Source: Lunularia cruciata
Taxonomy: Eukaryota > Streptophyta > Marchantiopsida > Lunulariales > Lunulariaceae
Reading direction: 5' to 3'
Assembly: GCA_948567375.1 (NCBI GenBank)
Contig: OX419761.1
Span: 35,812,243-35,876,242, forward strand
Length of the DNA: 64,000 bases
A model generated the notes under the pieces. That model had not been told where the DNA came from and made no database searches. It worked only from the letters and a program-made list of their open reading frames with translations. The position numbers were made by a program, and so were the translations under genes. Positions 1-64,000 of the stretch are shown one piece after another; position 1 is the stretch's first letter, and each line of letters starts with the position of its first letter.

Positions 1-1034
1 TAGAAAGCACTTAGACTCACTCTTTCCTCCAAGTGGTGTAGGTTTTTGGATCCTCTCAACACTCTCTTCAAATTCTATTGTAAACTCTCTTTTCCTCAAA
101 TCCACCCCTACAATCACCTCAAACCCTTGGGGAACCTTGCATAATCTCAATTTCCACTCTTGATGACCCTCCATGTTCCCAAAGATGAATCTAAACACTC
201 AAACATGCTTTTTGTTGATCTCAAACTTCTCATGCATGAGATCTCCACTCTACAGAATTGACCCTTCCTCACAATGTCACTCAAATCTCCCAACTAATAT
301 GTCACAGTCCTCTGAAATTTTCCACACTTGATCACAACTCTAGGGCGTCCCTCCCTGCAAAATTTTAGATCTTTTCATAGAGCCATTTGGCCTAGACACC
401 TTTCTATTCAGCACCCATATTTCAGATTTGGTCTGAAAACCACCCCCCTCACTTCAAAAACTCATAACGCACTGCGCAAAAATGATCTCTCTCTAATTTT
501 TGTGGCACCAGGTAGGATACAATGCACTGAATTTTCTTGGAAATTTTCAGGACAATTCACTGAAAATTGAAGAAATGGCAGACTCTGTACAATTTTCCAG
601 AGAGCATGCAGTTGCGGGAGCACTTTACCCTATCAACTTAAAAAAATTCTAGCCCAGTGCGCATAGAAGCTCTCTCAATAATTTCAAGTGTGCTAACTGA
701 AAGATAACCCAAGCTATCATGTGTAGAAATCTCAAGTCCAGATCTCAAACTTGAGATTTTGCCCAAAATCACCTTAATCCCCAAAATCTGCAATCCACCT
801 CACACAATCTCTCCAATTCCTCTCATGTGTACAAGATGTACAAAATCACCTCAAAGACATCATTATGAACTACAGGGTATACAAATGGATCTTGGTTCTC
901 TAACATAAGTTCAGCCCTCTCCTCTCCTAATGTTCTCTCCAAGTGAGCTCTCATAGCCTCCTTCTGCCTAATGTAGAATTGGACGCGGAACATTATCTTG
1001 CCTTCTAAAGAGGTCCCGGCAACGGAACCAAAAA
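1..1034 (-). mobile_element. Family-A Ty3/gypsy copy, leader region (continues off the left edge)
   Basis: This is the reverse complement of the leader of the intact element at 40,796-48,599 and is nearly identical to it where I compared them by eye. It holds the tRNA-Asp-type primer-binding site (1,014-1,030) and the short leader reading frames. The gag-pol part would lie left of the window, so I cannot say whether the copy is whole. The near identity to the young copy suggests a recent insertion. Confidence 0.85.
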
Positions 1035-1712
1035 TGTGAGCCGGCCTGTCTCTCACTCAGGATGAACCTCTGATGGCTATTATGGTAGCGCACCATGGAC
1101 TAAGAAGGCAAGGAACCCCAACTCCATCATACTCCTCCAAGGCTAACACTCCAAGACTCAAGACATTGCTCACTAGAGGACTCAATGAGAGAGAGATAGT
1201 TGCAAATGAAAGGATGATGAGTACCTCCTCACCCCTTGTTTATATACTTGTGAAATAGTTACGTACCAAAGTTACTATTTACCGTAGTAACTCAAGTTAC
1301 TAGACTAAAAGTCAAGTAAAGTCAAAAAGTAGAAAGGAATATCCATTCACATGGGCATATTCCCCTTATCTTGACCCAACCACTAAAGCAAGGATTCCTT
1401 CACATGGGCTATCCTTGGACTAAAGAAGAATCCAAAACAAAAAGGCTTGCGGGCCCAAGAGTTCTCAACTCTTTCCCCAAAGCCAAACACCTAGGAATAA
1501 TACCAAGTCAACACACTAAAATCCAAAATAGTGGTGCTCATCTTTTCTACTTCCTCTAAAGTAAGGTCCCATCTATCTTAGCTATGACTAACTTTAGCTA
1601 ACCATGACTAATATAGAACCATCCTTTATCTCTATATAAATAATATCTCTTAAGTACTTGTAATACTAAGCTAAATATCACAATACCACACACATGCACA
1701 AATGGGTGTTAT
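1035..1712 (-). repeat. 5' LTR of the minus-strand family-A copy
   Basis: About 678 bp, the reverse complement of the 679-bp LTRs at 40,796 and 47,921. It starts (plus strand) with TGTGAGCCGG and ends in the complement of the TGTAACACCC terminus. Its outer edge abuts an RT coding segment in the opposite orientation, so this copy inserted into a relative. The flanking bases AGGTC at the junction match the target used by the other young copy. Confidence 0.85.
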
Positions 1713-4122
1713 AGGTCATGAGAGGTACAGTTTTGGAGATGGTTATAGTGGATACAACCAAATCAAGATTGCACCAGAGCATCAACAACTCACCATGTTC
1801 ACCACACCTTGGGGAACTTACGCTTTTAAGGTCATGCCTTTTGGGCTTTGCAATGCTCCAGCCACATTCCAATGGTTCATGAACAAGGTATTTGAACCTT
1901 TCATTGGGAAATTTGTGAGAGACTTCATTGATGACTTTTGTGTCTATGGGAGCAAGGAGGAGCACTTTGAGCACCTAATCAAAGTCTTGCAATGCTTGGA
2001 TGAGGCAAATCCATCACTCCACCCAGAGAAGTGCATTTTTTGATGTGAAGAAGATCTACTTTTGGGGCACATCATCTCCAAGGATGGAATAGCAGTTGAT
2101 CCTAAGAAGGTGAGGAAAATCTCGGACCTTCTATTCCCTTCAAGCTTGACAAAGTTACGCTAATTCTTGGGGATGGTTGGGTACTATAGGAGGTTCATCT
2201 TCTCATTTTCCAACAAGGCTTATGCATTGACCATCTACATGAAGAAGGGTGTAGATTACATGGTGATTTTGGAAGACAAGGAGGCTCTCAAAGCTTTTGA
2301 GGAGCTCAAGCAATCCCTTGTTGTAGTTCCAATTCTTGCTAAACCTGATTGGAGTAAGCCTTTCATCCTTTACACTGATGCTTCTAATGTAGCTATAGGA
2401 TGCACTCTTAGTCAATTAGACCAAGATGGGCATGATCATCCAGTAGCTTATGCTCAAAGACAGATGGTTTCAGTAGAGAAGAACTACTCTGTCACGGAGA
2501 GAGAAGGGTTGGTAGTGATCTTTGGTCTCAAGAAGTTTAGACACTACTTGATTGGAGGGAAAGCCACCATTGTCATGGATCACAAGGCATTGAAGTACAT
2601 CTTCAACAAGCCTAATTTTGAAGGGAGACTAGCAAGGTGTATGATATTCTTGTCTGAGTATGACTACACCATTGAGGATAGGCCAAGAAAGAAACATGCA
2701 AATGTTGATTTGTTATCTAGAGCCTATGATCATGATGGAGATGAGCCAATGGATGATTCCTTCCCGGATGAGGAGCTCATGACAATCTCAGTCACTCAAG
2801 AGGTTCCAATGGAGTACAAGGAGATTGTGGATTTTGTGACAAGAGGTAACTATCCAGAAGGGATGCATGCTAGGGAGAGGAAGGCCCTTGCAGCAAGATC
2901 TAGACCTTATACAATGGTGGAGGATATTCTTTTTTCACCAAGGAGCAGATGGTCTACTTCAAAGAGTAGTGGGTAAGGAAGAGTCTATCCTACTCATAAA
3001 GGAGTTTCATGAAGGTTTAGTATGTAGAGGACACTTTGCAGGAACGGTGACTGCTTTCAAGATTCTAGATGCAAGTTACCATTGGAGAGGGATTTTCAAG
3101 GATTGTCTTGACTATTGCAAAACTTGTCATGTTTGTCAAACTTTTGCTAGAAAGTCTACATCCACTCCACCACTTAGATCAATTCCATCACTAGGACCTT
3201 TGAGAAGTGGAGAATTGATTTTTTAGGTCCTCTTAATAGAACCCCAAGGAACAATCGGTACATTGTGGTAGTTATTGATTACCTTACCAAGTGGGTTGAG
3301 GCTAGACCATTGAGGGACAAGAATGAAGATGAAGTGGGTAGATTTCTTTATGAACGCATTATCATTAGGTTTGGATGCCCTTTGGAGTTGGTTTCTGATA
3401 GAGGAGGAGAGTTTATAGGAAGCATTACTACAGCCATGCTACAACATTTCTCTATCACACATAGAGTAACTACATCCTATAAGCCAAATTCCAATGGCTT
3501 GGCAGAGAGAACCAATCAGACCTTGTGCATGATGTTGGCCAAAGATGCAGAAATGGAGGGCGCTAAACATCATTGGGACAAGAGGATTCATGCAGTTTTG
3601 TGGGAGTATAGGATAACCATGAAGACTTCCACCAAATATTCTCCATTTCAATTGGTGTATGGTATTGAGTCTACCTTACCTATTCACTTTGATCTTCCTA
3701 CCTTTCAAAGCATTTAGAGGAGATTGAAGAAAGCACAAGGAGGTGATATAGAGAAGTCATGGAAGGATCAACTCATGGATTTGGAAGAGGCAAGAGCAGT
3801 TGCTATGGTTCGAGTGGAGCAAGCCCAAAGGAAACAAAAGGAGAGCTATGAAAAGAGGTAAGGCAAGAAGAAGGTGTAAACTTTCAAAGAAGGTGATTGG
3901 GTAATGTTGTTTGATTCCATTCAATTCAAGAGAGTGCAAAAGAAGTTTTTGCCTCAGTACTTTGGACCTTTCATAGTGGAGAAGGTGTGGGGCAATTACA
4001 CCTATGATCTCAAGGAGTTGGGAGGAAGACACTTTGATATGATTAACCATGATAAGTTGTACCATAGAAGGAAGAGAGACCTTCACTTTGAGGACAAAGT
4101 GAAAACTTAGTCCGGGGGTAAA
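1713..4122 (+). mobile_element. Family-A Ty3/gypsy copy, RT to integrase, broken
   Basis: Collinear with about 45,510-47,920 of the intact family-A element: the second half of RT with its FIDD active-site box, RNase H, the zinc-binding and catalytic parts of integrase, and the end of pol. It is clearly older than the other two family-A copies and carries several breaks. Its 5' half is not in the window and should lie left of the minus-strand copy that inserted into it. The AGTCCGGGGGTAAA stretch before the LTR is the polypurine-tract region. Confidence 0.9.
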
Positions 4123-4814
4123 TGTAACACCCATTTGTGCATATGTGTGGTATTGTGATATTTAGCTTGGTATTACAAGTACTTAAGAGATATTATTTAT
4201 ATAGAGATAAAGGATGGTTCTATATTAGTCATGGTTAGCTAAAGTTAGTCATAGTTAAGATAGAGGGGACCTTACTTTAGAGGAAGTAGAAAAGATGAGC
4301 ACCACTATTTTGGATTTTAGTGTGGTGACTTGGTATTATTCCTAGGTGTTTGGCTTTGAGGAAAGAGTTGAGAACTCTTGGGCCCGCAAGCATTTTTGTT
4401 TTGGATTCTTCTTTAGTCCAAGGATAGCCCATGTGAAAGAATCCTTGACTTAGTGGGTGGGTCAAGATAAGACCACATGCTTAGTGGAATATGCCCATGT
4501 GAATGGATATTCCTTTCTACTTTTTGACTTTACTTGACTTTTAGTCTAGTAACTTGAGTTACTACGGTAATTAATAACTCTGGTACTTAACTATTTCACA
4601 AGTATATAAACAAGGGGTGAGGAGGTACTCATCATCCTTTCATTTGCAACTATCTCTCTCTCATTGAGTTCTCTAGTGAGCAATGTCTTGAGTCTTGGAG
4701 TGTTAGCCTTGGAGTAGTATGATGGAGTAGGTGTTCCTTGCCTTCTTAGTCCATGGTGCGCTACCATAATAGCCATTAGAGGTTCATCTTAAGTGAGAGA
4801 CAAGTCGGCTCACA
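4123..4814 (+). repeat. 3' LTR of the older plus-strand family-A copy
   Basis: 692 bp, starting TGTAACACCC and ending GGCTCACA like the 679-bp LTRs of the young copy, but visibly diverged and slightly longer. It ends at 4,814. The next bases are gypsy RT sequence of a different family on the other strand, so this element inserted into the RT of element C. Confidence 0.88.
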
Positions 4815-5239
4815 GTTTGCAACTCCTCTAACTCCTTTGGTGAGAGCCAATAGATTGGTATACTCACTGGAGTACTCCTTGGCAATAACTCCTTAGCAAT
4901 CACTCGATCTTGAAGGGCATACCTAGATCGGATGGTAATCTCTTTGGCAAATCATCCGGAAACACATCCGCAAACTCCTTAACTATCCAATCAACCATTA
5001 CTTGATGAGGCTCTTGGTCCTCCACAGATTGGTCTTGTGCAATCGGCTTGATCCACACCGCAGATACAGACTTATCTTCCTCTAAAGCTTGCTCTATGGC
5101 TGCTTTACTAACAAACTTCCCTTCTAGGGACTCCACTTCCTTCAAGGTTTGCTCTATGGCTACCTTCTCAACAAACTTCCCATCTTGGGCCTGACTATTC
5201 TTAGGTGTCTTACTCAGAGGTGCCAAACAACCTAATCGG

Positions 5240-5415
5240 AAATTCTTACCTTGGTGTTGTACTTGAATTTGGCATCGGGTCCAATCGAATTGAACCTTAT
5301 GACATTCAAGCCAAGGTAGACCCATGATATCATACCTTGGTGTTGTACTTGAATTTGGCATCGAGTCCAATTGAATTGAATCTTATGACATTCAAGCCAA
5401 GGTAGACCCAGAATG
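5240..5415. repeat. Tandem duplication of ~85 bp within element C
   Basis: A block beginning ACCTTGGTGTTGTACTTGAA occurs twice head to tail, with a handful of substitutions between the copies. It encodes (minus strand) the GLPWLECHK region at the end of the protease domain, so this stretch is present twice. A local slippage event in an already dead element is likely. Confidence 0.8.
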
Positions 5416-5535
5416 ACATCATAGTGTAGAGGTACCACTACAAACCTCATACACTCCAAATACTCCTTCCCAATCTTGAAGGTAACATGATGCAAGGTGC
5501 AGAATGCAAAACCCTTTCTACCATCCGCTATCGTC

Positions 5536-7850
5536 AGGAAAAAGCCAGATGAGCTTGGTAAGGAGTGGTTGTAGGAAATTTTGAAAAGGAAAGGAAAGAT
5601 AGAGAAAACTTGAAGGGCTTTGTGGAAGGATAGAGGGGTATCGAGCACTTCTGCAAGGAGAGAGGAATCGAAGAACAGTGCAGCAAGAAGAGGGGACTCC
5701 AAAACGTAAAGGGGTTTTTGAGGAATCAAGATTGGGGAAAACAAAAGGGAAGAGGGACAGAAACAGAAGAAAAATAGGAAGATCGTGGGCAGAGAGAGGA
5801 AGGGAATACAGAGAAAGATCGATGAAAAGAGAAAGGGGAAAGGGGAAAGAATGGAAGGCAGAGTGGGGTAGCAGCAACAAAGGAAAATCAAGGAGACAAG
5901 GAGGTCGAAGGGTTTGAAGTGACAGGAACAGGTTGAAGGGTTTTGGAAGGACAGAGGATCAAAAAGGGTTTTCGGGAAAGTGCAAAGGATTTTGAGAGAA
6001 GACAGTAGGGAAGTGATGGAGAATTATCAAAAGGTGAGAAGGGCTGCCAGTTTTTGGGAAATCAAGAGAGGAGTTTCAAAAGAGAAAGTAACAGAAGATT
6101 TCAAGAGAAGATAGTAGAGTTTTGGGAAATTGCACAAGATTTCGAGAGAAGACAGTAGGGAAGTATTGAGAATTATCGAAAGGTGAGAAGGGCTGCCAGT
6201 TTTTGGGAAAATCAAGAGAGGAGTTTCAAAAGAAAAAGTTGCATAAGATTTCAAGAAAGGACAGTAAGGTTTTTGGGAAACTGCAGAGGATTTTGAGAGA
6301 AGACAGTAGGGAAGTGATGGAGAATTATTGAAAGTGAGAAGAGCTACCAGTTTCAAGAAATGAGGAGAAGAGTTTCAAAAGAGAAAGTTGCAAAAGATTT
6401 CAAGAGAAGACAGTAGAGTTTCGGGAAATTGCAGAGGATTTCGAGAGAAGACAGTAGGGAAGTGATGGAGAATTTTTGGAAGGTGAGAAGGGCTGCCAGT
6501 TTTTGGGAAATCAAGAGAGGAGTTTCAAAAGAAAAAGTTGCAGAAGATTTTGAGAAAGGACAGTAGGGTTTTTGGGAAATTGTAGAGGATTTTGAGAGAA
6601 GACAGTAGGGAAGTGATGGAGAATTATTGAAAGTGAGAAGAGCTGCCAGTTTCGGGAAATGAGGAGAAGAGTTTCAAGAGAGAAAGTTGCAGAAGATTTC
6701 AAGAGAAGACAGTAGAGTTTTGGGAAATTGCAGAGGATTTCAAGAGAAGATAGTAGGGAAGTATTGAGAATTATCGAAAGGTGAGAAGGGCTCCAATTTT
6801 CGGGAAATCAAGAGAGGAGTTTCAAAAGAGAAAGTTGCAAAAGATTTCAAGAAATGACAGTAGGGTTTTCGGGAAAGTGCAGAGGATTTCGAGAGAAGAC
6901 AGTAGGGAAGTGATGGAGAATTATTGAAAGTAAGAAGAGCTGCCAGTTTTGGGAAATGAGGAGAAGAGTTTCAAGAGAGAAAGTTGCAGAGGATTTTGAG
7001 AGAAGACAGTAGGGAAGTGATGGAGAATTATCGAAAGTGAGAAGAGCTGGCGGTTTTTGGGAAATGAGGAGAGGAGTTTCAAGAGAGAAAGTTGCAGAGG
7101 ACTTCGAGAGAAGACAGTAGGGAAGTATTGAGAATTATCAATAGGTGAGAAGGGCTGCTTGTTTCGGGAAAGTGCAGAGGAGTTTCAAGAGAGAATTTTG
7201 TAGGAACTTTTGAGAGAGACAAAGGGTGTTCAGAGGAGAAAGCATTGATGGGAGTGCTGCTGGGAGGTGAAGGAAGAAGTCCGGAGAGTGAGTCGTCTTT
7301 ACTGTTATCGGATAGAGTGCGTGTGAAGGCGCCAGCTGAAATGATTTTCTGTCATAATTTAGTGCAGTCACTGTATGAACTGGAGTTGGTTGGCTTTTCC
7401 AAAATTGTGAACCTTGCAGCTGAAATTTTATGAATGACAAATCCTGAGAAAATGGTGTGTTTGATCTGTGACTAGCATCGAGGAAGTTCCATTTTAGGAG
7501 CTCTCATCTGTCGATATGAATGGTTTGGTTTAGTAGTGTGGGTGCCGGGTTGAGCCAAATAGAATACTATTTGTTGTTTGTGAAATTCCCAGCCATTCCT
7601 AGGGACCGTTGGGTCCAAAACCGTAGCAGAACCTGCATGAACTAGCCAGTTCTGTGAAGGCCAAAGACAAACACAAACCCTCGAGAAGCCCAACATCAAG
7701 AAACAAAGAAAAACCCAAAATTTTACAGAGTTGAGATTTCCAACACACCAGGAATAGGAAGAGAATGATAGTCTACGAGAAACTCTAAATCAACTACAAT
7801 AACGGCAACTAAGCACAAGCAGCCAGGTGCTCGGTGCACTCTTGAGGCCA
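5536..7850. other. ~2.3-kb foreign block inside the protease of element C
   Basis: Protease sequence on the left (TIADGRKG region) and right (VDSGSS region) belongs together in normal gypsy order, so the stretch between was inserted. It contains a purine-rich plus strand, the ~150-bp tandem array described separately, and about 600 bp at 7,200-7,800 in which I recognise nothing. I could not find convincing terminal repeats, so the exact ends and the nature of the insert are open. Confidence 0.55.
5990..7135. repeat. Tandem array, ~150-bp unit (about six copies) then ~106-bp unit (about two)
   Basis: The phrase GACAGTAGGGAAGT recurs at about 6,001, 6,151, 6,302, 6,450, 6,601, 6,749, 6,898, 7,004 and 7,111. 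The period is therefore about 150 bp for six units and about 106 bp for the last two. Each unit contains sub-repeats built on GAGAGAAGACAGTAG and GAAGATTTCAAGAGAAGACA, suggesting growth from a shorter module. The plus strand is strongly purine-rich. No coding signal; the minus-strand open frames here are by-products of the repeat. Confidence 0.85.
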
Positions 7851-9238
7851 AACAATTTCCCCGACACCGCCATCATCAAACTACTTCCAATTACTGGTTT
7901 GATAGGAATACCCAATTCCTTTGCTACTTGCAAAGATATGCAATTCTTTGAACTTCCAGAATCAACCAAAATCCTACAACCCCGATTAGATATCATACCT
8001 TGCAAGTGAAGCAGACTTGCATAGGTCGAGCCATTGGAACTAATCAAGCTCCCAGTAGGTAGCTCAAAATCTCCTACTGGGATTCCTTGTTTCCTTGATC
8101 ATTTCACTCCACAACCTCCACTTGGGCAACTTGTCAAGGTAGTCCATTCTTGAGTGGACATTCAGCAATGCGATGCCCCAATTGGCGACAATAAAAACAA
8201 CCACCATTTTGTCACAATTTCTCTCTGTCTGCCATGCCCAATGGTCTTCGTTGAATTGCATCAATCTCCATTGGTGTTGGCTCCTCCACTTGTGTGTAGT
8301 GTATTGGTAGGCTTTGTGGAGGTCAAGGTCGAGACCAAGTTGTTGCCACCAAGGAATCAAAACGTTTGGCCAACCGCATGGCTTCCTCCAAGTGTTGTGG
8401 CTCTTGCATGGTTACCTCTAATTTGGTTCTTGCCTTCAAGCCCCTCATGAATCGATCCAGAGCTTCACCTTCCAACATATCTAGAATTTGCATGATGGTG
8501 TTTTGGAACTGCATGATGTAACTTCTTATAGAGCCAATCTGTTTCAACTCTGCCAACTTATCCCGTGCAGCTCATGTGGCATTTATACTTTGGAATCGAC
8601 TGATTATTGTGCTCTTAAATTCCGCCCATGTCAAGATCGGTGTAACCATTTGTCGTTTGGCTCGCTCCACTCGGAATCTCCACCATAGCTTTGCTACTCC
8701 ATCCAATTGGCTAGAAGCCAAGAGAATCTATTTTTGCTCATCTTGCAGATTGGTAGCTTCAAAATAACATTCACAATCAAACACAAAATTCTCCACTGCA
8801 TTTGGGAGATTCTTGCCTTCAAATACCTTGGGTTTAGGGAATCTAATCCAATCTTCTCCTTCTGGAATTGGTACTCTCTCCACCTGCTCTTGTCGTCAAA
8901 GATCTCATTCATCCAACAATCAAGTAAGGTGCTCGATTTGTTGTTGCATAGTAAGGATAACATCCGGTATTAACGCCATGGTTGCTCCTCTATCACACCA
9001 CTCCCTAATCTATCTAATTTATTAACACACAGAAATAGTATGTCCACCGTTCTCCATAAGTTACAACCGGAAGCACCAAGGGTTCCTCGGATATAGTGAT
9101 CATATACAAAAAATCTTGTCCAAAGTGCAAGGTGATGAACTGTGTGAAACGATGCTTGGGTAGTATTTGGACACGAAAATCCCAATGGTTTGGTGGAAGT
9201 GGATTTGGTGGTCCATAAATTCCATCCATCCCATTCCT

Positions 9239-9250
9239 GCTCTAATACCA
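9239..9250 (-). other. Primer-binding site of element C (initiator tRNA-Met type)
   Basis: Reads TGGTATTAGAGC on the minus strand, one base from the plant initiator tRNA-Met complement TGGTATCAGAGC, and directly follows the LTR end. It fixes the orientation of element C and the LTR boundary. Confidence 0.75.
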
Positions 9251-9251
9251 A

Positions 9252-9627
9252 TGTAAAAGACCGAATCCGAGGAGAGAAATAGGAGAATGGAAACTCACAT
9301 TGGGCCACTTGAATGAGGGAAAACTCAGAATGCCTAGCATGAGCTTCGGCCTTGGTATTTATAGGTAGCATACAAGACCCTTGAAGCTTCTCAAGAAGCT
9401 TCTCAAGAAGCTTCCTTCTAGGAGCCACCTACTTGGCGTGCAAACTAAGCTAGTTAGAAGCTTCTAGAAGCTTCCTTCTAGAAGCTATCTGCTTGGGGCG
9501 CAAGTTAACTAATTGGGAAGCTTCCCAAGAAGCTTCTTAGATGCTTCTAGAATATTCTATGCTATTTTGTCTTATTCTCTACTTTGTAAGCCCGACTAAC
9601 TTCATCGCTAAACTCCATATTGTTACA
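9252..9627 (-). repeat. 5' LTR of element C
   Basis: About 376 bp. On the minus strand it starts TGTAACAATATGGAG and ends CGGTCTTTTACA, giving short TGTAA/TTACA inverted ends. A TATAAATA box lies upstream of the 3' end of the LTR. The interior is rich in AGAAGCTTCT palindromes. The primer-binding site follows after one base. The outer edge at 9,627 abuts a fragment of a related LTR in the other orientation. Confidence 0.7.
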
Positions 9628-9719
9628 CTAGGCATTTGGAGTTTCTCTCATCCAAGAGTTCCAATGTGATCTTTCACTTTGATTTTTCATTCTCCTATTT
9701 CTCTCCTTGGAATTTTACA
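9628..9719 (+). repeat. Fragment of a plus-strand LTR related to the element C/D family
   Basis: About 92 bp matching the 3' end of the LTR at 12,322-12,774 in the same orientation (GGAGTTTCTCTCATCC through to TTTTACA). It sits edge to edge with the minus-strand LTR of element C, which makes the 9,252-9,719 block look like one LTR with long inverted ends. Two back-to-back pieces explain it better. Confidence 0.6.
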
Positions 9720-11000
9720 CATTAGATATACTACTGCTTCTTGGTGGGGTGCTCTAATCAGTCACTTTCTTCCATTTTTATTCTAGCATTTGGATATATA
9801 AGAGTAGCAATTTGATATGCATCTCCAAGATTGAACCAATTTAAAATTGATATTGCATATCTTTTTGGAATCAATCTGATTTTGAATTTTTGTCTATCAC
9901 AAAAAAAATTGAAGTCCTACATAGCATTCTAGTTTTCTATGTGTAACTTCAAACTCTCTACCAAGGTGATCTAACACAATAGCAATGTGAGATTTATCTT
10001 TCGTACAAACGATTCCATCATCTACAAAGATATTGAGGATTATGATTCATAATATAGACAACAATCAAAAAGTGGTGTTTGCCACCCATACCTCACTATG
10101 AAATCATCAAGCTTCCAATTTGAGTTCCTTGAGGCTCGCTTTAAGCCATATAGACTCTAAAGCAATCTACAAATGCTCTTCTCTTTTCCAACTTCTACAA
10201 ATCTTTGTGACTTCTCCATGTAAATTTCCTCATGCAGATCTTCATTAAGAAGAGTTATCTTGATGTCAAATTGGATTATCTCCATGTCTTCCATTTGTAG
10301 CATAATCCTACTCACCAAGTCTTAGTGGCAGTCTTCTCACTCCCCCACTTCTAAAATTTTTATTCAAATCATGTATAACAACTACCATTGCTTGTGCCCA
10401 TAACTCTCTGGGCAACTTACTAGAAAGCAACATGATTCTTGTTGCTTCAAACACTATTCTATGATCTCTATGATATAAAATTTTGCCCAAGAGTGTAAGG
10501 TGTTGTAAGTTCATGGATTTATCAAAGACTTTGTACCAAAATAATAAATTCCTTTCCAATGTATTTACCCCATATGTCATGTTGTAGTTTCTTGATCTTC
10601 ACTCTCTCTGAGTTTCTACATATGCATGAAGCAAGAGAGAGTTTCTGACTTTTCTTTCAAGAAAAATACAATATGAAGCCACTAGTATTATCTTTAACAA
10701 GGAGACAATATCTTGATCCACCTATTGAGCTCAAACTCATAGAACCACAAATATCTTTTTGAAAGAACTCTCCAACTTTGTACTTTCCTCTACTATCATT
10801 GGATTTTGCAAAAAGTAATCGATGTTGCTTTCCTAGAGCACATCCATCATAATAGAAAGACTTATGACTACTAAGCTCTTTTAGTTTCAAACACAGACCC
10901 TCTACTAGTCCTTCTCTCTTTGTCTTCCTAATGTAGGCAAGATTGAGATGACCAAGTGTTTGGTGCCAAAATACAATATCTACTTTTTGATATTATTTTT
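9720..11000 (-). mobile_element. Ty1/copia fragment (integrase and RT), decayed
   Basis: On the minus strand, in copia order: a pre-integrase and integrase zinc region (CALGKQHRLLF, about 10,820-10,860), the integrase core start (ICGSMSLSSIGGSRY, about 10,700-10,770), an integrase piece with LPRELWAQAM (about 10,400-10,430), then RT (about 10,320-9,880) with a recognisable FVDDGI box. No LTRs were found. It lies between pieces of plus-strand gypsy sequence, so it probably inserted there. Old, with many breaks. Confidence 0.7.
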
Positions 11001-11099
11001 TCCTTTCTAGCTTCTCACTATCCCCATTGCTTGCAACAATAGAAGTTTGCTTGGGAAATGTTACCTATCTTGGTAACTCTGATCTGAGGATGTAAAGCT

Positions 11100-12300
11100 T
11101 TGATTAATGTATGTCTTTCAAGATTTATCTATTGCCAAGTAGTACTCCAATGAGTAGACCAATCTATCAACTCTCACCAAAGGAGTTAGAAGAACTTTGA
11201 ATAGCAATAACCAAGTTGTTGGACAAAGATTTCATATGATATAATACATCCCCTTGGGGAGCACAAGTATTATTTGTACCAAACAAGGATGTAAGACTTT
11301 GATTCTATATTCACTTTTGGAGCTTCAATAAACAAACCATGAATAATGTATATCTTGGGTCTTCAATTGATGACTTGTTGGTCAATCAAGTGGAGCATGA
11401 TATTTCTCCAAGTTGTATCTTTAAAGTAGTTACTAGTAGATTCCACTTGATGGAAAAGATGTGCAAAATACTACCTTTTGTACAAGGTATGAGCAATTTG
11501 AATAAAGATTCTTACCATTTAGGCTCACTAATCATTTGATAGTTTTTATGGATCAAATTCATTGGATGTTTCATGCGCTATTGGATTGATACATTTGATG
11601 ATATTTTGATGTATAGTAAGATAGAAGTAGAACACAAGAACTATGGTTGATAAGTCTTGAGACAACTACAACAATAGAAGTTCTATTACAGGAAATCCAA
11701 GTTTATCTTTTGGTGAAAGGAAGCTAGCTTCTACACCCTAAGATTTAAGTGGAGTGGATCAATATGGAAGAAGAGAAAATCATGGTCATCACCAATTGGT
11801 CTACTTTTAAGGATACAATAAAATTTGAGGATTTAATAGATTGATGAGGTTGTATCAATGATTCATCCATTATTAGACTCATGTGGCTACACCATTCATT
11901 AATTTCTTGGGGGAGATAAAAAGCTTCAAATGGACCACCAAGCACATAGAAACATTCAAGGAATTGAAATATATAGTGTCTTCATGACCCATCCTCAAAC
12001 CATATGATCTTCAACTACCTTGCGTTGTTGGTTTTCTTAACTTGACCATTAGAGTTATATTGCAACAAGAATTTCCATATGAATTTCATCCCATTTCCTT
12101 TGTGTCTCATCAACTAAACATATCAAAAAGAAGTTATTTTGCTTGGTATAAAAAACAACTAGCAATGGTATATATCACCAAAGTATAGAGACATTACCTC
12201 TTGGGGAAACAAATGATTATGCAAATCAATCATAACCCTATTGTAGACCTTGCATTTAGAGCACATAGAAGAGTTTGCATCATCAATGAAAATAAAAACT
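11100..12300 (+). mobile_element. Decayed Ty3/gypsy RT-RNase H remnant
   Basis: On the plus strand the start of gypsy RT is readable (PIYQLSPKELEEL then TSPWGAQVLFV, about 11,150-11,290), followed by the DDILMYSK active-site region (about 11,600) and scattered RNase H similarity to about 12,290. The same RT start is found on the minus strand at 4,815-4,890, so this is a relative of element C. It precedes an LTR of the same family. Very old, with many breaks. Confidence 0.6.
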
Positions 12301-12321
12301 ATATTTTTTTGATAGCAAACT

Positions 12322-12774
12322 TGTTTTAATATGGAGTTAGTGAACAAGTTAGTAGTGGTTAATGAGTTAGTCAAATAAGCCAAATATAGCTTGGAATTCT
12401 AAGAATATTCTAAAAGTATCTAGGAAGATTCTTGGTAGAATGTTCTAAATGCATCTAGGAAACTTATTAGTGGGAAGCTTCTAGGTACCTTCCTAGGATT
12501 GGGTAACTTGTGCACCAAGTTAATAATTAGCTTAGCTTGTATGCCAAGTAGATGGCTTCTAGAAGGAAGCTTCCTTTCAAGCTTCTTGGGTAGCATAGCT
12601 TGCACTCCAAGAAGATGGATTTGAGAAGGAAGCCTCCTGGAAAGCTTCTCAAGAATCTTGTATTACTACACTAAAGTCCATGCTAGACATTTGTAGTTTC
12701 TCTCATTCAAGAATTTCAATGTGATCTTTTGTTTTGATATTCCATTCTCCTTATTCTCTCATTGGTCTTTTACA
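12322..12774 (+). repeat. LTR of a plus-strand element C/D family member
   Basis: About 453 bp, starting TGTTTTAATATGGAG and ending TTGGTCTTTTACA. It aligns throughout with the reverse complement of the element C LTR, including the AGAAGCTTCT-rich middle and the end box. A degenerate initiator-Met primer site (GGGCATTAGAGGTAGAATGG) follows at once, so it acts as the 5' LTR of something to the right. Decayed RT of the same family lies to the left, which suggests a head-to-tail pair sharing this LTR. Confidence 0.65.
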
Positions 12775-13010
12775 TGGGCATTAGAGGTAGAATGGGATGG
12801 AGGGAATATACAGACCACCAAATCCATTTCTCCTAAACCATTGGGACTTTACTGTCCATGTACTGCCAAAGCATCAGATCACTTAGTTCATCATTTCATG
12901 CTTTGGGTAAAATTTTATGAACACAATCACCTTGTTTGATGAACCATTGATCCTTTCAACTGTAAACTACAAGGAGTGGTGGATGTGTTGCATCTATTTG
13001 TTAAATTAGA
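12775..13010 (+). mobile_element. Leader of a decayed element D, right after the LTR
   Basis: Aligns with the reverse complement of the element C leader at about 9,010-9,250 (shared wording such as ACCAAATCCATTTC and CATTGGGACTTTACTG). Similarity fades after about 13,010 and no gag can be read beyond it. A dead stub of a gypsy element. Confidence 0.55.
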
Positions 13011-14585
13011 TAATTACAAGTAGGTTGTTTGTTAAAATAGTAATCATGGCAATGATACCCAAAGTTTTCATTGCTATGCATCAACTGATTGAGCATTTAT
13101 GGTAGCCCACTCTATGCCTTCTAATGTAATTTTTTTCATGCAATTAGTTAACTACCCAGGTTAGATTAACATTAACAATAAGGATTTAGGGCTTATATCC
13201 GAATCATCAAAGAGATATACTAAAACATGAAATCAATGGATATCATCAGGGTGAAGCCACCCCAAACCACAATAATGATGATGGTCCTAAAATCATGGTA
13301 ATAATGATGATCTCAAGACCATGATAACAATGACAGTCATGAGACCATGATACATGACCACCATCATGATCATGGGTAGAAGTATGCCATGTTACATTTG
13401 GCAGTCATTCTTCAACAGTTTGACTTTCCTCCAATAATTGCTACCACATAGAGAAAGAACCAATTTCAATCAACATCAGTCATCATGCCACTTCACACAT
13501 GTTGAAATAATGACATTTAACCATTGATGCTTGATGAAAATCTGCAATGGATTGACAATGGATTATAAACATCTCACCTTGAGGAGAAGGTAAGTTTCAC
13601 TCAATTGAATTCATGCCACCTCCTAAGTTCACAAGGCAATTCAATTAGGCACATTTGATGATCTCACAATAAAATGTCTTGAGTTGTGAGGTGTATTGCA
13701 AGAGGCCATGTGAGTTGGATTCAAGAGAGTGCAAAGGCAACTGAGAGTATTTGATTTCAAAGCACTAGGCAATGTAATGTTTCTCAAGAAGAAGAAAATG
13801 CCAGTTGGAACAAAAACTTGAACAACTTCATCACCAATGAGACAATTCTGTGCCAAAGAAGGTCATGATATCCTTGCACCTTCCAACTTTTCCCCATCTT
13901 CTTGTGTTTGAACAAGGATTCAAACTTCCTTGTCATCTCTTTCATCAACTTCCTTGATCTCTCTTCATGATCGGGTCATTCTTGATCAAGGTGAATTGCC
14001 CTTGGCATTGAATCAGATCCAAGCACATTTTTCCAGTGCTCCTCTATCCATGCAAACTCATTTCCTCTTAAGATAGAGAATTTTTGGTTCTTCTTCTCCT
14101 TGATTTCCACTACTATAGGGAGGTATGCAAAATCCAAAATCCACAATAAAAAAGCAAAAATATGTCAAAATTTTGGTGCTCAGCATAGTAGTAGTGTGCC
14201 CACTTCTCTACTCTGGTGGACCATCTTATGACACCAGACTTCTTCATTGGGGGAGACATAGCAAATTGAGTACAATTCTCACTTTCTCCTCTCAATCCTG
14301 GTCACTTGCTCTCACAATTCATTGAATTTCTCAAAGGCTCTAAGCTCTTCTCACTTCTAAAAAGTTCCAACGTGCACAACTTCAAACGCTCCAAGTATGG
14401 TTAGAGCATCTTGCCAATTCAATTGAATTTTACTTCCTCACAAGGTACTACATTTATACAATTCAATCAATCCATTTGAGACTTTGGCGGGCATTTCTGG
14501 TGAAGCATTGTGGTCCGTGCATGTGTAAAGTGGCACAAGGACTGATGGAGACCAAAACTTGTTCTTCATCTTACATGTTCATCTT
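13011..14585. other. Unassigned stretch
   Basis: No gene, RNA or element recognised. 13,260-13,380 is a run of loosely repeated ATGATGATG/ATCATGGT words, a decayed trinucleotide-like tract. No open frame here shows a known domain. It may be the decayed body of element D. Confidence 0.4.
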
Positions 14586-14736
14586 ACATGTTAGTTCCTC
14601 ATTAAACAGAAATTTAGAGCATTACCTATTGATGATAGCTCCCAACATGTCATCCCATACATGTTAGTTCCTCATTAAACACAAAGTTGAAGCATTACCT
14701 ATTGATGATAGCTCCCAACATGTCATCCCATACTTG
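14586..14736. repeat. Tandem duplication, 73-bp unit twice
   Basis: The unit starting ACATGTTAGTTCCTCATTAA and running to ATGTCATCCCAT occurs twice head to tail (second copy from about 14,659), with only a few differences. It looks like a recent slippage duplication; no coding meaning is seen. Confidence 0.85.
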
Positions 14737-15619
14737 TGTTTGTGGTAACTTTGTTCATGATAACTTTGCTCAAACATCTGCTCCACTCTCCTTTGTTACT
14801 CTTTAGAAACTTTGTGGCAATTGATATATAAGCCATACTTTATTCCGTCCAGCATCATCCTACTCAACATGTGTGCTTATTTGGGCAAAACAGCCAAAAG
14901 AAACATAAAATCTGCCTAAGGGAACATCAGGTGGACTATGAAAAATATCTCTCAACTTTTGCAATACAAAACTAAATATCATAGTAGAGTATATATGCAC
15001 CAAGAGGTATTACAATGCATCACTCTCTGAGTTTGTTGACTTTGTATCCCTAGACTCTAAGAAGATTCAAGCAGATCTCAATGAGCATATGCACATTCAC
15101 ACATTTACTAGCATCCTAATTGATGTGCTCTACCTAATAGAGCTAGGATTTGTTCATGTGAGGAAAAAGGCTTTGGAGCTTGGCTTCAAGCTCACCCTTG
15201 ATTGATGACGTCTGATTTACTTTTGAGGAGTTTACCCCAACACTCTGCTTGAGGTTGGGTCTTTGACATCCAATGCTCATAGGGCTTTGAGACCATTGTG
15301 CATGTGATTCCCCATAAGATTTATAGGAAAAACACTTTTAATGATGTGTAGTTGGTGAGGAGCACAACAAAGTCCATGATGCTCTGCATGATACAGTCTC
15401 TCATATCTTACAACCTACACAAGCCCTGGTTTAGATTGAGTGATGGTTGGATCTACCAAGACCACTTATCTATTTAGTGCAAGAAAAATGTCCACCTCTT
15501 TTTCTTTTCTTTAAACACACACAAGTAAATACCCCAAGATCATCTTCTCAACGGAGTCATGTTTCAGACTTCATGCACGTGAATAGGATAGCAAAGTTTC
15601 CAAGGACAGATATAGAATA
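14737..15619. other. Unassigned stretch
   Basis: No gene or known repeat recognised. Some plus-strand word order at 15,030-15,470 (short readable frames with leucine-rich text) is suggestive of a decayed coding region, but I can name no family. Confidence 0.3.
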
Positions 15620-16200
15620 TAGATAAGAGGATGGACAGACACCATCAAGCATTAAAAGGAATATCTAAACTGCATAAGCAAGAAGCAAGTGACCATGTAG
15701 AACAAATGAAGGATGGGAAGATCCCATCAAGCTGAACAAAGGAGAGACAAAAGAGGTAAAATGAGGCTAGGCCCCAATACTATCAACATGAGAAATCTGC
15801 ACTACCGCACCTAAGATATCCAAGCTATGCAAGTCATAAGGACTACAAACTACTTAAGCTTCCAAAGAAGCATCACCTAGTTGATTGCACCAGCCAATGC
15901 TTTCTGTATGGCAATGGACACACATTATTTAAAGTATACTACAAAGTATGAGAGTGAGAGTGGTACCCCTTACATCTAATATGATAAGCTTCTCATGCAC
16001 TCCTTGACAAATGTGTTGAATGCTATGTCCATCACTCCTAATAGTTCCAAGGCTAGAGGAACAAAGAGGTGACCTTGCTCAATACCCTATACTTGGAGAC
16101 CTTCATGTTGCTGCTTTGCTCGCAGCCCATTCAGGAGTATAAGTAATCACTCCCTCCAAAACTGCATCCCGTCTAAGGTACGTAACCACAACATCAACCA
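15620..16200 (-). mobile_element. LINE fragment, 3' end (copy 1)
   Basis: Reverse-strand copy of the last part of the LINE at 33,828-36,735: the end of ORF2 (reading from about 16,180 down to 15,790) followed by its 3' untranslated tail down to about 15,693. A further degenerate tail unit reaches about 15,620. It is 5'-truncated, the usual fate of LINE copies, and has substitutions and small indels compared with the longer copy. No poly(A) is obvious; the three copies share a common 3' terminus instead. Confidence 0.8.
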
Positions 16201-16259
16201 CAACAGCAAAAGCCAGGGCTAACCAGCAAAAGAATGACACCAAGCAATCTATTTATTTA

Positions 16260-16808
16260 GGGAGCCGCTATTCACCACTCACCTTTTTCTATTCACCACT
16301 AAACCCTTAGTTTAAAGAACCCCTGCGCATTTTTGTCGCGTTCCTATTGGCTGCACTGAAAATGAATGGAAAACACCATCAAAAATGAAGACTTAAATAA
16401 GGTGAGATTTAATGAATTCACACCCGGCGAGAGCTTTTTAAAACCAATTTCCTTTCTCTTGTTCCCGACGTGCCTGGTGTGCAAAACAGTCACGATGTAG
16501 CCTTCGTCGGCAAAGATTGAATTTAGAGCAGCACGGGCGACCTCAAGACTAGTATAGGTTGTGGTGGTAAGTTCTTGATAACGATCCATGGTGATGTAAG
16601 TAGTGTTTTAGACACCGAAGTTCATTTTAAAAAGCTCTCGCCGGGTGTGAATTCATTAAATCTTGCCTTATTTCAGTCTTCATTTTCAATGGCGTTTTCC
16701 ATTCATTTTCCATGCAGCCAATAGGAACACGAGAAAAATGCGCAGGGGTTCTTTAAACTAGGGGGTGAGTGGTGAATAGCAAAAGGTGAGTGGTGAATAG
16801 CGGCTCCC
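16260..16808. mobile_element. Foldback DNA transposon, ~180-bp terminal inverted repeats (MULE-like)
   Basis: The left end GGGAGCCGCTATTCACCACT is mirrored exactly at the right end. The inverted repeats run about 16,260-16,438 and 16,624-16,808, roughly 90% alike by eye. The flanks carry an 8-bp direct repeat TTTATTTA (16,252-16,259 and 16,809-16,816), though this AT-rich site makes its exact length uncertain. Long inverted repeats with an 8-9-bp target duplication fit a Mutator-like element; hAT is the alternative. The 185-bp centre holds part of a short coding segment. Confidence 0.85.
16441..16589 (-). pseudogene. Gene-like segment inside the foldback element, FAR1/MULE N-terminus-like
   Basis: A minus-strand frame beginning at 16,589 reads MDRYQELTTTTYTSLEVARA and continues with an FADEGY and RHVGNKRKEIGF segment for about 50 residues before entering the inverted repeat. 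The pattern of an aromatic-led helix, a GY pair and a basic stretch recalls the DNA-binding start of FAR1/MULE proteins, but the zinc ligands are not all visible. It could be a remnant of the element's own transposase gene or a captured host exon. Family assignment is inference and weak. Confidence 0.35.
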
Positions 16809-17159
16809 TTTATTTATTACAATTAATTCTTAAGATATTTTTTAGTTTTTATTTTTTTTAAATTATATAGACTGTAATGTTTGTGTACCATTAGAAACTG
16901 AAAGATTTAAGATCTATATGTTTCATCATATGAAGTTTAAAATTAATGTTATTTATTCTTGTTCTCAGCAAGTTATCTTAAACGTACAGCAACCTATCTT
17001 TGAAGGCAGCTCCGCCTGGCAAGAAACTGAGCAATCAACCTACAAAACTACTGTTTGGGAGGGAAATACATGCAATGTCATCCCTCCTTAACTGGAAGGA
17101 AAATATCACTCTTCAAAGGTGAGGATGGTATCTATACCAAGAAGTTCCTGACCAGATAT
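16809..17159. other. AT-rich unassigned stretch
   Basis: AT-rich with poly-T runs near 16,840-16,865. No gene or repeat recognised. Confidence 0.4.
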
Positions 17160-17545
17160 TGACTATGGACATGGCATTTGACACATTTGTCAGGGAGTGT
17201 GCAAGAGCTTATCATGTTAGGCATCAGGGGTACCACTCTCACTCTCATACTTTGTAGCATATTTTAGACAGCGTGTGTCCATTGCTCTACGGTGGGCAGT
17301 GGTTGGTGCAATCCATAGGAGAACAATTACATTAGGTGATGTTTCTTCAGATGCTCCAGTTGTGTGTAGACTGTACTACTTGTATAGCTTGGATATCTTA
17401 GGTGCGGCGGGGCAGATTTCTCATATATACTCTATTGGGGCTTAGCCCCATGTTACCTTTTTTGTCTCTCCCTTGTACGGCTTGATGGGGTCTTCCCATC
17501 CATCATTTTTCCTCCGTGGTCGCCTTCTCTTTCCTTTGATATTGA
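17160..17545 (+). mobile_element. LINE fragment, 3' end (copy 2, plus strand)
   Basis: Matches the last ~290 bp of ORF2 and the 3' tail of the LINE at 33,828-36,735, here on the plus strand, ending near GGTCGCCTTCTCTTTCC. It is inverted relative to copy 1 at 15,620-16,200, with the foldback DNA transposon between them. 5'-truncated and mildly diverged. Confidence 0.8.
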
Positions 17546-18933
17546 CTATTACACCCTATATCCTCAACTGAGCCCACGTGTTCCATGGACTAATTAAATT
17601 GTTTAATCTTCTTGATATAGAAGTACATATGCTTGTCCAAAATCAGTGCTTAGTGTCCAAAATTAGTGGTTTTGGTATAAAGTGGATACCTTATGTCTGA
17701 AAACAAAATTTTAGCATGAAATGGTAATTATATTTTTATCATCCAAAATATCAGTAACATGTATTTAGAATTTTCTCTATGTAAAACATGTAATCTACCA
17801 AACATTAGAAACATCACTACTCTGTTTTATATTACATCATTAACAATCTTAAAAGAACCGGCCGTACCCTTCTCTAAAATAATAATAATTATTATTATTA
17901 TTATAACATATAATTATAATTGTAATAATAAACCTTATAAATCTTTCGTGCATCGTCGATATACCATATTTCGTCTCAGATATAATATCAGAGAGTATTG
18001 AATTCAAATACTCGGTATCTGATTTCCGGAACAGCATTAATAATTAGGGTCAGGCCCTGCATGTGGCACATTCATAAATGGTTGACTTTGCTTTAGGGGA
18101 TCATGTCCATTGAAGTTATTTATGGCCCACATCGTATGTTACTAAGGGACACTCTCCATTGCGGGACGTTATGCTTGGCGTTTATATCTTTTGCCAGAAA
18201 CGAATAGTACTGTCAATATTGTAACAAGGCCTCCTGGTCGCCTTTTTCCGATACAGTTTGCACATTAACTTATCTTTGTTGCCTCCCATTGTTTAGGAAA
18301 AAGAAAGAACGGGGAATAAGACTGTCGACAAGTGGAGAGTATACTTATTTATTTATTTATTTTATAAAGACAAGTCAACATGTATGGTTTTACATCGAGG
18401 TTGCCTAAAAGGGAAGAAGCCATGATTCACCGTCGTCTTCAGGACTTGGACTATTGTTGACCATTAGCAACGTATCCAGCGATTGTTCCCAAAACCCTAA
18501 ATTGTTCCTAAATTTTGGAGGATGAAGACATTCTACACTACCGACGAAGTGTTGAGAACCTAAATCCCAATGTCTACCTATCATCAAAATGGTGGTCTTC
18601 CCGGCGCTTTTTCTGTTTCCTATGATGAGAAAAGCGCTGAATTGTTAGAGCCGGGAAAGAAGAGAAAAATGCTTTTCCTAGACCATCCTCACGCTTACTT
18701 GTATTATCGTTACTACCAACATTACGATGCATATCAACATAAAGTCACCATCTGTTAAAAGTACGAGTTACCGGCAAGACTGAGTGAGTTCGGCTTCATC
18801 GAGGCGGTCTGCGTGAATGTCATAGTAGTCCATGAATTCAGGAAAATGGTACGAATGAAAATAAAACCACACGTCGCAAACCTGGAACGTTCCTCTACAT
18901 TGTTGGAGGTTGTAGGAGTGAGTATACGTAGAA
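17546..18933. other. Unassigned stretch with AT microsatellites
   Basis: Contains an (AAT)n/(ATT)n tract at about 17,878-17,930 that can fold on itself, and an (ATTT)n tract at about 18,343-18,365. No gene recognised; the small open frames have no known domain. The last few hundred bases could be promoter or 5' region of the receptor-kinase pseudogene that follows. Confidence 0.4.
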
Positions 18934-18993
18934 CTTATGTTAAGAGGCTAAGAGTATGCGGTGTTTGAATCTGATTTCAGCCTCGCTGTGGAC

Positions 18994-21866
18994 ATGGTTA
19001 TGGCAGTGAATCTAGCTCCAATCACTGTGACCATGTTCTCTCTATATATTTTGGGATCACACCTTGTTCTAGGCCTAGGGATGTGTAGGCCAGCTGAAAG
19101 TTTGGGATCGGCAGACGGGGAATGTTCAACACCTCTGCATCGGAGAGAGATATTCTTCTTGATTTCAAAAGAACAATCCAGAAAGATCCTACTCGAGCAT
19201 TGGTCAACTGGAGTTGGAACGATTCGACTCCATGTAACTGGAACGGTGTCGGGTGAGATCCGCAAGAAAGAGTAATCGAAATCGTTCTTCTGACTGTCAG
19301 CTTCAAGGTACATTATTACCGATGCTGAGTGGGCTGCAGTACTTGGAAACCTTAGATCTCTCCCGAAATTCATTTGAAGGAACTTGGTCTGCCTCTATGG
19401 GGGTTTTTTCTGCTCTGGTACACCTCGATTTGACACTGAATGAGTTCAAGGGAGTAGTACCGGCTTCTATGTTGATAGCTTCTATGGGAATGTTGATAGA
19501 ATTGACATCATTTAGTCTGGGAGGCAATCATCTGTCAGAGAGTATACCTAGCCAGCTCGGCAATTTGAAGAAGTTGGAATTTTATGTTCGTCTGGATGAA
19601 TTCTTTCTCAAGCTCCATTCCACCCAGCATTGGGAACCTGTCTTTGTTGAAGACTTTAACCATGACAGATAACCAGCTGACAGGAGGAATTGCTTCAACT
19701 TTTCAGCAGTTGGTAAATCTTCGATTGCTGCTTTTAGATATTAATCATCTCGGGAACTATACCTGCGTTTATCGGAAACTTATCTCGCATTAAGATTATA
19801 GAGTTGGGAAGAAAGGCGCTGTCAGGGGAAGTTCCAGAGGAATTGGGTTCTCTCCATGGACTTCAATATCTCCGTTTAGGAGGAAATAATCTCTCTGGTG
19901 GGATCCCTGCTTCTCTTAGTAACTTCAGTCTACTCGTGGATCTGAACCTTTCTAGCAATCATTTTCCCAGAACGGTTTCTTCCCATCTTCGTTTGGAGGT
20001 CTAAAAGTACTGCAGGAACTTAATCTCGGAAACAACCTGCTCTCTGGAGGAATTCCTCCCGAGCTTTTCTTTGTGCCGTAATCTTTTCTCCTTGAACTAA
20101 GCAATAATCTGCTTGTAGGTGTTATTCCCGGTACATTGGGTCAAATTCGTCCTTGACACATCTGCATTTGGATGGGAACAGACTAACTGGAGACATTCCC
20201 CTAGGTTTGGATGGAACCCAAGATCTCCAATCCCTGGATCTTTCTCATAATTGTCTGAGTTGAAACATACCAGGGCAGCTCATAGCAGTTTCAGTAAAGC
20301 TGGGTAGTTCCTGAACCTTTCCCACAATCACCTTTCTGGTCCAATTCCTCGCAAAATAGGAATATTATTGAGTATAGTAGAGATTGATTTGAGCGTAAAC
20401 AAGCTAGTTGGTGGGATCCCTTCTTTTCTGGAAGAATGCAAGGGACTGACTCGGCTGGACCTTTCTCTGAAAAGCCTGGATGGACAGATCCCGGAGTCCA
20501 TTACACGCCTTCCTCACCTGAAGTACTTCAACGTTTCTTACAATGAATTAAGAAGATCACTTCCTACCACCGGAAACTTTCGTAACTTCTCTGGAGACTT
20601 CTTCGTGGGTAACCTCGAGTTGTGTGGTGAAATTGTGGGGAGATTATGTCCGGAAGGTCCTCAGGCAGATTTTTCCAGCAGGTGCAAAGGTCTCAATTGC
20701 AAGTAGGCCCGAGCAGCCTTGGTTTGTAGCACTGTCGCTGTGTTGTGCATCGTTTTAGCATGGTTCATCTTCTCAGGTTGGAGGTCGAAGCGTCACAAAT
20801 ATGCGTGTACTCCCATTTTCTTCAGCATTTATCTGAATTATTCCGTGGTGGAGCTCCGACAAGCCGTTACAATCTACAGAACGCCAGCTATTTTGGAGCT
20901 GGGGGAATAGCAGGGTTGAACTCTCAGGAAATTAAAGCATCGCAGTCAAGGTCCTCAACATTGAGGACGGCAACGGTAGGCAAGACCTCAAGTCTCTGGC
21001 ATGGGAAATGCAGTTCTTAGGCACATTGCGTCACCGCAATCTACTCAAAGTTCTGGGTGTAAGCTTCAGTCAGGATTTCAAGTTAGTTCTTCTCGAATAC
21101 ATGCCCAACGGCAACTTGCAAACCTGGCTCCATGACAGTTCTGATCGAGGTCGCAAGTTCAACTGGGACATGCACCTGAATATTGCGATTGGGATTGCAA
21201 GTGCGATGACCTACTTGTACCATGAGTGTCAACAACCGATCATTCACCGGGTTCTCAAACTGTCAACAGCCTGCTAGATGGGGACTTCGTACCGAAAGTC
21301 AGCGACTTCGGACTCGTAAAAGTTGTCTCTTTGCAGATGGACGAGGATTTGAACATGCAATCCGCCACATCGACTACGTTATGTTACACCACTGGATACG
21401 CTGCACCAGGCATGTCCACAAACTCTACAACTTGCATTGCAATATCGTGAAAACATCCACAGAATTGATTTGGAGAGAATATTCTGACCTATTGCCGTGC
21501 AATTTCACGGAGTAAGGTACATCTTGCAGAAGCTCGACAAAAGGGGATGTTTACGCGTTTGGAGTCATTCTTATGGAGCTGGTGACTGGAACGAAACCCA
21601 CAGGACAACGATTTGGTGCGGGTGTAACTGTTGTTGAATGGGTGAGGGATTCATTTCCAGCAAGTATGTACAGTATTCGTGACCATGTTCTTCATGCAGA
21701 GTTCGCAAGCTTGTCGACCTCGAGAGCTCAGATCCTCGACATCACGCAGTTGGCTATTCTCTGCACTCATGAACGACCTCAACTCCATCTCACAATGGGG
21801 GAAATCTTACTACTGCTCCGTGTTGTGCAAAACAATCAATTGAGTAGTGACATGACAGATCATTGA
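18994..21866 (+). pseudogene. LRR receptor-like kinase pseudogene 1 (FLS2/EFR-like, subfamily XII type)
   Basis: In order: a signal-peptide-like start (from 18,994), an LRR N-terminal cap (DFKRTIQKDP then PCNWNG, about 19,155-19,250), plant-type LRRs of the GNNLSGGIP kind (19,300-20,580), a transmembrane segment (about 20,720-20,790), and a kinase domain: IAVKVLN lysine motif (about 20,940), EYMPNG hinge, activation segment with DFG (about 21,310), and DVYAFGV with VTGTKPTG (about 21,545-21,610) to the C-terminus at 21,866. Intact relatives sense microbial peptides at the plasma membrane. This copy is dead: the frame shifts repeatedly in the LRR and kinase parts, there are in-frame stops, the HRD catalytic loop reads HRV and the APE motif reads APG. 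Introns could explain one or two of the frame changes, not all. Confidence 0.88.
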
Positions 21867-22309
21867 TGCATGGGACCGTAATTGGAATTGCTATGATTTG
21901 AATCTCTGTCGGAGTTTTACTCCGTGTCTTGTTTTAGTAACAAGGTCAGCAACATCTACAGGTAGTTCATGGTTCTCTGCAATTGATTAAAGATCTTTGT
22001 ACCTTGCATTTTGCCTTATTATGGGGAAAACATTGTCTAGGAACTGATGTTTAAGATCAATTGATTGAGAATGTTTCAATTTGTCCATTGTTTGGAGGCA
22101 TGAGCATGCAACGCACGAGGAATTATGTCAAATGATGAGCTACAACTGGTTGCGTAGAGTGTATCAAAGTAGTGTATATTTCATCATTATCTACAACCTC
22201 TGAGCAAGTATTGGAAATTTTTATGAATGACTCATGATCAGCGGAATAACTATGCAGTAGGGATCTAGGGATATTATCTAGGGATTTAGATCTTTAATAA
22301 GAAGAAAGT
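21867..22309. other. Spacer between the two receptor-kinase pseudogenes
   Basis: No gene recognised. It presumably holds the 3' flank of pseudogene 1 and the lost 5' end of pseudogene 2. Confidence 0.4.
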
Positions 22310-23860
22310 TTTGCGAGTAAAATATCTGCATCTGAAAGGCAACAGACTTACAGGAGGCGTTGCCTTGGATAAATTGGGATTGAGATCAGGCAGCAACCTC
22401 TAGTTGATCTTCCCCATAACTTTCTGAGTTCGACAATACCTGAAGAAGTTGTAGGAAGCTTCTCTGGGTTGGTCTTGAACCTTACTTCTAACAACCTTTC
22501 TGGTCGAATTCCTAAGCAGATGAGTGTGTTGGTGAATATTTCATAGCTTGATGCCAGCGGAAATCATCTTGACGGTGGGATCCCTTCTTCTATGGAAGAA
22601 TGCACAGACTGACTTGTCTGGACCTGTCCCAGAACAGCTTGGATGGCTGCATACCAGATGGCATCACGAACCTGCTTTTCTAAGAGTACTTCACTGTGTC
22701 TTATAATCGAATGAGAGGATCAATTCCTGACACAGACAGTTCCTCAACTTCAATGGAGATCCGTATCTTCATAATCCCGAATTGCGTGGTTCAGTCATCG
22801 AGAATATATTTCCGAAAGAAAATTCGCAGTCTAGATCGTCAAGGACGTTCACATGTCTGGACCGCAAGTGGGCTTGTATAGCTGATTATTGCTGATCGTT
22901 GGTGGTGGATTTGGTGCAGCACTAATGGGCTACAGTCCTGGATGGCTCGTAATCTTTTGGTGCTAGCCGACTACTCACGAAGATTCGTACACTCCTGTGA
23001 TATTCGACACCGTTCACGAAATCTGCTGTTAAATCCGGCAAGCCATTCACAACCTAGGGAATGCGAGCTATCTTGGAGCCGGGGGGAGTAGTACAGTGTA
23101 CAGGGTTGAACTTTCTGAAAATCGAATCGTGGAACCTGACAAACAGAGGCAAAACCTGAAGGCTTGAGCACGGGATTTACAACTACTGGGCGAAATGAGT
23201 CATCGCAATTTGGTGAAAGTTTTGCGTGAGCTTTACTGCGACTCTTAAAGTGCTTCATATTGAGTATATGCTCAATGGCAACGTACACAGTTGGCTCCTT
23301 GACACGATTGATCCAGATCCCAAGCTGAAATAGAACATCCGCTTGAATATTGCAGTCGGAGTTGCAAGTGCCATGACGTGTCTACACCATGTTTGTAAAC
23401 AGCTCGTCCTTCACCGAGACCTCAAAGTGTCCAACATTCCTGACGGAAACTTTCTGTTCAAAGTCAGTGACTTTATGCTCGCGAATGTCTTTCACCTCCG
23501 TTGCAGGAGAGCATGCAATCGATATCATTACGTTGACTACTATGTCCGGTACTACTGTACACGCTGCACCAGACATATCCATAAACTCTAAATCTAGTAC
23601 CTCCTGATTCCATTGCCTAGGTCGGATTTAAAGCAGCTTTACATCCTACTATCCTCTTCCGTCCCGCAGAACACGGAACAGCTGGCACGAGCTCGACGAA
23701 AGGGGATGAGTACGCGTTTGAAGTCATTCTCATGGAGCTACTGACAGTAACCAAAACGACTAGAGATCGATCAGCTGCATATATATGCATAGGGCTTTCG
23801 TTGAGGTCTTGTGTAGTCTCAAAGCAGTTACCACTGATATGACTTCTGTTGCAATGCATA
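22310..23860 (+). pseudogene. LRR receptor-like kinase pseudogene 2, more decayed
   Basis: A second, shorter relative of pseudogene 1 in the same orientation about 450 bp downstream. It retains the last LRRs (DGGIPSSMEEC at about 22,570-22,600), traces of the juxtamembrane and early kinase region (about 23,060-23,290), a catalytic loop that still reads HRDLK (about 23,410-23,430), and VSDFM in place of the DFG motif. The activation and C-lobe parts can be followed to about 23,760. The N-terminal cap and most LRRs are missing and the frame is broken many times. Tandem duplication followed by decay is the likely history. Confidence 0.8.
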
Positions 23861-26224
23861 GTCATTTCCAATCCCAAACGCCATGTACCCAAGAGTTATT
23901 GAGATTGAGAGCGATGTCCTTACGAATTCGAATTGATGTGGTCTGCGACGAGATACACGAGCAATCAATCACGACGAGTAACGTGTAGTTAAAGATTTAC
24001 TCGGACCTTATCTGTAGTAGGCTTTCCAACCTCCAGGGACCTCAAAGTGTGAACAATCATAGAATTGAACAACGAGTCATCAACCGTTATGCAAGTGCAT
24101 TCTAATCTATAATACTTGTCTATTGTTTATACTTGCAAACGCATAAAACAGTGGGACTCTGTCACAAGCGAAACATCTTTCTTATTCCCTGCTACGGTGA
24201 ACAACGGATAAGCAATGTAATTTAAAACTTCGCTTGGAAACTATATTATATATACTGACGAGAATTTACCATCAGTATAAATTATGGGTCTGACTTTTGG
24301 CATGTCTATCGATGTCGGATTTTCATGGTTCTAATTCAATTTGACTCTACCGGCCGCGGACTACATCTAAAGTGAGCCGCAGTTGCACAACCAGGCCTTA
24401 CTTGCAGTAGTGTACATTAGTACCTGACTGTCTGTTCTTTTGTTCTATCCGTCAAGTTGGCTGTTGCGATTGATAGATGCATTCGTTTGAAGTCCCCTTC
24501 AATGACCCAAAAGTGTGGCTAAAAGGACCGGACTGCTTTTCTACCTGGAATAATCTTTGTAGAAGCATCACCTTGACTGCTCAAACTACATACTTGTTGA
24601 ATGCATTTCCCTAGATATCTGACTCGCATCATCTCATTGCGGTGGTCTGTAGATAATGATCTTATCGGACCTCAACAACGGGGACACTGTTATGCTTCGA
24701 TTCGGAGAATGGTATCCATGTAGATTTCATTTTCGGGACGAATTGAACTTAGTGTGAATACGAAAGTTTTGAATACGAAATTGCTGCTGTTTCGCGTAAA
24801 GTTTGGCTCGCTTATCTTTAATTCTTCGGAATCCGTCAATCGTCTTCGAAGAAATACTCCCCATAGCCGTTAGGCGGGCGAATATCCTTTTCCTGGCGGC
24901 AAACATTGATCCTCAACACTTTTGACTTGGGGACTTCAAATTTTTCAAGTAGTCGGGACTTCGAATTAAGTCGCTCAGAATTTATCCTCTTAAGCTGCCA
25001 CTGTTGAGGCATTCGATTGAGATGTCTACAGTATTTACTCCAGTCCTGGACTACGTTACAATGTAAAGTACAGATTGTTTAACACACTGAGATGAGGCCC
25101 TATTGTCTTGCTCGTGGAGGTTGTTTGATGGCTTTAAATGTAAGATTCTGTCCAGGACTCATATTTCTGTCTGCATCTAGTAACATCTCACTCACCCTCG
25201 AAGCTGAAGTTTCACATCTTCCTCTGCATGTGACATATATACAAATGATCGTGTTTGGGTAAGACAAGGCTCTCAAAGCTGGTCACAATTTCACAGCGGT
25301 GTTGCAACGTAATCGTCAAGTCAAACAGCAGTTAGGCCGGACCAGTACGACCAGCAAGTGGCGGTCATACTGGTTCCACAGCTTTCAAATACTGTCAGAT
25401 TGGTAACTTGTCTTTATCAATAACTGAAATTGACAAGTGTTGACCCACTATCAGCAGGTATGTCAGTAGACAGCACTTGAATACGGTCCTGTACCTCATG
25501 ATCAAAGCGACAATGCATTACCTGAGCGTCAACACGTAAATAACGTTTGGTGCCACAATCCGCTGGTTGCAGATAAGTAGTAACGGACTACTTACCTTCA
25601 AAACGGGGGGTTTTGAAGTGGTAGCCACGTTGTTCTTGACTGGAGTTGCAGATCTGATTTCAGATTAAGTATTTGTGAGTCGACTTTGAAATACTGGTAA
25701 GTTCAACAACAATCTGTACTTGTTGGAGATGCAGGATAATTCAGGTCCGTTAGCTTCAACGTTTACATTCAGAATCTAACTTTGTGTTCAAGCTCATAAG
25801 ATAACTCCAATGAACAAAATTTCTCAGATTCGACACCTTTACCATCTAAATCATGACGACAGCTGTACTATTTACTGGTGTGCGAACTACTCAATGGACC
25901 ACACCTATGTTTTCACAGTCGAAAATCCTCAAGAGACTCCATGGATATTAGAAGTGACGTCTAGCAACCTGCTTCTTCATGGGAGAGAAGATCCTTTCAA
26001 TACCTCAATCAAGGCATGGCAAAACCAGGATAGAACAACTGCAAGTAAAGTCCCCGAAATATCTATTTCTGGTAGGACTTCTTTCATGCAATGAGGCAGT
26101 ACATGTAATTATTGCCTCTAGGGCAAGGATGACAATTAAGCATCCCGGCTATACCAGGATGCCTTTGATTCTTTGCTATATTTCGTATGTTTTGCTATTG
26201 AGATGTTTGTGCATATTTCATTAT
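23861..26224. other. Unassigned stretch
   Basis: About 2.4 kb with no recognised gene, RNA or element. An open frame at 25,810-26,094 (plus) encodes 94 residues without a known motif. The base composition is less AT-biased than the 13-18-kb region. Confidence 0.3.
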
Positions 26225-26504
26225 GGGAAATTGTAAACCCACTTCACCCTTTCTGCTCATCCACCTCACCCCACATATTCTAACACTTCCAGCCTATCAG
26301 ATTTGCCTTGTGTGCAATGTGCAATGAGTCATGGTTGCTTGCTGTTGCATAGTCATAGGATTCTTTCTACGTCATGTTCTAGCATTGTTACTAAACTCGT
26401 AACATAGCGAAAGTGGTTTGATTGGTTTATTTGCACCTATATAGCATGGCAGAGGGTGAGGTGGACGAGCAGAAAGAAAAGGTGAAATAGGTTTACAATT
26501 TCCC
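26225..26504. mobile_element. MITE, ~50-bp inverted ends, MULE-like
   Basis: Ends with GGGAAATTGTAAACC on both sides in inverted orientation. The inverted repeat continues for about 50 bp with small gaps (CACCTTTTCTTTCTGCTC-like wording). Flanking 9-mers TTTCATTAT and ATTCATTAT differ at one base, consistent with a 9-bp target duplication. The ~280-bp size and lack of coding point to a non-autonomous element; the GGGAAATT start and 9-bp duplication fit Mutator-like elements. Confidence 0.8.
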
Positions 26505-27989
26505 ATTCATTATCCGCTTTACGATATTCTCAAAATGAAAACATGGTTTTTTTGCAGAGGAGAGGGAGATGGTCGTAAGCACGGCTGTCTCTCCAGCCAT
26601 ACTTAAGATCGATTACCATTGGTAATAGTGTGTATCAATCGATTTACAACCCAAGATTTGGATCTTCACACACTTTATACGTATCTGGCCAAGCGCAGCG
26701 AGGCAATGCGAATCCATCAAGCAACAAAAAAAACCAACCCACATGTTTTGTAATAGAATGTTTATAATAGAATTCACATGACTAGGGTGATCACCCCACT
26801 CACCGGAACATACCTTTATTATTATTCAAATGTGAAATTTTAGATCTAATTATAAATAGAATGTTTTACAATGTTATAAAAATCTATTCTAAGATAAAGT
26901 ATATTTAAAAACCATCTGATAAATTTCTATAAATTAAAATTGTCAATTTCATTTAATCCAAAAAATGGTTGAACATCTATATCACTCGATGGCGCCTTAC
27001 ACTCTGCTTCTTCAAATGCAGAACCAAAATGTTCTCTTTCTACATGATTGCTCCTTGAACTCTTCCTCTTCGACCAGAGAACCAAAATGTTCCATTCCTT
27101 ATACAGGATAAATTCGAATACATATGAATTTCCACAGCACGCCACACTATAGACGAATGACAATAGTAGATCACAATAGAGTTAAATAGAAACCAACAAC
27201 AATCCGTCAACACTCTTGAAACTTGTCAACAGTTAAAAATAATAATATTTATAATGTTAAAACATAAAAAAATGTTTTAAAACACATGCAAACGTTTTTA
27301 AATGTTTGCTTCGATACAGATTAAAAAGAACATTTCCATATCTACCACACAGTTCAATTCAATAGTAGACTAGAGTGTGCTTCCCTCTCCTTTGCCTCAT
27401 TGGGGCTTGTTATTTACGCCCAATTTCCCGTGTGCATTCGAGTCTTTCTTCTGTTTCTTTCTTTGCCGCTTGAAACTGATGGGCCTCGCGCTCTTTTCTC
27501 CTTTTCGCATTTGGTTGTACCTTGTTTTCCTCTCCCTTTCCTATCGGGGAACTCTACATATTTAATTATTTCAAGTTCGTCCGACATTTCCTTACGGTGC
27601 TGCTTGATAATTGGACCCAGAAATATGTCATAATATTCTGGGGACTTTAATTGAGGTCGTCCGTCCCAGTTGAGTCGTACCTTAGATATTTTGGAGACTT
27701 TAGATAGTTGGACCTCGAAATATTGGTTAAATAATAATTCTATCCCAGGTTGTTTCTCCTCGGATTCTTTTTCATATGATATCATCCTGGCTCAATAAGC
27801 TCTTTTTTCATATAATGAACCTTGGAGTAATGTCTCATTGCATGAGAGCAGTCATGAAAGAAATCTTATCGGACTAGAACCAAAATTTCCAGGTCCAACC
27901 ATCAGGCAGCACCACGAAGACTCCATAGAGCCCAATCCTCAGGAATGTATCATGCCAAAACTGGATCCGTGGCGGTACAGGACGTGTAA
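26505..27989. other. Unassigned stretch, AT-rich in the first half
   Basis: No known gene recognised. A 123-residue minus-strand open frame (27,785-27,414) is lysine- and arginine-rich with no domain I can name. A phrase resembling GAACCAAAATTTCCAGGTCC (about 27,877) recurs in similar form right of the copia element (about 32,788). Confidence 0.3.
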
Positions 27990-28319
27990 TGTTAGAAAAC
28001 CTAGTCCCAATGACCTCTCGCAATAGCACGTCATAAATTAGGCTAATGACATAAGGACAACAGGAAATAATGTGTTCACTTCTTGTTCCGGAAACTCTCT
28101 CCACGGCTGAAACAGGCTCACATCCAACTCTTTACTTTTATCACTGTCATTCGGGCCGAACTCCTGAATATTGACCATTCAAGATATCTAGTCACTTTAA
28201 TACTTTGCCATAATAGTGACTGAATATATCTGGATAAGACCTGTCTCGTACCTCACTGTTTCATCATTCACGTTTGCTCTTGATTGTCATAAGTCATTGA
28301 TAACAAGCCAAACATAACA
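27990..28319 (-). repeat. 3' LTR of the copia element, shorter than its partner
   Basis: 330 bp with the same TGTTAG and CATAACA ends as the 410-bp partner. It is preceded (minus strand) by a purine-rich GCAAAAGGTGGAGAT tract. I found no clean target duplication outside the pair. Confidence 0.85.
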
Positions 28320-31300
28320 ATCTCCACCTTTTGCTTGTATCCACCATATCATCCCGGAGAGCAACATTGAACGTTGAGCAAGTTCATGCATAACTTGAAC
28401 GTCTCAACAGAAACAGGTTTAGTCCACATATGAGTTGCATTTACCTCGGTGCCAATCTTTTGCAAATTAATCTCACCATTTTTCACAGCTTCCCTGGTAA
28501 GATTATGTCTCACATCAATATGCTTTGTCCTTGAATGATATACTTGATTCTTGGCCAAGTGAATAAATGTGTGAAGGCTTTGGCTATCACAAAAAGTATG
28601 GAGTTCATGTTAGGGAGTCCTGCATCCTTGGCTAATCTTTGTGGCCATATTGCCTCTTTGGCAGCCTCAATTGTTGCCATACATTCAGCCTGTGTAGTAG
28701 AAAGAGCGATAGTAGAATTGAGAGTAGACTTCAACTTACTGCACCACCAACAAATGTAAAAAAAAAATCATGTTGTAGACCTTCTCTTATCCAAGTCTCC
28801 TGCAAAATCAGAATCTACATACCCTATAATTCCTCCTCCTTGGTCCTTCTCCACATCAAAGACAATGCCAATATTTATAGTCCCTTTCAAGTAACAAAGT
28901 ATCCACTTCACAACTTCCCAATGTTGTTTCCCTGGATTTGCCATGTATCTAATCACCATACTCACAGCATATGAGATGTTCGATCTAGTGCATAACATAG
29001 CATACATTATACTCCCAACAGTACTACCATAAGGAATATTTGATATTAATTTTGTCTCCTCCTCGTTTAATGGACATTGATCCAATGATATCTTGAAATG
29101 ACTTGCCATTGGAGTGCTCACTGGTTTTGCATTCTCCATGCCAAAACGAACAAGTAATTTTTTCAAATATCTCCTTTGAGCTAAACCATAACTTTCTCTT
29201 GCTCTTGTCTGGGTGGATTTCAATCCCAAGCACCCTCTTTGAAGAACCCAAGTCCTTTATATCAAACTCCTTACAAATTTTTGCTTTCAATTCTCCACCT
29301 CAACCATATCCTCCACAACAATCAACCTATCATCCACATATAGTACCAAGATGATTAAATCAAATGCTTTAGGTCCATGTAGCTTCTTGAGGTACACACA
29401 AAAATCTGACTCACTTCAGTTATATCCATGCTTCAACATGAAAGCATCAAATTTCATGTGTCAAAGTCTTGGACTTTACTTTTGTCCATATAAAGACTTT
29501 TGTAAACTGCAAACTAGGTTCTGGTTCCTTGGTACCACAAAACCTTCAGGTTGATGCATTTAAATCTCCTCTTCCAATTCTCCATGTAACAAAGTAGTTG
29601 TAACATCTAGTTTCTCCAACTCCAAGTTATGCAATGTAACTATTCCCAATAGTGCATGAATTGAAGAGATTTTTACCACTAGCAAAAAAATCTCATTGAA
29701 ATCAATACCTTCTTTTGGCTCTAATACTTTGCTACAAGCCTTGCTTTCTATTGATCTCCACCTGATTTTGAAGTCCTTCCTTCCTCCTAAATATCCATCT
29801 GCAACCAATTGCCAAAGTTCCCATAGACAATTTTTCAAGTCTCCAAGTTTGGATTTTGGCCAAAGACTTCATCTCCTCTTCCATTGCACAATGCCATTTT
29901 TTACCCTCTTAATCTTGCATTGCCTCTTCATATGAAGGAGGCTTAACATTCTATGTAAGAAGAGCATAAGCTACAAATGAATCATCAAATCTCTTTGAAG
30001 GATTTCTATCCCTATTTGGATACCTGCATTCATGAATCACTTTTGGACTTTGCTCTTCTAATGGTTCACTTGGTAAATCTACAAGAGGTGAGATGTCTTC
30101 ATTTCCACGATCAATGTCTATTTAACAAAATCTGACTGAATTTTTTTTCCTTTTCTTTTGCTACACTAATCATCTCCATTGTACTAGTCTCATCAAAACT
30201 ACATCCCTACTAAGAACAAGGCAAAATATTTTTGGATCCCATGATCTATATCCCTTTGTATCTTTCTCATATCCCAAGAATACACAGTTTCTAGATTTGG
30301 GATCTAACTTTGTCCTTTGTTCTTGTTGAATGTGAACATAAGCTATGCATCCAAACACTCTAAGTGAAGAGTAATCAACATGCCAAACTGTCCATTTTTC
30401 CATAGGTGTCTTACACTCAATAGCAATCAATAGAGGGAGAAATGTTTACCAAATGACAAGTAGTATTCATAGGTTCTGCCCAAAAACTCTTCTCCAATCC
30501 AGCATTGCTTAACATACTTCTTGCTTTCTCCAAGAGTGTACAATTTATCTGACCTGCCACACCATTCTGTTGAGGGGTACCCGGTGTGGTAAAGTGATGA
30601 ATTATCCCTTCACTCTTACAATATCTATCAAACTCTCCAGATGTTTATTCTCCATCATTATCGGATCTCAAACACTTCACTTTCCTTCCAGTTTGTTTCT
30701 CCACTAGTTTCTATTATTTAAAATAGAGAAGACCTCTGATTTTTTGCTTCATGGTGTAGATGCATACTCTCCTAGAGTAATCATCAACCAAAGATACAAA
30801 ATATAATGCTCCAGATTTGAACCTATAGGTACAGGGCACCAAACATCAAAATACTTATAGGATAAAATTCCCTTTGTGCAAGGAACTCATGTGGAAAATC
30901 CTATCCTCTGTTGCTTTCCTGTTACACAATGCTCACTGAATTTTTAACTTACAACTTTTAAAGCCCTTTAGAAGCTGTTGCTTGGACAATTCACTTAGAC
31001 CTCTTTCACTCATGTGACCCAAACATATGTGCCATAAGTGAGAAAGATCTTTGGGATCTTCATTTTCAGGAATAGTACTTGCCACTCCTCTGGTAATGGT
31101 AGCTCCAACAAGCTCATAGAGATTTCCTATCTTCTTGCTCTTCATTACAACCAATGCTCCTTTTGATACCTTGAATATTCCATTTTCTACTCCCCACCTC
31201 CAACCTTCAAAGTGCCTAGTGATATCAAATTCTTCCTTAACTCAAGAACATGCCTCACATCAGCAAGAGTCCTCACAACACCATCAAACATCTTAATGCG

Positions 31301-32372
31301 TATTGTAACAATGCCAATAGCTTTACAAGCCATGTTATTCCCTATTATTACGGATCCTCCATTCAATGGTTTGTACTCATGAAACCACTCCTTATTTGGA
31401 CACATATGGTAAGAGCAACTTGAGTCATGGATATGGACTTGGTTGTCTTGGGTAACACATAGAACATCATCCACAAAACCAGAGACTCAGAAATACTTGC
31501 TTGATCTGAAAGTTGACCTTTATCCTTGTTGGACTCAAGCCTCTTGTTGTTACAATCCTTCTTGAAATGTCCAACCTTCACACAAATCCAGCACTTGCCT
31601 TTGAAACCTCCAGTTCTAGAGTTGGATCTTGATTTACTCTTTATCTAATCCCTCTCTTGTCCTTCCTCTGATAAATAGAGCATCTGGATTTTTCTTTTCT
31701 TGGTTGGGTCTTTTTTGCATCTCATTGGACAATAATGCTGAAGTGACCTCCTCAAAGTTTATGTCATCCTTCCCATATAGAAGAGTTGTGACCAGATGCT
31801 CATATGATGGAGAAAGTGAAGTCAATAATAGCAATGCTTTATCCTCCTCTTCTAACTTAACCTCTATGCTCATCAACTCACAAATGATTTTGTTGAAAGC
31901 ATTGAGGTGCTCCATCATACTTTGGCCTTCCTTCATCTGCAACATATACAATTTCTATTTAAGATACAGTTTATTCTTCAATGACTTGGTCATTCAAAGA
32001 TTCTCCAGTTTGGCCTATAGTTTTGGTGTAGATTCCTCATTCATAACATTGTATAGCACTCATCAGCAAGGTTCAACCGAAGAGTACTAATAGCTCTGAG
32101 ATTTGCATCTTCATCTTCCCCATCTTCATCACTTTTGTCTTCATGTCTTTTTCTTAGTGCTCTATGCAGTCCTTGTTGGACAAGAAATCCTTCACCTTCA
32201 GTTGCCAAAGTCCAAAATTGTTTTGCACATCAAACCTCTCCACTGCAAATTTTGCATTTGATATGGATATCACCCCTGCCATTGCTTTGGTGTGGACTTG
32301 CTTCTGGACCTACTTTACTGCACCTCCAGATCTCAAGACCCTTTTCAGGACAAACTAAACTTTGATACCAAT

Positions 32373-32782
32373 TGTTAGAAAACTCAATCCCCATGACCTC
32401 TCGCAATAGCATGTCATAAACCCCATTAAGTAAATAATGTAAGGACAAGAGGAAATAACGTGGTTCACTTCCTGTCCCGGAAGCTACCTCCAGGGGCTGA
32501 ACTGGCTCACATCCAACTCTATGTTACTCGCTGCACATACATATAAACAGGGATAGTTTCCCATCACTGTCATTCGGGCTGAACTCTTGAATACTGACTT
32601 GCGAGACTCTTGAATATTGACAATTCAAGGTATCTAGTCACTTTAATACTTTGCCGTAGTAGTGACTGAATATATCTAGATCAAGCCTGTCCCACACCTC
32701 GTTGCTTCATCATTCACGTTTGCCCTTGATTGTCAGTCTTCAATAATCAGTCAAATCACTTGATAACAAGCCAAACATAACA
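32373..32782 (-). repeat. 5' LTR of the copia element
   Basis: 410 bp bounded by TGTTAG and CATAACA, with TGTTA/TAACA inverted ends. It is followed (minus strand) by a TTGGTATCAAAG primer site, a variant of the initiator tRNA-Met complement. Confidence 0.85.
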
Positions 32783-33827
32783 ATGTAGAACCAAGATTTC
32801 TAGGTCCAAACGTCCAAAATCATCAGAAAAGGCTCTAGATCTAAACTAGAATCGTGCCATGTTGAGAGCATTCACGGAACATCATATTCTCTTCCTAAAT
32901 TCTATTTAAGTTATGAGGGTCCGAAGTACTCTGCAGTAATAGTCTAGATAACTCGATAACATCTTGGACGTCGCTTTAAAGTGTCGTAATTGGCCTGCAG
33001 TTGGAAGGCCTGTTAACATATGAGCAACTGCTTTCGTGTGAAATGACTTGCAATGTTTCTTCCTGATTCTCTAGTGAAATTTTTCTTGAATGCATATTTA
33101 CAATATTACTACACGCACACTGTCGCCAGTATCATCTACATACCTACACACGGGATATGTTCCTATGCAAAGGGTACAGGGGAACATTTGGATCCCATCT
33201 GTTGCTAGCTATCTACGACATTGAAACTTGTAGCAGTCCTTGTATCTTGAATGCCAGCTACATTGCATGATCGATTATTGATTTCAAAAGTTCCAGCCTT
33301 TATGCTCGAGCTCGTATTCAAACGGGGAGGTGCAGCTGTGTGAATCTACTCAGTTGAGTTGTCATGTTATTTCGTTGTAGCATTTGTATCTTCGTTAACG
33401 GTAGGGGGGATTACAATCCAAATGGCCAAACCTGGGGCAGATATTGCTCCACATGATGAACTATCATGCAATATTATCGCATTCTCGGAACATGTTCCCG
33501 AGTAGAATGTCAATCATACAGAAGCTATGTAATAATCTTTTGTAGGTCTTACTGCGATGGCGGCTCAATTCAAGTTAACCATTTGGAAGAGACAATATTA
33601 CAATTTTTTAATCATCAAACGTCTTGCTATCTAGTCTCTAACGGTAACTCTGATGCCACTTTTCTCTGTACTGTGGGCAGGGTACGGTAAACACCGTAGC
33701 CTGTCTAATTAGATGGAGCAGATATCACCCGCCATATACAACGCAATCCAGTTGTGTGAAAATTGCTCGTGTTCAATTTCCGACGGATCAGAAGAAAGAG
33801 TATCATTTGACTCCGAAGCCAAAAGAA
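32783..33827. other. Unassigned stretch
   Basis: No gene or element recognised. Short open frames only. Confidence 0.3.
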
Positions 33828-34115
33828 GAAAAAGGTGACCGCGTAGGATAACAAAAAGGGTGGGACGACCCATCAATCCGTACAAGGAAAAGACATGGGG
33901 TAAAATGTCAAGATGCATGGCACTTTTCCCCGCATCGGAAGACTGCTTGTCATCATCGTGTAAAAAGGGGTCAAATGAAACTAAACCCCAATAGTATTGG
34001 TAAGATAAAAGGCGACCGCGGAGGGAAAATGAAGGATGGGAAGACCCCCATCAAGCCGTACAAGGGAGACACAAAAAAGGTAACATGGAGCTAAGCCCCA
34101 ATAGAGTCTGTATGA
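33828..34115 (-). repeat. Two tail units at the 3' end of the LINE
   Basis: The 3' tail text (GGTGACCGCG, then a GATGGG-x-GACCC-like phrase, a CCGTACAAGG phrase and a CCCCAATA phrase) appears twice in a row, at about 33,828-34,005 and 34,006-34,115, the outer unit more diverged. Either the element has a tandemly repeated 3' tail or a second truncated copy landed at its end. Confidence 0.6.
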
Positions 34116-36200
34116 GAAATCTGCCCTACTGCACTTAAGATATCCGAGCTACGCAAGTCGTACGGTCTACACACAACTAGAGCATCCGAAGAAATATCAC
34201 CTAATGTGATTGTTCTCCTATGGATTGCACCAACCACTGCCCTCTGTAGAGCAATGGATACATGTTGTCTAAAATATGCTACAAAGTATGAGAGTGAGAG
34301 TGGTATCCCCTTACGCCTAACATGATAAGCTCTGGCGCACTCCCTGACAAATGTGTCAAATGCCGTGTCCATCGCTCCATATAAATCCAAGGCTAGAGGA
34401 ACAAAGAGGTGACCTCGCTGCATGCCCCTATACTTGGAGACCTTGCTACCTGTTGATGCACTCGCCGCCCATCCAGGGGGATGGGTAATCACTCCCTCCA
34501 AAACTGTATCCCACGTAGGGTCCGTGACCACGACATCCGCTATTGTCACCTGATCATCTCGGACCAAGTATAAGTCTGCCCTAACATGTGTCGTCTGCAA
34601 CGCATACAAACACTCCCTCCAAGCCAAGTATCCACTCTCTCGTACCATAGCAAACACTATGTCTCTAATGGCATCATGGGTAGCTATCCTCTGTCCTCCA
34701 AAAGGACACCGTGTCATGTGGACCGCCGCGGCATCTAGTGTAGAACCACACTCACAAGTGAGTAGTGAAGATGCAGATGGGTGGACCAAACCTAGGCAAA
34801 ACCTCATCGCTGTAGAGAAAGTAGCCTATGCGAGTCGAAAAGCCCTAATGCATGGTCGAGCTAGGATCCACAAGCCTGCACCCTTGCCGGAGCAAGAGCG
34901 TAGACGTGCTCTAGTAGCCTGAGGAATGGACTAGTCAACTAAGAGAGAATGTAGCGTATGCTCACACTATCGCTCCATCAAGGAAGACTGAAGACCTCTA
35001 GTCCAATCTGACGATAGTGAAGCAAACAATGGAAAACCCTCTCGTGCTCGTGGGGATAGACTATCTCTTGTCTGCCGTAATAACACCTGGAGAGAAAAGG
35101 ATCCTCCCTCCACCTCTGTCACATAAGTCTCCAAAACAAGCATATCAGCAACCACAATATGAGAGGAAAGTAGGGGTGCCGAGAGAGCCCAACTACCCAA
35201 AAGTGCTATAGGTGCCATCTCCTCCATAGAAAGCAAGCCAACCCCACCACATGAGATCGGTAGAGCAGTCTATCTATGTGCCAAATCCCCTATCACACAC
35301 TCAAAAGTCCTTGGTCCAATAATATCACCAAAGACTCCCATAATCCTCCTATCAAATGCTCTCAGACGTGATAGGAAGGATGATGAGGGGGGAACTATAC
35401 GGATGAGGTAGGATGGTCGACGAGCAATACTGGAAGAGAGTATACCAAATGCCACCTGCGGATCTCCTAGTAATGGAAGGTCATCCACATGGAGAACATC
35501 CTTTGCAAGGGCAGCGTTCAAGAAGCGTGTGATAAAATCCTCCGATCCTACTGGCACTCCAAGAACATGAAGTCCATCTGTGGATGTGATACACCACTCT
35601 GGAAGCTCAAGGTATGGAGGGATACCTAAAGGGGACCATGCCCTACACTTTGACACCTTGACTCTCAAGCCTACTAGATGTAACTCGGTAGTCAAGTAGT
35701 CAAAGGCCTGCCTAATTTGATCTATTGGGCCTACGATGTGTGTATCATCTGCCAAGGAGAGAAATATACAACCTGGCATGGCCAAAGTAGTAGATAAGAG
35801 AGCTCTAAAGTGAGCCATGGCAAATAAGGGCCCCCCCAAAGGATCTCCTAACGTTTACCAATAGCTGACTCCAAGACGGTGACTCCCTCCGGTGCACCAC
35901 CATGCTGGTAGTAAAGGGAAGCAGGAGAGCCATAAAAAGACCACACAAAAGGAATGAAACTCGCCAAGGATCCACCAGCCTCCCTAAGCTCTCTAAAGAT
36001 GGATGCATGTGAGATGTTATTAAAAGCGTTCTCAACATCCACCTGTAGGATGACACACTCCGGATGGATATCTAAGAGTGGTCTAATGCCTAGAGATATA
36101 GCCTCACATCCTCCAGGTGTAGCTACTCCAAACTGATGTGGACTAAGGTGTTGTCAAAAGTGAGACCGATGTTGAAGGACAATGGTACGATTAACCAAAC

Positions 36201-36650
36201 GCAAAAAGATCTCTCCAATAATAATCGGTCTAATGTCTCCCGTGTCCTTCTCGATCGCGAGAAGTCGACTAGCACCTAAGACCCAACTAACTGACATAGG
36301 AATGTCTCCTCTTGTTATTGCTGCAGCCACCTGAAACAATTCGGTAAAACCACTAGAAGGATCATAGTATTGGTAAAAGGAATCTGCCTTATAGCTATGC
36401 AAGTCATCTCCGAAGCCAAAACCGCAAAAAGATCTCTCCAATAATAATCGGTCTAATGTCTCCCGTGTCCTTCTCGATTGCAAGAAGTCGACTAGCACCT
36501 AAGACCCGACTAACTGACATAGGAATGTCTCCTCTCGTTACTGCTGCAGCTACCTGAAACAATTCGGTAAAACCACTAGAAGGATCATAGTATTGGTAAA
36601 AGGAATCTGCCTTATAGCTATGCAAGTCATCTACAAAGCCAAAACCGCTT
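36201..36650 (-). repeat. 223-bp tandem duplication inside the LINE RT region
   Basis: The segment starting GCAAAAAGATCTCTCCAATA occurs at 36,201 and again at 36,424, nearly identical. It encodes (minus strand) the stretch from DDLHSYKADSFYQYYDP to GEIFLR. The high similarity means the duplication is young relative to the element's decay. Confidence 0.85.
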
Positions 36651-36735
36651 AGCATTTGGAGATGTGAAAAACAGACTTGTTCGGGCCCGATAGCCAGCCA
36701 CATGTCTATGAAACGCGTTGCACGCAATTGGCACT

Positions 36736-37345
36736 AGTAGTATAAAAAAGACTTTGTCCTCCAGCGATTACAGTGGTACTTCCAGTAAATTCATTTGGTA
36801 CTATTATAAACACATCCGTTGGATCTAGCTAAGTCGCCAATCTATCTACAAATAATGTAGCTGGAATCTTTCAGCAACTGCTACTTTATTCCGTAGAAAT
36901 TGTGCGATTGGATGGGCTGGTCCGTAGGACAGGCAAGCACCGAGCGCGGCGTCGCTAGATCTTGACTAAGATAAGGACCAATTAAAATGCTTTTATCACG
37001 AACTCTGGATTACAGACTAATTGGAGAAGATGTCCTGATCTGCTCAATTTGTTGGTTTCTACACATAGATTGGGGGATACGGTTGCTGCATATTTTTGGG
37101 AAACACAAGAAGGGATGATATAAAATTTTCCCGCTTTCTGTTTTACCCATAAAAGTGAGCTCGAGGATTTGCAAACTATAATCTGGCTCAATTGATATAG
37201 GCCCCAGCATGACACATGCAACCTATCAACCGGTGAAGTACTGTGACCTTCTGAGCGAAAATTCTGCTATGCCGTGATTAGGATGTTGGAAATAGGCAGG
37301 AAGCTAGTTAGAAATACTTAAGAAGTGATTCCTTGGGGAATGTAC
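36736..37345. other. Unassigned stretch between the LINE and element B
   Basis: No gene or repeat recognised. It ends in GTAC directly before the first base of element B. Confidence 0.35.
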
Positions 37346-37796
37346 TGTCACGCCATTTGTAGTTCCGCATCTAGATGCTCGGACACTGGAGTTCTAGTGA
37401 TGGTAGTTAGAGTTATTCTAGCAGTTTCTCAGGGACTACTTTCGGACGGTTAGATTTTGTGTTCAGGGTACTGACTTCACGGTGGGGCCCACCGTCACTT
37501 TGCACCGTTTGCACCGTCGAGTGTGCCGTCAGCGAGACCGTTAGGGTTTCAGGGCTAGCTCAAGTCCAAGGGGTATAGTTTCGAAGTGAGCTCTAGAGAG
37601 CTCACTTCTCTGATGTTGAGCCTTCGAGTTCCTGGCTATGGTGGACAGAGGCCGGCGAGCGTCACCTGGATTCTCTATGCTTGAGTGGGTGTGGCTTGAC
37701 TGTAATCAGTGCCTAGTTGTTGGCAGTTTATAGAGTGACAGATCAAGTACTGATCTGAGTTGAGTTGAGTTGAAAGAGTTAAGCAATCTGATTACA
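37346..37796 (+). repeat. 5' LTR of element B (lacks the first ~124 bp of the LTR)
   Basis: Starts TGTCACGCCATTTG and ends about CTGATTACA. It matches 54,533-54,987 at about 97%. The segment that precedes this sequence in the 3' LTR (54,409-54,532, starting TGTGGCACTTTAG right after a polypurine tract) is absent here and instead appears after the 3' LTR. Confidence 0.8.
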
Positions 37797-39127
37797 TCAG
37801 AGAAGTGAAGTCAGGGGGAAATCGGGTGTAGGAACGTTGAGTGTTGGTGGTATCTCCAAGCTCGGTGGATCATGGTAGCTCGATTCAAGTTCTATGTTTC
37901 CCTAGTGTGCAGAAGCTCGTTCAGTTGATGCAGATTTGGCAGTTAGGCGGACGGTGTGCGGAAGCGCTGGCCAAATTTTGAGCAAAGAAGGAGCAATTTT
38001 CGAACAATGTTGTGATTTTGAGCTCAGGAGGTGAAGGCAGGACCAATTTGCTACAAGTTGGGCTCAGAAAGTCAAATTGAAGGTGGAGTTGGGAAGCTCT
38101 TCTCATGAAATTGTGATTTGGAAAAACCCGTTTTGTGAATTTGGCTCGAGTGGAAAGTTAGCGGGGGATTTGGCAGACAGCCATCTTTAGGGTTTATGTC
38201 AGATTTTACGTCAGATTTTGGGCCAGAATTGGAGGAGTTTTGCTGTTTGGCCAGATTTGGAGAAGTTTTGCTAGTTTGGAGGAGTTTCGCAGATTTGGAG
38301 AAGTTTTGCCAATTTTGGAGGAGGTTCGAAGTGGCAACAAGAAAGGCCTCATTTGGCTGAATTTTGGCGTTTCAAGGCTTCGAGGCATAGGGCTGTGGGC
38401 TATGAGAGGCTACGAAGGCCTAGAAGGGCCAGCAAGCCAGCTTGCTGGCGTGAGACTAGCTAGTTTAGAGTAGATCTTGGTCATTGGTTGGCAAAATCTG
38501 CCTTTCCTGCTAGATTGTGCACAACAGGGTTTGACCCCTAGATCTCTTGTTCCTAGACTGGTGCCCTAGCCAACTGGTCCACCCTCACTTGTTATCCTAG
38601 TGACTGCGCCACTGTTATCTATACACATGTAGCTTTGGCTAGGAGAGGCAGTTTGATCCCATTCTTGGTGATCCTGGTAGCTTAGGACTTAGAGACGAAC
38701 TACTCTTATGTCAAATGCCAAATGGTGGCAGAGTCAGTCCCGTGCTGTGTTATGAGATGGAGGGTTTTCGTTTAGATTTCTTGTGATTGGATCCCCTCCA
38801 TTCTCTGCTTCCTGTTTGTGCACCACGTTTGTGTGAGGTGCCTTGACTTTTGAGTGTTGGTGCTCTGGTGTGCTCTCGGTGGTGAGGCTGGAGTGATGAC
38901 CAGTCAGACTACCTCTATTTCTCTCCGGTGAGGCAGGAAGTGATGACCTGCAGACCGTGAGAGTGCATGTTATGATGGTAGGTTACAGGTTGCCTTTCCC
39001 CTAGTGTAGTTATCTCAGTTAGAGTTACATTAGTGGGTGGTGTCTAGTTGGTGTTGGCACTTGGTGGGGCACTTGTGGTTACGACTTGCGGTTGCAGTTG
39101 GTGGTTTGAGTTTGCTGTTGCAATTAC
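37797..39127 (+). other. Leader of element B, with a hairpin, short repeats and a tRNA-like patch
   Basis: Untranslated region between LTR and gag. At 38,225-38,330 the words GGAGAAGTTTTGC and GGAGGAGTTTCGC alternate in a short imperfect repeat. At 38,428-38,449 GCCAGCAAG-CCAG-CTTGCTGGC forms a perfect 9-bp stem with a 4-base loop, the sort of structure retroelements use for RNA dimerisation or packaging (role inferred). At 38,528-38,581 the minus strand carries tRNA-like A and B boxes. Confidence 0.6.
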
Positions 39128-40795
39128 GTGGTCACGACGGAGTTCTTTGGAGATTCCAGAGGAGTTAGCCCTGTAGTACGCAATGGGTTTACTCGGAGTG
39201 GTGCTCGGTATCAGCCTGTATCTCAGGTCCCAATGAGGGAGGAGATTGACTCTGAGTTGGAGTTTGACACAAGAGCTGATTCAGTTGAGAGTGCACTTGG
39301 TGTGTTCGCACCGTTGTTGTGGGACATGGACAAGATTTATGGGGCCTCCAAAGGCCCTAGGCGTTACTCTGGTACAATGGGTACCATTGAGTTGGATGAC
39401 TTCATCGAAGAGTTTGATAGTTGGTGTGATCTGCAGTAGATGCGGAACCCGACTTTGTTCACACCCTTCATGGCATGGAAGGGGTTGTTCCAGCATCTGG
39501 AGGGTCCGTCGATGGATGACTACCATGAGTTCAGGGGAGCTCATTTGGAGGAGATTGAGTTATGGAGACAGTATTGGTCTCCACATTATGTCTCCATCAC
39601 TTCAAGCTCGGTGGCCAGGAGTAGATCAGTTGTACCCACGAGTTCTAGCTCGAGTAGTGTTGGTGGAGCTAGTGGAGGTGCACTTGTTGGAGATAGTGTT
39701 ACTACGAGTGGAGGTACCGCTGCAGGAGGTGGTGTGGTACCGGGGTTTAACCCCATGGTGGAGTTCTTCATGTGTTTGAGGCAGAACTACCAGGGAGTGC
39801 GGACTGACAAGCTGAGGAGCTTGCAGGAGTTCCAGCGGAAGGCTGGAGAGAGCCTACGCGAGGCATATACTCGCATGAGGCGGCTGATCAGTTTCACTCA
39901 GGGAGTTACTGAGGCCCAGGCCGTCCAGTTTTGGTATGGGATACTGGACAGGGAGTTGCGACGTAGAGTTTGTGATGCTACGTTGTTGCAGGCTACTTCG
40001 CCCACTTTGGCAGTAGTCTTTGGTTTGGCTGAGCGTATTGAGCTCAACATGGTGGAGGAGAGAGTGGTGACAGCTGGATTTGGTAGAGAGACCTCATCCA
40101 CGGTTGTGACTTCTTCTAGAGTGCAGCAGAGTGCACCACGCCTAGTTGGTTTTTGAGGACAGGGTGGACAGCCCAAATCCTATGGAGCAAGTGGAGGGCC
40201 TAGTGGAGTTAGACCCTTACCCTCATTTTTGGGTCAGCAGCAGCCAGTGAGTGGTGGTGTTGCTTGTTGGACTTGTGGTGGACCTCACCATAGGAGAGAG
40301 TGTACTCAAGGCAGCGGACTTGATACCTCTGGTGCATCACAGCCAGCACAGAGGCAGTGTGAGCACTGCCACAGATTTGGTCACACTAGTGACCGGTGTT
40401 TTGACCTACACCCAGAGTTACGGAGTGGTAGGGCTGCTATGGCAGGTAGTAGAGGAGCTCCAGTTCATGGAGGACGAGGTGGTAGAGGTGGTGGTAGAGG
40501 ATCTACACCTAGTAGGGGTGCAGTACCTGCCCTTACTTCTGACACAGCTATGGCTACTCGGATTGAGCAGTTGGAGCAGAGATTGGCTAGTATGGCTATT
40601 GCTCAGAGGAGATCAGATTCGGGTGCTGAGGCTTCCACCTCATATGCTGGTGATAGAGATGCTTTGGACTTCATGTGTGGAGCAGCACAGGTGGATGCAT
40701 CTGCAGCAGTGACTAGGAGTGCATTACGTGCTCCAGAGCCTAGAGGAGCATCAGTGGAGTTGGACCCACAGAGAGGAGAGGTTGGGAGACAGGTC
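39128..40795 (+). mobile_element. gag region of element B
   Basis: Encodes a retrotransposon gag-type helical domain (FQRKAGESLREAYTRMRRLI at about 39,832-39,890; ERIELNMVEERVV at about 40,033-40,070) and, further on, zinc knuckles: CWTCGGPHHRREC (about 40,264-40,302) and a canonical CEHCHRFGHTSDRC (about 40,357-40,398). A glycine- and arginine-rich run follows (about 40,455-40,510). The gag would coat the RNA in virus-like particles. The family-A element sits directly behind this part. Broken copy. Confidence 0.8.
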
Positions 40796-41474
40796 TGTAA
40801 CACCCATTTGTGCATGTGTGTGGTATTGTGATATTTAGCTTAGTATTACAAGTACTTAAGAGATATTATTTATATAGAGATAAAGGATGGTTCTATATTA
40901 GTCATGGTTAGCTAAAGTTAGTCATAGCTAAGATAGATGGGACCTTACTTTAGAGGAAGTAGAAAAGATGAACACCACTATTTTGGATTTTAGTGTGTTG
41001 ACTTGGTATTATTCCTAGGTGTTTGGCTTTGGGGAAAGAGTTGAGAACTCTTGGGCCCGCAAGCCTTTTTGTTTTGGATTCTTCTTTAGTCCAAGGATAG
41101 CCCATGTGAAGGAATCCTTGCTTTAGTGGTTGGGTCAAGATAAGGGGAATATGCCCATGTGAATGGATATTCCTTTCTACTTTTTAACTTTACTTGACTT
41201 TTAGTCTAGTAACTTGAGTTACTACGGTAAATAGTAACTTTGGTACGTAACTATTTCACAAGTATATAAACAAGGGGTGAGGAGGTACTCATCATCCTTT
41301 CATTTGCAACTATCTCTCTCTCATTGAGTCCTCTAGTGAGCAATGTCTTGAGTCTTGGAGTGTTAGCCTTGGAGGAGTATGATGGAGTTGGGGTTCCTTG
41401 CCTTCTTAGTCCATGGTGCGCTACCATAATAGCCATCAGAGGTTCATCCTGAGTGAGAGACAGGCCGGCTCACA
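40796..41474 (+). repeat. 5' LTR of the young family-A element
   Basis: 679 bp, TGTAACACCC to GGCTCACA, with TGT/ACA inverted ends. It carries a TATATAAA box at 41,263-41,270. Confidence 0.95.
41263..41270 (+). promoter_or_regulatory. TATA box in the family-A LTR
   Basis: TATATAAA about 205 bp before the LTR end, followed by an AC-rich then CT-rich stretch where transcription probably starts. The same box is in the other family-A LTRs. Inferred from sequence only. Confidence 0.6.
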
Positions 41475-41478
41475 TTTT

Positions 41479-41495
41479 TGGTTCCGTTGCCGGGA
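41479..41495 (+). other. Primer-binding site of the family-A element (tRNA-Asp type)
   Basis: TGGTTCCGTTGCCGGGA, starting five bases after the LTR, differs at two positions from TGGCGCCGTTGCCGGGG, the complement of plant tRNA-Asp used by Athila-like elements. The minus-strand copy has the same site at 1,014-1,030. Confidence 0.7.
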
Positions 41496-42310
41496 CCTCT
41501 TTAGAAGGCAAGATAATGTTCCGCGTCCAATTCTACATTAGGCAGAAGGAGGCTATGAGAGCTCACTTGGAGAGAACATTAGGAGAGGAGAGGGCTGAAC
41601 TTATGTTAGAGAACCAAGATCCATTTGTATACCCTGTAGTTCATAATGATGTCTTTGAGGTGATTTTGTACATCTTGTACACATGAGAGGAATTGGAGAG
41701 ATTGTGTGAGGTGGATTGCAGATTTTGGGGATTAAGGTGATTTTGGGCAAAATCTCAAGTTTGAGATCTGGACTTGAGATTTCTACACATGATAGCTTGG
41801 GTTATCTTTCAGTTAGCACACTTGAAATTATTGAGAGAGCTTCTATGCGCACTGGGCTAGAATTTTTTTAAGTTGATAGGATAAAGTGCTCCCGCAACTG
41901 CATGCTCTCTGGAAAATTGTACAGAGTCTGCCATTTCTTCAATTTTCAGTGAATTGTCCTGAAAATTTCCAAGAAAATTCAGTGCATTGTATCCTACCTG
42001 GTGCCACAAAAATTAGAGAGAGATCATTTTTGCGCAGTGCGTTATGAGTTTTTGAAGTGAGGGGGGTGGTTTTCAGACCAAATCTGAAATATGGGTGCTG
42101 AATAGAAAGGTGTCTAGGCCAAATGGCTCGATGAAAAGATCTAAAATTTTGCAGGGAGGGACGCCCTAGAGTTGTGATCAAGTGTGGAAAATTTCAGAGG
42201 ACTGTGACATATTAGTTGGGAGATTTGAGTGACATTGTGAGGAAGGGTCAATTCTGTAGAGTGGAGATCTCATGCATGAGAAGTTTAAGATCAACAAAAA
42301 GCATGTTTGA

Positions 42311-42808
42311 GTGTTTAGATTCATCTTTGGGAACATGGAGGGTCATCAAGAGTGGAAATTGAGATTATGCAAGGTTCCCCAAGGGTTTGAGGTGATTGTA
42401 GGGGTGGATTTGAGAAAAAGAGAGTTTACAATAGAATTTGAAGAGAGTGTTGAGAGGATCCAAAAACCTACACCACTTGGAGGAAAGAGTGAGTCTAAGT
42501 GCTTTCTATGTGGAGAGAAGGGACATAAGGCAAGTTCATGTCCATTAACCTTTGAGAGAAAGAGATTGAGGGAAAGGAGAGGCTTACTTGACTTGGGTTT
42601 GCATGTTGGACCTTCTTCACCAAGATTGGGAGGGAGAAGATCTAAGACCAAGGAGTTGTGTGAGGTTTGTGGAGTTGAAGGACTTCCAAAAGGACATGAG
42701 TGTAGTGGAGTAAAAGCACTTTTGGAAACTTTGGTGAAGGATCTTGGAGAGAGTCTTAGTACAGCTACAGAAATACTACCACCTTCATCAGCTAGTTCTC
42801 AAGATTAG
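42311..42808 (+). CDS. Leader ORF of the family-A element, zinc-knuckle protein (165 aa)
   Basis: An open frame upstream of gag-pol. Residues 64-77 form a perfect CCHC knuckle (CFLCGEKGHKASSC, C-x2-C-x4-H-x4-C). A second cysteine pair with a histidine and cysteine follows at residues 117-131 (CEVCGVEGLPKGHEC). The N-terminal 50 residues are a mixed helix/strand stretch without a known family; the C-terminus is serine-rich. gag has its own knuckle, so this is an additional nucleic-acid-binding protein, or the relic of a captured gene. The ATG is the first in the frame; an upstream start is not excluded. Function unknown. Confidence 0.65.
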   Translation: MFRFIFGNMEGHQEWKLRLCKVPQGFEVIVGVDLRKREFTIEFEESVERIQKPTPLGGKSESKCFLCGEKGHKASSCPLTFERKRLRERRGLLDLGLHVGPSSPRLGGRRSKTKELCEVCGVEGLPKGHECSGVKALLETLVKDLGESLSTATEILPPSSASSQD

Positions 42809-43045
42809 TGATGGAGATAATCTTTCAATTTATGGATAAACTATCCATGAGAGTTAGATTAATATGCACTCTAGGATTTGATGTTGCTATAGAAATCTTG
42901 GAGCAACCTGAACCTTTTGTGTTCCCTAGAGTGGATTATTCTCAGATGGTGTTAGTCATGTATATACTCTATTAGTAATAGAGTGAGAGAAAAGAAAAGA
43001 GAAAAAAATAAAATTGAGAGGAAAGATAGATAGTGAGGGGTTAAG

Positions 43046-46000
43046 ATGGGGAAACTTCCGGTTTTCTTTGGCAAGGATGGAGAAGATGTGGAGGCCTTTG
43101 TGAGAGACTTCAAGAGAGCTTGCATAGGAAACAATGAGAGGAGGAAGAATGAGTGGGCCTCGTTATTACCAGATTTCTTTGAGGATGCAGCACTTACATG
43201 GTATGAGTCAGAATACCAAAAGAGAGAGAGGAGAGAGGGGGAAGAGGAGTCTTGGGAGACTTTGACTTCAGCACTCATTGAGAAATTTCTTCCTGATGAG
43301 AGTTATGAGAGATTGATGAGTGAGGTTACATTTCTCAAGCAAGGAGATGGAGAGAAAGTGAGGGTCTATGTGGAAAGAGTGGAAAAGTTGGAGTCCAGAT
43401 TTCGCATAGTGTTGAGGAAGGGTGGGGATGATGTGGAGACTACAATGATTGGCATAGGGGCTATGCTCACCAAGAATTTTGTGGGAGGATTGAGACCACA
43501 AATTAGAAGCAAGGTGAGATATGAGAAACCTTCTTCCAAGGTTGAAGCTATCAAGATCGCAATTCGTATGGAGGAGAGTTTGGAAGGGGATGAGAGTGAT
43601 TTGGTGGTGAAGGAGGTTGTGCATCCTCCTCAAGGCTACAAGTATGGTGGAACTTCTGATACTTTGGTGACAAGGGTTGCACCACAAGTAGTAGTTGCTC
43701 CAGTTCTTGCACCTCCACCAAAAGATCCACTCCAAACCATCACAGAACAACTTGCGGATCTCAAGATCAATGTGGTGCAACTATGGGAGAAGAGAGAGGT
43801 GGATCAGAATGTAGGGAGAGGGCCTAGGAGTTATGGAAACTATCCATATAGAGGAGGCCAACCAGCCAACAATTTCAATGATAGAAATTGTTTTGGTTGT
43901 GGAGGAAGAGGCCATATCCAAAGGAATTGCCCAAATTCCACTTACCATGGAGGAAGGGGTTATGAGGGAGCCAATAGAGGGAAAGAGGGAGGTAGTGAAA
44001 CCCAAGTGGCTCCTAATCCCAACAAAGGTAAGGGGATAGCATCCATAGATGTGGTTGAGAGCAAGTATGAGAAGGGAGAGTGCTCAAACTCCAAGGGTCC
44101 TAATTTGGAGCTTTTGGCACAAGAGAAGAAGAGAGCTCGTTTTGCAGAGGATGTTCACTCTTCTCAAGGATTTACTTCAAGCAAGGATACTCCTATGTCT
44201 ACTAGGAGCACTCGCACCTCAGCACCATCAACAACAAAGACTCCAAGGAAGAAGTTGGGGATGGAGGACTTCTTGATCTCAAAGCAACAATGGAACTACA
44301 ATGTGTTGGAGGATGTTGGTAGTCACAAGGCTAACATCACAGTGGGCCAATTAATTGCTTTGAACCCTACCTTGAGAAAGGAGCTTAGAGGTGGTTTGAG
44401 TTCTACAAGGAGCAAGAAGAAGAAGAAGGCAAAAGTTCCAGTATCAATGGGGGTGGTGGATGCCAAGCCAGCACCATGGGAGGCTTGTGAATATGCCTCC
44501 AAGATTGATGTGAGAGTGAATGGTCACAACATCAAGGATGCATTGGTTGATGGAGGATCAGCAGTGAATGCCATGTCAGAAAGGTTGATGAAGAAGTTGG
44601 GTATGATACCCTCAAGACCTTCAACATTTGTGGTGAGCATGGCAAACAAGCAACAAGTTCGACCAGTAGGAGTGATGGATAAGGTGGTAGTTTCAGTTAT
44701 GGGAGTCCAAAATCTCATGACTTTCCAAGTCTTGAAGGATTCAAGCTATGACTTACTTCTTGGGAGGCCATGGTTGAGAGCAGCACGCACAACTGATCGA
44801 TGGCACAAAGGGTACTTAAGGATTGGGCCATCAAACCATAGAGTCACTGTTCCTGTGACTAACACCACCAACACTTCACATTCAGATACCCCATCTTCTG
44901 ATTATTGGGAATCAGATTCTGAAGGAGGAGCTTCAGGTGTGGACACAAGCATGGAAGAGGAGACTTCCACGGAGGAGGATGAATCTGAATCTGATTCAGA
45001 TGTGTATCCTTTATGTGCTATGGATTTTGCACCTAAGCTAGAGGTTTTGAAGGACCCAGATAAATCACCATTGACACTTGAGGAGGTAGAGAGAAGGTTA
45101 TCTACCCTCAAGTATGGCCCAAATGTTACCAAGGAGGAGAAGGTGAGATTTGAGGAGATTTTCCGCAAGTTCATCCATGTGTTTGCTTTTAGTTACAAGG
45201 ATTTGAAGGAAGTCACCTTGGAGGAGCACAAGATAGAGGTGGAGTCACATGCAAGACCAATCCGCCAAAAGCAACGTCGCATTAGCCCACCAATATCTTT
45301 GGTTGTGAAGGAGGAGATTGATAAGCTCAAGGAGGCTGGATTTATCTTTGAGGTGGAGAATTCAGAATGGGTGTCTCCAATTGTCATTGTGAAGAAAAAG
45401 AATGGCAAGCTTCGGGTATGTGTGGATTACAAGAAGCTCAATGCTGTTACAAAGAAGGACTACTACCCATTGCCATTCATTGATGAGATCTTGGAGGAGG
45501 TTGCAGGTCATGAGAGGTACAGTTTTGGAGATGGTTATAGTGGATATAACCAAATCAAGATTGCACCAGAGCATCAACAACTCACCACATTCACCACACC
45601 TTGGGGAACTTACGCTTTCAAGGTCATGCCTTTTGGGCTTTGCAATGCTCCAGCCACATTCCAACGGTTCATGAACAAGGTATTTGAACCTTTCATTGGG
45701 AAATTTGTGAGAGATTTCATTGATGACTTTTGTGTCTATGGGAGCAAGGAGGAGCACTTTGAGCACCTAATCAAAGTCTTGCAACGCTTGGATGAGGCAA
45801 ATGCATCACTCAACCCAAAGAAGTGCATTTTTGGATGTGAAGAAGGTCTACTTTTGGGGCACATCATCTCCAAGGATGGAATAGCAGTTGATCCTAAGAA
45901 GGTGAGGAAAATCTCAGACCTTCCATTCCCTTCAAGCTTGACAAAGTTACGCCAATTCTTGGGAATGGTTGGGTACTACAGGAGGTTCATCTTCTCATTT

Positions 46001-47872
46001 TCCAACAAGGCTTATGCATTGACCATCTACATGAAGAAGGGTGTAGATTACATGGTGATTTTGGAAGACAAGGAGGCTCTCAAAGCTTTTGAGGAGCTCA
46101 AGCAATCCCTTGTTGTAGCTCCAATTCTTGCTAAACCTGATTGGAGTAAGCCTTTCATCCTCTACACTGATGCTTCTAATGTAGCTATAGGATGCACTCT
46201 TAGTCAATTAGACCAAGATGGGCATGATCATCCAATAGCTTATGCTAGTAGGCAGATGGTTTCAGCAGAGAAGAACTACTCTGTCACAGAGAGAGAAGGG
46301 TTGGCAGTGATCTTTGGTCTCAAGAAGTTTAGACACTACTTGATTGGAGGGAAAGCCACAATTGTCACGGATCACAAGGCTTTGAAGTACATCTTCAACA
46401 AGCCTAATGTTGAAGGGAGACTAGCAAGGTGGATGATACTCTTGTCTGAGTATGACTACACAATTGAGGATAGGCCAGGAAAGAAACATGCAAATGCTGA
46501 TTTGTTATCTAGAGCCTATGATCATGATGGAGATGAGCCAGTAGATGATTCCTTCCCGGATGAGGAGCTCATGACAATCTCAGTCACTCAAGAGATTCCA
46601 ATGGAGTACAAGGAGATTGTGGATTTTGTGACAAGAGGTAACTATCCAGAAGGGATGCATGCTAGGGAGAGGAAGGCCCTTGCAGCAAGATCTAGACCTT
46701 ACACAATGGTGGAGGATATTCTTTTTCACCAAGGAGCAGATGGTCTACTTCGAAGAGCAGTGGGTAAGGAAGAGTCTATCCTACTCATAAAGGAGTTTCA
46801 TGAAGGTTTAGTATGTGGAGGACACTTTGCAGGAAAGGTGACTGCTTTCAAGATTCTAGATGCAGGTTACCATTGGAGAGGGATTTTCAAGGATTGTCTT
46901 GATTATTGCAAAACTTGTCATGTTTGTCAAGCTTTTGCTAGAAAGTCTACATCCACTCCACCACTTAGATCAATTCCATTGCTAGGACCTTTTGAGAAGT
47001 GGGGAATTGATTTTGTGGGACCTCTCAATAGAACCCCAAGGAACAATCGGTACATTGTGGTAGTTACTGATTACCTTACCAAGTGGGTTGAGGCTAGACC
47101 ATTGAGGGACAAGAATGAAGATGAAGTGGGTAGATTTCTTTATGAACGCATTATCACTAGGTTTGGATGCCCTTTGGAGTTGGTTTCTGATAGAGGAGGA
47201 GAGTTTACAGGAAGCATTACTACAGCCATGCTACGACATTTCTCTATCACACATAGAGTAACTACATCCTATAAGCCAAATTCCAATGGCTTGGCAGAGA
47301 GAACCAATCAAACCTTGTGCATGATGTTGGCCAAAGATGCAGAAATGGAGGGGGCTAAACATCATTGGGACAAGAGGATTCATGCAGTTTTGTGGGAGTA
47401 TAGGACAACCATGAAGACTTCCACTGGATATTCTCCATTCCAATTGGTGTATGGTATTGAGTCTACCTTACCTATTCACTTTGATCTTCCTACCTTCCAA
47501 AGCATTCATAGGAGATTGAAGAAAGCACAAGGAAGTGATGCAGAGAAGTCAAGGAAGGATCAACTCATGGAGTTGGAAGAGGCAAGAGCAGTTGCTATGG
47601 TTCGAGTGGAGCAAGCCCAAAGGAAACAAAAGGAGAGCTATGACAAGAGGCAAGGCAAGAAGAAGGTGGAGCCTTTCAAAGAAGGTGATTGGGTAATGTT
47701 GTTTGATTCCATTCGATTCAAGAGAGTGCAAAAGAAGTTTTTGCCTAAGTACTTTGGACCTTTCATAGTAGAGAAGGTGTGGGGAAATTACACTTATGAT
47801 CTCAAGGAGTTGGGAGGAAGACACTTTGATAGGATTAACCATGATAAGTTGAAGATGTACCATAGAAGGTAG
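43046..47872 (+). CDS. gag-pol polyprotein of the family-A element (1,608 aa)
   Basis: One uninterrupted frame. In order: gag helical domain (about residues 5-180, with AALTWYESEY and FLPDESYERL), zinc knuckle CFGCGGRGHIQRNC (residues 282-295), a basic serine-rich spacer, aspartic protease with LVDGGSAVNAM (Asp 502), RT with VCVDYKKLNA and FIDD (891-894), RNase H with YTDASNVAIG (Asp 1042), integrase zinc site (His 1252, His 1260, Cys 1291, Cys 1294), catalytic core with DFVGP (Asp 1322), SDRGGEF and LAERTNQ, ending about 30 residues after a GPFIVEKVWGNYTYDLKELG segment. No chromodomain. The protease centre reads DGG rather than the common DSG or DTG, a variant seen in some plant gypsy elements. 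gag and pol are in one frame, so their ratio must be set some other way. Confidence 0.95.
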   Translation: MGKLPVFFGKDGEDVEAFVRDFKRACIGNNERRKNEWASLLPDFFEDAALTWYESEYQKRERREGEEESWETLTSALIEKFLPDESYERLMSEVTFLKQGDGEKVRVYVERVEKLESRFRIVLRKGGDDVETTMIGIGAMLTKNFVGGLRPQIRSKVRYEKPSSKVEAIKIAIRMEESLEGDESDLVVKEVVHPPQGYKYGGTSDTLVTRVAPQVVVAPVLAPPPKDPLQTITEQLADLKINVVQLWEKREVDQNVGRGPRSYGNYPYRGGQPANNFNDRNCFGCGGRGHIQRNCPNSTYHGGRGYEGANRGKEGGSETQVAPNPNKGKGIASIDVVESKYEKGECSNSKGPNLELLAQEKKRARFAEDVHSSQGFTSSKDTPMSTRSTRTSAPSTTKTPRKKLGMEDFLISKQQWNYNVLEDVGSHKANITVGQLIALNPTLRKELRGGLSSTRSKKKKKAKVPVSMGVVDAKPAPWEACEYASKIDVRVNGHNIKDALVDGGSAVNAMSERLMKKLGMIPSRPSTFVVSMANKQQVRPVGVMDKVVVSVMGVQNLMTFQVLKDSSYDLLLGRPWLRAARTTDRWHKGYLRIGPSNHRVTVPVTNTTNTSHSDTPSSDYWESDSEGGASGVDTSMEEETSTEEDESESDSDVYPLCAMDFAPKLEVLKDPDKSPLTLEEVERRLSTLKYGPNVTKEEKVRFEEIFRKFIHVFAFSYKDLKEVTLEEHKIEVESHARPIRQKQRRISPPISLVVKEEIDKLKEAGFIFEVENSEWVSPIVIVKKKNGKLRVCVDYKKLNAVTKKDYYPLPFIDEILEEVAGHERYSFGDGYSGYNQIKIAPEHQQLTTFTTPWGTYAFKVMPFGLCNAPATFQRFMNKVFEPFIGKFVRDFIDDFCVYGSKEEHFEHLIKVLQRLDEANASLNPKKCIFGCEEGLLLGHIISKDGIAVDPKKVRKISDLPFPSSLTKLRQFLGMVGYYRRFIFSFSNKAYALTIYMKKGVDYMVILEDKEALKAFEELKQSLVVAPILAKPDWSKPFILYTDASNVAIGCTLSQLDQDGHDHPIAYASRQMVSAEKNYSVTEREGLAVIFGLKKFRHYLIGGKATIVTDHKALKYIFNKPNVEGRLARWMILLSEYDYTIEDRPGKKHANADLLSRAYDHDGDEPVDDSFPDEELMTISVTQEIPMEYKEIVDFVTRGNYPEGMHARERKALAARSRPYTMVEDILFHQGADGLLRRAVGKEESILLIKEFHEGLVCGGHFAGKVTAFKILDAGYHWRGIFKDCLDYCKTCHVCQAFARKSTSTPPLRSIPLLGPFEKWGIDFVGPLNRTPRNNRYIVVVTDYLTKWVEARPLRDKNEDEVGRFLYERIITRFGCPLELVSDRGGEFTGSITTAMLRHFSITHRVTTSYKPNSNGLAERTNQTLCMMLAKDAEMEGAKHHWDKRIHAVLWEYRTTMKTSTGYSPFQLVYGIESTLPIHFDLPTFQSIHRRLKKAQGSDAEKSRKDQLMELEEARAVAMVRVEQAQRKQKESYDKRQGKKKVEPFKEGDWVMLFDSIRFKRVQKKFLPKYFGPFIVEKVWGNYTYDLKELGGRHFDRINHDKLKMYHRR

Positions 47873-47904
47873 AGAGACCTTCACTTTGAGGACAAAGTGA
47901 AAAC

Positions 47905-47920
47905 TTAGTCCGGGGGTAAA
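47905..47920 (+). other. Polypurine tract region of the family-A element
   Basis: TAGTCCGGGGGTAAA directly before the 3' LTR; the GGGGGTAAA part would prime plus-strand DNA. The same sequence precedes the LTR at 4,123. Confidence 0.65.
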
Positions 47921-48599
47921 TGTAACACCCATTTGTGCATGTGTGTGGTATTGTGATATTTAGCTTAGTATTACAAGTACTTAAGAGATATTATTTATAT
48001 AGAGATAAAGGATGGTTCTATATTAGTCATGGTTAGCTAAAGTTAGTCATAGCTAAGATAGATGGGACCTTACTTTAGAGGAAGTAGAAAAGATGAACAC
48101 CACTATTTTGGATTTTAGTGTGTTGACTTGGTATTATTCCTAGGTGTTTGGCTTTGGGGAAAGAGTTGAGAACTCTTGGGCCCGCAAGCCTTTTTGTTTT
48201 GGATTCTTCTTTAGTCCAAGGATAGCCCATGTGAAGGAATCCTTGCTTTAGTGGTTGGGTCAAGATAAGGGGAATATGCCCATGTGAATGGATATTCCTT
48301 TCTACTTTTTGACTTTACTTGACTTTTAGTCTAGTAACTTGAGTTACTACGGTAAATAGTAACTTTGGTACGTAACTATTTCACAAGTATATAAACAAGG
48401 GGTGAGGAGGTACTCATCATCCTTTCATTTGCAACTATCTCTCTCTCATTGATTCCTCTAGTGAGCAATGTCTTGAGTCTTGGAGTGTTAGCCTTGGAGG
48501 AGTATGATGGAGTTGGGGTTCCTTGCCTTCTTAGTCCATGGTGCGCTACCATAATAGCCATCAGAGGTTCATCCTGAGTGAGAGACAGGCCGGCTCACA
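47921..48599 (+). repeat. 3' LTR of the young family-A element
   Basis: 679 bp, the same length as the 5' LTR and differing from it at about two positions over the whole length. Confidence 0.95.
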
Positions 48600-49290
48600 G
48601 GTCAGACTTCCCTAGTCTTTCATGCTATCTGAGGCATTACAGACGACATCCATGGTTCCTAGACGTCCCAGTGCAGGTGTGGTAGGTGGTGATGGAGTAC
48701 CTGATGAACTACCTACTAGTCAGCCACCTGCTACTACACAGACTGAGTCTAGCATGATGTTGGGGGCGGCTCAGCTGATTATGCGGCATCCTTTATTTTC
48801 AGCCAGTGACATGTTTACATTGGGAGTTGACCCAGCCCCAGTGTTCCGGTTGGCTGCCACGTTGTGTGAGAGTAGGGATGGTGCAGTTCCTACTACTAGA
48901 GCAGAGGTGGTTGGTAGTGGAGCTGACTTGGTTGAGGAGCATGGGATCCATTCAGCGACCAGTGGTTTATGGCAGGCAGCAGTGGCTAGACTGGAGGAAT
49001 TGCCAGCTAGACCGGCCTTTGAGAGAGCGCGGTCTACACCTGGTGTTGTCCTATTGGATAACCAAAGGGGGATCTTTTGTTTGGTGGGACCTTTAGGGAA
49101 GGTCTATACACCACAGAGAGTCTTGTTAGACTCTGGTGCGCAGCCCCTTATGTTGGGGAAGGCTGCAATTGTTGGTCTGGAGTTACGGAAGATCGATGTA
49201 AAGAGGTGTCCATTTCAGATCCAGACATCTCTTGGTGGTGGTTCGACACAGTACATCACACGTGGAGAGCTTGTTGTCTAGGTTCAGCCT
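48600..49290 (+). mobile_element. Protease region of element B
   Basis: Resumes element B right of the family-A insertion. The aspartic-protease active-site motif VLLDSGAQPLMLG lies at about 49,117-49,155, followed by a GLELRKIDVK segment; this enzyme would cut the polyprotein. It is flanked by gag to the left (before the insertion) and the methyltransferase to the right, so the protease is where gypsy order predicts it. Confidence 0.75.
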
Positions 49291-49839
49291 GGTCATCCGA
49301 CTGATAGCTTGGTGGTGAGAGCTCAGGCTATTGCGACGATAGCTGAGTCATATGATGTGCTAGTTGGAGGAGCAGTGTTATACCCTATGGGTTTCAGCAT
49401 TGACTATTGGGAGGAGACAGCCTCTTATAGACCTGGTTGGCAGTCTAGTGAGGGACGGGTATGTCGCCTACCAGTACGCTTCAGTAGTGGCAGTCTTGGC
49501 TCACTACAGTCCGGGACCATGGCAGCATCAGTTTTAGCTTTCAGCGGTGCAGTTACTTGGCTTGGTGACTTGTTGGAGAGGAACGCCCATGCAGAGGATA
49601 CTCCGGTACCAGAGGAGATCACTCGGCTATGGAGTACGAGTGGGATTGTTCCATCCACCTTGGATGTTCCATTGTGGAGTTTAGAGGAGGCATTGCAGCA
49701 GCATGTAGATCAGTTGGTGCAGCAGGCTTGGAGTGGAGCCTTCGTACCATCAAGGGATGAGTGTGAGGATGAGCCTCCAGAGGCGATTGCTTTGACACCT
49801 TTGGATACCACACTCATTGCTTGGCAGTACCCAGTAGAG

Positions 49840-50790
49840 GGGATATGCTTATTGGAGTTGTTTGGTGGGATCAGCACCGGACTAGCTGCGGTGTTACAGG
49901 CGGGTATCCGAGTACAGAGGTACTTGTATGTAGAGAGAGATGAGACTGCTAGGCGAGTCTCTCTACATCATGTGGCACACTTGGCCTATCGGTATCCGGA
50001 GTTATTATCGATGTCAGCAGTCAGAGGTTACCAGAAGGCCTTACCAGGAAACATTTCCTTACTGGGAGCGCATGACCTAGAGAGACATGGACCTATTCAC
50101 TTGGTGATTTCTGGATGGCCATGGCAGGGACATACACGTGCGGGCCGCGGTTTGGGTCTTTAGGATCCTCATTCTGGTGTGTTTTGGGAGATGTTACGGA
50201 TACTACGACATCTCCAGGTTCATCAGTCTGTTTCTCCAACTTACCTTTTGGAGAACGTTCCTTTGATGGGTGATTCTCGCACTAGAGTGGTGGCGAGTAC
50301 ACATCAGGTCTATTCTTGGATGGGACCTGCTGTATTGTTAGATGCAGCCAGAGTGGGATCACGGGCTCATCGTCTTTGCCTTTGGTGGACAAACCTTTTA
50401 CCCAGAGAGGTTCTACAGCGTAGTTATGATGGGATTCAGCGACTAGACCACATTCTTGTTGATGATATCTTGGATGTTGGGCGTCAGTCTCAAACAATGG
50501 TAGTGGCTAATAGGTCACCCATGGCAGTGGTGAACCTAGTTGGACAGCCTAGAGCTGCATTTCCCACACTCATGAGTTTCCCAGGCTCTCATGCTTTTCG
50601 AGAGGGAGGACCTGGACTTGTTTGGGACTCACAGTTATAGCAGTTGGTGGAGCCCAATGCTGATGAGAGAGAGCGGGCGATGGGTTTTCACACCGGTATT
50701 ACCGCTATTCCAGCAGTGTTAGAGGCATCCAGGCGTTAGGTGTTAGGTCAGGCTATGGACCTGAACTGTTTGACCTGGATTGTGAGCCTT
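49840..50790 (+). mobile_element. C5 cytosine DNA methyltransferase domain of element B
   Basis: Conserved C5-MTase blocks in order: motif I, LLELFGGISTG (about 49,849-49,881), the S-adenosylmethionine loop; a motif II-like acidic YVERDE (about 49,927-49,944); motif IV region, HLVISGWP with a following RAGRGLGL (about 50,098-50,160); motif VI, LLENVP (about 50,245-50,265); motif VIII-like SRAHRLCLWW (about 50,357-50,390); motifs IX/X, DERERAMGFHTGIT (about 50,661-50,703) and VLGQAMDLN (about 50,740-50,766). Motif order is linear, and the short target-recognition region resembles Dnmt3-like enzymes more than Dnmt1. The domain is of normal length (about 315 residues) but this copy is broken. 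It would methylate cytosine in DNA; whether it acts on the element's own copies or host sites is unknown. Confidence 0.85.
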
Positions 50791-50877
50791 GGTTTGGCAG
50801 AGCAGCGTAGGATGCGCTTGATAGGCATCACCACTCGGACACTTGTGAGCCCTGTGCCTATCAAGACGATTCAGGCA

Positions 50878-51010
50878 CATGCTGGGGGCGATGGACCGAG
50901 TGGACATGGTATTCTTGGGACACATCCAGTAGCTACTAGGGAGAGTGGTCTACTTGGAGTCCATCCAGGTGAGCGTGGGCTACTTGGATTACACCCTTGG
51001 TCCACATGGG
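50878..51010 (+). mobile_element. Repeat-bearing linker between methyltransferase and RT of element B
   Basis: A glycine- and histidine-rich linker in which the pattern G-(I/L)-L-G-x-H-P occurs three times (GILGTHP, GLLGVHP, GLLGLHP) at about 50,911-50,996. No known domain. It may be a flexible spacer between the fused methyltransferase and pol. Confidence 0.6.
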
Positions 51011-51179
51011 ATGCAGCCAGAGGACGTGTGGAGCTTGCAGCCAGAGTGGAGGGAGTTTTTCACATAGAGGTTGGGACCTCTAGTGATCGGGAGCATGACA
51101 CTATTGTTCCCAAGGGCCCAGTGTAGCAGCCAGTCAGTACGTCTTCCACTCCTACTACAGTTACAGAGGATACCTGGGA

Positions 51180-52610
51180 GCCAGATCTTGGACCCAAGCT
51201 TACTGGAGAGGAAAGATGGAGGGTTTGGAGGTTCTTGAGGAGTCACACGAGTTGTTTTGCCTTCAGTATGAAGGATTTGGGTGCTCTGAAGGGACCTAGT
51301 ATACGGATTGAGCTGACTAGCGACACACCTGTTTTCCGACGTCCTTATCGATATAGTGATATGGAGAGGACATTGATTCAGAGCCGGAGTAGTGACCTTT
51401 TTGAGGCTGGTTTGGTGGAGATTTCACATGGAGAGTATGCATCAGCGACAATGATGCCAGCCAAGAAGGATATGCATGGCAACTATACAGATAGGCGGAT
51501 GTGTGGAGATTATCGTCCTATCAACCGACAGACCAGGGCTGATCGGTATGCCATGCCTACACCGGAGGAGATTTTTGATGCGATTGGGCATGCAAAGGTC
51601 TTCAGTACTTTGGATCTTTGAGCGGGATATCATCAGTTGCCGATCAGGGAGGAAGATAAGTCCAAGACAGCATTTTGGGCTATTGATCCTCACGGCAAGG
51701 ATGTGTTATATTAGTGGAGGTTCTTACCATTTGGGTTGAAGAACGCTCCTGCTGAGTTCCAAAGGGTCATGGATAGGATCCTAGCTGGATTGGATTTTGC
51801 TTGGTGTTATATTGATGACATTTTGGTCTATAGCACTACTGTGGAGGAGCATGAGAGATAGCTGTTGGAGGTGTTTAAGAGGTTGAGATCTCATGGACTC
51901 AAACTACATCTTGGGAAGTGTAGGTTCTTCCACGAGCAAGTTGAGTATTTGGGTCACACTATCTACCCCGGAGGACTTGGTGTTCAGCAGACCAAGGTGG
52001 AGGCTATTGCACGTATTCCTCGGCCTACGGATGTGAGCAGAGTGCGAGCATTCCTTGGGTTGGCGAACTTCCATCGCCGCTATGTTAGAGGATTTAGTGC
52101 CATTGCCAAGGCCTTGACAAAGCTGACCAAGCTTACACAGGAGTGGTGTTGGGGAGATGAGCAGGAGAGAGCTTTTGTAGAGCTCAAGGAGAGGTTGACA
52201 TCTACTCCTATTTTGAGGAGACCGATCAGGGGACGACCATTTCAGGTTCACACTGATTGGAGTATGTTGGGGCTTGGAGCGGTGCTCACCCAACATGATG
52301 ATGAGGAGAAGGAGTTTGTGGTGGCCTATGCTAGTTGCTCTAACAATTCAGCAGAGACAAAGTATAGTTCATATGAGGGAGAGTGCTTGGCAGCAGTTTG
52401 GGCAGTAGCACATTTCTGATGTTACCTATTTGGTAACCCCTTCACTCTCATCATTGATCATCAGCCGCTGAAGTGGTTGATGGAGTCTGACAAGCTTTCA
52501 GGGAAGCTTGCACGATGGGCTATGATTTTACAGGAGTATGATTTCACGGTTGTTCACAGACCTGGAGTGGTGAACCGTGATGCAGATGGGTTGAGTAGAA
52601 ACCTATGTCC
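51180..52610 (+). mobile_element. RT and RNase H of element B
   Basis: RT blocks: RRMCGDYRPINRQT (about 51,495-51,537), HAKVFSTLDL (about 51,590-51,621), [17 protein letters not shown] (about 51,723-51,773), [10 protein letters not shown] (about 51,805-51,835). The connection follows with FLGLANFHRRYVRGFS (about 52,052-52,099). RNase H: VHTDWSMLGLGAVL (about 52,246-52,287), an SSYEGECLAAVWA block (about 52,366-52,405) and a RPGVVNRDADGLSR tail (about 52,558-52,600). Together they copy element RNA into DNA. Phylogenetic grouping within gypsy cannot be set by eye. Confidence 0.85.
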
Positions 52611-52979
52611 CAGCCAGCAGGATCAGACCGGAGCACATTGGCATGGTGAGACAGATGAGGAGATGGTGCCAGGTTGGCATGCATCGGCCTTTCTGTGTAT
52701 ATTTGCAGAGACTTTGGTGGTATCTCTCTCAGCGCATACAGGAGGAGTTATTGAGGTCACAGATCCAAAGAGTGAAGATATTGGTACAGTTCAGCGAGAC
52801 ATTCATGATGATGTCTTAGTGATGGACTATCTTTGCATTGGTGTTGTGGGTGGCACAATTGGGGCCAAAGAGAGAGATCGTGTTCTTCAGCAAGCCAGAC
52901 GGTTCAGATTGGAGGGTAGACACCTTTTGCGTGTATGGGAGGATGGTAGAGTGTGAGTAGTACCACTTCCATCACAGAG

Positions 52980-53870
52980 ACCACAGTTGGTCCGTCATGC
53001 TCATGAGGAGCTAGGACATTTTGGAGTAAAGCGTACATATAGCTTACTCCAGAGTCATTATTGGTGGCGCGGTATGCAGACCGAGGTACAGCAGTTTGTT
53101 GCCAGATGCGTGGTTTGTGACCGAGTTAGAGCATCATTCAATGCTCCTATGCCACAGTTACACCCATTACCTATCATGGGATTGGGTTACCGTTGGAGTT
53201 TGGACTTCACCGGACCTTTACCGCTGACTGTGAGACATCATCGGTATGTTTGGTGATGGTGGAGCACTTCTCCAAGTGGATTGAGTTGGTGGCACTTCGT
53301 GACAAGTCTAATGAAGGGACAGCTTACTCGTTCCTGGATCGAGTTCTTAGTCATTTTGGTGCACCAGCTGAGGTTTTGACTGATCAAGGTATAGAGTTCT
53401 TGGGAGAGTTTCAGGTCTTGTGTGATAAGGCTTTGATTGATCATCGTACTACATCCCAAGATCACCTTGAGGCAGATGGCTTAGCAGAGAGAGTGGTTCA
53501 GACGGTGAAGAGAGGATTGCAAAAGTATGGTTTGCAGAGAGGCCACTTGGGAGATTGGGATCTCCAGTTACCTTGGTTGGCCATGGGCTATCGGTTCAGC
53601 CGGCAAGCCTCCTTAGCATCCTTCTCTCCATACTTTCTACTCTATGGACGAGATCCAAATTTACCTGCAGCCATTCGTCGAGATGCTACTATAGTTTTGG
53701 ACTTGGATGACCCTGATGTATGGATGAGCGCATGTTCTCAGCGGGCAGAGATCTTTCGGAGAGTGATGCCGATGGCCTTTGAGAACTTGGCGATTGCTCA
53801 GCATAGAGATACTTTACGCTATGCTACCATTCGAGGAGGAGGTTATAGACCCTCGATCCATTGATTTCAT
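52980..53870 (+). mobile_element. Integrase of element B
   Basis: Zinc-binding N-terminus with histidines in RHAHEELGHFG and cysteines in ARCVVCDRV (about 52,993-53,125), then the catalytic core: SLDFTGPLP (about 53,199-53,225), LTDQGIEFLG (about 53,374-53,405) and DHLEADGLAERVVQ (about 53,461-53,503), supplying the D, D and E positions. A C-terminal stretch (HLGDYVYLQQ, then ending NCAPCHLPNIDG) leads into the PHD finger. It would insert the DNA copy into chromosomes. Confidence 0.83.
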
Positions 53871-54098
53871 CTAGGCGACTATGTATATCTACAGCAGACA
53901 GCACCGACGACACTTGATGTTTCTACAGGCCGCACTATCTTGAGAGTGCACGAGGTTTTGCCATCTGGAGTCCTTGTGTTAGAAGGACGTGATGGTGTTG
54001 TTTGGAAGGATCATGTGCGCAATTGTGCGCCATGCCACCTCCCAAACATTGATGGTACTATGGACCCAAGCTTGGCACTTGTACGTGCAGGCTTGAGG

Positions 54099-54233
54099 TG
54101 TATGTTATGTGGCTCTTCTGGTGGAGCTGCTACTATGTTAGTGTGTGATAGCTGTTCGAGAGGATGGCATATGGCATGTATGACTCCTCCCCTCACGGTG
54201 GTTCCTCAGGGACAGTGGTTATGTCCTAGATGT
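54099..54233 (+). mobile_element. PHD finger at the C-terminus of element B pol
   Basis: Spacing C-x2-C-x11-C-x2-C-x4-H-x2-C-x14-C-x2-C, the canonical C4HC3 of a PHD zinc finger, with the typical WH-MAC centre and the aromatic WLCPRC end. Many gypsy elements carry a chromodomain at this place; here a different histone-tail reader sits behind integrase. PHD fingers commonly bind the H3 N-terminus; which mark this one would prefer cannot be read off. It lies just before the end of the coding region at about 54,239. Confidence 0.9.
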
Positions 54234-54396
54234 ACTTGACCTATAGCTAGTTCATTCTTTATATGGTATAGATTGCAGACAGGCGACTAACGATGGGGCT
54301 CCATAGCACCCGGCCTCCTGATCTTTGCCCATTAGAGGGTATACCATATACTTAGAGTAGATGGCTATCTGGAGTTAGAGGGACCTAACCGCCAGC

Positions 54397-54408
54397 TAGG
54401 GGGGCGAT
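54397..54408 (+). other. Polypurine tract of element B
   Basis: AGGGGGGCGA immediately before the TGTGGCAC start of LTR sequence, the place where plus-strand DNA synthesis is primed. It sets the true LTR start at 54,409 rather than at 54,533. Confidence 0.65.
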
Positions 54409-54987
54409 TGTGGCACTTTAGAGTCTATGTATGACTTATGTGTGAGTTGTGCTTCTATAGTGTATGATGTTGACAGCGATGTATGTTGTGTAGCGATGTA
54501 TGTTGTGTAGCGATGTATATACGCACGACAGTTGTCACGCCATTTGTAGTTCCACATCTGGATGCTCGGACATTGGAGTTCCAGTGATGGTAGTTAGAGT
54601 TATTCTAACAGTTTCTCAGGGACTACTTTCCGACGGTTAGATTTCGTGTTCAGGGTACTGACTTCACGGTGGGGCCCACCGTCACTTTGCACCGTTTGCA
54701 CCATCGAGTGTGCCGTCAGCAGGACCGTTAGGGTTTCAGGGCTAGCTCGAGTCCAGAGGGTATAGTTTTGAAGTGAGCTCTAGAGAGCTCACTTCTCTGA
54801 TGTTGAGCCTTCGAGTTCCTGGCTATGGTGGACAGAGGCCGGCGAGCGTCACCTGGATTCTCTATGCTTGAGTGGGTGTGGCTTGACTGTAATCAGTGCC
54901 TAGTTGTTGGCAGTTTATAGAGTGACAGATCAAGTACTGATCTGAGTTGAGTTGAGTTGAGTTGAAAGAGTTAAGCAATATAATTAT
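54409..54987 (+). repeat. 3' LTR of element B (full form)
   Basis: Begins TGTGGCACTTTAGAG right after the polypurine tract and continues through TGTCACGCC (54,533) to about AATATAATTAT (54,987). The last ~455 bp match the 5' LTR at 37,346-37,796. A 17-bp word (GCGATGTATGTTGTGTA) is repeated near 54,477-54,512. Confidence 0.7.
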
Positions 54988-55106
54988 TGTGGCACTTTAG
55001 AGTCTATGTATGACTTATGTGTGAGTTGTGCTTCTATAGTGTATGATGTTTACAGCGATATATATGGGGCGATGTATGTTGTGTAGCAATGTATATATGC
55101 ACAACA
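54988..55106 (+). repeat. Extra copy of the first ~120 bp of the element B LTR
   Basis: TGTGGCACTTTAGAG to GCACAACA, a diverged second copy of 54,409-54,532, placed directly after the 3' LTR. It is exactly the part that the 5' LTR lacks. GTAC follows, as GTAC also precedes the 5' LTR, but the first two of those bases could be LTR sequence. Confidence 0.75.
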
Positions 55107-58100
55107 GTACATTGTTTTACCTTATGACTAAATCAGAGAAGGTTGTAAAATATAATAGATGTGTATTGAGCACCGAACATGCCAAAGTGGTTGATCTTCA
55201 AGCATGTTCGTATACTTGCTTAAAGTGCTTCGTACACTCTTTACGGCAGCTGCTGGCTGAGTGAGCACATGTCAAAACTTTAGAAATCGTTACTTTGATA
55301 CTTTAAGGACGATAACTCATACGGTAAATTTCATTGATCAGAAATTTGCCAAAGAGTACGCATGTTCTAAAGTCACATGGGCGCCAATGTATGATGTATA
55401 ATGAACGAGTGAGCTTGAGCTTGAGCTGACGGCGATATACCTTGAGCTTGAGTCAAGGTAAGATTAACCCCTGCAACATATTTAATTCACCTGTAAGCTT
55501 TAACGTTACCAGGTGCTCCAAGACATTTAAGTTTGACGACAACAAATAGAGGCAGATAAGAATGTTTTAGATGTGATTCTTGTTTCTCAATTGTCATGGA
55601 GGTGAAAATTCTCAACTATGAGATCCAGACAGCGGCATACCGTCCTGGGAAAGGATTTCACAATTCCTCACATTCAGTATATTTAATTTGAGAAAAGGAG
55701 GCTGATGGTATCGATACGTTAATGGACCCACACACTTTTGGATCTTTCCCTGCGGAAGTGGTGGTCAAGCATGACCACTACTTCAGGAAAAAAACAGTGA
55801 ACGGTACATACTATTGAGTTGCATTTTACGCATAGTACAGAGATGGAAACCGTGAGTTGTTAACGTTCTAAATGTTGGGAACACATGAGTACCTTCAGCG
55901 AAACACAGTCTTCACGATTATGCAAGCCGCTGGTATCATACAAACGTGTGCCAGTACAGCATCTTGGCAAATTGATGCTGCCCAAAAGTTTCCGAAGCGC
56001 TTGGTATCAAAATTCTCGATTACTGATCGGCTTTACTAAAGAGAGGTTTTCTCAGGCGAGATGCTCAATACATAGGTATAGAGTATGCCCGAGATTGCGA
56101 AAAGTGTAAGCGACTCAGAGTGTTTGCCACATTCTCCTATAATTGTCGACTGTCATCCACATAACTTTTGCAGATTTCATTATCGCGCGAGCGCGTCAGC
56201 TTGATCCTTCAAGGTTCAGGTCGTAGTTTCCAGATAGATAGCGTGTCTCCCTTCAGCAACATCAGTTCTTTGGTCACTAGATGATGTCGTCTCGTGTTTA
56301 TCTCAGGTATAAGTGTGCAGAAATTCTGGCTAGCGGGTCTGAATGTCGCAAAGTTGATAACCGTTAGTTGATCAAAGTCTACTGTACGCTTTAACTATAC
56401 ATACAAACCTGAAGTCTCGGAAGAATATGTACTAGCTTCCCTGAGAGGTCATTCTGACCTACAAACCTTTCCCTCAAGACATTATAAGAGTTTTCCAAAA
56501 GTATCTGGTCAACATTGACGATATGATCCAGTGGTGTACGGCTTGCGTCACAACACCATGAACAACGAGAACCTGAATTCATCCATTCGATCCTTCTATT
56601 TTCAAACACAAGCATATAGAGTAAACACGCAGACATGTAGCATCGCAGACGCAACCAACGAATACCGCAACCGTACCACCTTCCACATATTGTCAACTAT
56701 CTACTGGGTAGGTTATACTGAAAGATAATCTTTTTCCCGGTGATTCCCGAGTTTGTTGAACTCGAAACCCGAATTCAACGTCCGATTAGACAAGCAGATT
56801 GACCTTTCCTGCATGCAGCAGTACTCACAGGCAGACAGAAAGCAAAGATGGTTTACTTTTGATTGTTACTTTTGATTGTTGTAGTGTACCAAAGATGTAC
56901 TTGAACTGATTTTGAGGACTCCCTTACCTGTTTGTTGCGAAAGAAGTCAATTTTCAGCATGTCCCTACCTGGAAGTGAAGAAAGGATCAACTGGGAGAAT
57001 ATTAAATTTTTTAGTCGGGGTGTTTTCATTCCTGTGCTGCTGAAAAGACCTACTAAACCAGGTCCACTTTCTGGACTATACGGTCGACGACATAAAACTT
57101 GATGTGTGTTGATTGAATCTGAGTACGCGTATGCCAACCACTGGCTGCAACGCTTTTCTCTGTGCTTGACACAATGGCGAGGAACGAAGATATTTTTATG
57201 GCATCTCTTGATTCATAATTCGCTTTGGGACGAGGACCGTGTTATGCTTCGTTGTAAGATAAAACCCAGAGCTCGTTCACGAATTATCACATCAGATTAA
57301 GCGCGATGCTTCAACAACAGAGAAAATATCCGTTATCTTGAGTACATGGCGACGATACAGTTGGCAAACTTTGTCGTCGAAATGCATGAACATGTACACA
57401 ACATACGCAGTTGCAGCATCAACTTGCTGTCTGCTTGATAAATGGTGAGAAAAGAGAACACAAGGACAACCTTCTCAAGGTGGAGTGATACAAGGAAGAA
57501 AATGACAGATTCGTTCAGGGTCGGTCACACCGCATGACACCACATGTTGGCGTTGGGTATGATAGTTGTACCAAAGGCTTTGTGGATGCGTAAGTAAGCC
57601 AACGACAGATACGGCAGTAAGGTGCAAGAACGCTCTCATTTAAACAACTGTTTTGGCGCACGCACCTCCTTAGGCCCGGCAAGCATTCAGTAAAACAGCA
57701 GGCCCTTGCGACTGACTTGCTGCAATTATGCAAGCTCGTGTCTTTCGTGACTGCTTGGTCTACCCAGACTGCAGTTCGTTTAGGGACAAAACACCCAAGT
57801 TTTGGCTTAACGCTCAAGTGTCCGACGTACATTATAATACTGTAGAGGAAAACATCAGACTCTTTTCTGCGTGACACTAGACTGTCTTCTTACTACGTGA
57901 CGATACGAGCACACCACCGTGTATTTTTTTTGTCAAGTTTAGCCGCACCTATGTAAAATACCGGCAGCCTAGCTTGCAGGACTCCACCCTGGGTTCTTGT
58001 AAATGACATGCAATGTGCATATTTACTCCGAATACTTGTTGAAAGTAAATCTCTAGCAAACCGGCTGTCTCAATCCTTCGATAGCGTACCAATGACCTGA

Positions 58101-59336
58101 AGGACTTCGCGGTAGAAGGTCAGATCCGACCAAGTATAGGCCGGTCACGTTTCTGGAAGCTGAACATGTTTTAAGAAAAATAAGTTCCGAGTTTCCAGAC
58201 TGGCAGCTCCACGAATCGCCGGGTTTGCTATTCCTGCGAGCAACCTAGAGCCGTAGGTTTATAGATGGAATCAGACAAGGGAACGTGGTAGCTTGTAACT
58301 CTGGTCTAGTCGGCCTGAGCCGGCATTTGAGCTCAAACTACCTGTAGACGCATGAAGCTATATAGAGGTTCGAGACATTTATCTTCTATATGGTGCTAGC
58401 CACATGGCATTCTGCACATACCCCACTTTGTAGATGTACTCAAGAGTGAAGAGGAAGGATACATCCTACCCCATGAAAGATAAAGCTCAGAATAGTTTAC
58501 TTCAGTGAAAACTTAATCAACATGCAGTTCAGAATATTCAAGCTACGTCTCCTCCGCCTAAATCAAGACATACGCCAGGCTAAGCTATTACTTCGCATTC
58601 CAGTGGTCATCTGTGATTGTGCTGTACATGTAGCATCATACCCTAGGCTAAACAACTTGCTAAGAGTGAAGGTAAAAAAATACAACCACCCGTATGCTTC
58701 TGGTTTGCCGTGGCATATTTCTCAGTATTCCTCAGATATCCAACTTGTTTTTCAGTTGCTGCAGCACAAGAGATGCAAACATCTATTCGTACTGGCCACT
58801 AAGGCTTCAGGAGTTTCAACATGTCTCCCACCAAGTACAAGGAACCAGTAACAAGCACCTGCCGACAGCGCAAAGACATAGAATGATGATTATCAGCAGA
58901 CTTCTCAGTAGAAGCTGTAATCTACACATTTGACTTAAGGAAACTATTACCGTAAGTGGGTCGAGCTTTGAGCTTGAGATCGAAAGACTGCACACTTAGC
59001 GCAACTATGACGATGCGAATTTCATACCAATGCTCTAGGTTGCGCGATGTGTACCTGTATATGCATTTGAGGGTGGCGCCGGGCACAAGTTCTCAGCCAT
59101 TCTAAAGTTGCTGGTAATGATGAGATGACGGCACTTGATGGACCAATCGATTGGCAACCACTTTTCGTCTCTTCTAGGCTACATAAAAGATCCTTGCTGC
59201 CTGAACCAATAGATGGACCATTACCATTCGATTCTGCAACAACATGCGATAGATGGCATAGCATCAGCAACTCTCCTTGCGTCGGCAGTGACTTGTGTCT
59301 TGTTTACACTATAAAACCGATGGTATTTGAGAAATG
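55107..59336. other. Unassigned stretch right of element B
   Basis: About 4.2 kb with no recognised gene, RNA or element. The longest open frames (57,515-57,877 minus, 120 codons; 58,522-58,851 plus, 109 codons) have no domain I can name. Base composition is more even than in the left half, so it may be ordinary host intergenic DNA or contain a gene with short exons I cannot resolve. Confidence 0.35.
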
Positions 59337-61022
59337 GTAGCAGAAGCCGTTCACCGACCGGGGGATCCAGAACCCACTTGGGACCGAATCGGAAACATGC
59401 ATAGCAGGAAGGGAAGGTGATCTAAGCAAGTAACTACAGAGCGGAACATAAGCGAAATCGTAAGCAGAAGAGAACATAATACATTCCATGAGCAGCATCT
59501 TACAGTGAACATGAGCAGCATCCATATTAGTAAGGAAGCGAAACCTTTCGAGCAGGAACAGAGGATACTTCTGACAGTGAAAGCAGAGGAAACCATCGAG
59601 CGAGTAGGAAGATGCATCCGAAACCAAAGGGAAGTTATTAAACAAGTAAGAAAGCATAGCGTTAGTGGATGATGGCTGGGCTGGAGCGCAGTGTGACAGG
59701 ACTGGATCTGAAAAGATGAGAGCAGAAGCCGTTCGAGGAACGGGAGATCCAGAACTCATTAAATGCATATGAAGTGCAGATGGAATGGCGATAAGATGAA
59801 AGCAAAACTGAATGAGAAGTACATGCGAAAGGAGATGAAGTGTAATCCATAAATCGTATGTAAGACCAAGCACCGACATCATATAATTATCAGAAGGTAA
59901 CAACTTGTACAGAAACTGAAAATCAATGTGTATCGGAAAGCGTAGAGTGACTCATGTAAGGAAATCGCGAAGCAAACGCACGTGAATAAATCGAAAACAA
60001 CGTGTAATCAAAGACTAATACAGAAATGTACAACCACGTATAAAGCCTAATCACAAAGCAACGTATGTAAGGAAGTAGTATGTGTATCTCACAGCATGCC
60101 CTCTCTATGAGCGTATGAGTCCCAAAACACTAAAAACTTAAAGAAAGCAGTCATACTGTCATAGTAGGCCTCCACGGAGGCACACACGACTTCATCAGTG
60201 CCCCACGAAGTAACTGGCAAATGTCAGTACCCCTCGTACCGAGTTTCTGTTCGAAAGCTCATGAGTGCTGAGGCCAACTCGGTTGCTTCCGGAAAGTGCC
60301 GCTCAGGAGCTATCTGAGTAAATTAGGCTAGCGAACTTTGGACGAATAGTGGTAGGCTATAAAGAAATAAACGGCGTCCTGATAGAAGTTGAAGAATGCG
60401 AAGAATGTGAAGAAGAGATGCAGAATTGGTAGAATGTGCAAAGAAAGGATATGACGCGCACCTTGACAATACCTGAAAAAGCAGCCATTAGTACTGTGCG
60501 AATGAGAAGCAAACAAAACCAGAATTGCAATATGCAAATGATGAGATTAGCAGAAGCAAAAGAGGTGAAGGCAGAGGAAGAACATTTACAAGACTAAAAA
60601 AAGTAGAGAGGTGTTTGAGAAATGTGAGCAGAAGCCGTTTTAAGAACGGAGGATCCAGAACCCACAGAGTATGAAACCAAGAACGTCCATATGAAATGCA
60701 AGCATGACCGTATGCAAATAGAATTGAAGTAAAATCAAAGCAAGGAAATACATAACTTAAAATAAGCGGAAGTGATAGAAAGCAAGAACGGAATTTAATA
60801 CGTTTCATAGTAGCACCTGCAGCGAACTAATATACATCATGGAAGAAGAACAAGAGACAACAACAGCAACAGCTTAAGCATCAGGATTGAAAGCAGAGGA
60901 GGATCATCGAGCGAGTAGGAAGATCCAATCTAAAGAAAAGGAGAAGCAGAAAGCGAGTAGAGAGAGCATAGCTTTAGTGGAGGATGGGTGGAGTGAAGCG
61001 AAGTGGGAGAGGAGTGGATGGT
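59337..61022. repeat. Diverged ~380-bp repeat, two long copies and one partial
   Basis: Copy X (about 59,337-59,705) and copy Z (about 60,626-61,022) share the same order of phrases: GAGCAGAAGCCGTT, GGGGATCCAGAACCCA-like, GAAAGCAGAGG, ATCGAGCGAGTAGGAAGAT and TAGTGGATGATGGC-like. A partial copy Y starts at about 59,720 with AGCAGAAGCCGTTCGAGGAA. The copies are substantially diverged. Between Y and Z lies 60,000-60,620 with no recognised content. The 199-codon minus-strand open frame here (59,304-59,903) spans two repeat units and is not credible as a gene. Confidence 0.65.
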
Positions 61023-62333
61023 ATCTTGGCTAGGGTGGAACGAAGCAGAGAGAGAGATATTGTGTAATGGACGAAATTTGGTACTGTGCAACTGAATGCC
61101 GTCTGATTTACTCCAATAACTTGGTTTCGGCCTCTCGTGACTGGATGGACAGCAGCACATGATTTTGACTTGACAACACATACAATGACTCTATAAGGTC
61201 CATATAGCCGTCAGTCACACGAGAGGAAAACGATTCAAAACTGGAATGTACTTTAGGGACCTGCAAACACAAAGGGAGAATTGGTATGAAAAGGAAGCAA
61301 AACGTTCGGTTGTTAACTCTTAACATTAAAGTAAAGAGGTGGACACTAAAAAATTATGTCCGGGGAAGTAAGAAGGCGAGCATAGTGTATCTGGACGGAG
61401 AGTGTATAAGTCAATATCCTTGCTTAAGTTGTTAAACAGCCAAATTGTAGCTCATCTGTATACAGGATGGCGTGATCAACTCCTTTCTGTACAATATAGT
61501 CTCGCTCGAGATTTTTGGGGATGCTGGACTTGCGGTTCTTTCTAGCTTAAAATGGCCTAAGACCCAGTCTGGGGAGTTGGGTGTTGGGATGGGGGACCAC
61601 CCCGTCACACCAATGTTTTGTGCAGGAAACCAATTCCTATGCATGCCTTTGAACTAAAGATTCTTTGCAGTCCACGTAAAAAACTCAGTGAAGAACGACT
61701 GATGCCTTTGTCATTGATTACATTCGCCATAGTAAATTTCACGGCAGTACAATCTCACTAGAGTGGTCATGTAATCTCTTCCAAGGACCTTGAACAAAAC
61801 ATAAAGTTGCACTGACTTATAGTCATTAACCACGTCGCCTGTTAGATCCAGAGTGCTATCACTGATATCAACTTCAAGTTTTTCTTAAACACTTAGGGAT
61901 GGCATAGGGAACTCACAAACAGAGCTGTGGGATTTACTGTTATTGCAAATTTGTTCTCACAGTTTCAATTCATACGGATTTTGAGGGAATTTGAAGCCAA
62001 TTGGTGCTGGTTTGCATGAAGGTCTTTTTTCTCTGGTTGTGGATATTCATTGTGGAAAATGATCCCTGTGCCACGAAGAACGTCTTCAGCTCCGGCTTGC
62101 TTTGCCCTTAGCTCCAGCATGTCTACTAAATGAATTTAAAAAAGTATCAAAGTTTGCAGCCTCCCCTTGCATTCAGCCTTCTAGCTGAACTACCTCCACC
62201 AACTCTAGTTCGCAACCCACAGCCTACGACTGAACCTTCTTTAATCCTTCATTTGTTAAAGAATTACATTCTGTACTTAGCACATAATATTACAAGGCAT
62301 ATACCGTCAACGGATTTTATACGCACCTTCAAC
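61023..62333. other. Unassigned stretch, may hold the 3' end of the FPGS gene
   Basis: No clear exon. On the minus strand a stretch at about 61,800-61,870 reads LDLTGDVVNDY, faintly like the GSLHLVGDVL end of folylpolyglutamate synthases, and 62,000-62,130 reads LELRAKQAGAEDVL. Either could be a terminal exon but neither is convincing. 61,540-61,610 has a 5S-like word, judged coincidental. Confidence 0.3.
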
Positions 62334-63923
62334 CTTAGTTTGTCGTAATGATTCCCAGTGTCTCTGCAGAGTCAATTGCCATGAAATGTCAAGTCGAGGA
62401 GGTCCCTTCGGGGTTATACTTACGTAGCTGGAAGAAAGAGGGGCAAAAATGGCCATATCGAATAGTGCTCCTGCATCCAGCATGAATGAAAATGAGTGAC
62501 TGCGTGGTAGCATTCACCTACAGCTATTGATATCCTCACGCAGAGGAAACTCTGAGAAAACAAATTCCAACTCCTCCATATAGTCGTGAGGAACGAACGA
62601 CTATATGCCAAGAAAGTCATTGAAAGAAAACATCGTCTCACTCAATCAAAAGAATATTTCATCGAATTCACGTACCTTGCTGAGTGCATATGTTCACAAG
62701 GCGAGGAAGCAGCGACAGGGGGTCACGTCTTGGCATGCAACCAAAAAGTAGGATCTGCGAACACATCGACCCCAACTTCCGAAATTAGTTTTGTATTAAT
62801 TAAGCCGAGTAATAACACTAATTTTGACCCCAGCTCCTTGAGAGATGAGTATTTTCCTCGTTCTAAGTATTCCAAGTGGAATGAGAAATGATACACGCAT
62901 TCATGAAGGAACTTCAGGAAACCAGACTTCACCACGACCTGACAACTCTGTATCTAGGAGCTAACAGCAACAAACCACAGATCTTTCAAGGGTAAGGACC
63001 AAAGGAACTATGTAGAGATCATTTTCAGACAGCAAGTAGATTCACAGATAGAGACTAGGGCTTACTGCTAAACAGATCAGCTAATTCAAAACTCCCGGTC
63101 ATGAGCTAAACTCTTGTCTTTGATTAGGATGTCGACAGTGGCAACTTTACATGGTCATGAAAATGCAGTCAGAGATACAGATCAAATTTCAAATGTAACA
63201 AACCAAATAGAAAATCACAGTATCTTGACGATCGAACCTGGTCCTGTCTCAAATAGGTAAAATCAAGTCATACGGACCCGTCTGTACAAAATATCAGTAT
63301 CTGTGTCCGGGCCTCTCCTTGGTACTCGGTTTTTGGAATCTTTCACTTCACTTGTGGCTGCCCCACAAAACCATTTGCCACAAGCTTCCATGCTTTCCGG
63401 ACTATGTGCTCCGTCCAAGAAAAACTGGAGCCTCCCAAACTTGAAGTTACCATTTCCTAGTGAAGGCTCCACGTCCCCGCCAACATATTCATCCTCCACA
63501 ACTTCAGCTCGACCCGGCCAACGAGTCAAAGCAAGGCCTTTAACATACGAATCTGGCAGTCCTCCGTTCTTTCTAGCCTGAATACAGGAAATAGACACGT
63601 CATTTGCTCTTCTCTCGCCCACAAGATGGATAAATCTAGACCTCATTTGAAAGCTCATGGTCTATGTTGCTTGGCTGCATCATCTCATTCATTTCATCTT
63701 CCGCAATAACCCGTTAGTCTACCATTTTGTATGGTGCGAAAGTACACAAAAGGTCAAGATGCTCTACCTTCCTCCAATGCTCGTCATTTCCAGTTCGTTC
63801 TGACCAGCACTTACACATGGCAACTGCAAGAGCTGCATTCAGTCGTTGGTGTTCCCCCTTCAATCCGAGCTCTAGGTTGGGGACCTTATATACTTCCAAA
63901 GCCGGAGCAATTTCAAGCGGTGT
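62334..63923 (-). CDS. FPGS: Folylpolyglutamate synthase, 3' part of gene (5' end off the right edge)
   Basis: Adds glutamates to tetrahydrofolates, which retains them in cells and makes them good cofactors; plants have cytosolic, mitochondrial and plastid forms. Four exons can be read on the minus strand. 63,923-63,768 (acceptor after TTGGCAG; PLEIAPALEVY then LGLKGEHQRLNAALAVAMC). 63,577 to about 63,277 (acceptor ATTCAG; LALTRWPGRAEVVED and the hallmark FFLDGAHSPESMEACGKW). 62,754-62,676 (ILLFGCMPRRDP, LLPRLVNIC; donor GTACGT). 62,470-62,334 (ALFDMAIFAP then LDISWQLTLQRHWESL). The reading phase joins correctly between exons 1-2 and 3-4. The donor of exon 2 is uncertain. Upstream exons (ATP-binding part) lie beyond 64,000 and the last exon is unresolved. 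No breaks are seen, so it is probably a working host gene. Confidence 0.88.
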
Positions 63924-64000
63924 CTGCCAACAATCACATTCAAAACTAAGAATGCTTATCCCCTACGAGACAACCAGGACGGTGATATCAACTGTGATCT
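63924..64000 (-). other. Intron of the FPGS gene
   Basis: Minus-strand sequence before the 63,923 acceptor does not continue the protein and has a stop in the coding frame. It is read as intron running off the window. Confidence 0.6.

What the first reader, a model, noticed from the sequence alone, without database searches (positions are those of the whole stretch)
49840..50790. Gypsy retrotransposon with a built-in C5 DNA methyltransferase
Between protease and RT of element B lies a full-length run of C5-MTase motifs (I, IV, VI, VIII, IX, X) in the right order and spacing. From memory, methyltransferases inside retrotransposons were reported by de Mendoza and colleagues (2018) for dinoflagellates and for charophyte algae, the latter in gypsy elements. 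A copy in what looks like a land-plant genome would extend that lineage. A mobile element that can write cytosine methylation might hide itself, mark its own cDNA, or interfere with host silencing; which of these is speculation.
Basis: partly seen in the sequence, partly recalled or inferred. Interest (0 to 1): 0.92.

Follow-up and report, generated by a model that had tools for sequence, protein, structure and literature searches.

The report
Plant jumping gene carrying DNA methyltransferase
This is one dead copy of a large family of plant mobile elements that carry their own DNA-methylating enzyme, as first reported in algae in 2018; the family is present in liverworts and mosses and shows an unusual arrangement of its end repeats.

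Summary
The finding holds. Element B (37346-55106) is a Ty3/Gypsy-type retroelement split by a younger Gypsy (40796-48599). Between protease and RT lies an unrearranged DNMT3-type C5-methyltransferase. The window copy is dead: its catalytic Cys is Trp, and the domain has three stops. The family keeps it: an element-specific junction occurs 796 times in this 566-Mb genome, and 16 of 20 copies picked by that junction have the domain. Named relatives: Calypogeia, Marchantia, Riccia, Sphagnum, two green algae.

(2) Repeats are split, A-coding-B-A-B, as in tyrosine-recombinase elements, yet the integrase is DDE type, with 4-bp target duplications in 15 of 17 copies. (3) The B/A junction is a palindrome, GACA-GC-TGTC, within 16 nt identical in a relative whose methyltransferase is 52% identical.

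Closest known: KnitGypsy-Dnmt3 (de Mendoza 2018), same domain and repeat plan; no Klebsormidium sequence was obtained, so descent is untested. New variant of a known kind; readthrough, cDNA self-methylation and joined-end integration are inferred.

The parts
37342..37345 (.). left target-site duplication GTAC
   Evidence: equals 55107-55110
37346..37794 (+). repeat A1 (5' end of the element, starts TGTCACG)
   Evidence: 95.4% identical to 54533-54986; all 18 left ends read (17 copies and the window) start TGTCACG
39440..40795 (+). Gag and zinc-knuckle part of ORF1, stop at 40154 in this copy
   Evidence: weak PF03732 Retrotrans_gag E 0.0042, under its cut-off; 92-98% identical pieces in other copies
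40796..48599 (+). younger nested Gypsy element that interrupts ORF1 (LTRs 40796-41474 and 47921-48599, ORF 43037-47872), no MTase
   Evidence: LTRs 99.7% identical; 4-bp TSD GGTC; Pfam gag, PR, RT, RH, IN
48616..49278 (+). protease part of ORF1 (DSG at 49123-49143)
   Evidence: 89-94% identical in other copies; no Pfam hit of its own
49738..50859 (+). DNMT3-type C5 DNA methyltransferase domain, order I-IV-VI-VIII-IX-X, dead in this copy (Cys to Trp in motif IV, stops 50161, 50638, 50737)
51124..51132 (+). probable leaky stop TAG CAGCCA (type I UAG-CARYYA readthrough signal) between ORF1 and ORF2
   Evidence: TAG CAG in 20/20 other copies, CARYYA in 19/20; TAG CAATCA in L061
51127..52953 (+). 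reverse transcriptase and RNase H part of ORF2 (YIDD 51808-51828), with stops
   Evidence: PF17919 1.4e-27, PF17917 4.6e-17
53130..53861 (+). DDE integrase core
   Evidence: PF00665 rve 5.9e-10
54099..54236 (+). PHD finger at the C-terminus of ORF2
   Evidence: PF00628 9e-12; present in 18 of 28 relatives in which an integrase was found
54398..54404 (+). polypurine tract AGGGGGG
   Evidence: sequence; block GCTAGGGGG shared with L061, 112 nt before the junction in both L013 and L061
54407..54530 (+). repeat B1, ends CGACA
   Evidence: 91% identical to the copy after A2
54531..54532 (+). two-base spacer of the palindromic B/A junction (GT here)
   Evidence: GC in 14, GT in 3, AC in 2 of 19 junctions
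54533..54986 (+). repeat A2
54987..55106 (+). repeat B2 (3' end of the element, ends ACAACA)
55107..55110 (.). right target-site duplication GTAC

Best explanation
Element B is a decayed member of a large, recently active Ty3/Gypsy-type family whose ORF1 encodes Gag, protease and a DNMT3-type cytosine methyltransferase. ORF1 ends at a probably leaky UAG, followed by ORF2 with RT, RNase H, DDE integrase and a PHD finger. Shown: anatomy, copy number, fixed position of the domain, catalytic Cys in most other copies read, a selection signal on the domain, split repeats with 4-bp target duplications, and a conserved palindromic B/A junction. Inferred: ribosomes mostly stop at the UAG, so the enzyme is made at Gag level, packaged in the particle, and methylates the element's own new cDNA. 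Inferred: the ends of the cDNA are joined (circle or DIRS-like splint, B to A through the two-base spacer), and the integrase cuts the palindrome GACA^GC^TGTC on both strands and inserts A-coding-B-A-B, perhaps guided to chromatin by the PHD finger.
For: MTase type: DNMT3A is the best PDB match at 2e-7; with a 12-sequence profile DNMT3A 5.9e-23, DRM 4e-12, HhaI 7e-9. Copies: 123 scored places over the Pfam cut-off, 4 of them host genes; all 150 scored places at 96% identity or more (a capped list); 796 junctions, reversed control 0. Position: 20 of 20, 16 of 20 in a sample not chosen by MTase. Cys in 24 of 24 copies found by profile and seen in 13 of the 16 domains of the unselected sample. 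Selection: variants shared by three or more copies are 13 nonsynonymous to 24 synonymous, rarer ones 103 to 52, p 7e-4. Stop; the motif is defined in passages of PMC5382211. Split repeats in 17 of 21 copies examined, the other 4 being cut or rearranged at one end; TSD in 15 of the 17. Junction: 16 nt identical in L061, reached by 0 of 500 mononucleotide shuffles, whose maximum was 15.
Against: No activity and no readthrough was measured. CpG observed/expected of 20 copies (0.40-0.50) is like that of window 8000-36000 (0.48), so there is no extra CpG loss from self-methylation. dN/dS of the domain is 0.40 (median) to 0.44 (pooled) among 8 stop-free copies, above the Ka/Ks under 0.2 reported for KnitGypsy. 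The shared-variant test is not significant in PR, RT, RH and IN, and leans the other way in RT1 (6:1) and IN (7:3). A cut of a circle with two B/A junctions should also give A-B-A-coding-B; none of the 17 shows it. No TGG-type primer site directly follows A1 (by eye). The spacer is not always palindromic (5 of 19 are GT or AC). L018 ends at B1 and L023 is rearranged. The PHD finger was not found in 10 of 28 relatives with an integrase, of which at least 3 stop at the integrase. L061 closes on itself, so its repeat plan cannot be read.
Confidence: 0.6

Rival explanations
1. Same anatomy, but the enzyme acts on chromatin rather than on its own cDNA: with the PHD finger it marks insertion sites or tunes host methylation, which restrains copy number or interferes with host silencing.
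For: A PHD finger follows the integrase in 18 of 28 relatives with an integrase, and shared PHD variants are mostly synonymous, 2 to 5 against 30 to 11, p 0.03. There is no extra CpG loss in the element.
Against: ORF1 placement ties the enzyme to Gag, not to the integrase-PHD unit. The PHD finger is missing in some relatives that keep the MTase. No methylome was seen.
Confidence: 0.25
2. The integrated form arises by ordinary end-joining of a linear BA-coding-BA cDNA into a two-LTR circle, which integrase opens at one B/A palindrome, rather than by a DIRS-like splint.
For: Polypurine tract directly before B1 and A1 directly before the leader, as for a BA-type LTR; L011 has four leader bases in its A2/B2 joint, like an imprecise joint. 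HIV-1 and foamy virus integrases cut such palindromes in vitro (PMC1905944 passages).
Against: The A2/B2 joint lies at the same place in 18 of 19 right ends, and the mirror isomer is absent in 17 copies. The two-base spacer is found only at the internal junction, which suggests templating.
Confidence: 0.35
3. The domain is a passive or structural passenger, for example an RNA- or DNA-binding module whose catalysis does not matter.
For: The window copy and several others have stops or frame breaks in the domain, and dN/dS is only moderately low.
Against: The catalytic Cys is invariant in alignments that reach the green alga Cymbomonas, and shared variants are mostly synonymous.
Confidence: 0.12
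4. Chance insertion of a host gene fragment into one copy.
For: None beyond the decayed state of the window copy.
Against: At least 150 places hold the domain at 96% identity or more and it keeps its place in the copies read; the host DNMT3 gene is separate and apparently multi-exon.
Confidence: 0.01

Closest known systems
KnitGypsy-Dnmt3 of Klebsormidium nitens (de Mendoza et al. 2018, PMC5890265; part 1 of 7 of the text and passages seen)
   Same: LTR Gypsy domains with an unrearranged Dnmt3-type domain; repeats described in the Fig. 4 legend as those of a DIRS element, which the Fig. 1 legend gives as A-coding-B-A-B; intronless and multicopy.
   Different: Host here is probably a liverwort, with hundreds of junction-bearing copies. 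Domain in ORF1 before a UAG-CARYYA stop, PHD finger at the end, 4-bp TSD and palindromic junction: I saw none of these in what I read of the paper, and the word PHD does not occur in its main text. No K. nitens sequence was compared.
PAT-like, Ngaro and VIPER elements with split direct repeats (one passage of PMC6681497)
   Same: Order A1 at the 5' end and B1, A2, B2 at the 3' end.
   Different: They use a tyrosine recombinase; here the integrase is of the rve/DDE type with 4-bp target duplications.
SymbioDIRS-Dnmt3 of Symbiodinium (PMC5890265)
   Same: Dnmt3 domain in one ORF with RT, two domain orders known, split repeats.
   Different: DIRS with tyrosine recombinase, in dinoflagellates; the authors call the K. 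nitens case an independent acquisition.
Host DNMT3 and DRM genes of the same genome (L001, L002; names are my reading)
   Same: Same catalytic motifs.
   Different: Apparently multi-exon (DNMT3) or rearranged (DRM); together with human DNMT3A parted from all retroelement domains with support 100/100 and 100/99, three outside sequences only.

Membership tests
Ty3/Gypsy LTR retrotransposons | PR-RT-RH-integrase order with rve/DDE integrase after RNase H | tested here: met
   Pfam RT_RNaseH, rve in the window; order in 20/20 copies
Ty3/Gypsy LTR retrotransposons | identical LTRs at both ends | tested here: not met
   A at the 5' end, B-A-B at the 3' end in all 17 of 21 copies whose two ends could be read; filed as Gypsy-like by domains, not by repeats
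KnitGypsy-Dnmt3 (Klebsormidium) | Gypsy pol with unrearranged Dnmt3-type domain | tested here: met
KnitGypsy-Dnmt3 (Klebsormidium) | A-coding-B-A-B repeats | tested here: met
KnitGypsy-Dnmt3 (Klebsormidium) | purifying selection on the domain (Ka/Ks under 0.2 in the paper) | tested here: inconclusive
   dN/dS 0.40-0.44 among 8 young copies; shared-variant test positive
KnitGypsy-Dnmt3 (Klebsormidium) | common descent in a tree with the K. nitens sequences | not tested
   no row named Klebsormidium among those listed (120 of 192; 57); most rows carry no name
DNMT3 family methyltransferases | closest to DNMT3, motifs in linear order | tested here: met
DRM methyltransferases | rearranged motif order | tested here: not met
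   order I to X is linear
DIRS / PAT-like elements | tyrosine recombinase, no target-site duplication | tested here: not met
   rve integrase and no tyrosine recombinase in the Pfam hits, 4-bp TSD in 15 of 17
active cytosine methyltransferase | methylates DNA | not testable with these tools
   window copy lacks the catalytic Cys; relatives not assayed

The most novel reading that the evidence does not exclude
A lineage of DDE-integrase retrotransposons, spread from green algae to bryophytes, that abandoned ordinary LTR ends: it joins its cDNA ends into a palindromic B/A junction that its integrase cuts to insert an A-coding-B-A-B form. It packages a captured DNMT3 at Gag level, through a leaky stop, to methylate that DNA before it enters the genome.
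Probability: 0.4. Interest if true: 0.88.

Novelty: new variant of a known kind. Interest (0 to 1): 0.74.

Why it matters
Retrotransposons are common targets of cytosine methylation, so an element family that carries its own methyltransferase is a paradox that de Mendoza 2018 raised and could not settle. Here such a family is abundant in what is probably a liverwort, and named members sit in Marchantia polymorpha, a laboratory plant, which makes the question testable. The placement of the enzyme with Gag before a probably leaky stop gives a concrete hint: it may be supplied in bulk to the particle. The split repeats with target duplications also suggest that a retroviral-type integrase can use a joined-end substrate in nature, a route long argued over for retroviruses (recalled).

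Tried and rejected
Rejected: chance insertion; DRM or bacterial-type MTase; DIRS proper. Led nowhere: viral-contig scan, 16 loci, matches 27-53% identical to parts of the domain, not examined further; NCBIfam, only a weak dcm match; CpG depletion as a sign of self-methylation, none; structure prediction, switched off. Never answered: genome-wide counts of the A2/B2 joint and of the A1/leader joint, and a search with the RT piece meant to find copies without MTase. The dN/dS script crashed after four pieces; one search used another test. The first MTase tree had order I as one clade and order II not, the larger one the reverse, so the direction of the move is open. In one search the MTase-free nested element fell among order I rows (86/89, long branch), outside; so one origin of the MTase-bearing RT lineage is not shown. 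Host species not identified.

Bias: L005-L028 were found by a profile that rewards motif IV, so 24/24 with Cys is inflated; L009-L028 were picked mostly for long open frames, which also bears. The sample corrects for the first (13 of 16). In that sample one pick of every fifth was replaced by a neighbour because it was copy L022; 4 of the 16 domains are read in two frames (L063, L064, L073, L078) and L081 is cut by the stretch (334 of 374 residues).

Full report
What is there. The window lies at C11:35812243-35876242 of an unnamed 565.8-Mb genome in 74 contigs. Element B runs from 37346 to 55106. A younger Gypsy element without MTase (40796-48599; LTRs 99.7% identical, 4-bp duplication GGTC, intact 1611-aa ORF with gag, PR, RT, RH and IN) splits its ORF1. 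That nested element has ordinary LTRs at both ends, a useful control for the reading of element B's ends. Without the insertion, element B is about 9.95 kb.

The methyltransferase. Alone, the window copy scores 17.6 bits against PF00145, below the cut-off of 22, because it is decayed: motif IV reads WPWQ instead of WPCQ, and there are stops at 50161, 50638 and 50737. phmmer finds DNMT3A in the PDB at 2e-7. A profile of 12 relatives finds DNMT3A at 5.9e-23, DRM at 4e-12, HhaI at 7e-9 and DNMT2 at 5e-7. The motif order is linear, unlike DRM. The same genome has its own DNMT3 in separate frames, so apparently multi-exon (L001, a second in L004), a rearranged DRM (L002) and a CMT/DNMT1-type exon (L003); these names are my reading of the frames.

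Copies in the genome. A PF00145 search scored 123 of 2161 candidate places, all over the cut-off; 4 of them are the host genes above, and most of the rest match the motif IV part. The 24 that I read (L005-L028) belong to this family. A 227-aa MTase query scored 150 of 11195 candidates, all at 96% identity or more (a capped list). The junction CGACANNTGTCACGCCATTTG occurs 796 times, the reversed control 0 times. In 20 of 20 copies fetched by MTase the order is Gag-NC-PR-MTase-RT-RH-IN-PHD, but L018 lacks Gag in the stretch held. To avoid choosing by MTase, I took 20 junctions on C1, about every fifth of those listed. The domain is in place in 16 (15 over 369 residues or more, one cut by the stretch at 334; 4 of them in two frames), only its end in 3, and absent at that offset in 1. 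The catalytic Cys is present in 24 of 24 copies found by profile, a biased set, and was seen in 13 of the 16 domains of the unselected set.

Selection. Among stop-free copies pairwise dN/dS (median) is 0.25 for gag (10 copies), 0.51 for PR, 0.40 for MTase (pooled 0.44) and 0.54 for the first RT piece; the script then crashed, so later pieces have no value. Variants shared by three or more copies, which I take to mark transmitting lineages, are depleted in amino-acid changes in the MTase (13:24 against 103:52 for rarer ones, p 7e-4), gag (2:11 against 69:37, p 8e-4) and PHD (2:5 against 30:11, p 0.03). They are not significantly so in PR (10:9), RT1 (6:1), RT2 (4:8), RH (6:4) and IN (7:3), p 0.2 to 1. 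Eight tests were run; MTase and gag survive a Bonferroni correction. A1 and A2 are 97.7% identical at the median (16 copies, 88.8 to 99.8), which suggests recent insertions.

The stop between the ORFs. ORF1 ends at TAG (51124) just upstream of the RT part of ORF2. The TAG is kept in 20 of 20 other copies, followed by CAG in all and by CARYYA in 19. In a far relative, L061 (found; MTase 52% identical to that of copy L013 over 312 residues), the same place reads TAG CAATCA, again CARYYA. UAG-CARYYA is the type I readthrough signal of tobamoviruses and others (passages of PMC5382211). Of 33 long ORFs from other sources that hold the MTase but none of the later domains, 30 end 66 to 177 residues after the MTase and 3 end after 10, 15 and 24; some may be cut by contig ends or gene models. 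Other relatives run on into RT in one frame (for example P0178, P0185). So in this genome the enzyme is the last domain of the Gag polyprotein (1428 codons in the two copies where it is fully open), and ORF2 (1037 codons where open) carries RT-RH-IN-PHD. Readthrough itself was not tested.

The ends. The repeats are split: A1 at the left, B1-A2-B2 at the right. Of 21 copies (20 fetched and the window), both ends could be read in 17; in all 17 A1 starts TGTCACG and B2 ends in ACA, and in 15 the four bases outside are duplicated; L011 and L025 are the exceptions. The other four: L018 ends exactly at B1, L023 is rearranged at the right, L019 has a truncated A1, and L024 has no A1 in the stretch. 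Inside, B1 and A2 are separated by two bases, GC in 14, GT in 3 and AC in 2 of 19 copies; with GC this is the palindrome GACA-GC-TGTC. The two bases are absent at the outer ends. A polypurine tract AGGGGGG stands directly before B1. In L061 the block CACGACAGCTGTCACG is identical over 16 nt, 112 nt after the same polypurine block as in copy L013; 0 of 500 mononucleotide shuffles reached a common word of 16, their maximum being 15. L061 is labelled a cyanobacterial MAG contig, which I take for a eukaryotic contaminant. It closes on itself with 127 nt, which may be a real circle or a collapse in the assembly graph.

How it may work. A DDE integrase removes two bases and leaves CA ends (recalled); two integrase cuts at GACA^GC^TGTC on opposite strands would free exactly the ends seen, with the two bases as overhang. 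That needs the right end (B) and left end (A) of the cDNA to be joined first. The internal B1-GC-A2 could be the template for this joint, as proposed for split-repeat DIRS elements (recalled), or the joint could come from a two-LTR circle. HIV-1 and foamy virus integrases cut their own two-LTR palindromes in vitro (PMC1905944 passages; PMC1180852 seen in the listing only). The absence of the mirror isomer in 17 copies favours a directed process. The enzyme, made with Gag, would meet the cDNA in the particle. Self-methylation was suggested by de Mendoza 2018 (abstract, part 1 of 7 of the text and passages seen), who also report de novo CG methylation by retrotransposon DNMTs. The element shows no extra CpG loss here, so this remains open.

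Relatives. 192 proteins (120 listed), 57 and 35. Names given by the sources include Calypogeia fissa, Marchantia polymorpha, Riccia sorocarpa, three Sphagnum species, Cymbomonas tetramitiformis and Monoraphidium neglectum (that the last two are green algae is recalled); most rows carry no name. Two domain orders exist, by the position of the MTase: before RT (15 proteins) and between RNase H and integrase. Of 28 relatives with an integrase hit, 18 have a PHD finger and 10 do not. In the MTase trees all retroelement rows are parted from host DNMT3, human DNMT3A and host DRM (100/100 and 100/99; three outside rows only), and the orders cluster; in the RT-RH tree they part at 100/100. This fits one capture and one later move of the domain, but the MTase-free nested element falls among the rows of the first order, so it is not proved.

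Known or new. The closest report is KnitGypsy-Dnmt3. Searches of the open-licence library showed in their listings no paper that I could recognise as reporting a DNMT-bearing Gypsy in land plants, and I saw split repeats in a Gypsy element only in that paper's figure legend; subscription papers and preprints are not held. Split direct repeats are described for tyrosine-recombinase elements (passage of PMC6681497). I therefore rate it a new variant of a known kind.

Host. Probably a liverwort: the nearest named relatives are liverworts, and six contigs of 64.5 to 84.9 Mb with two of at least 58.5 and 60.0 Mb (places) make up nearly all of the genome, which fits few large chromosomes. Not established.

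Noticed in passing
window 48616-52956 and places listed: Apart from the conserved TAG at 51124, 6 of 9 stops in the window's pol frame are TAG, and TAG prevails by eye in the genome lists, as expected from C-to-T change at CAG, a CHG methylation context. Not tested further.
   Followed up: partly
window 40796-48599: The nested intact Gypsy has CpG observed/expected of only 0.15 against 0.48 for window 8000-36000; a second, partly inverted relative lies at 1-4818.
   Followed up: partly
window 5965-7221: Degenerate tandem array with a unit of about 149 nt (also 107 and 299), purine-rich on the + strand.
   Followed up: no
window 36197-36648: Head-to-tail duplication of 223 nt, 96% identical, left of element B.
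   Followed up: no
L061 1-9285 (CADCWO010000201.1): A contig labelled as from a cyanobacterial MAG encodes a Gypsy-DNMT3 element of eukaryote type and closes on itself with 127 nt.
   Followed up: yes
P0160-P0193: Many polyproteins have the MTase between RNase H and integrase instead of before RT; P0162 also has a weak G-patch match, below its cut-off.
   Followed up: partly
L011, A2/B2 joint: Four bases of the leader (CATC) sit in the joint, as in imprecise circle junctions.
   Followed up: no
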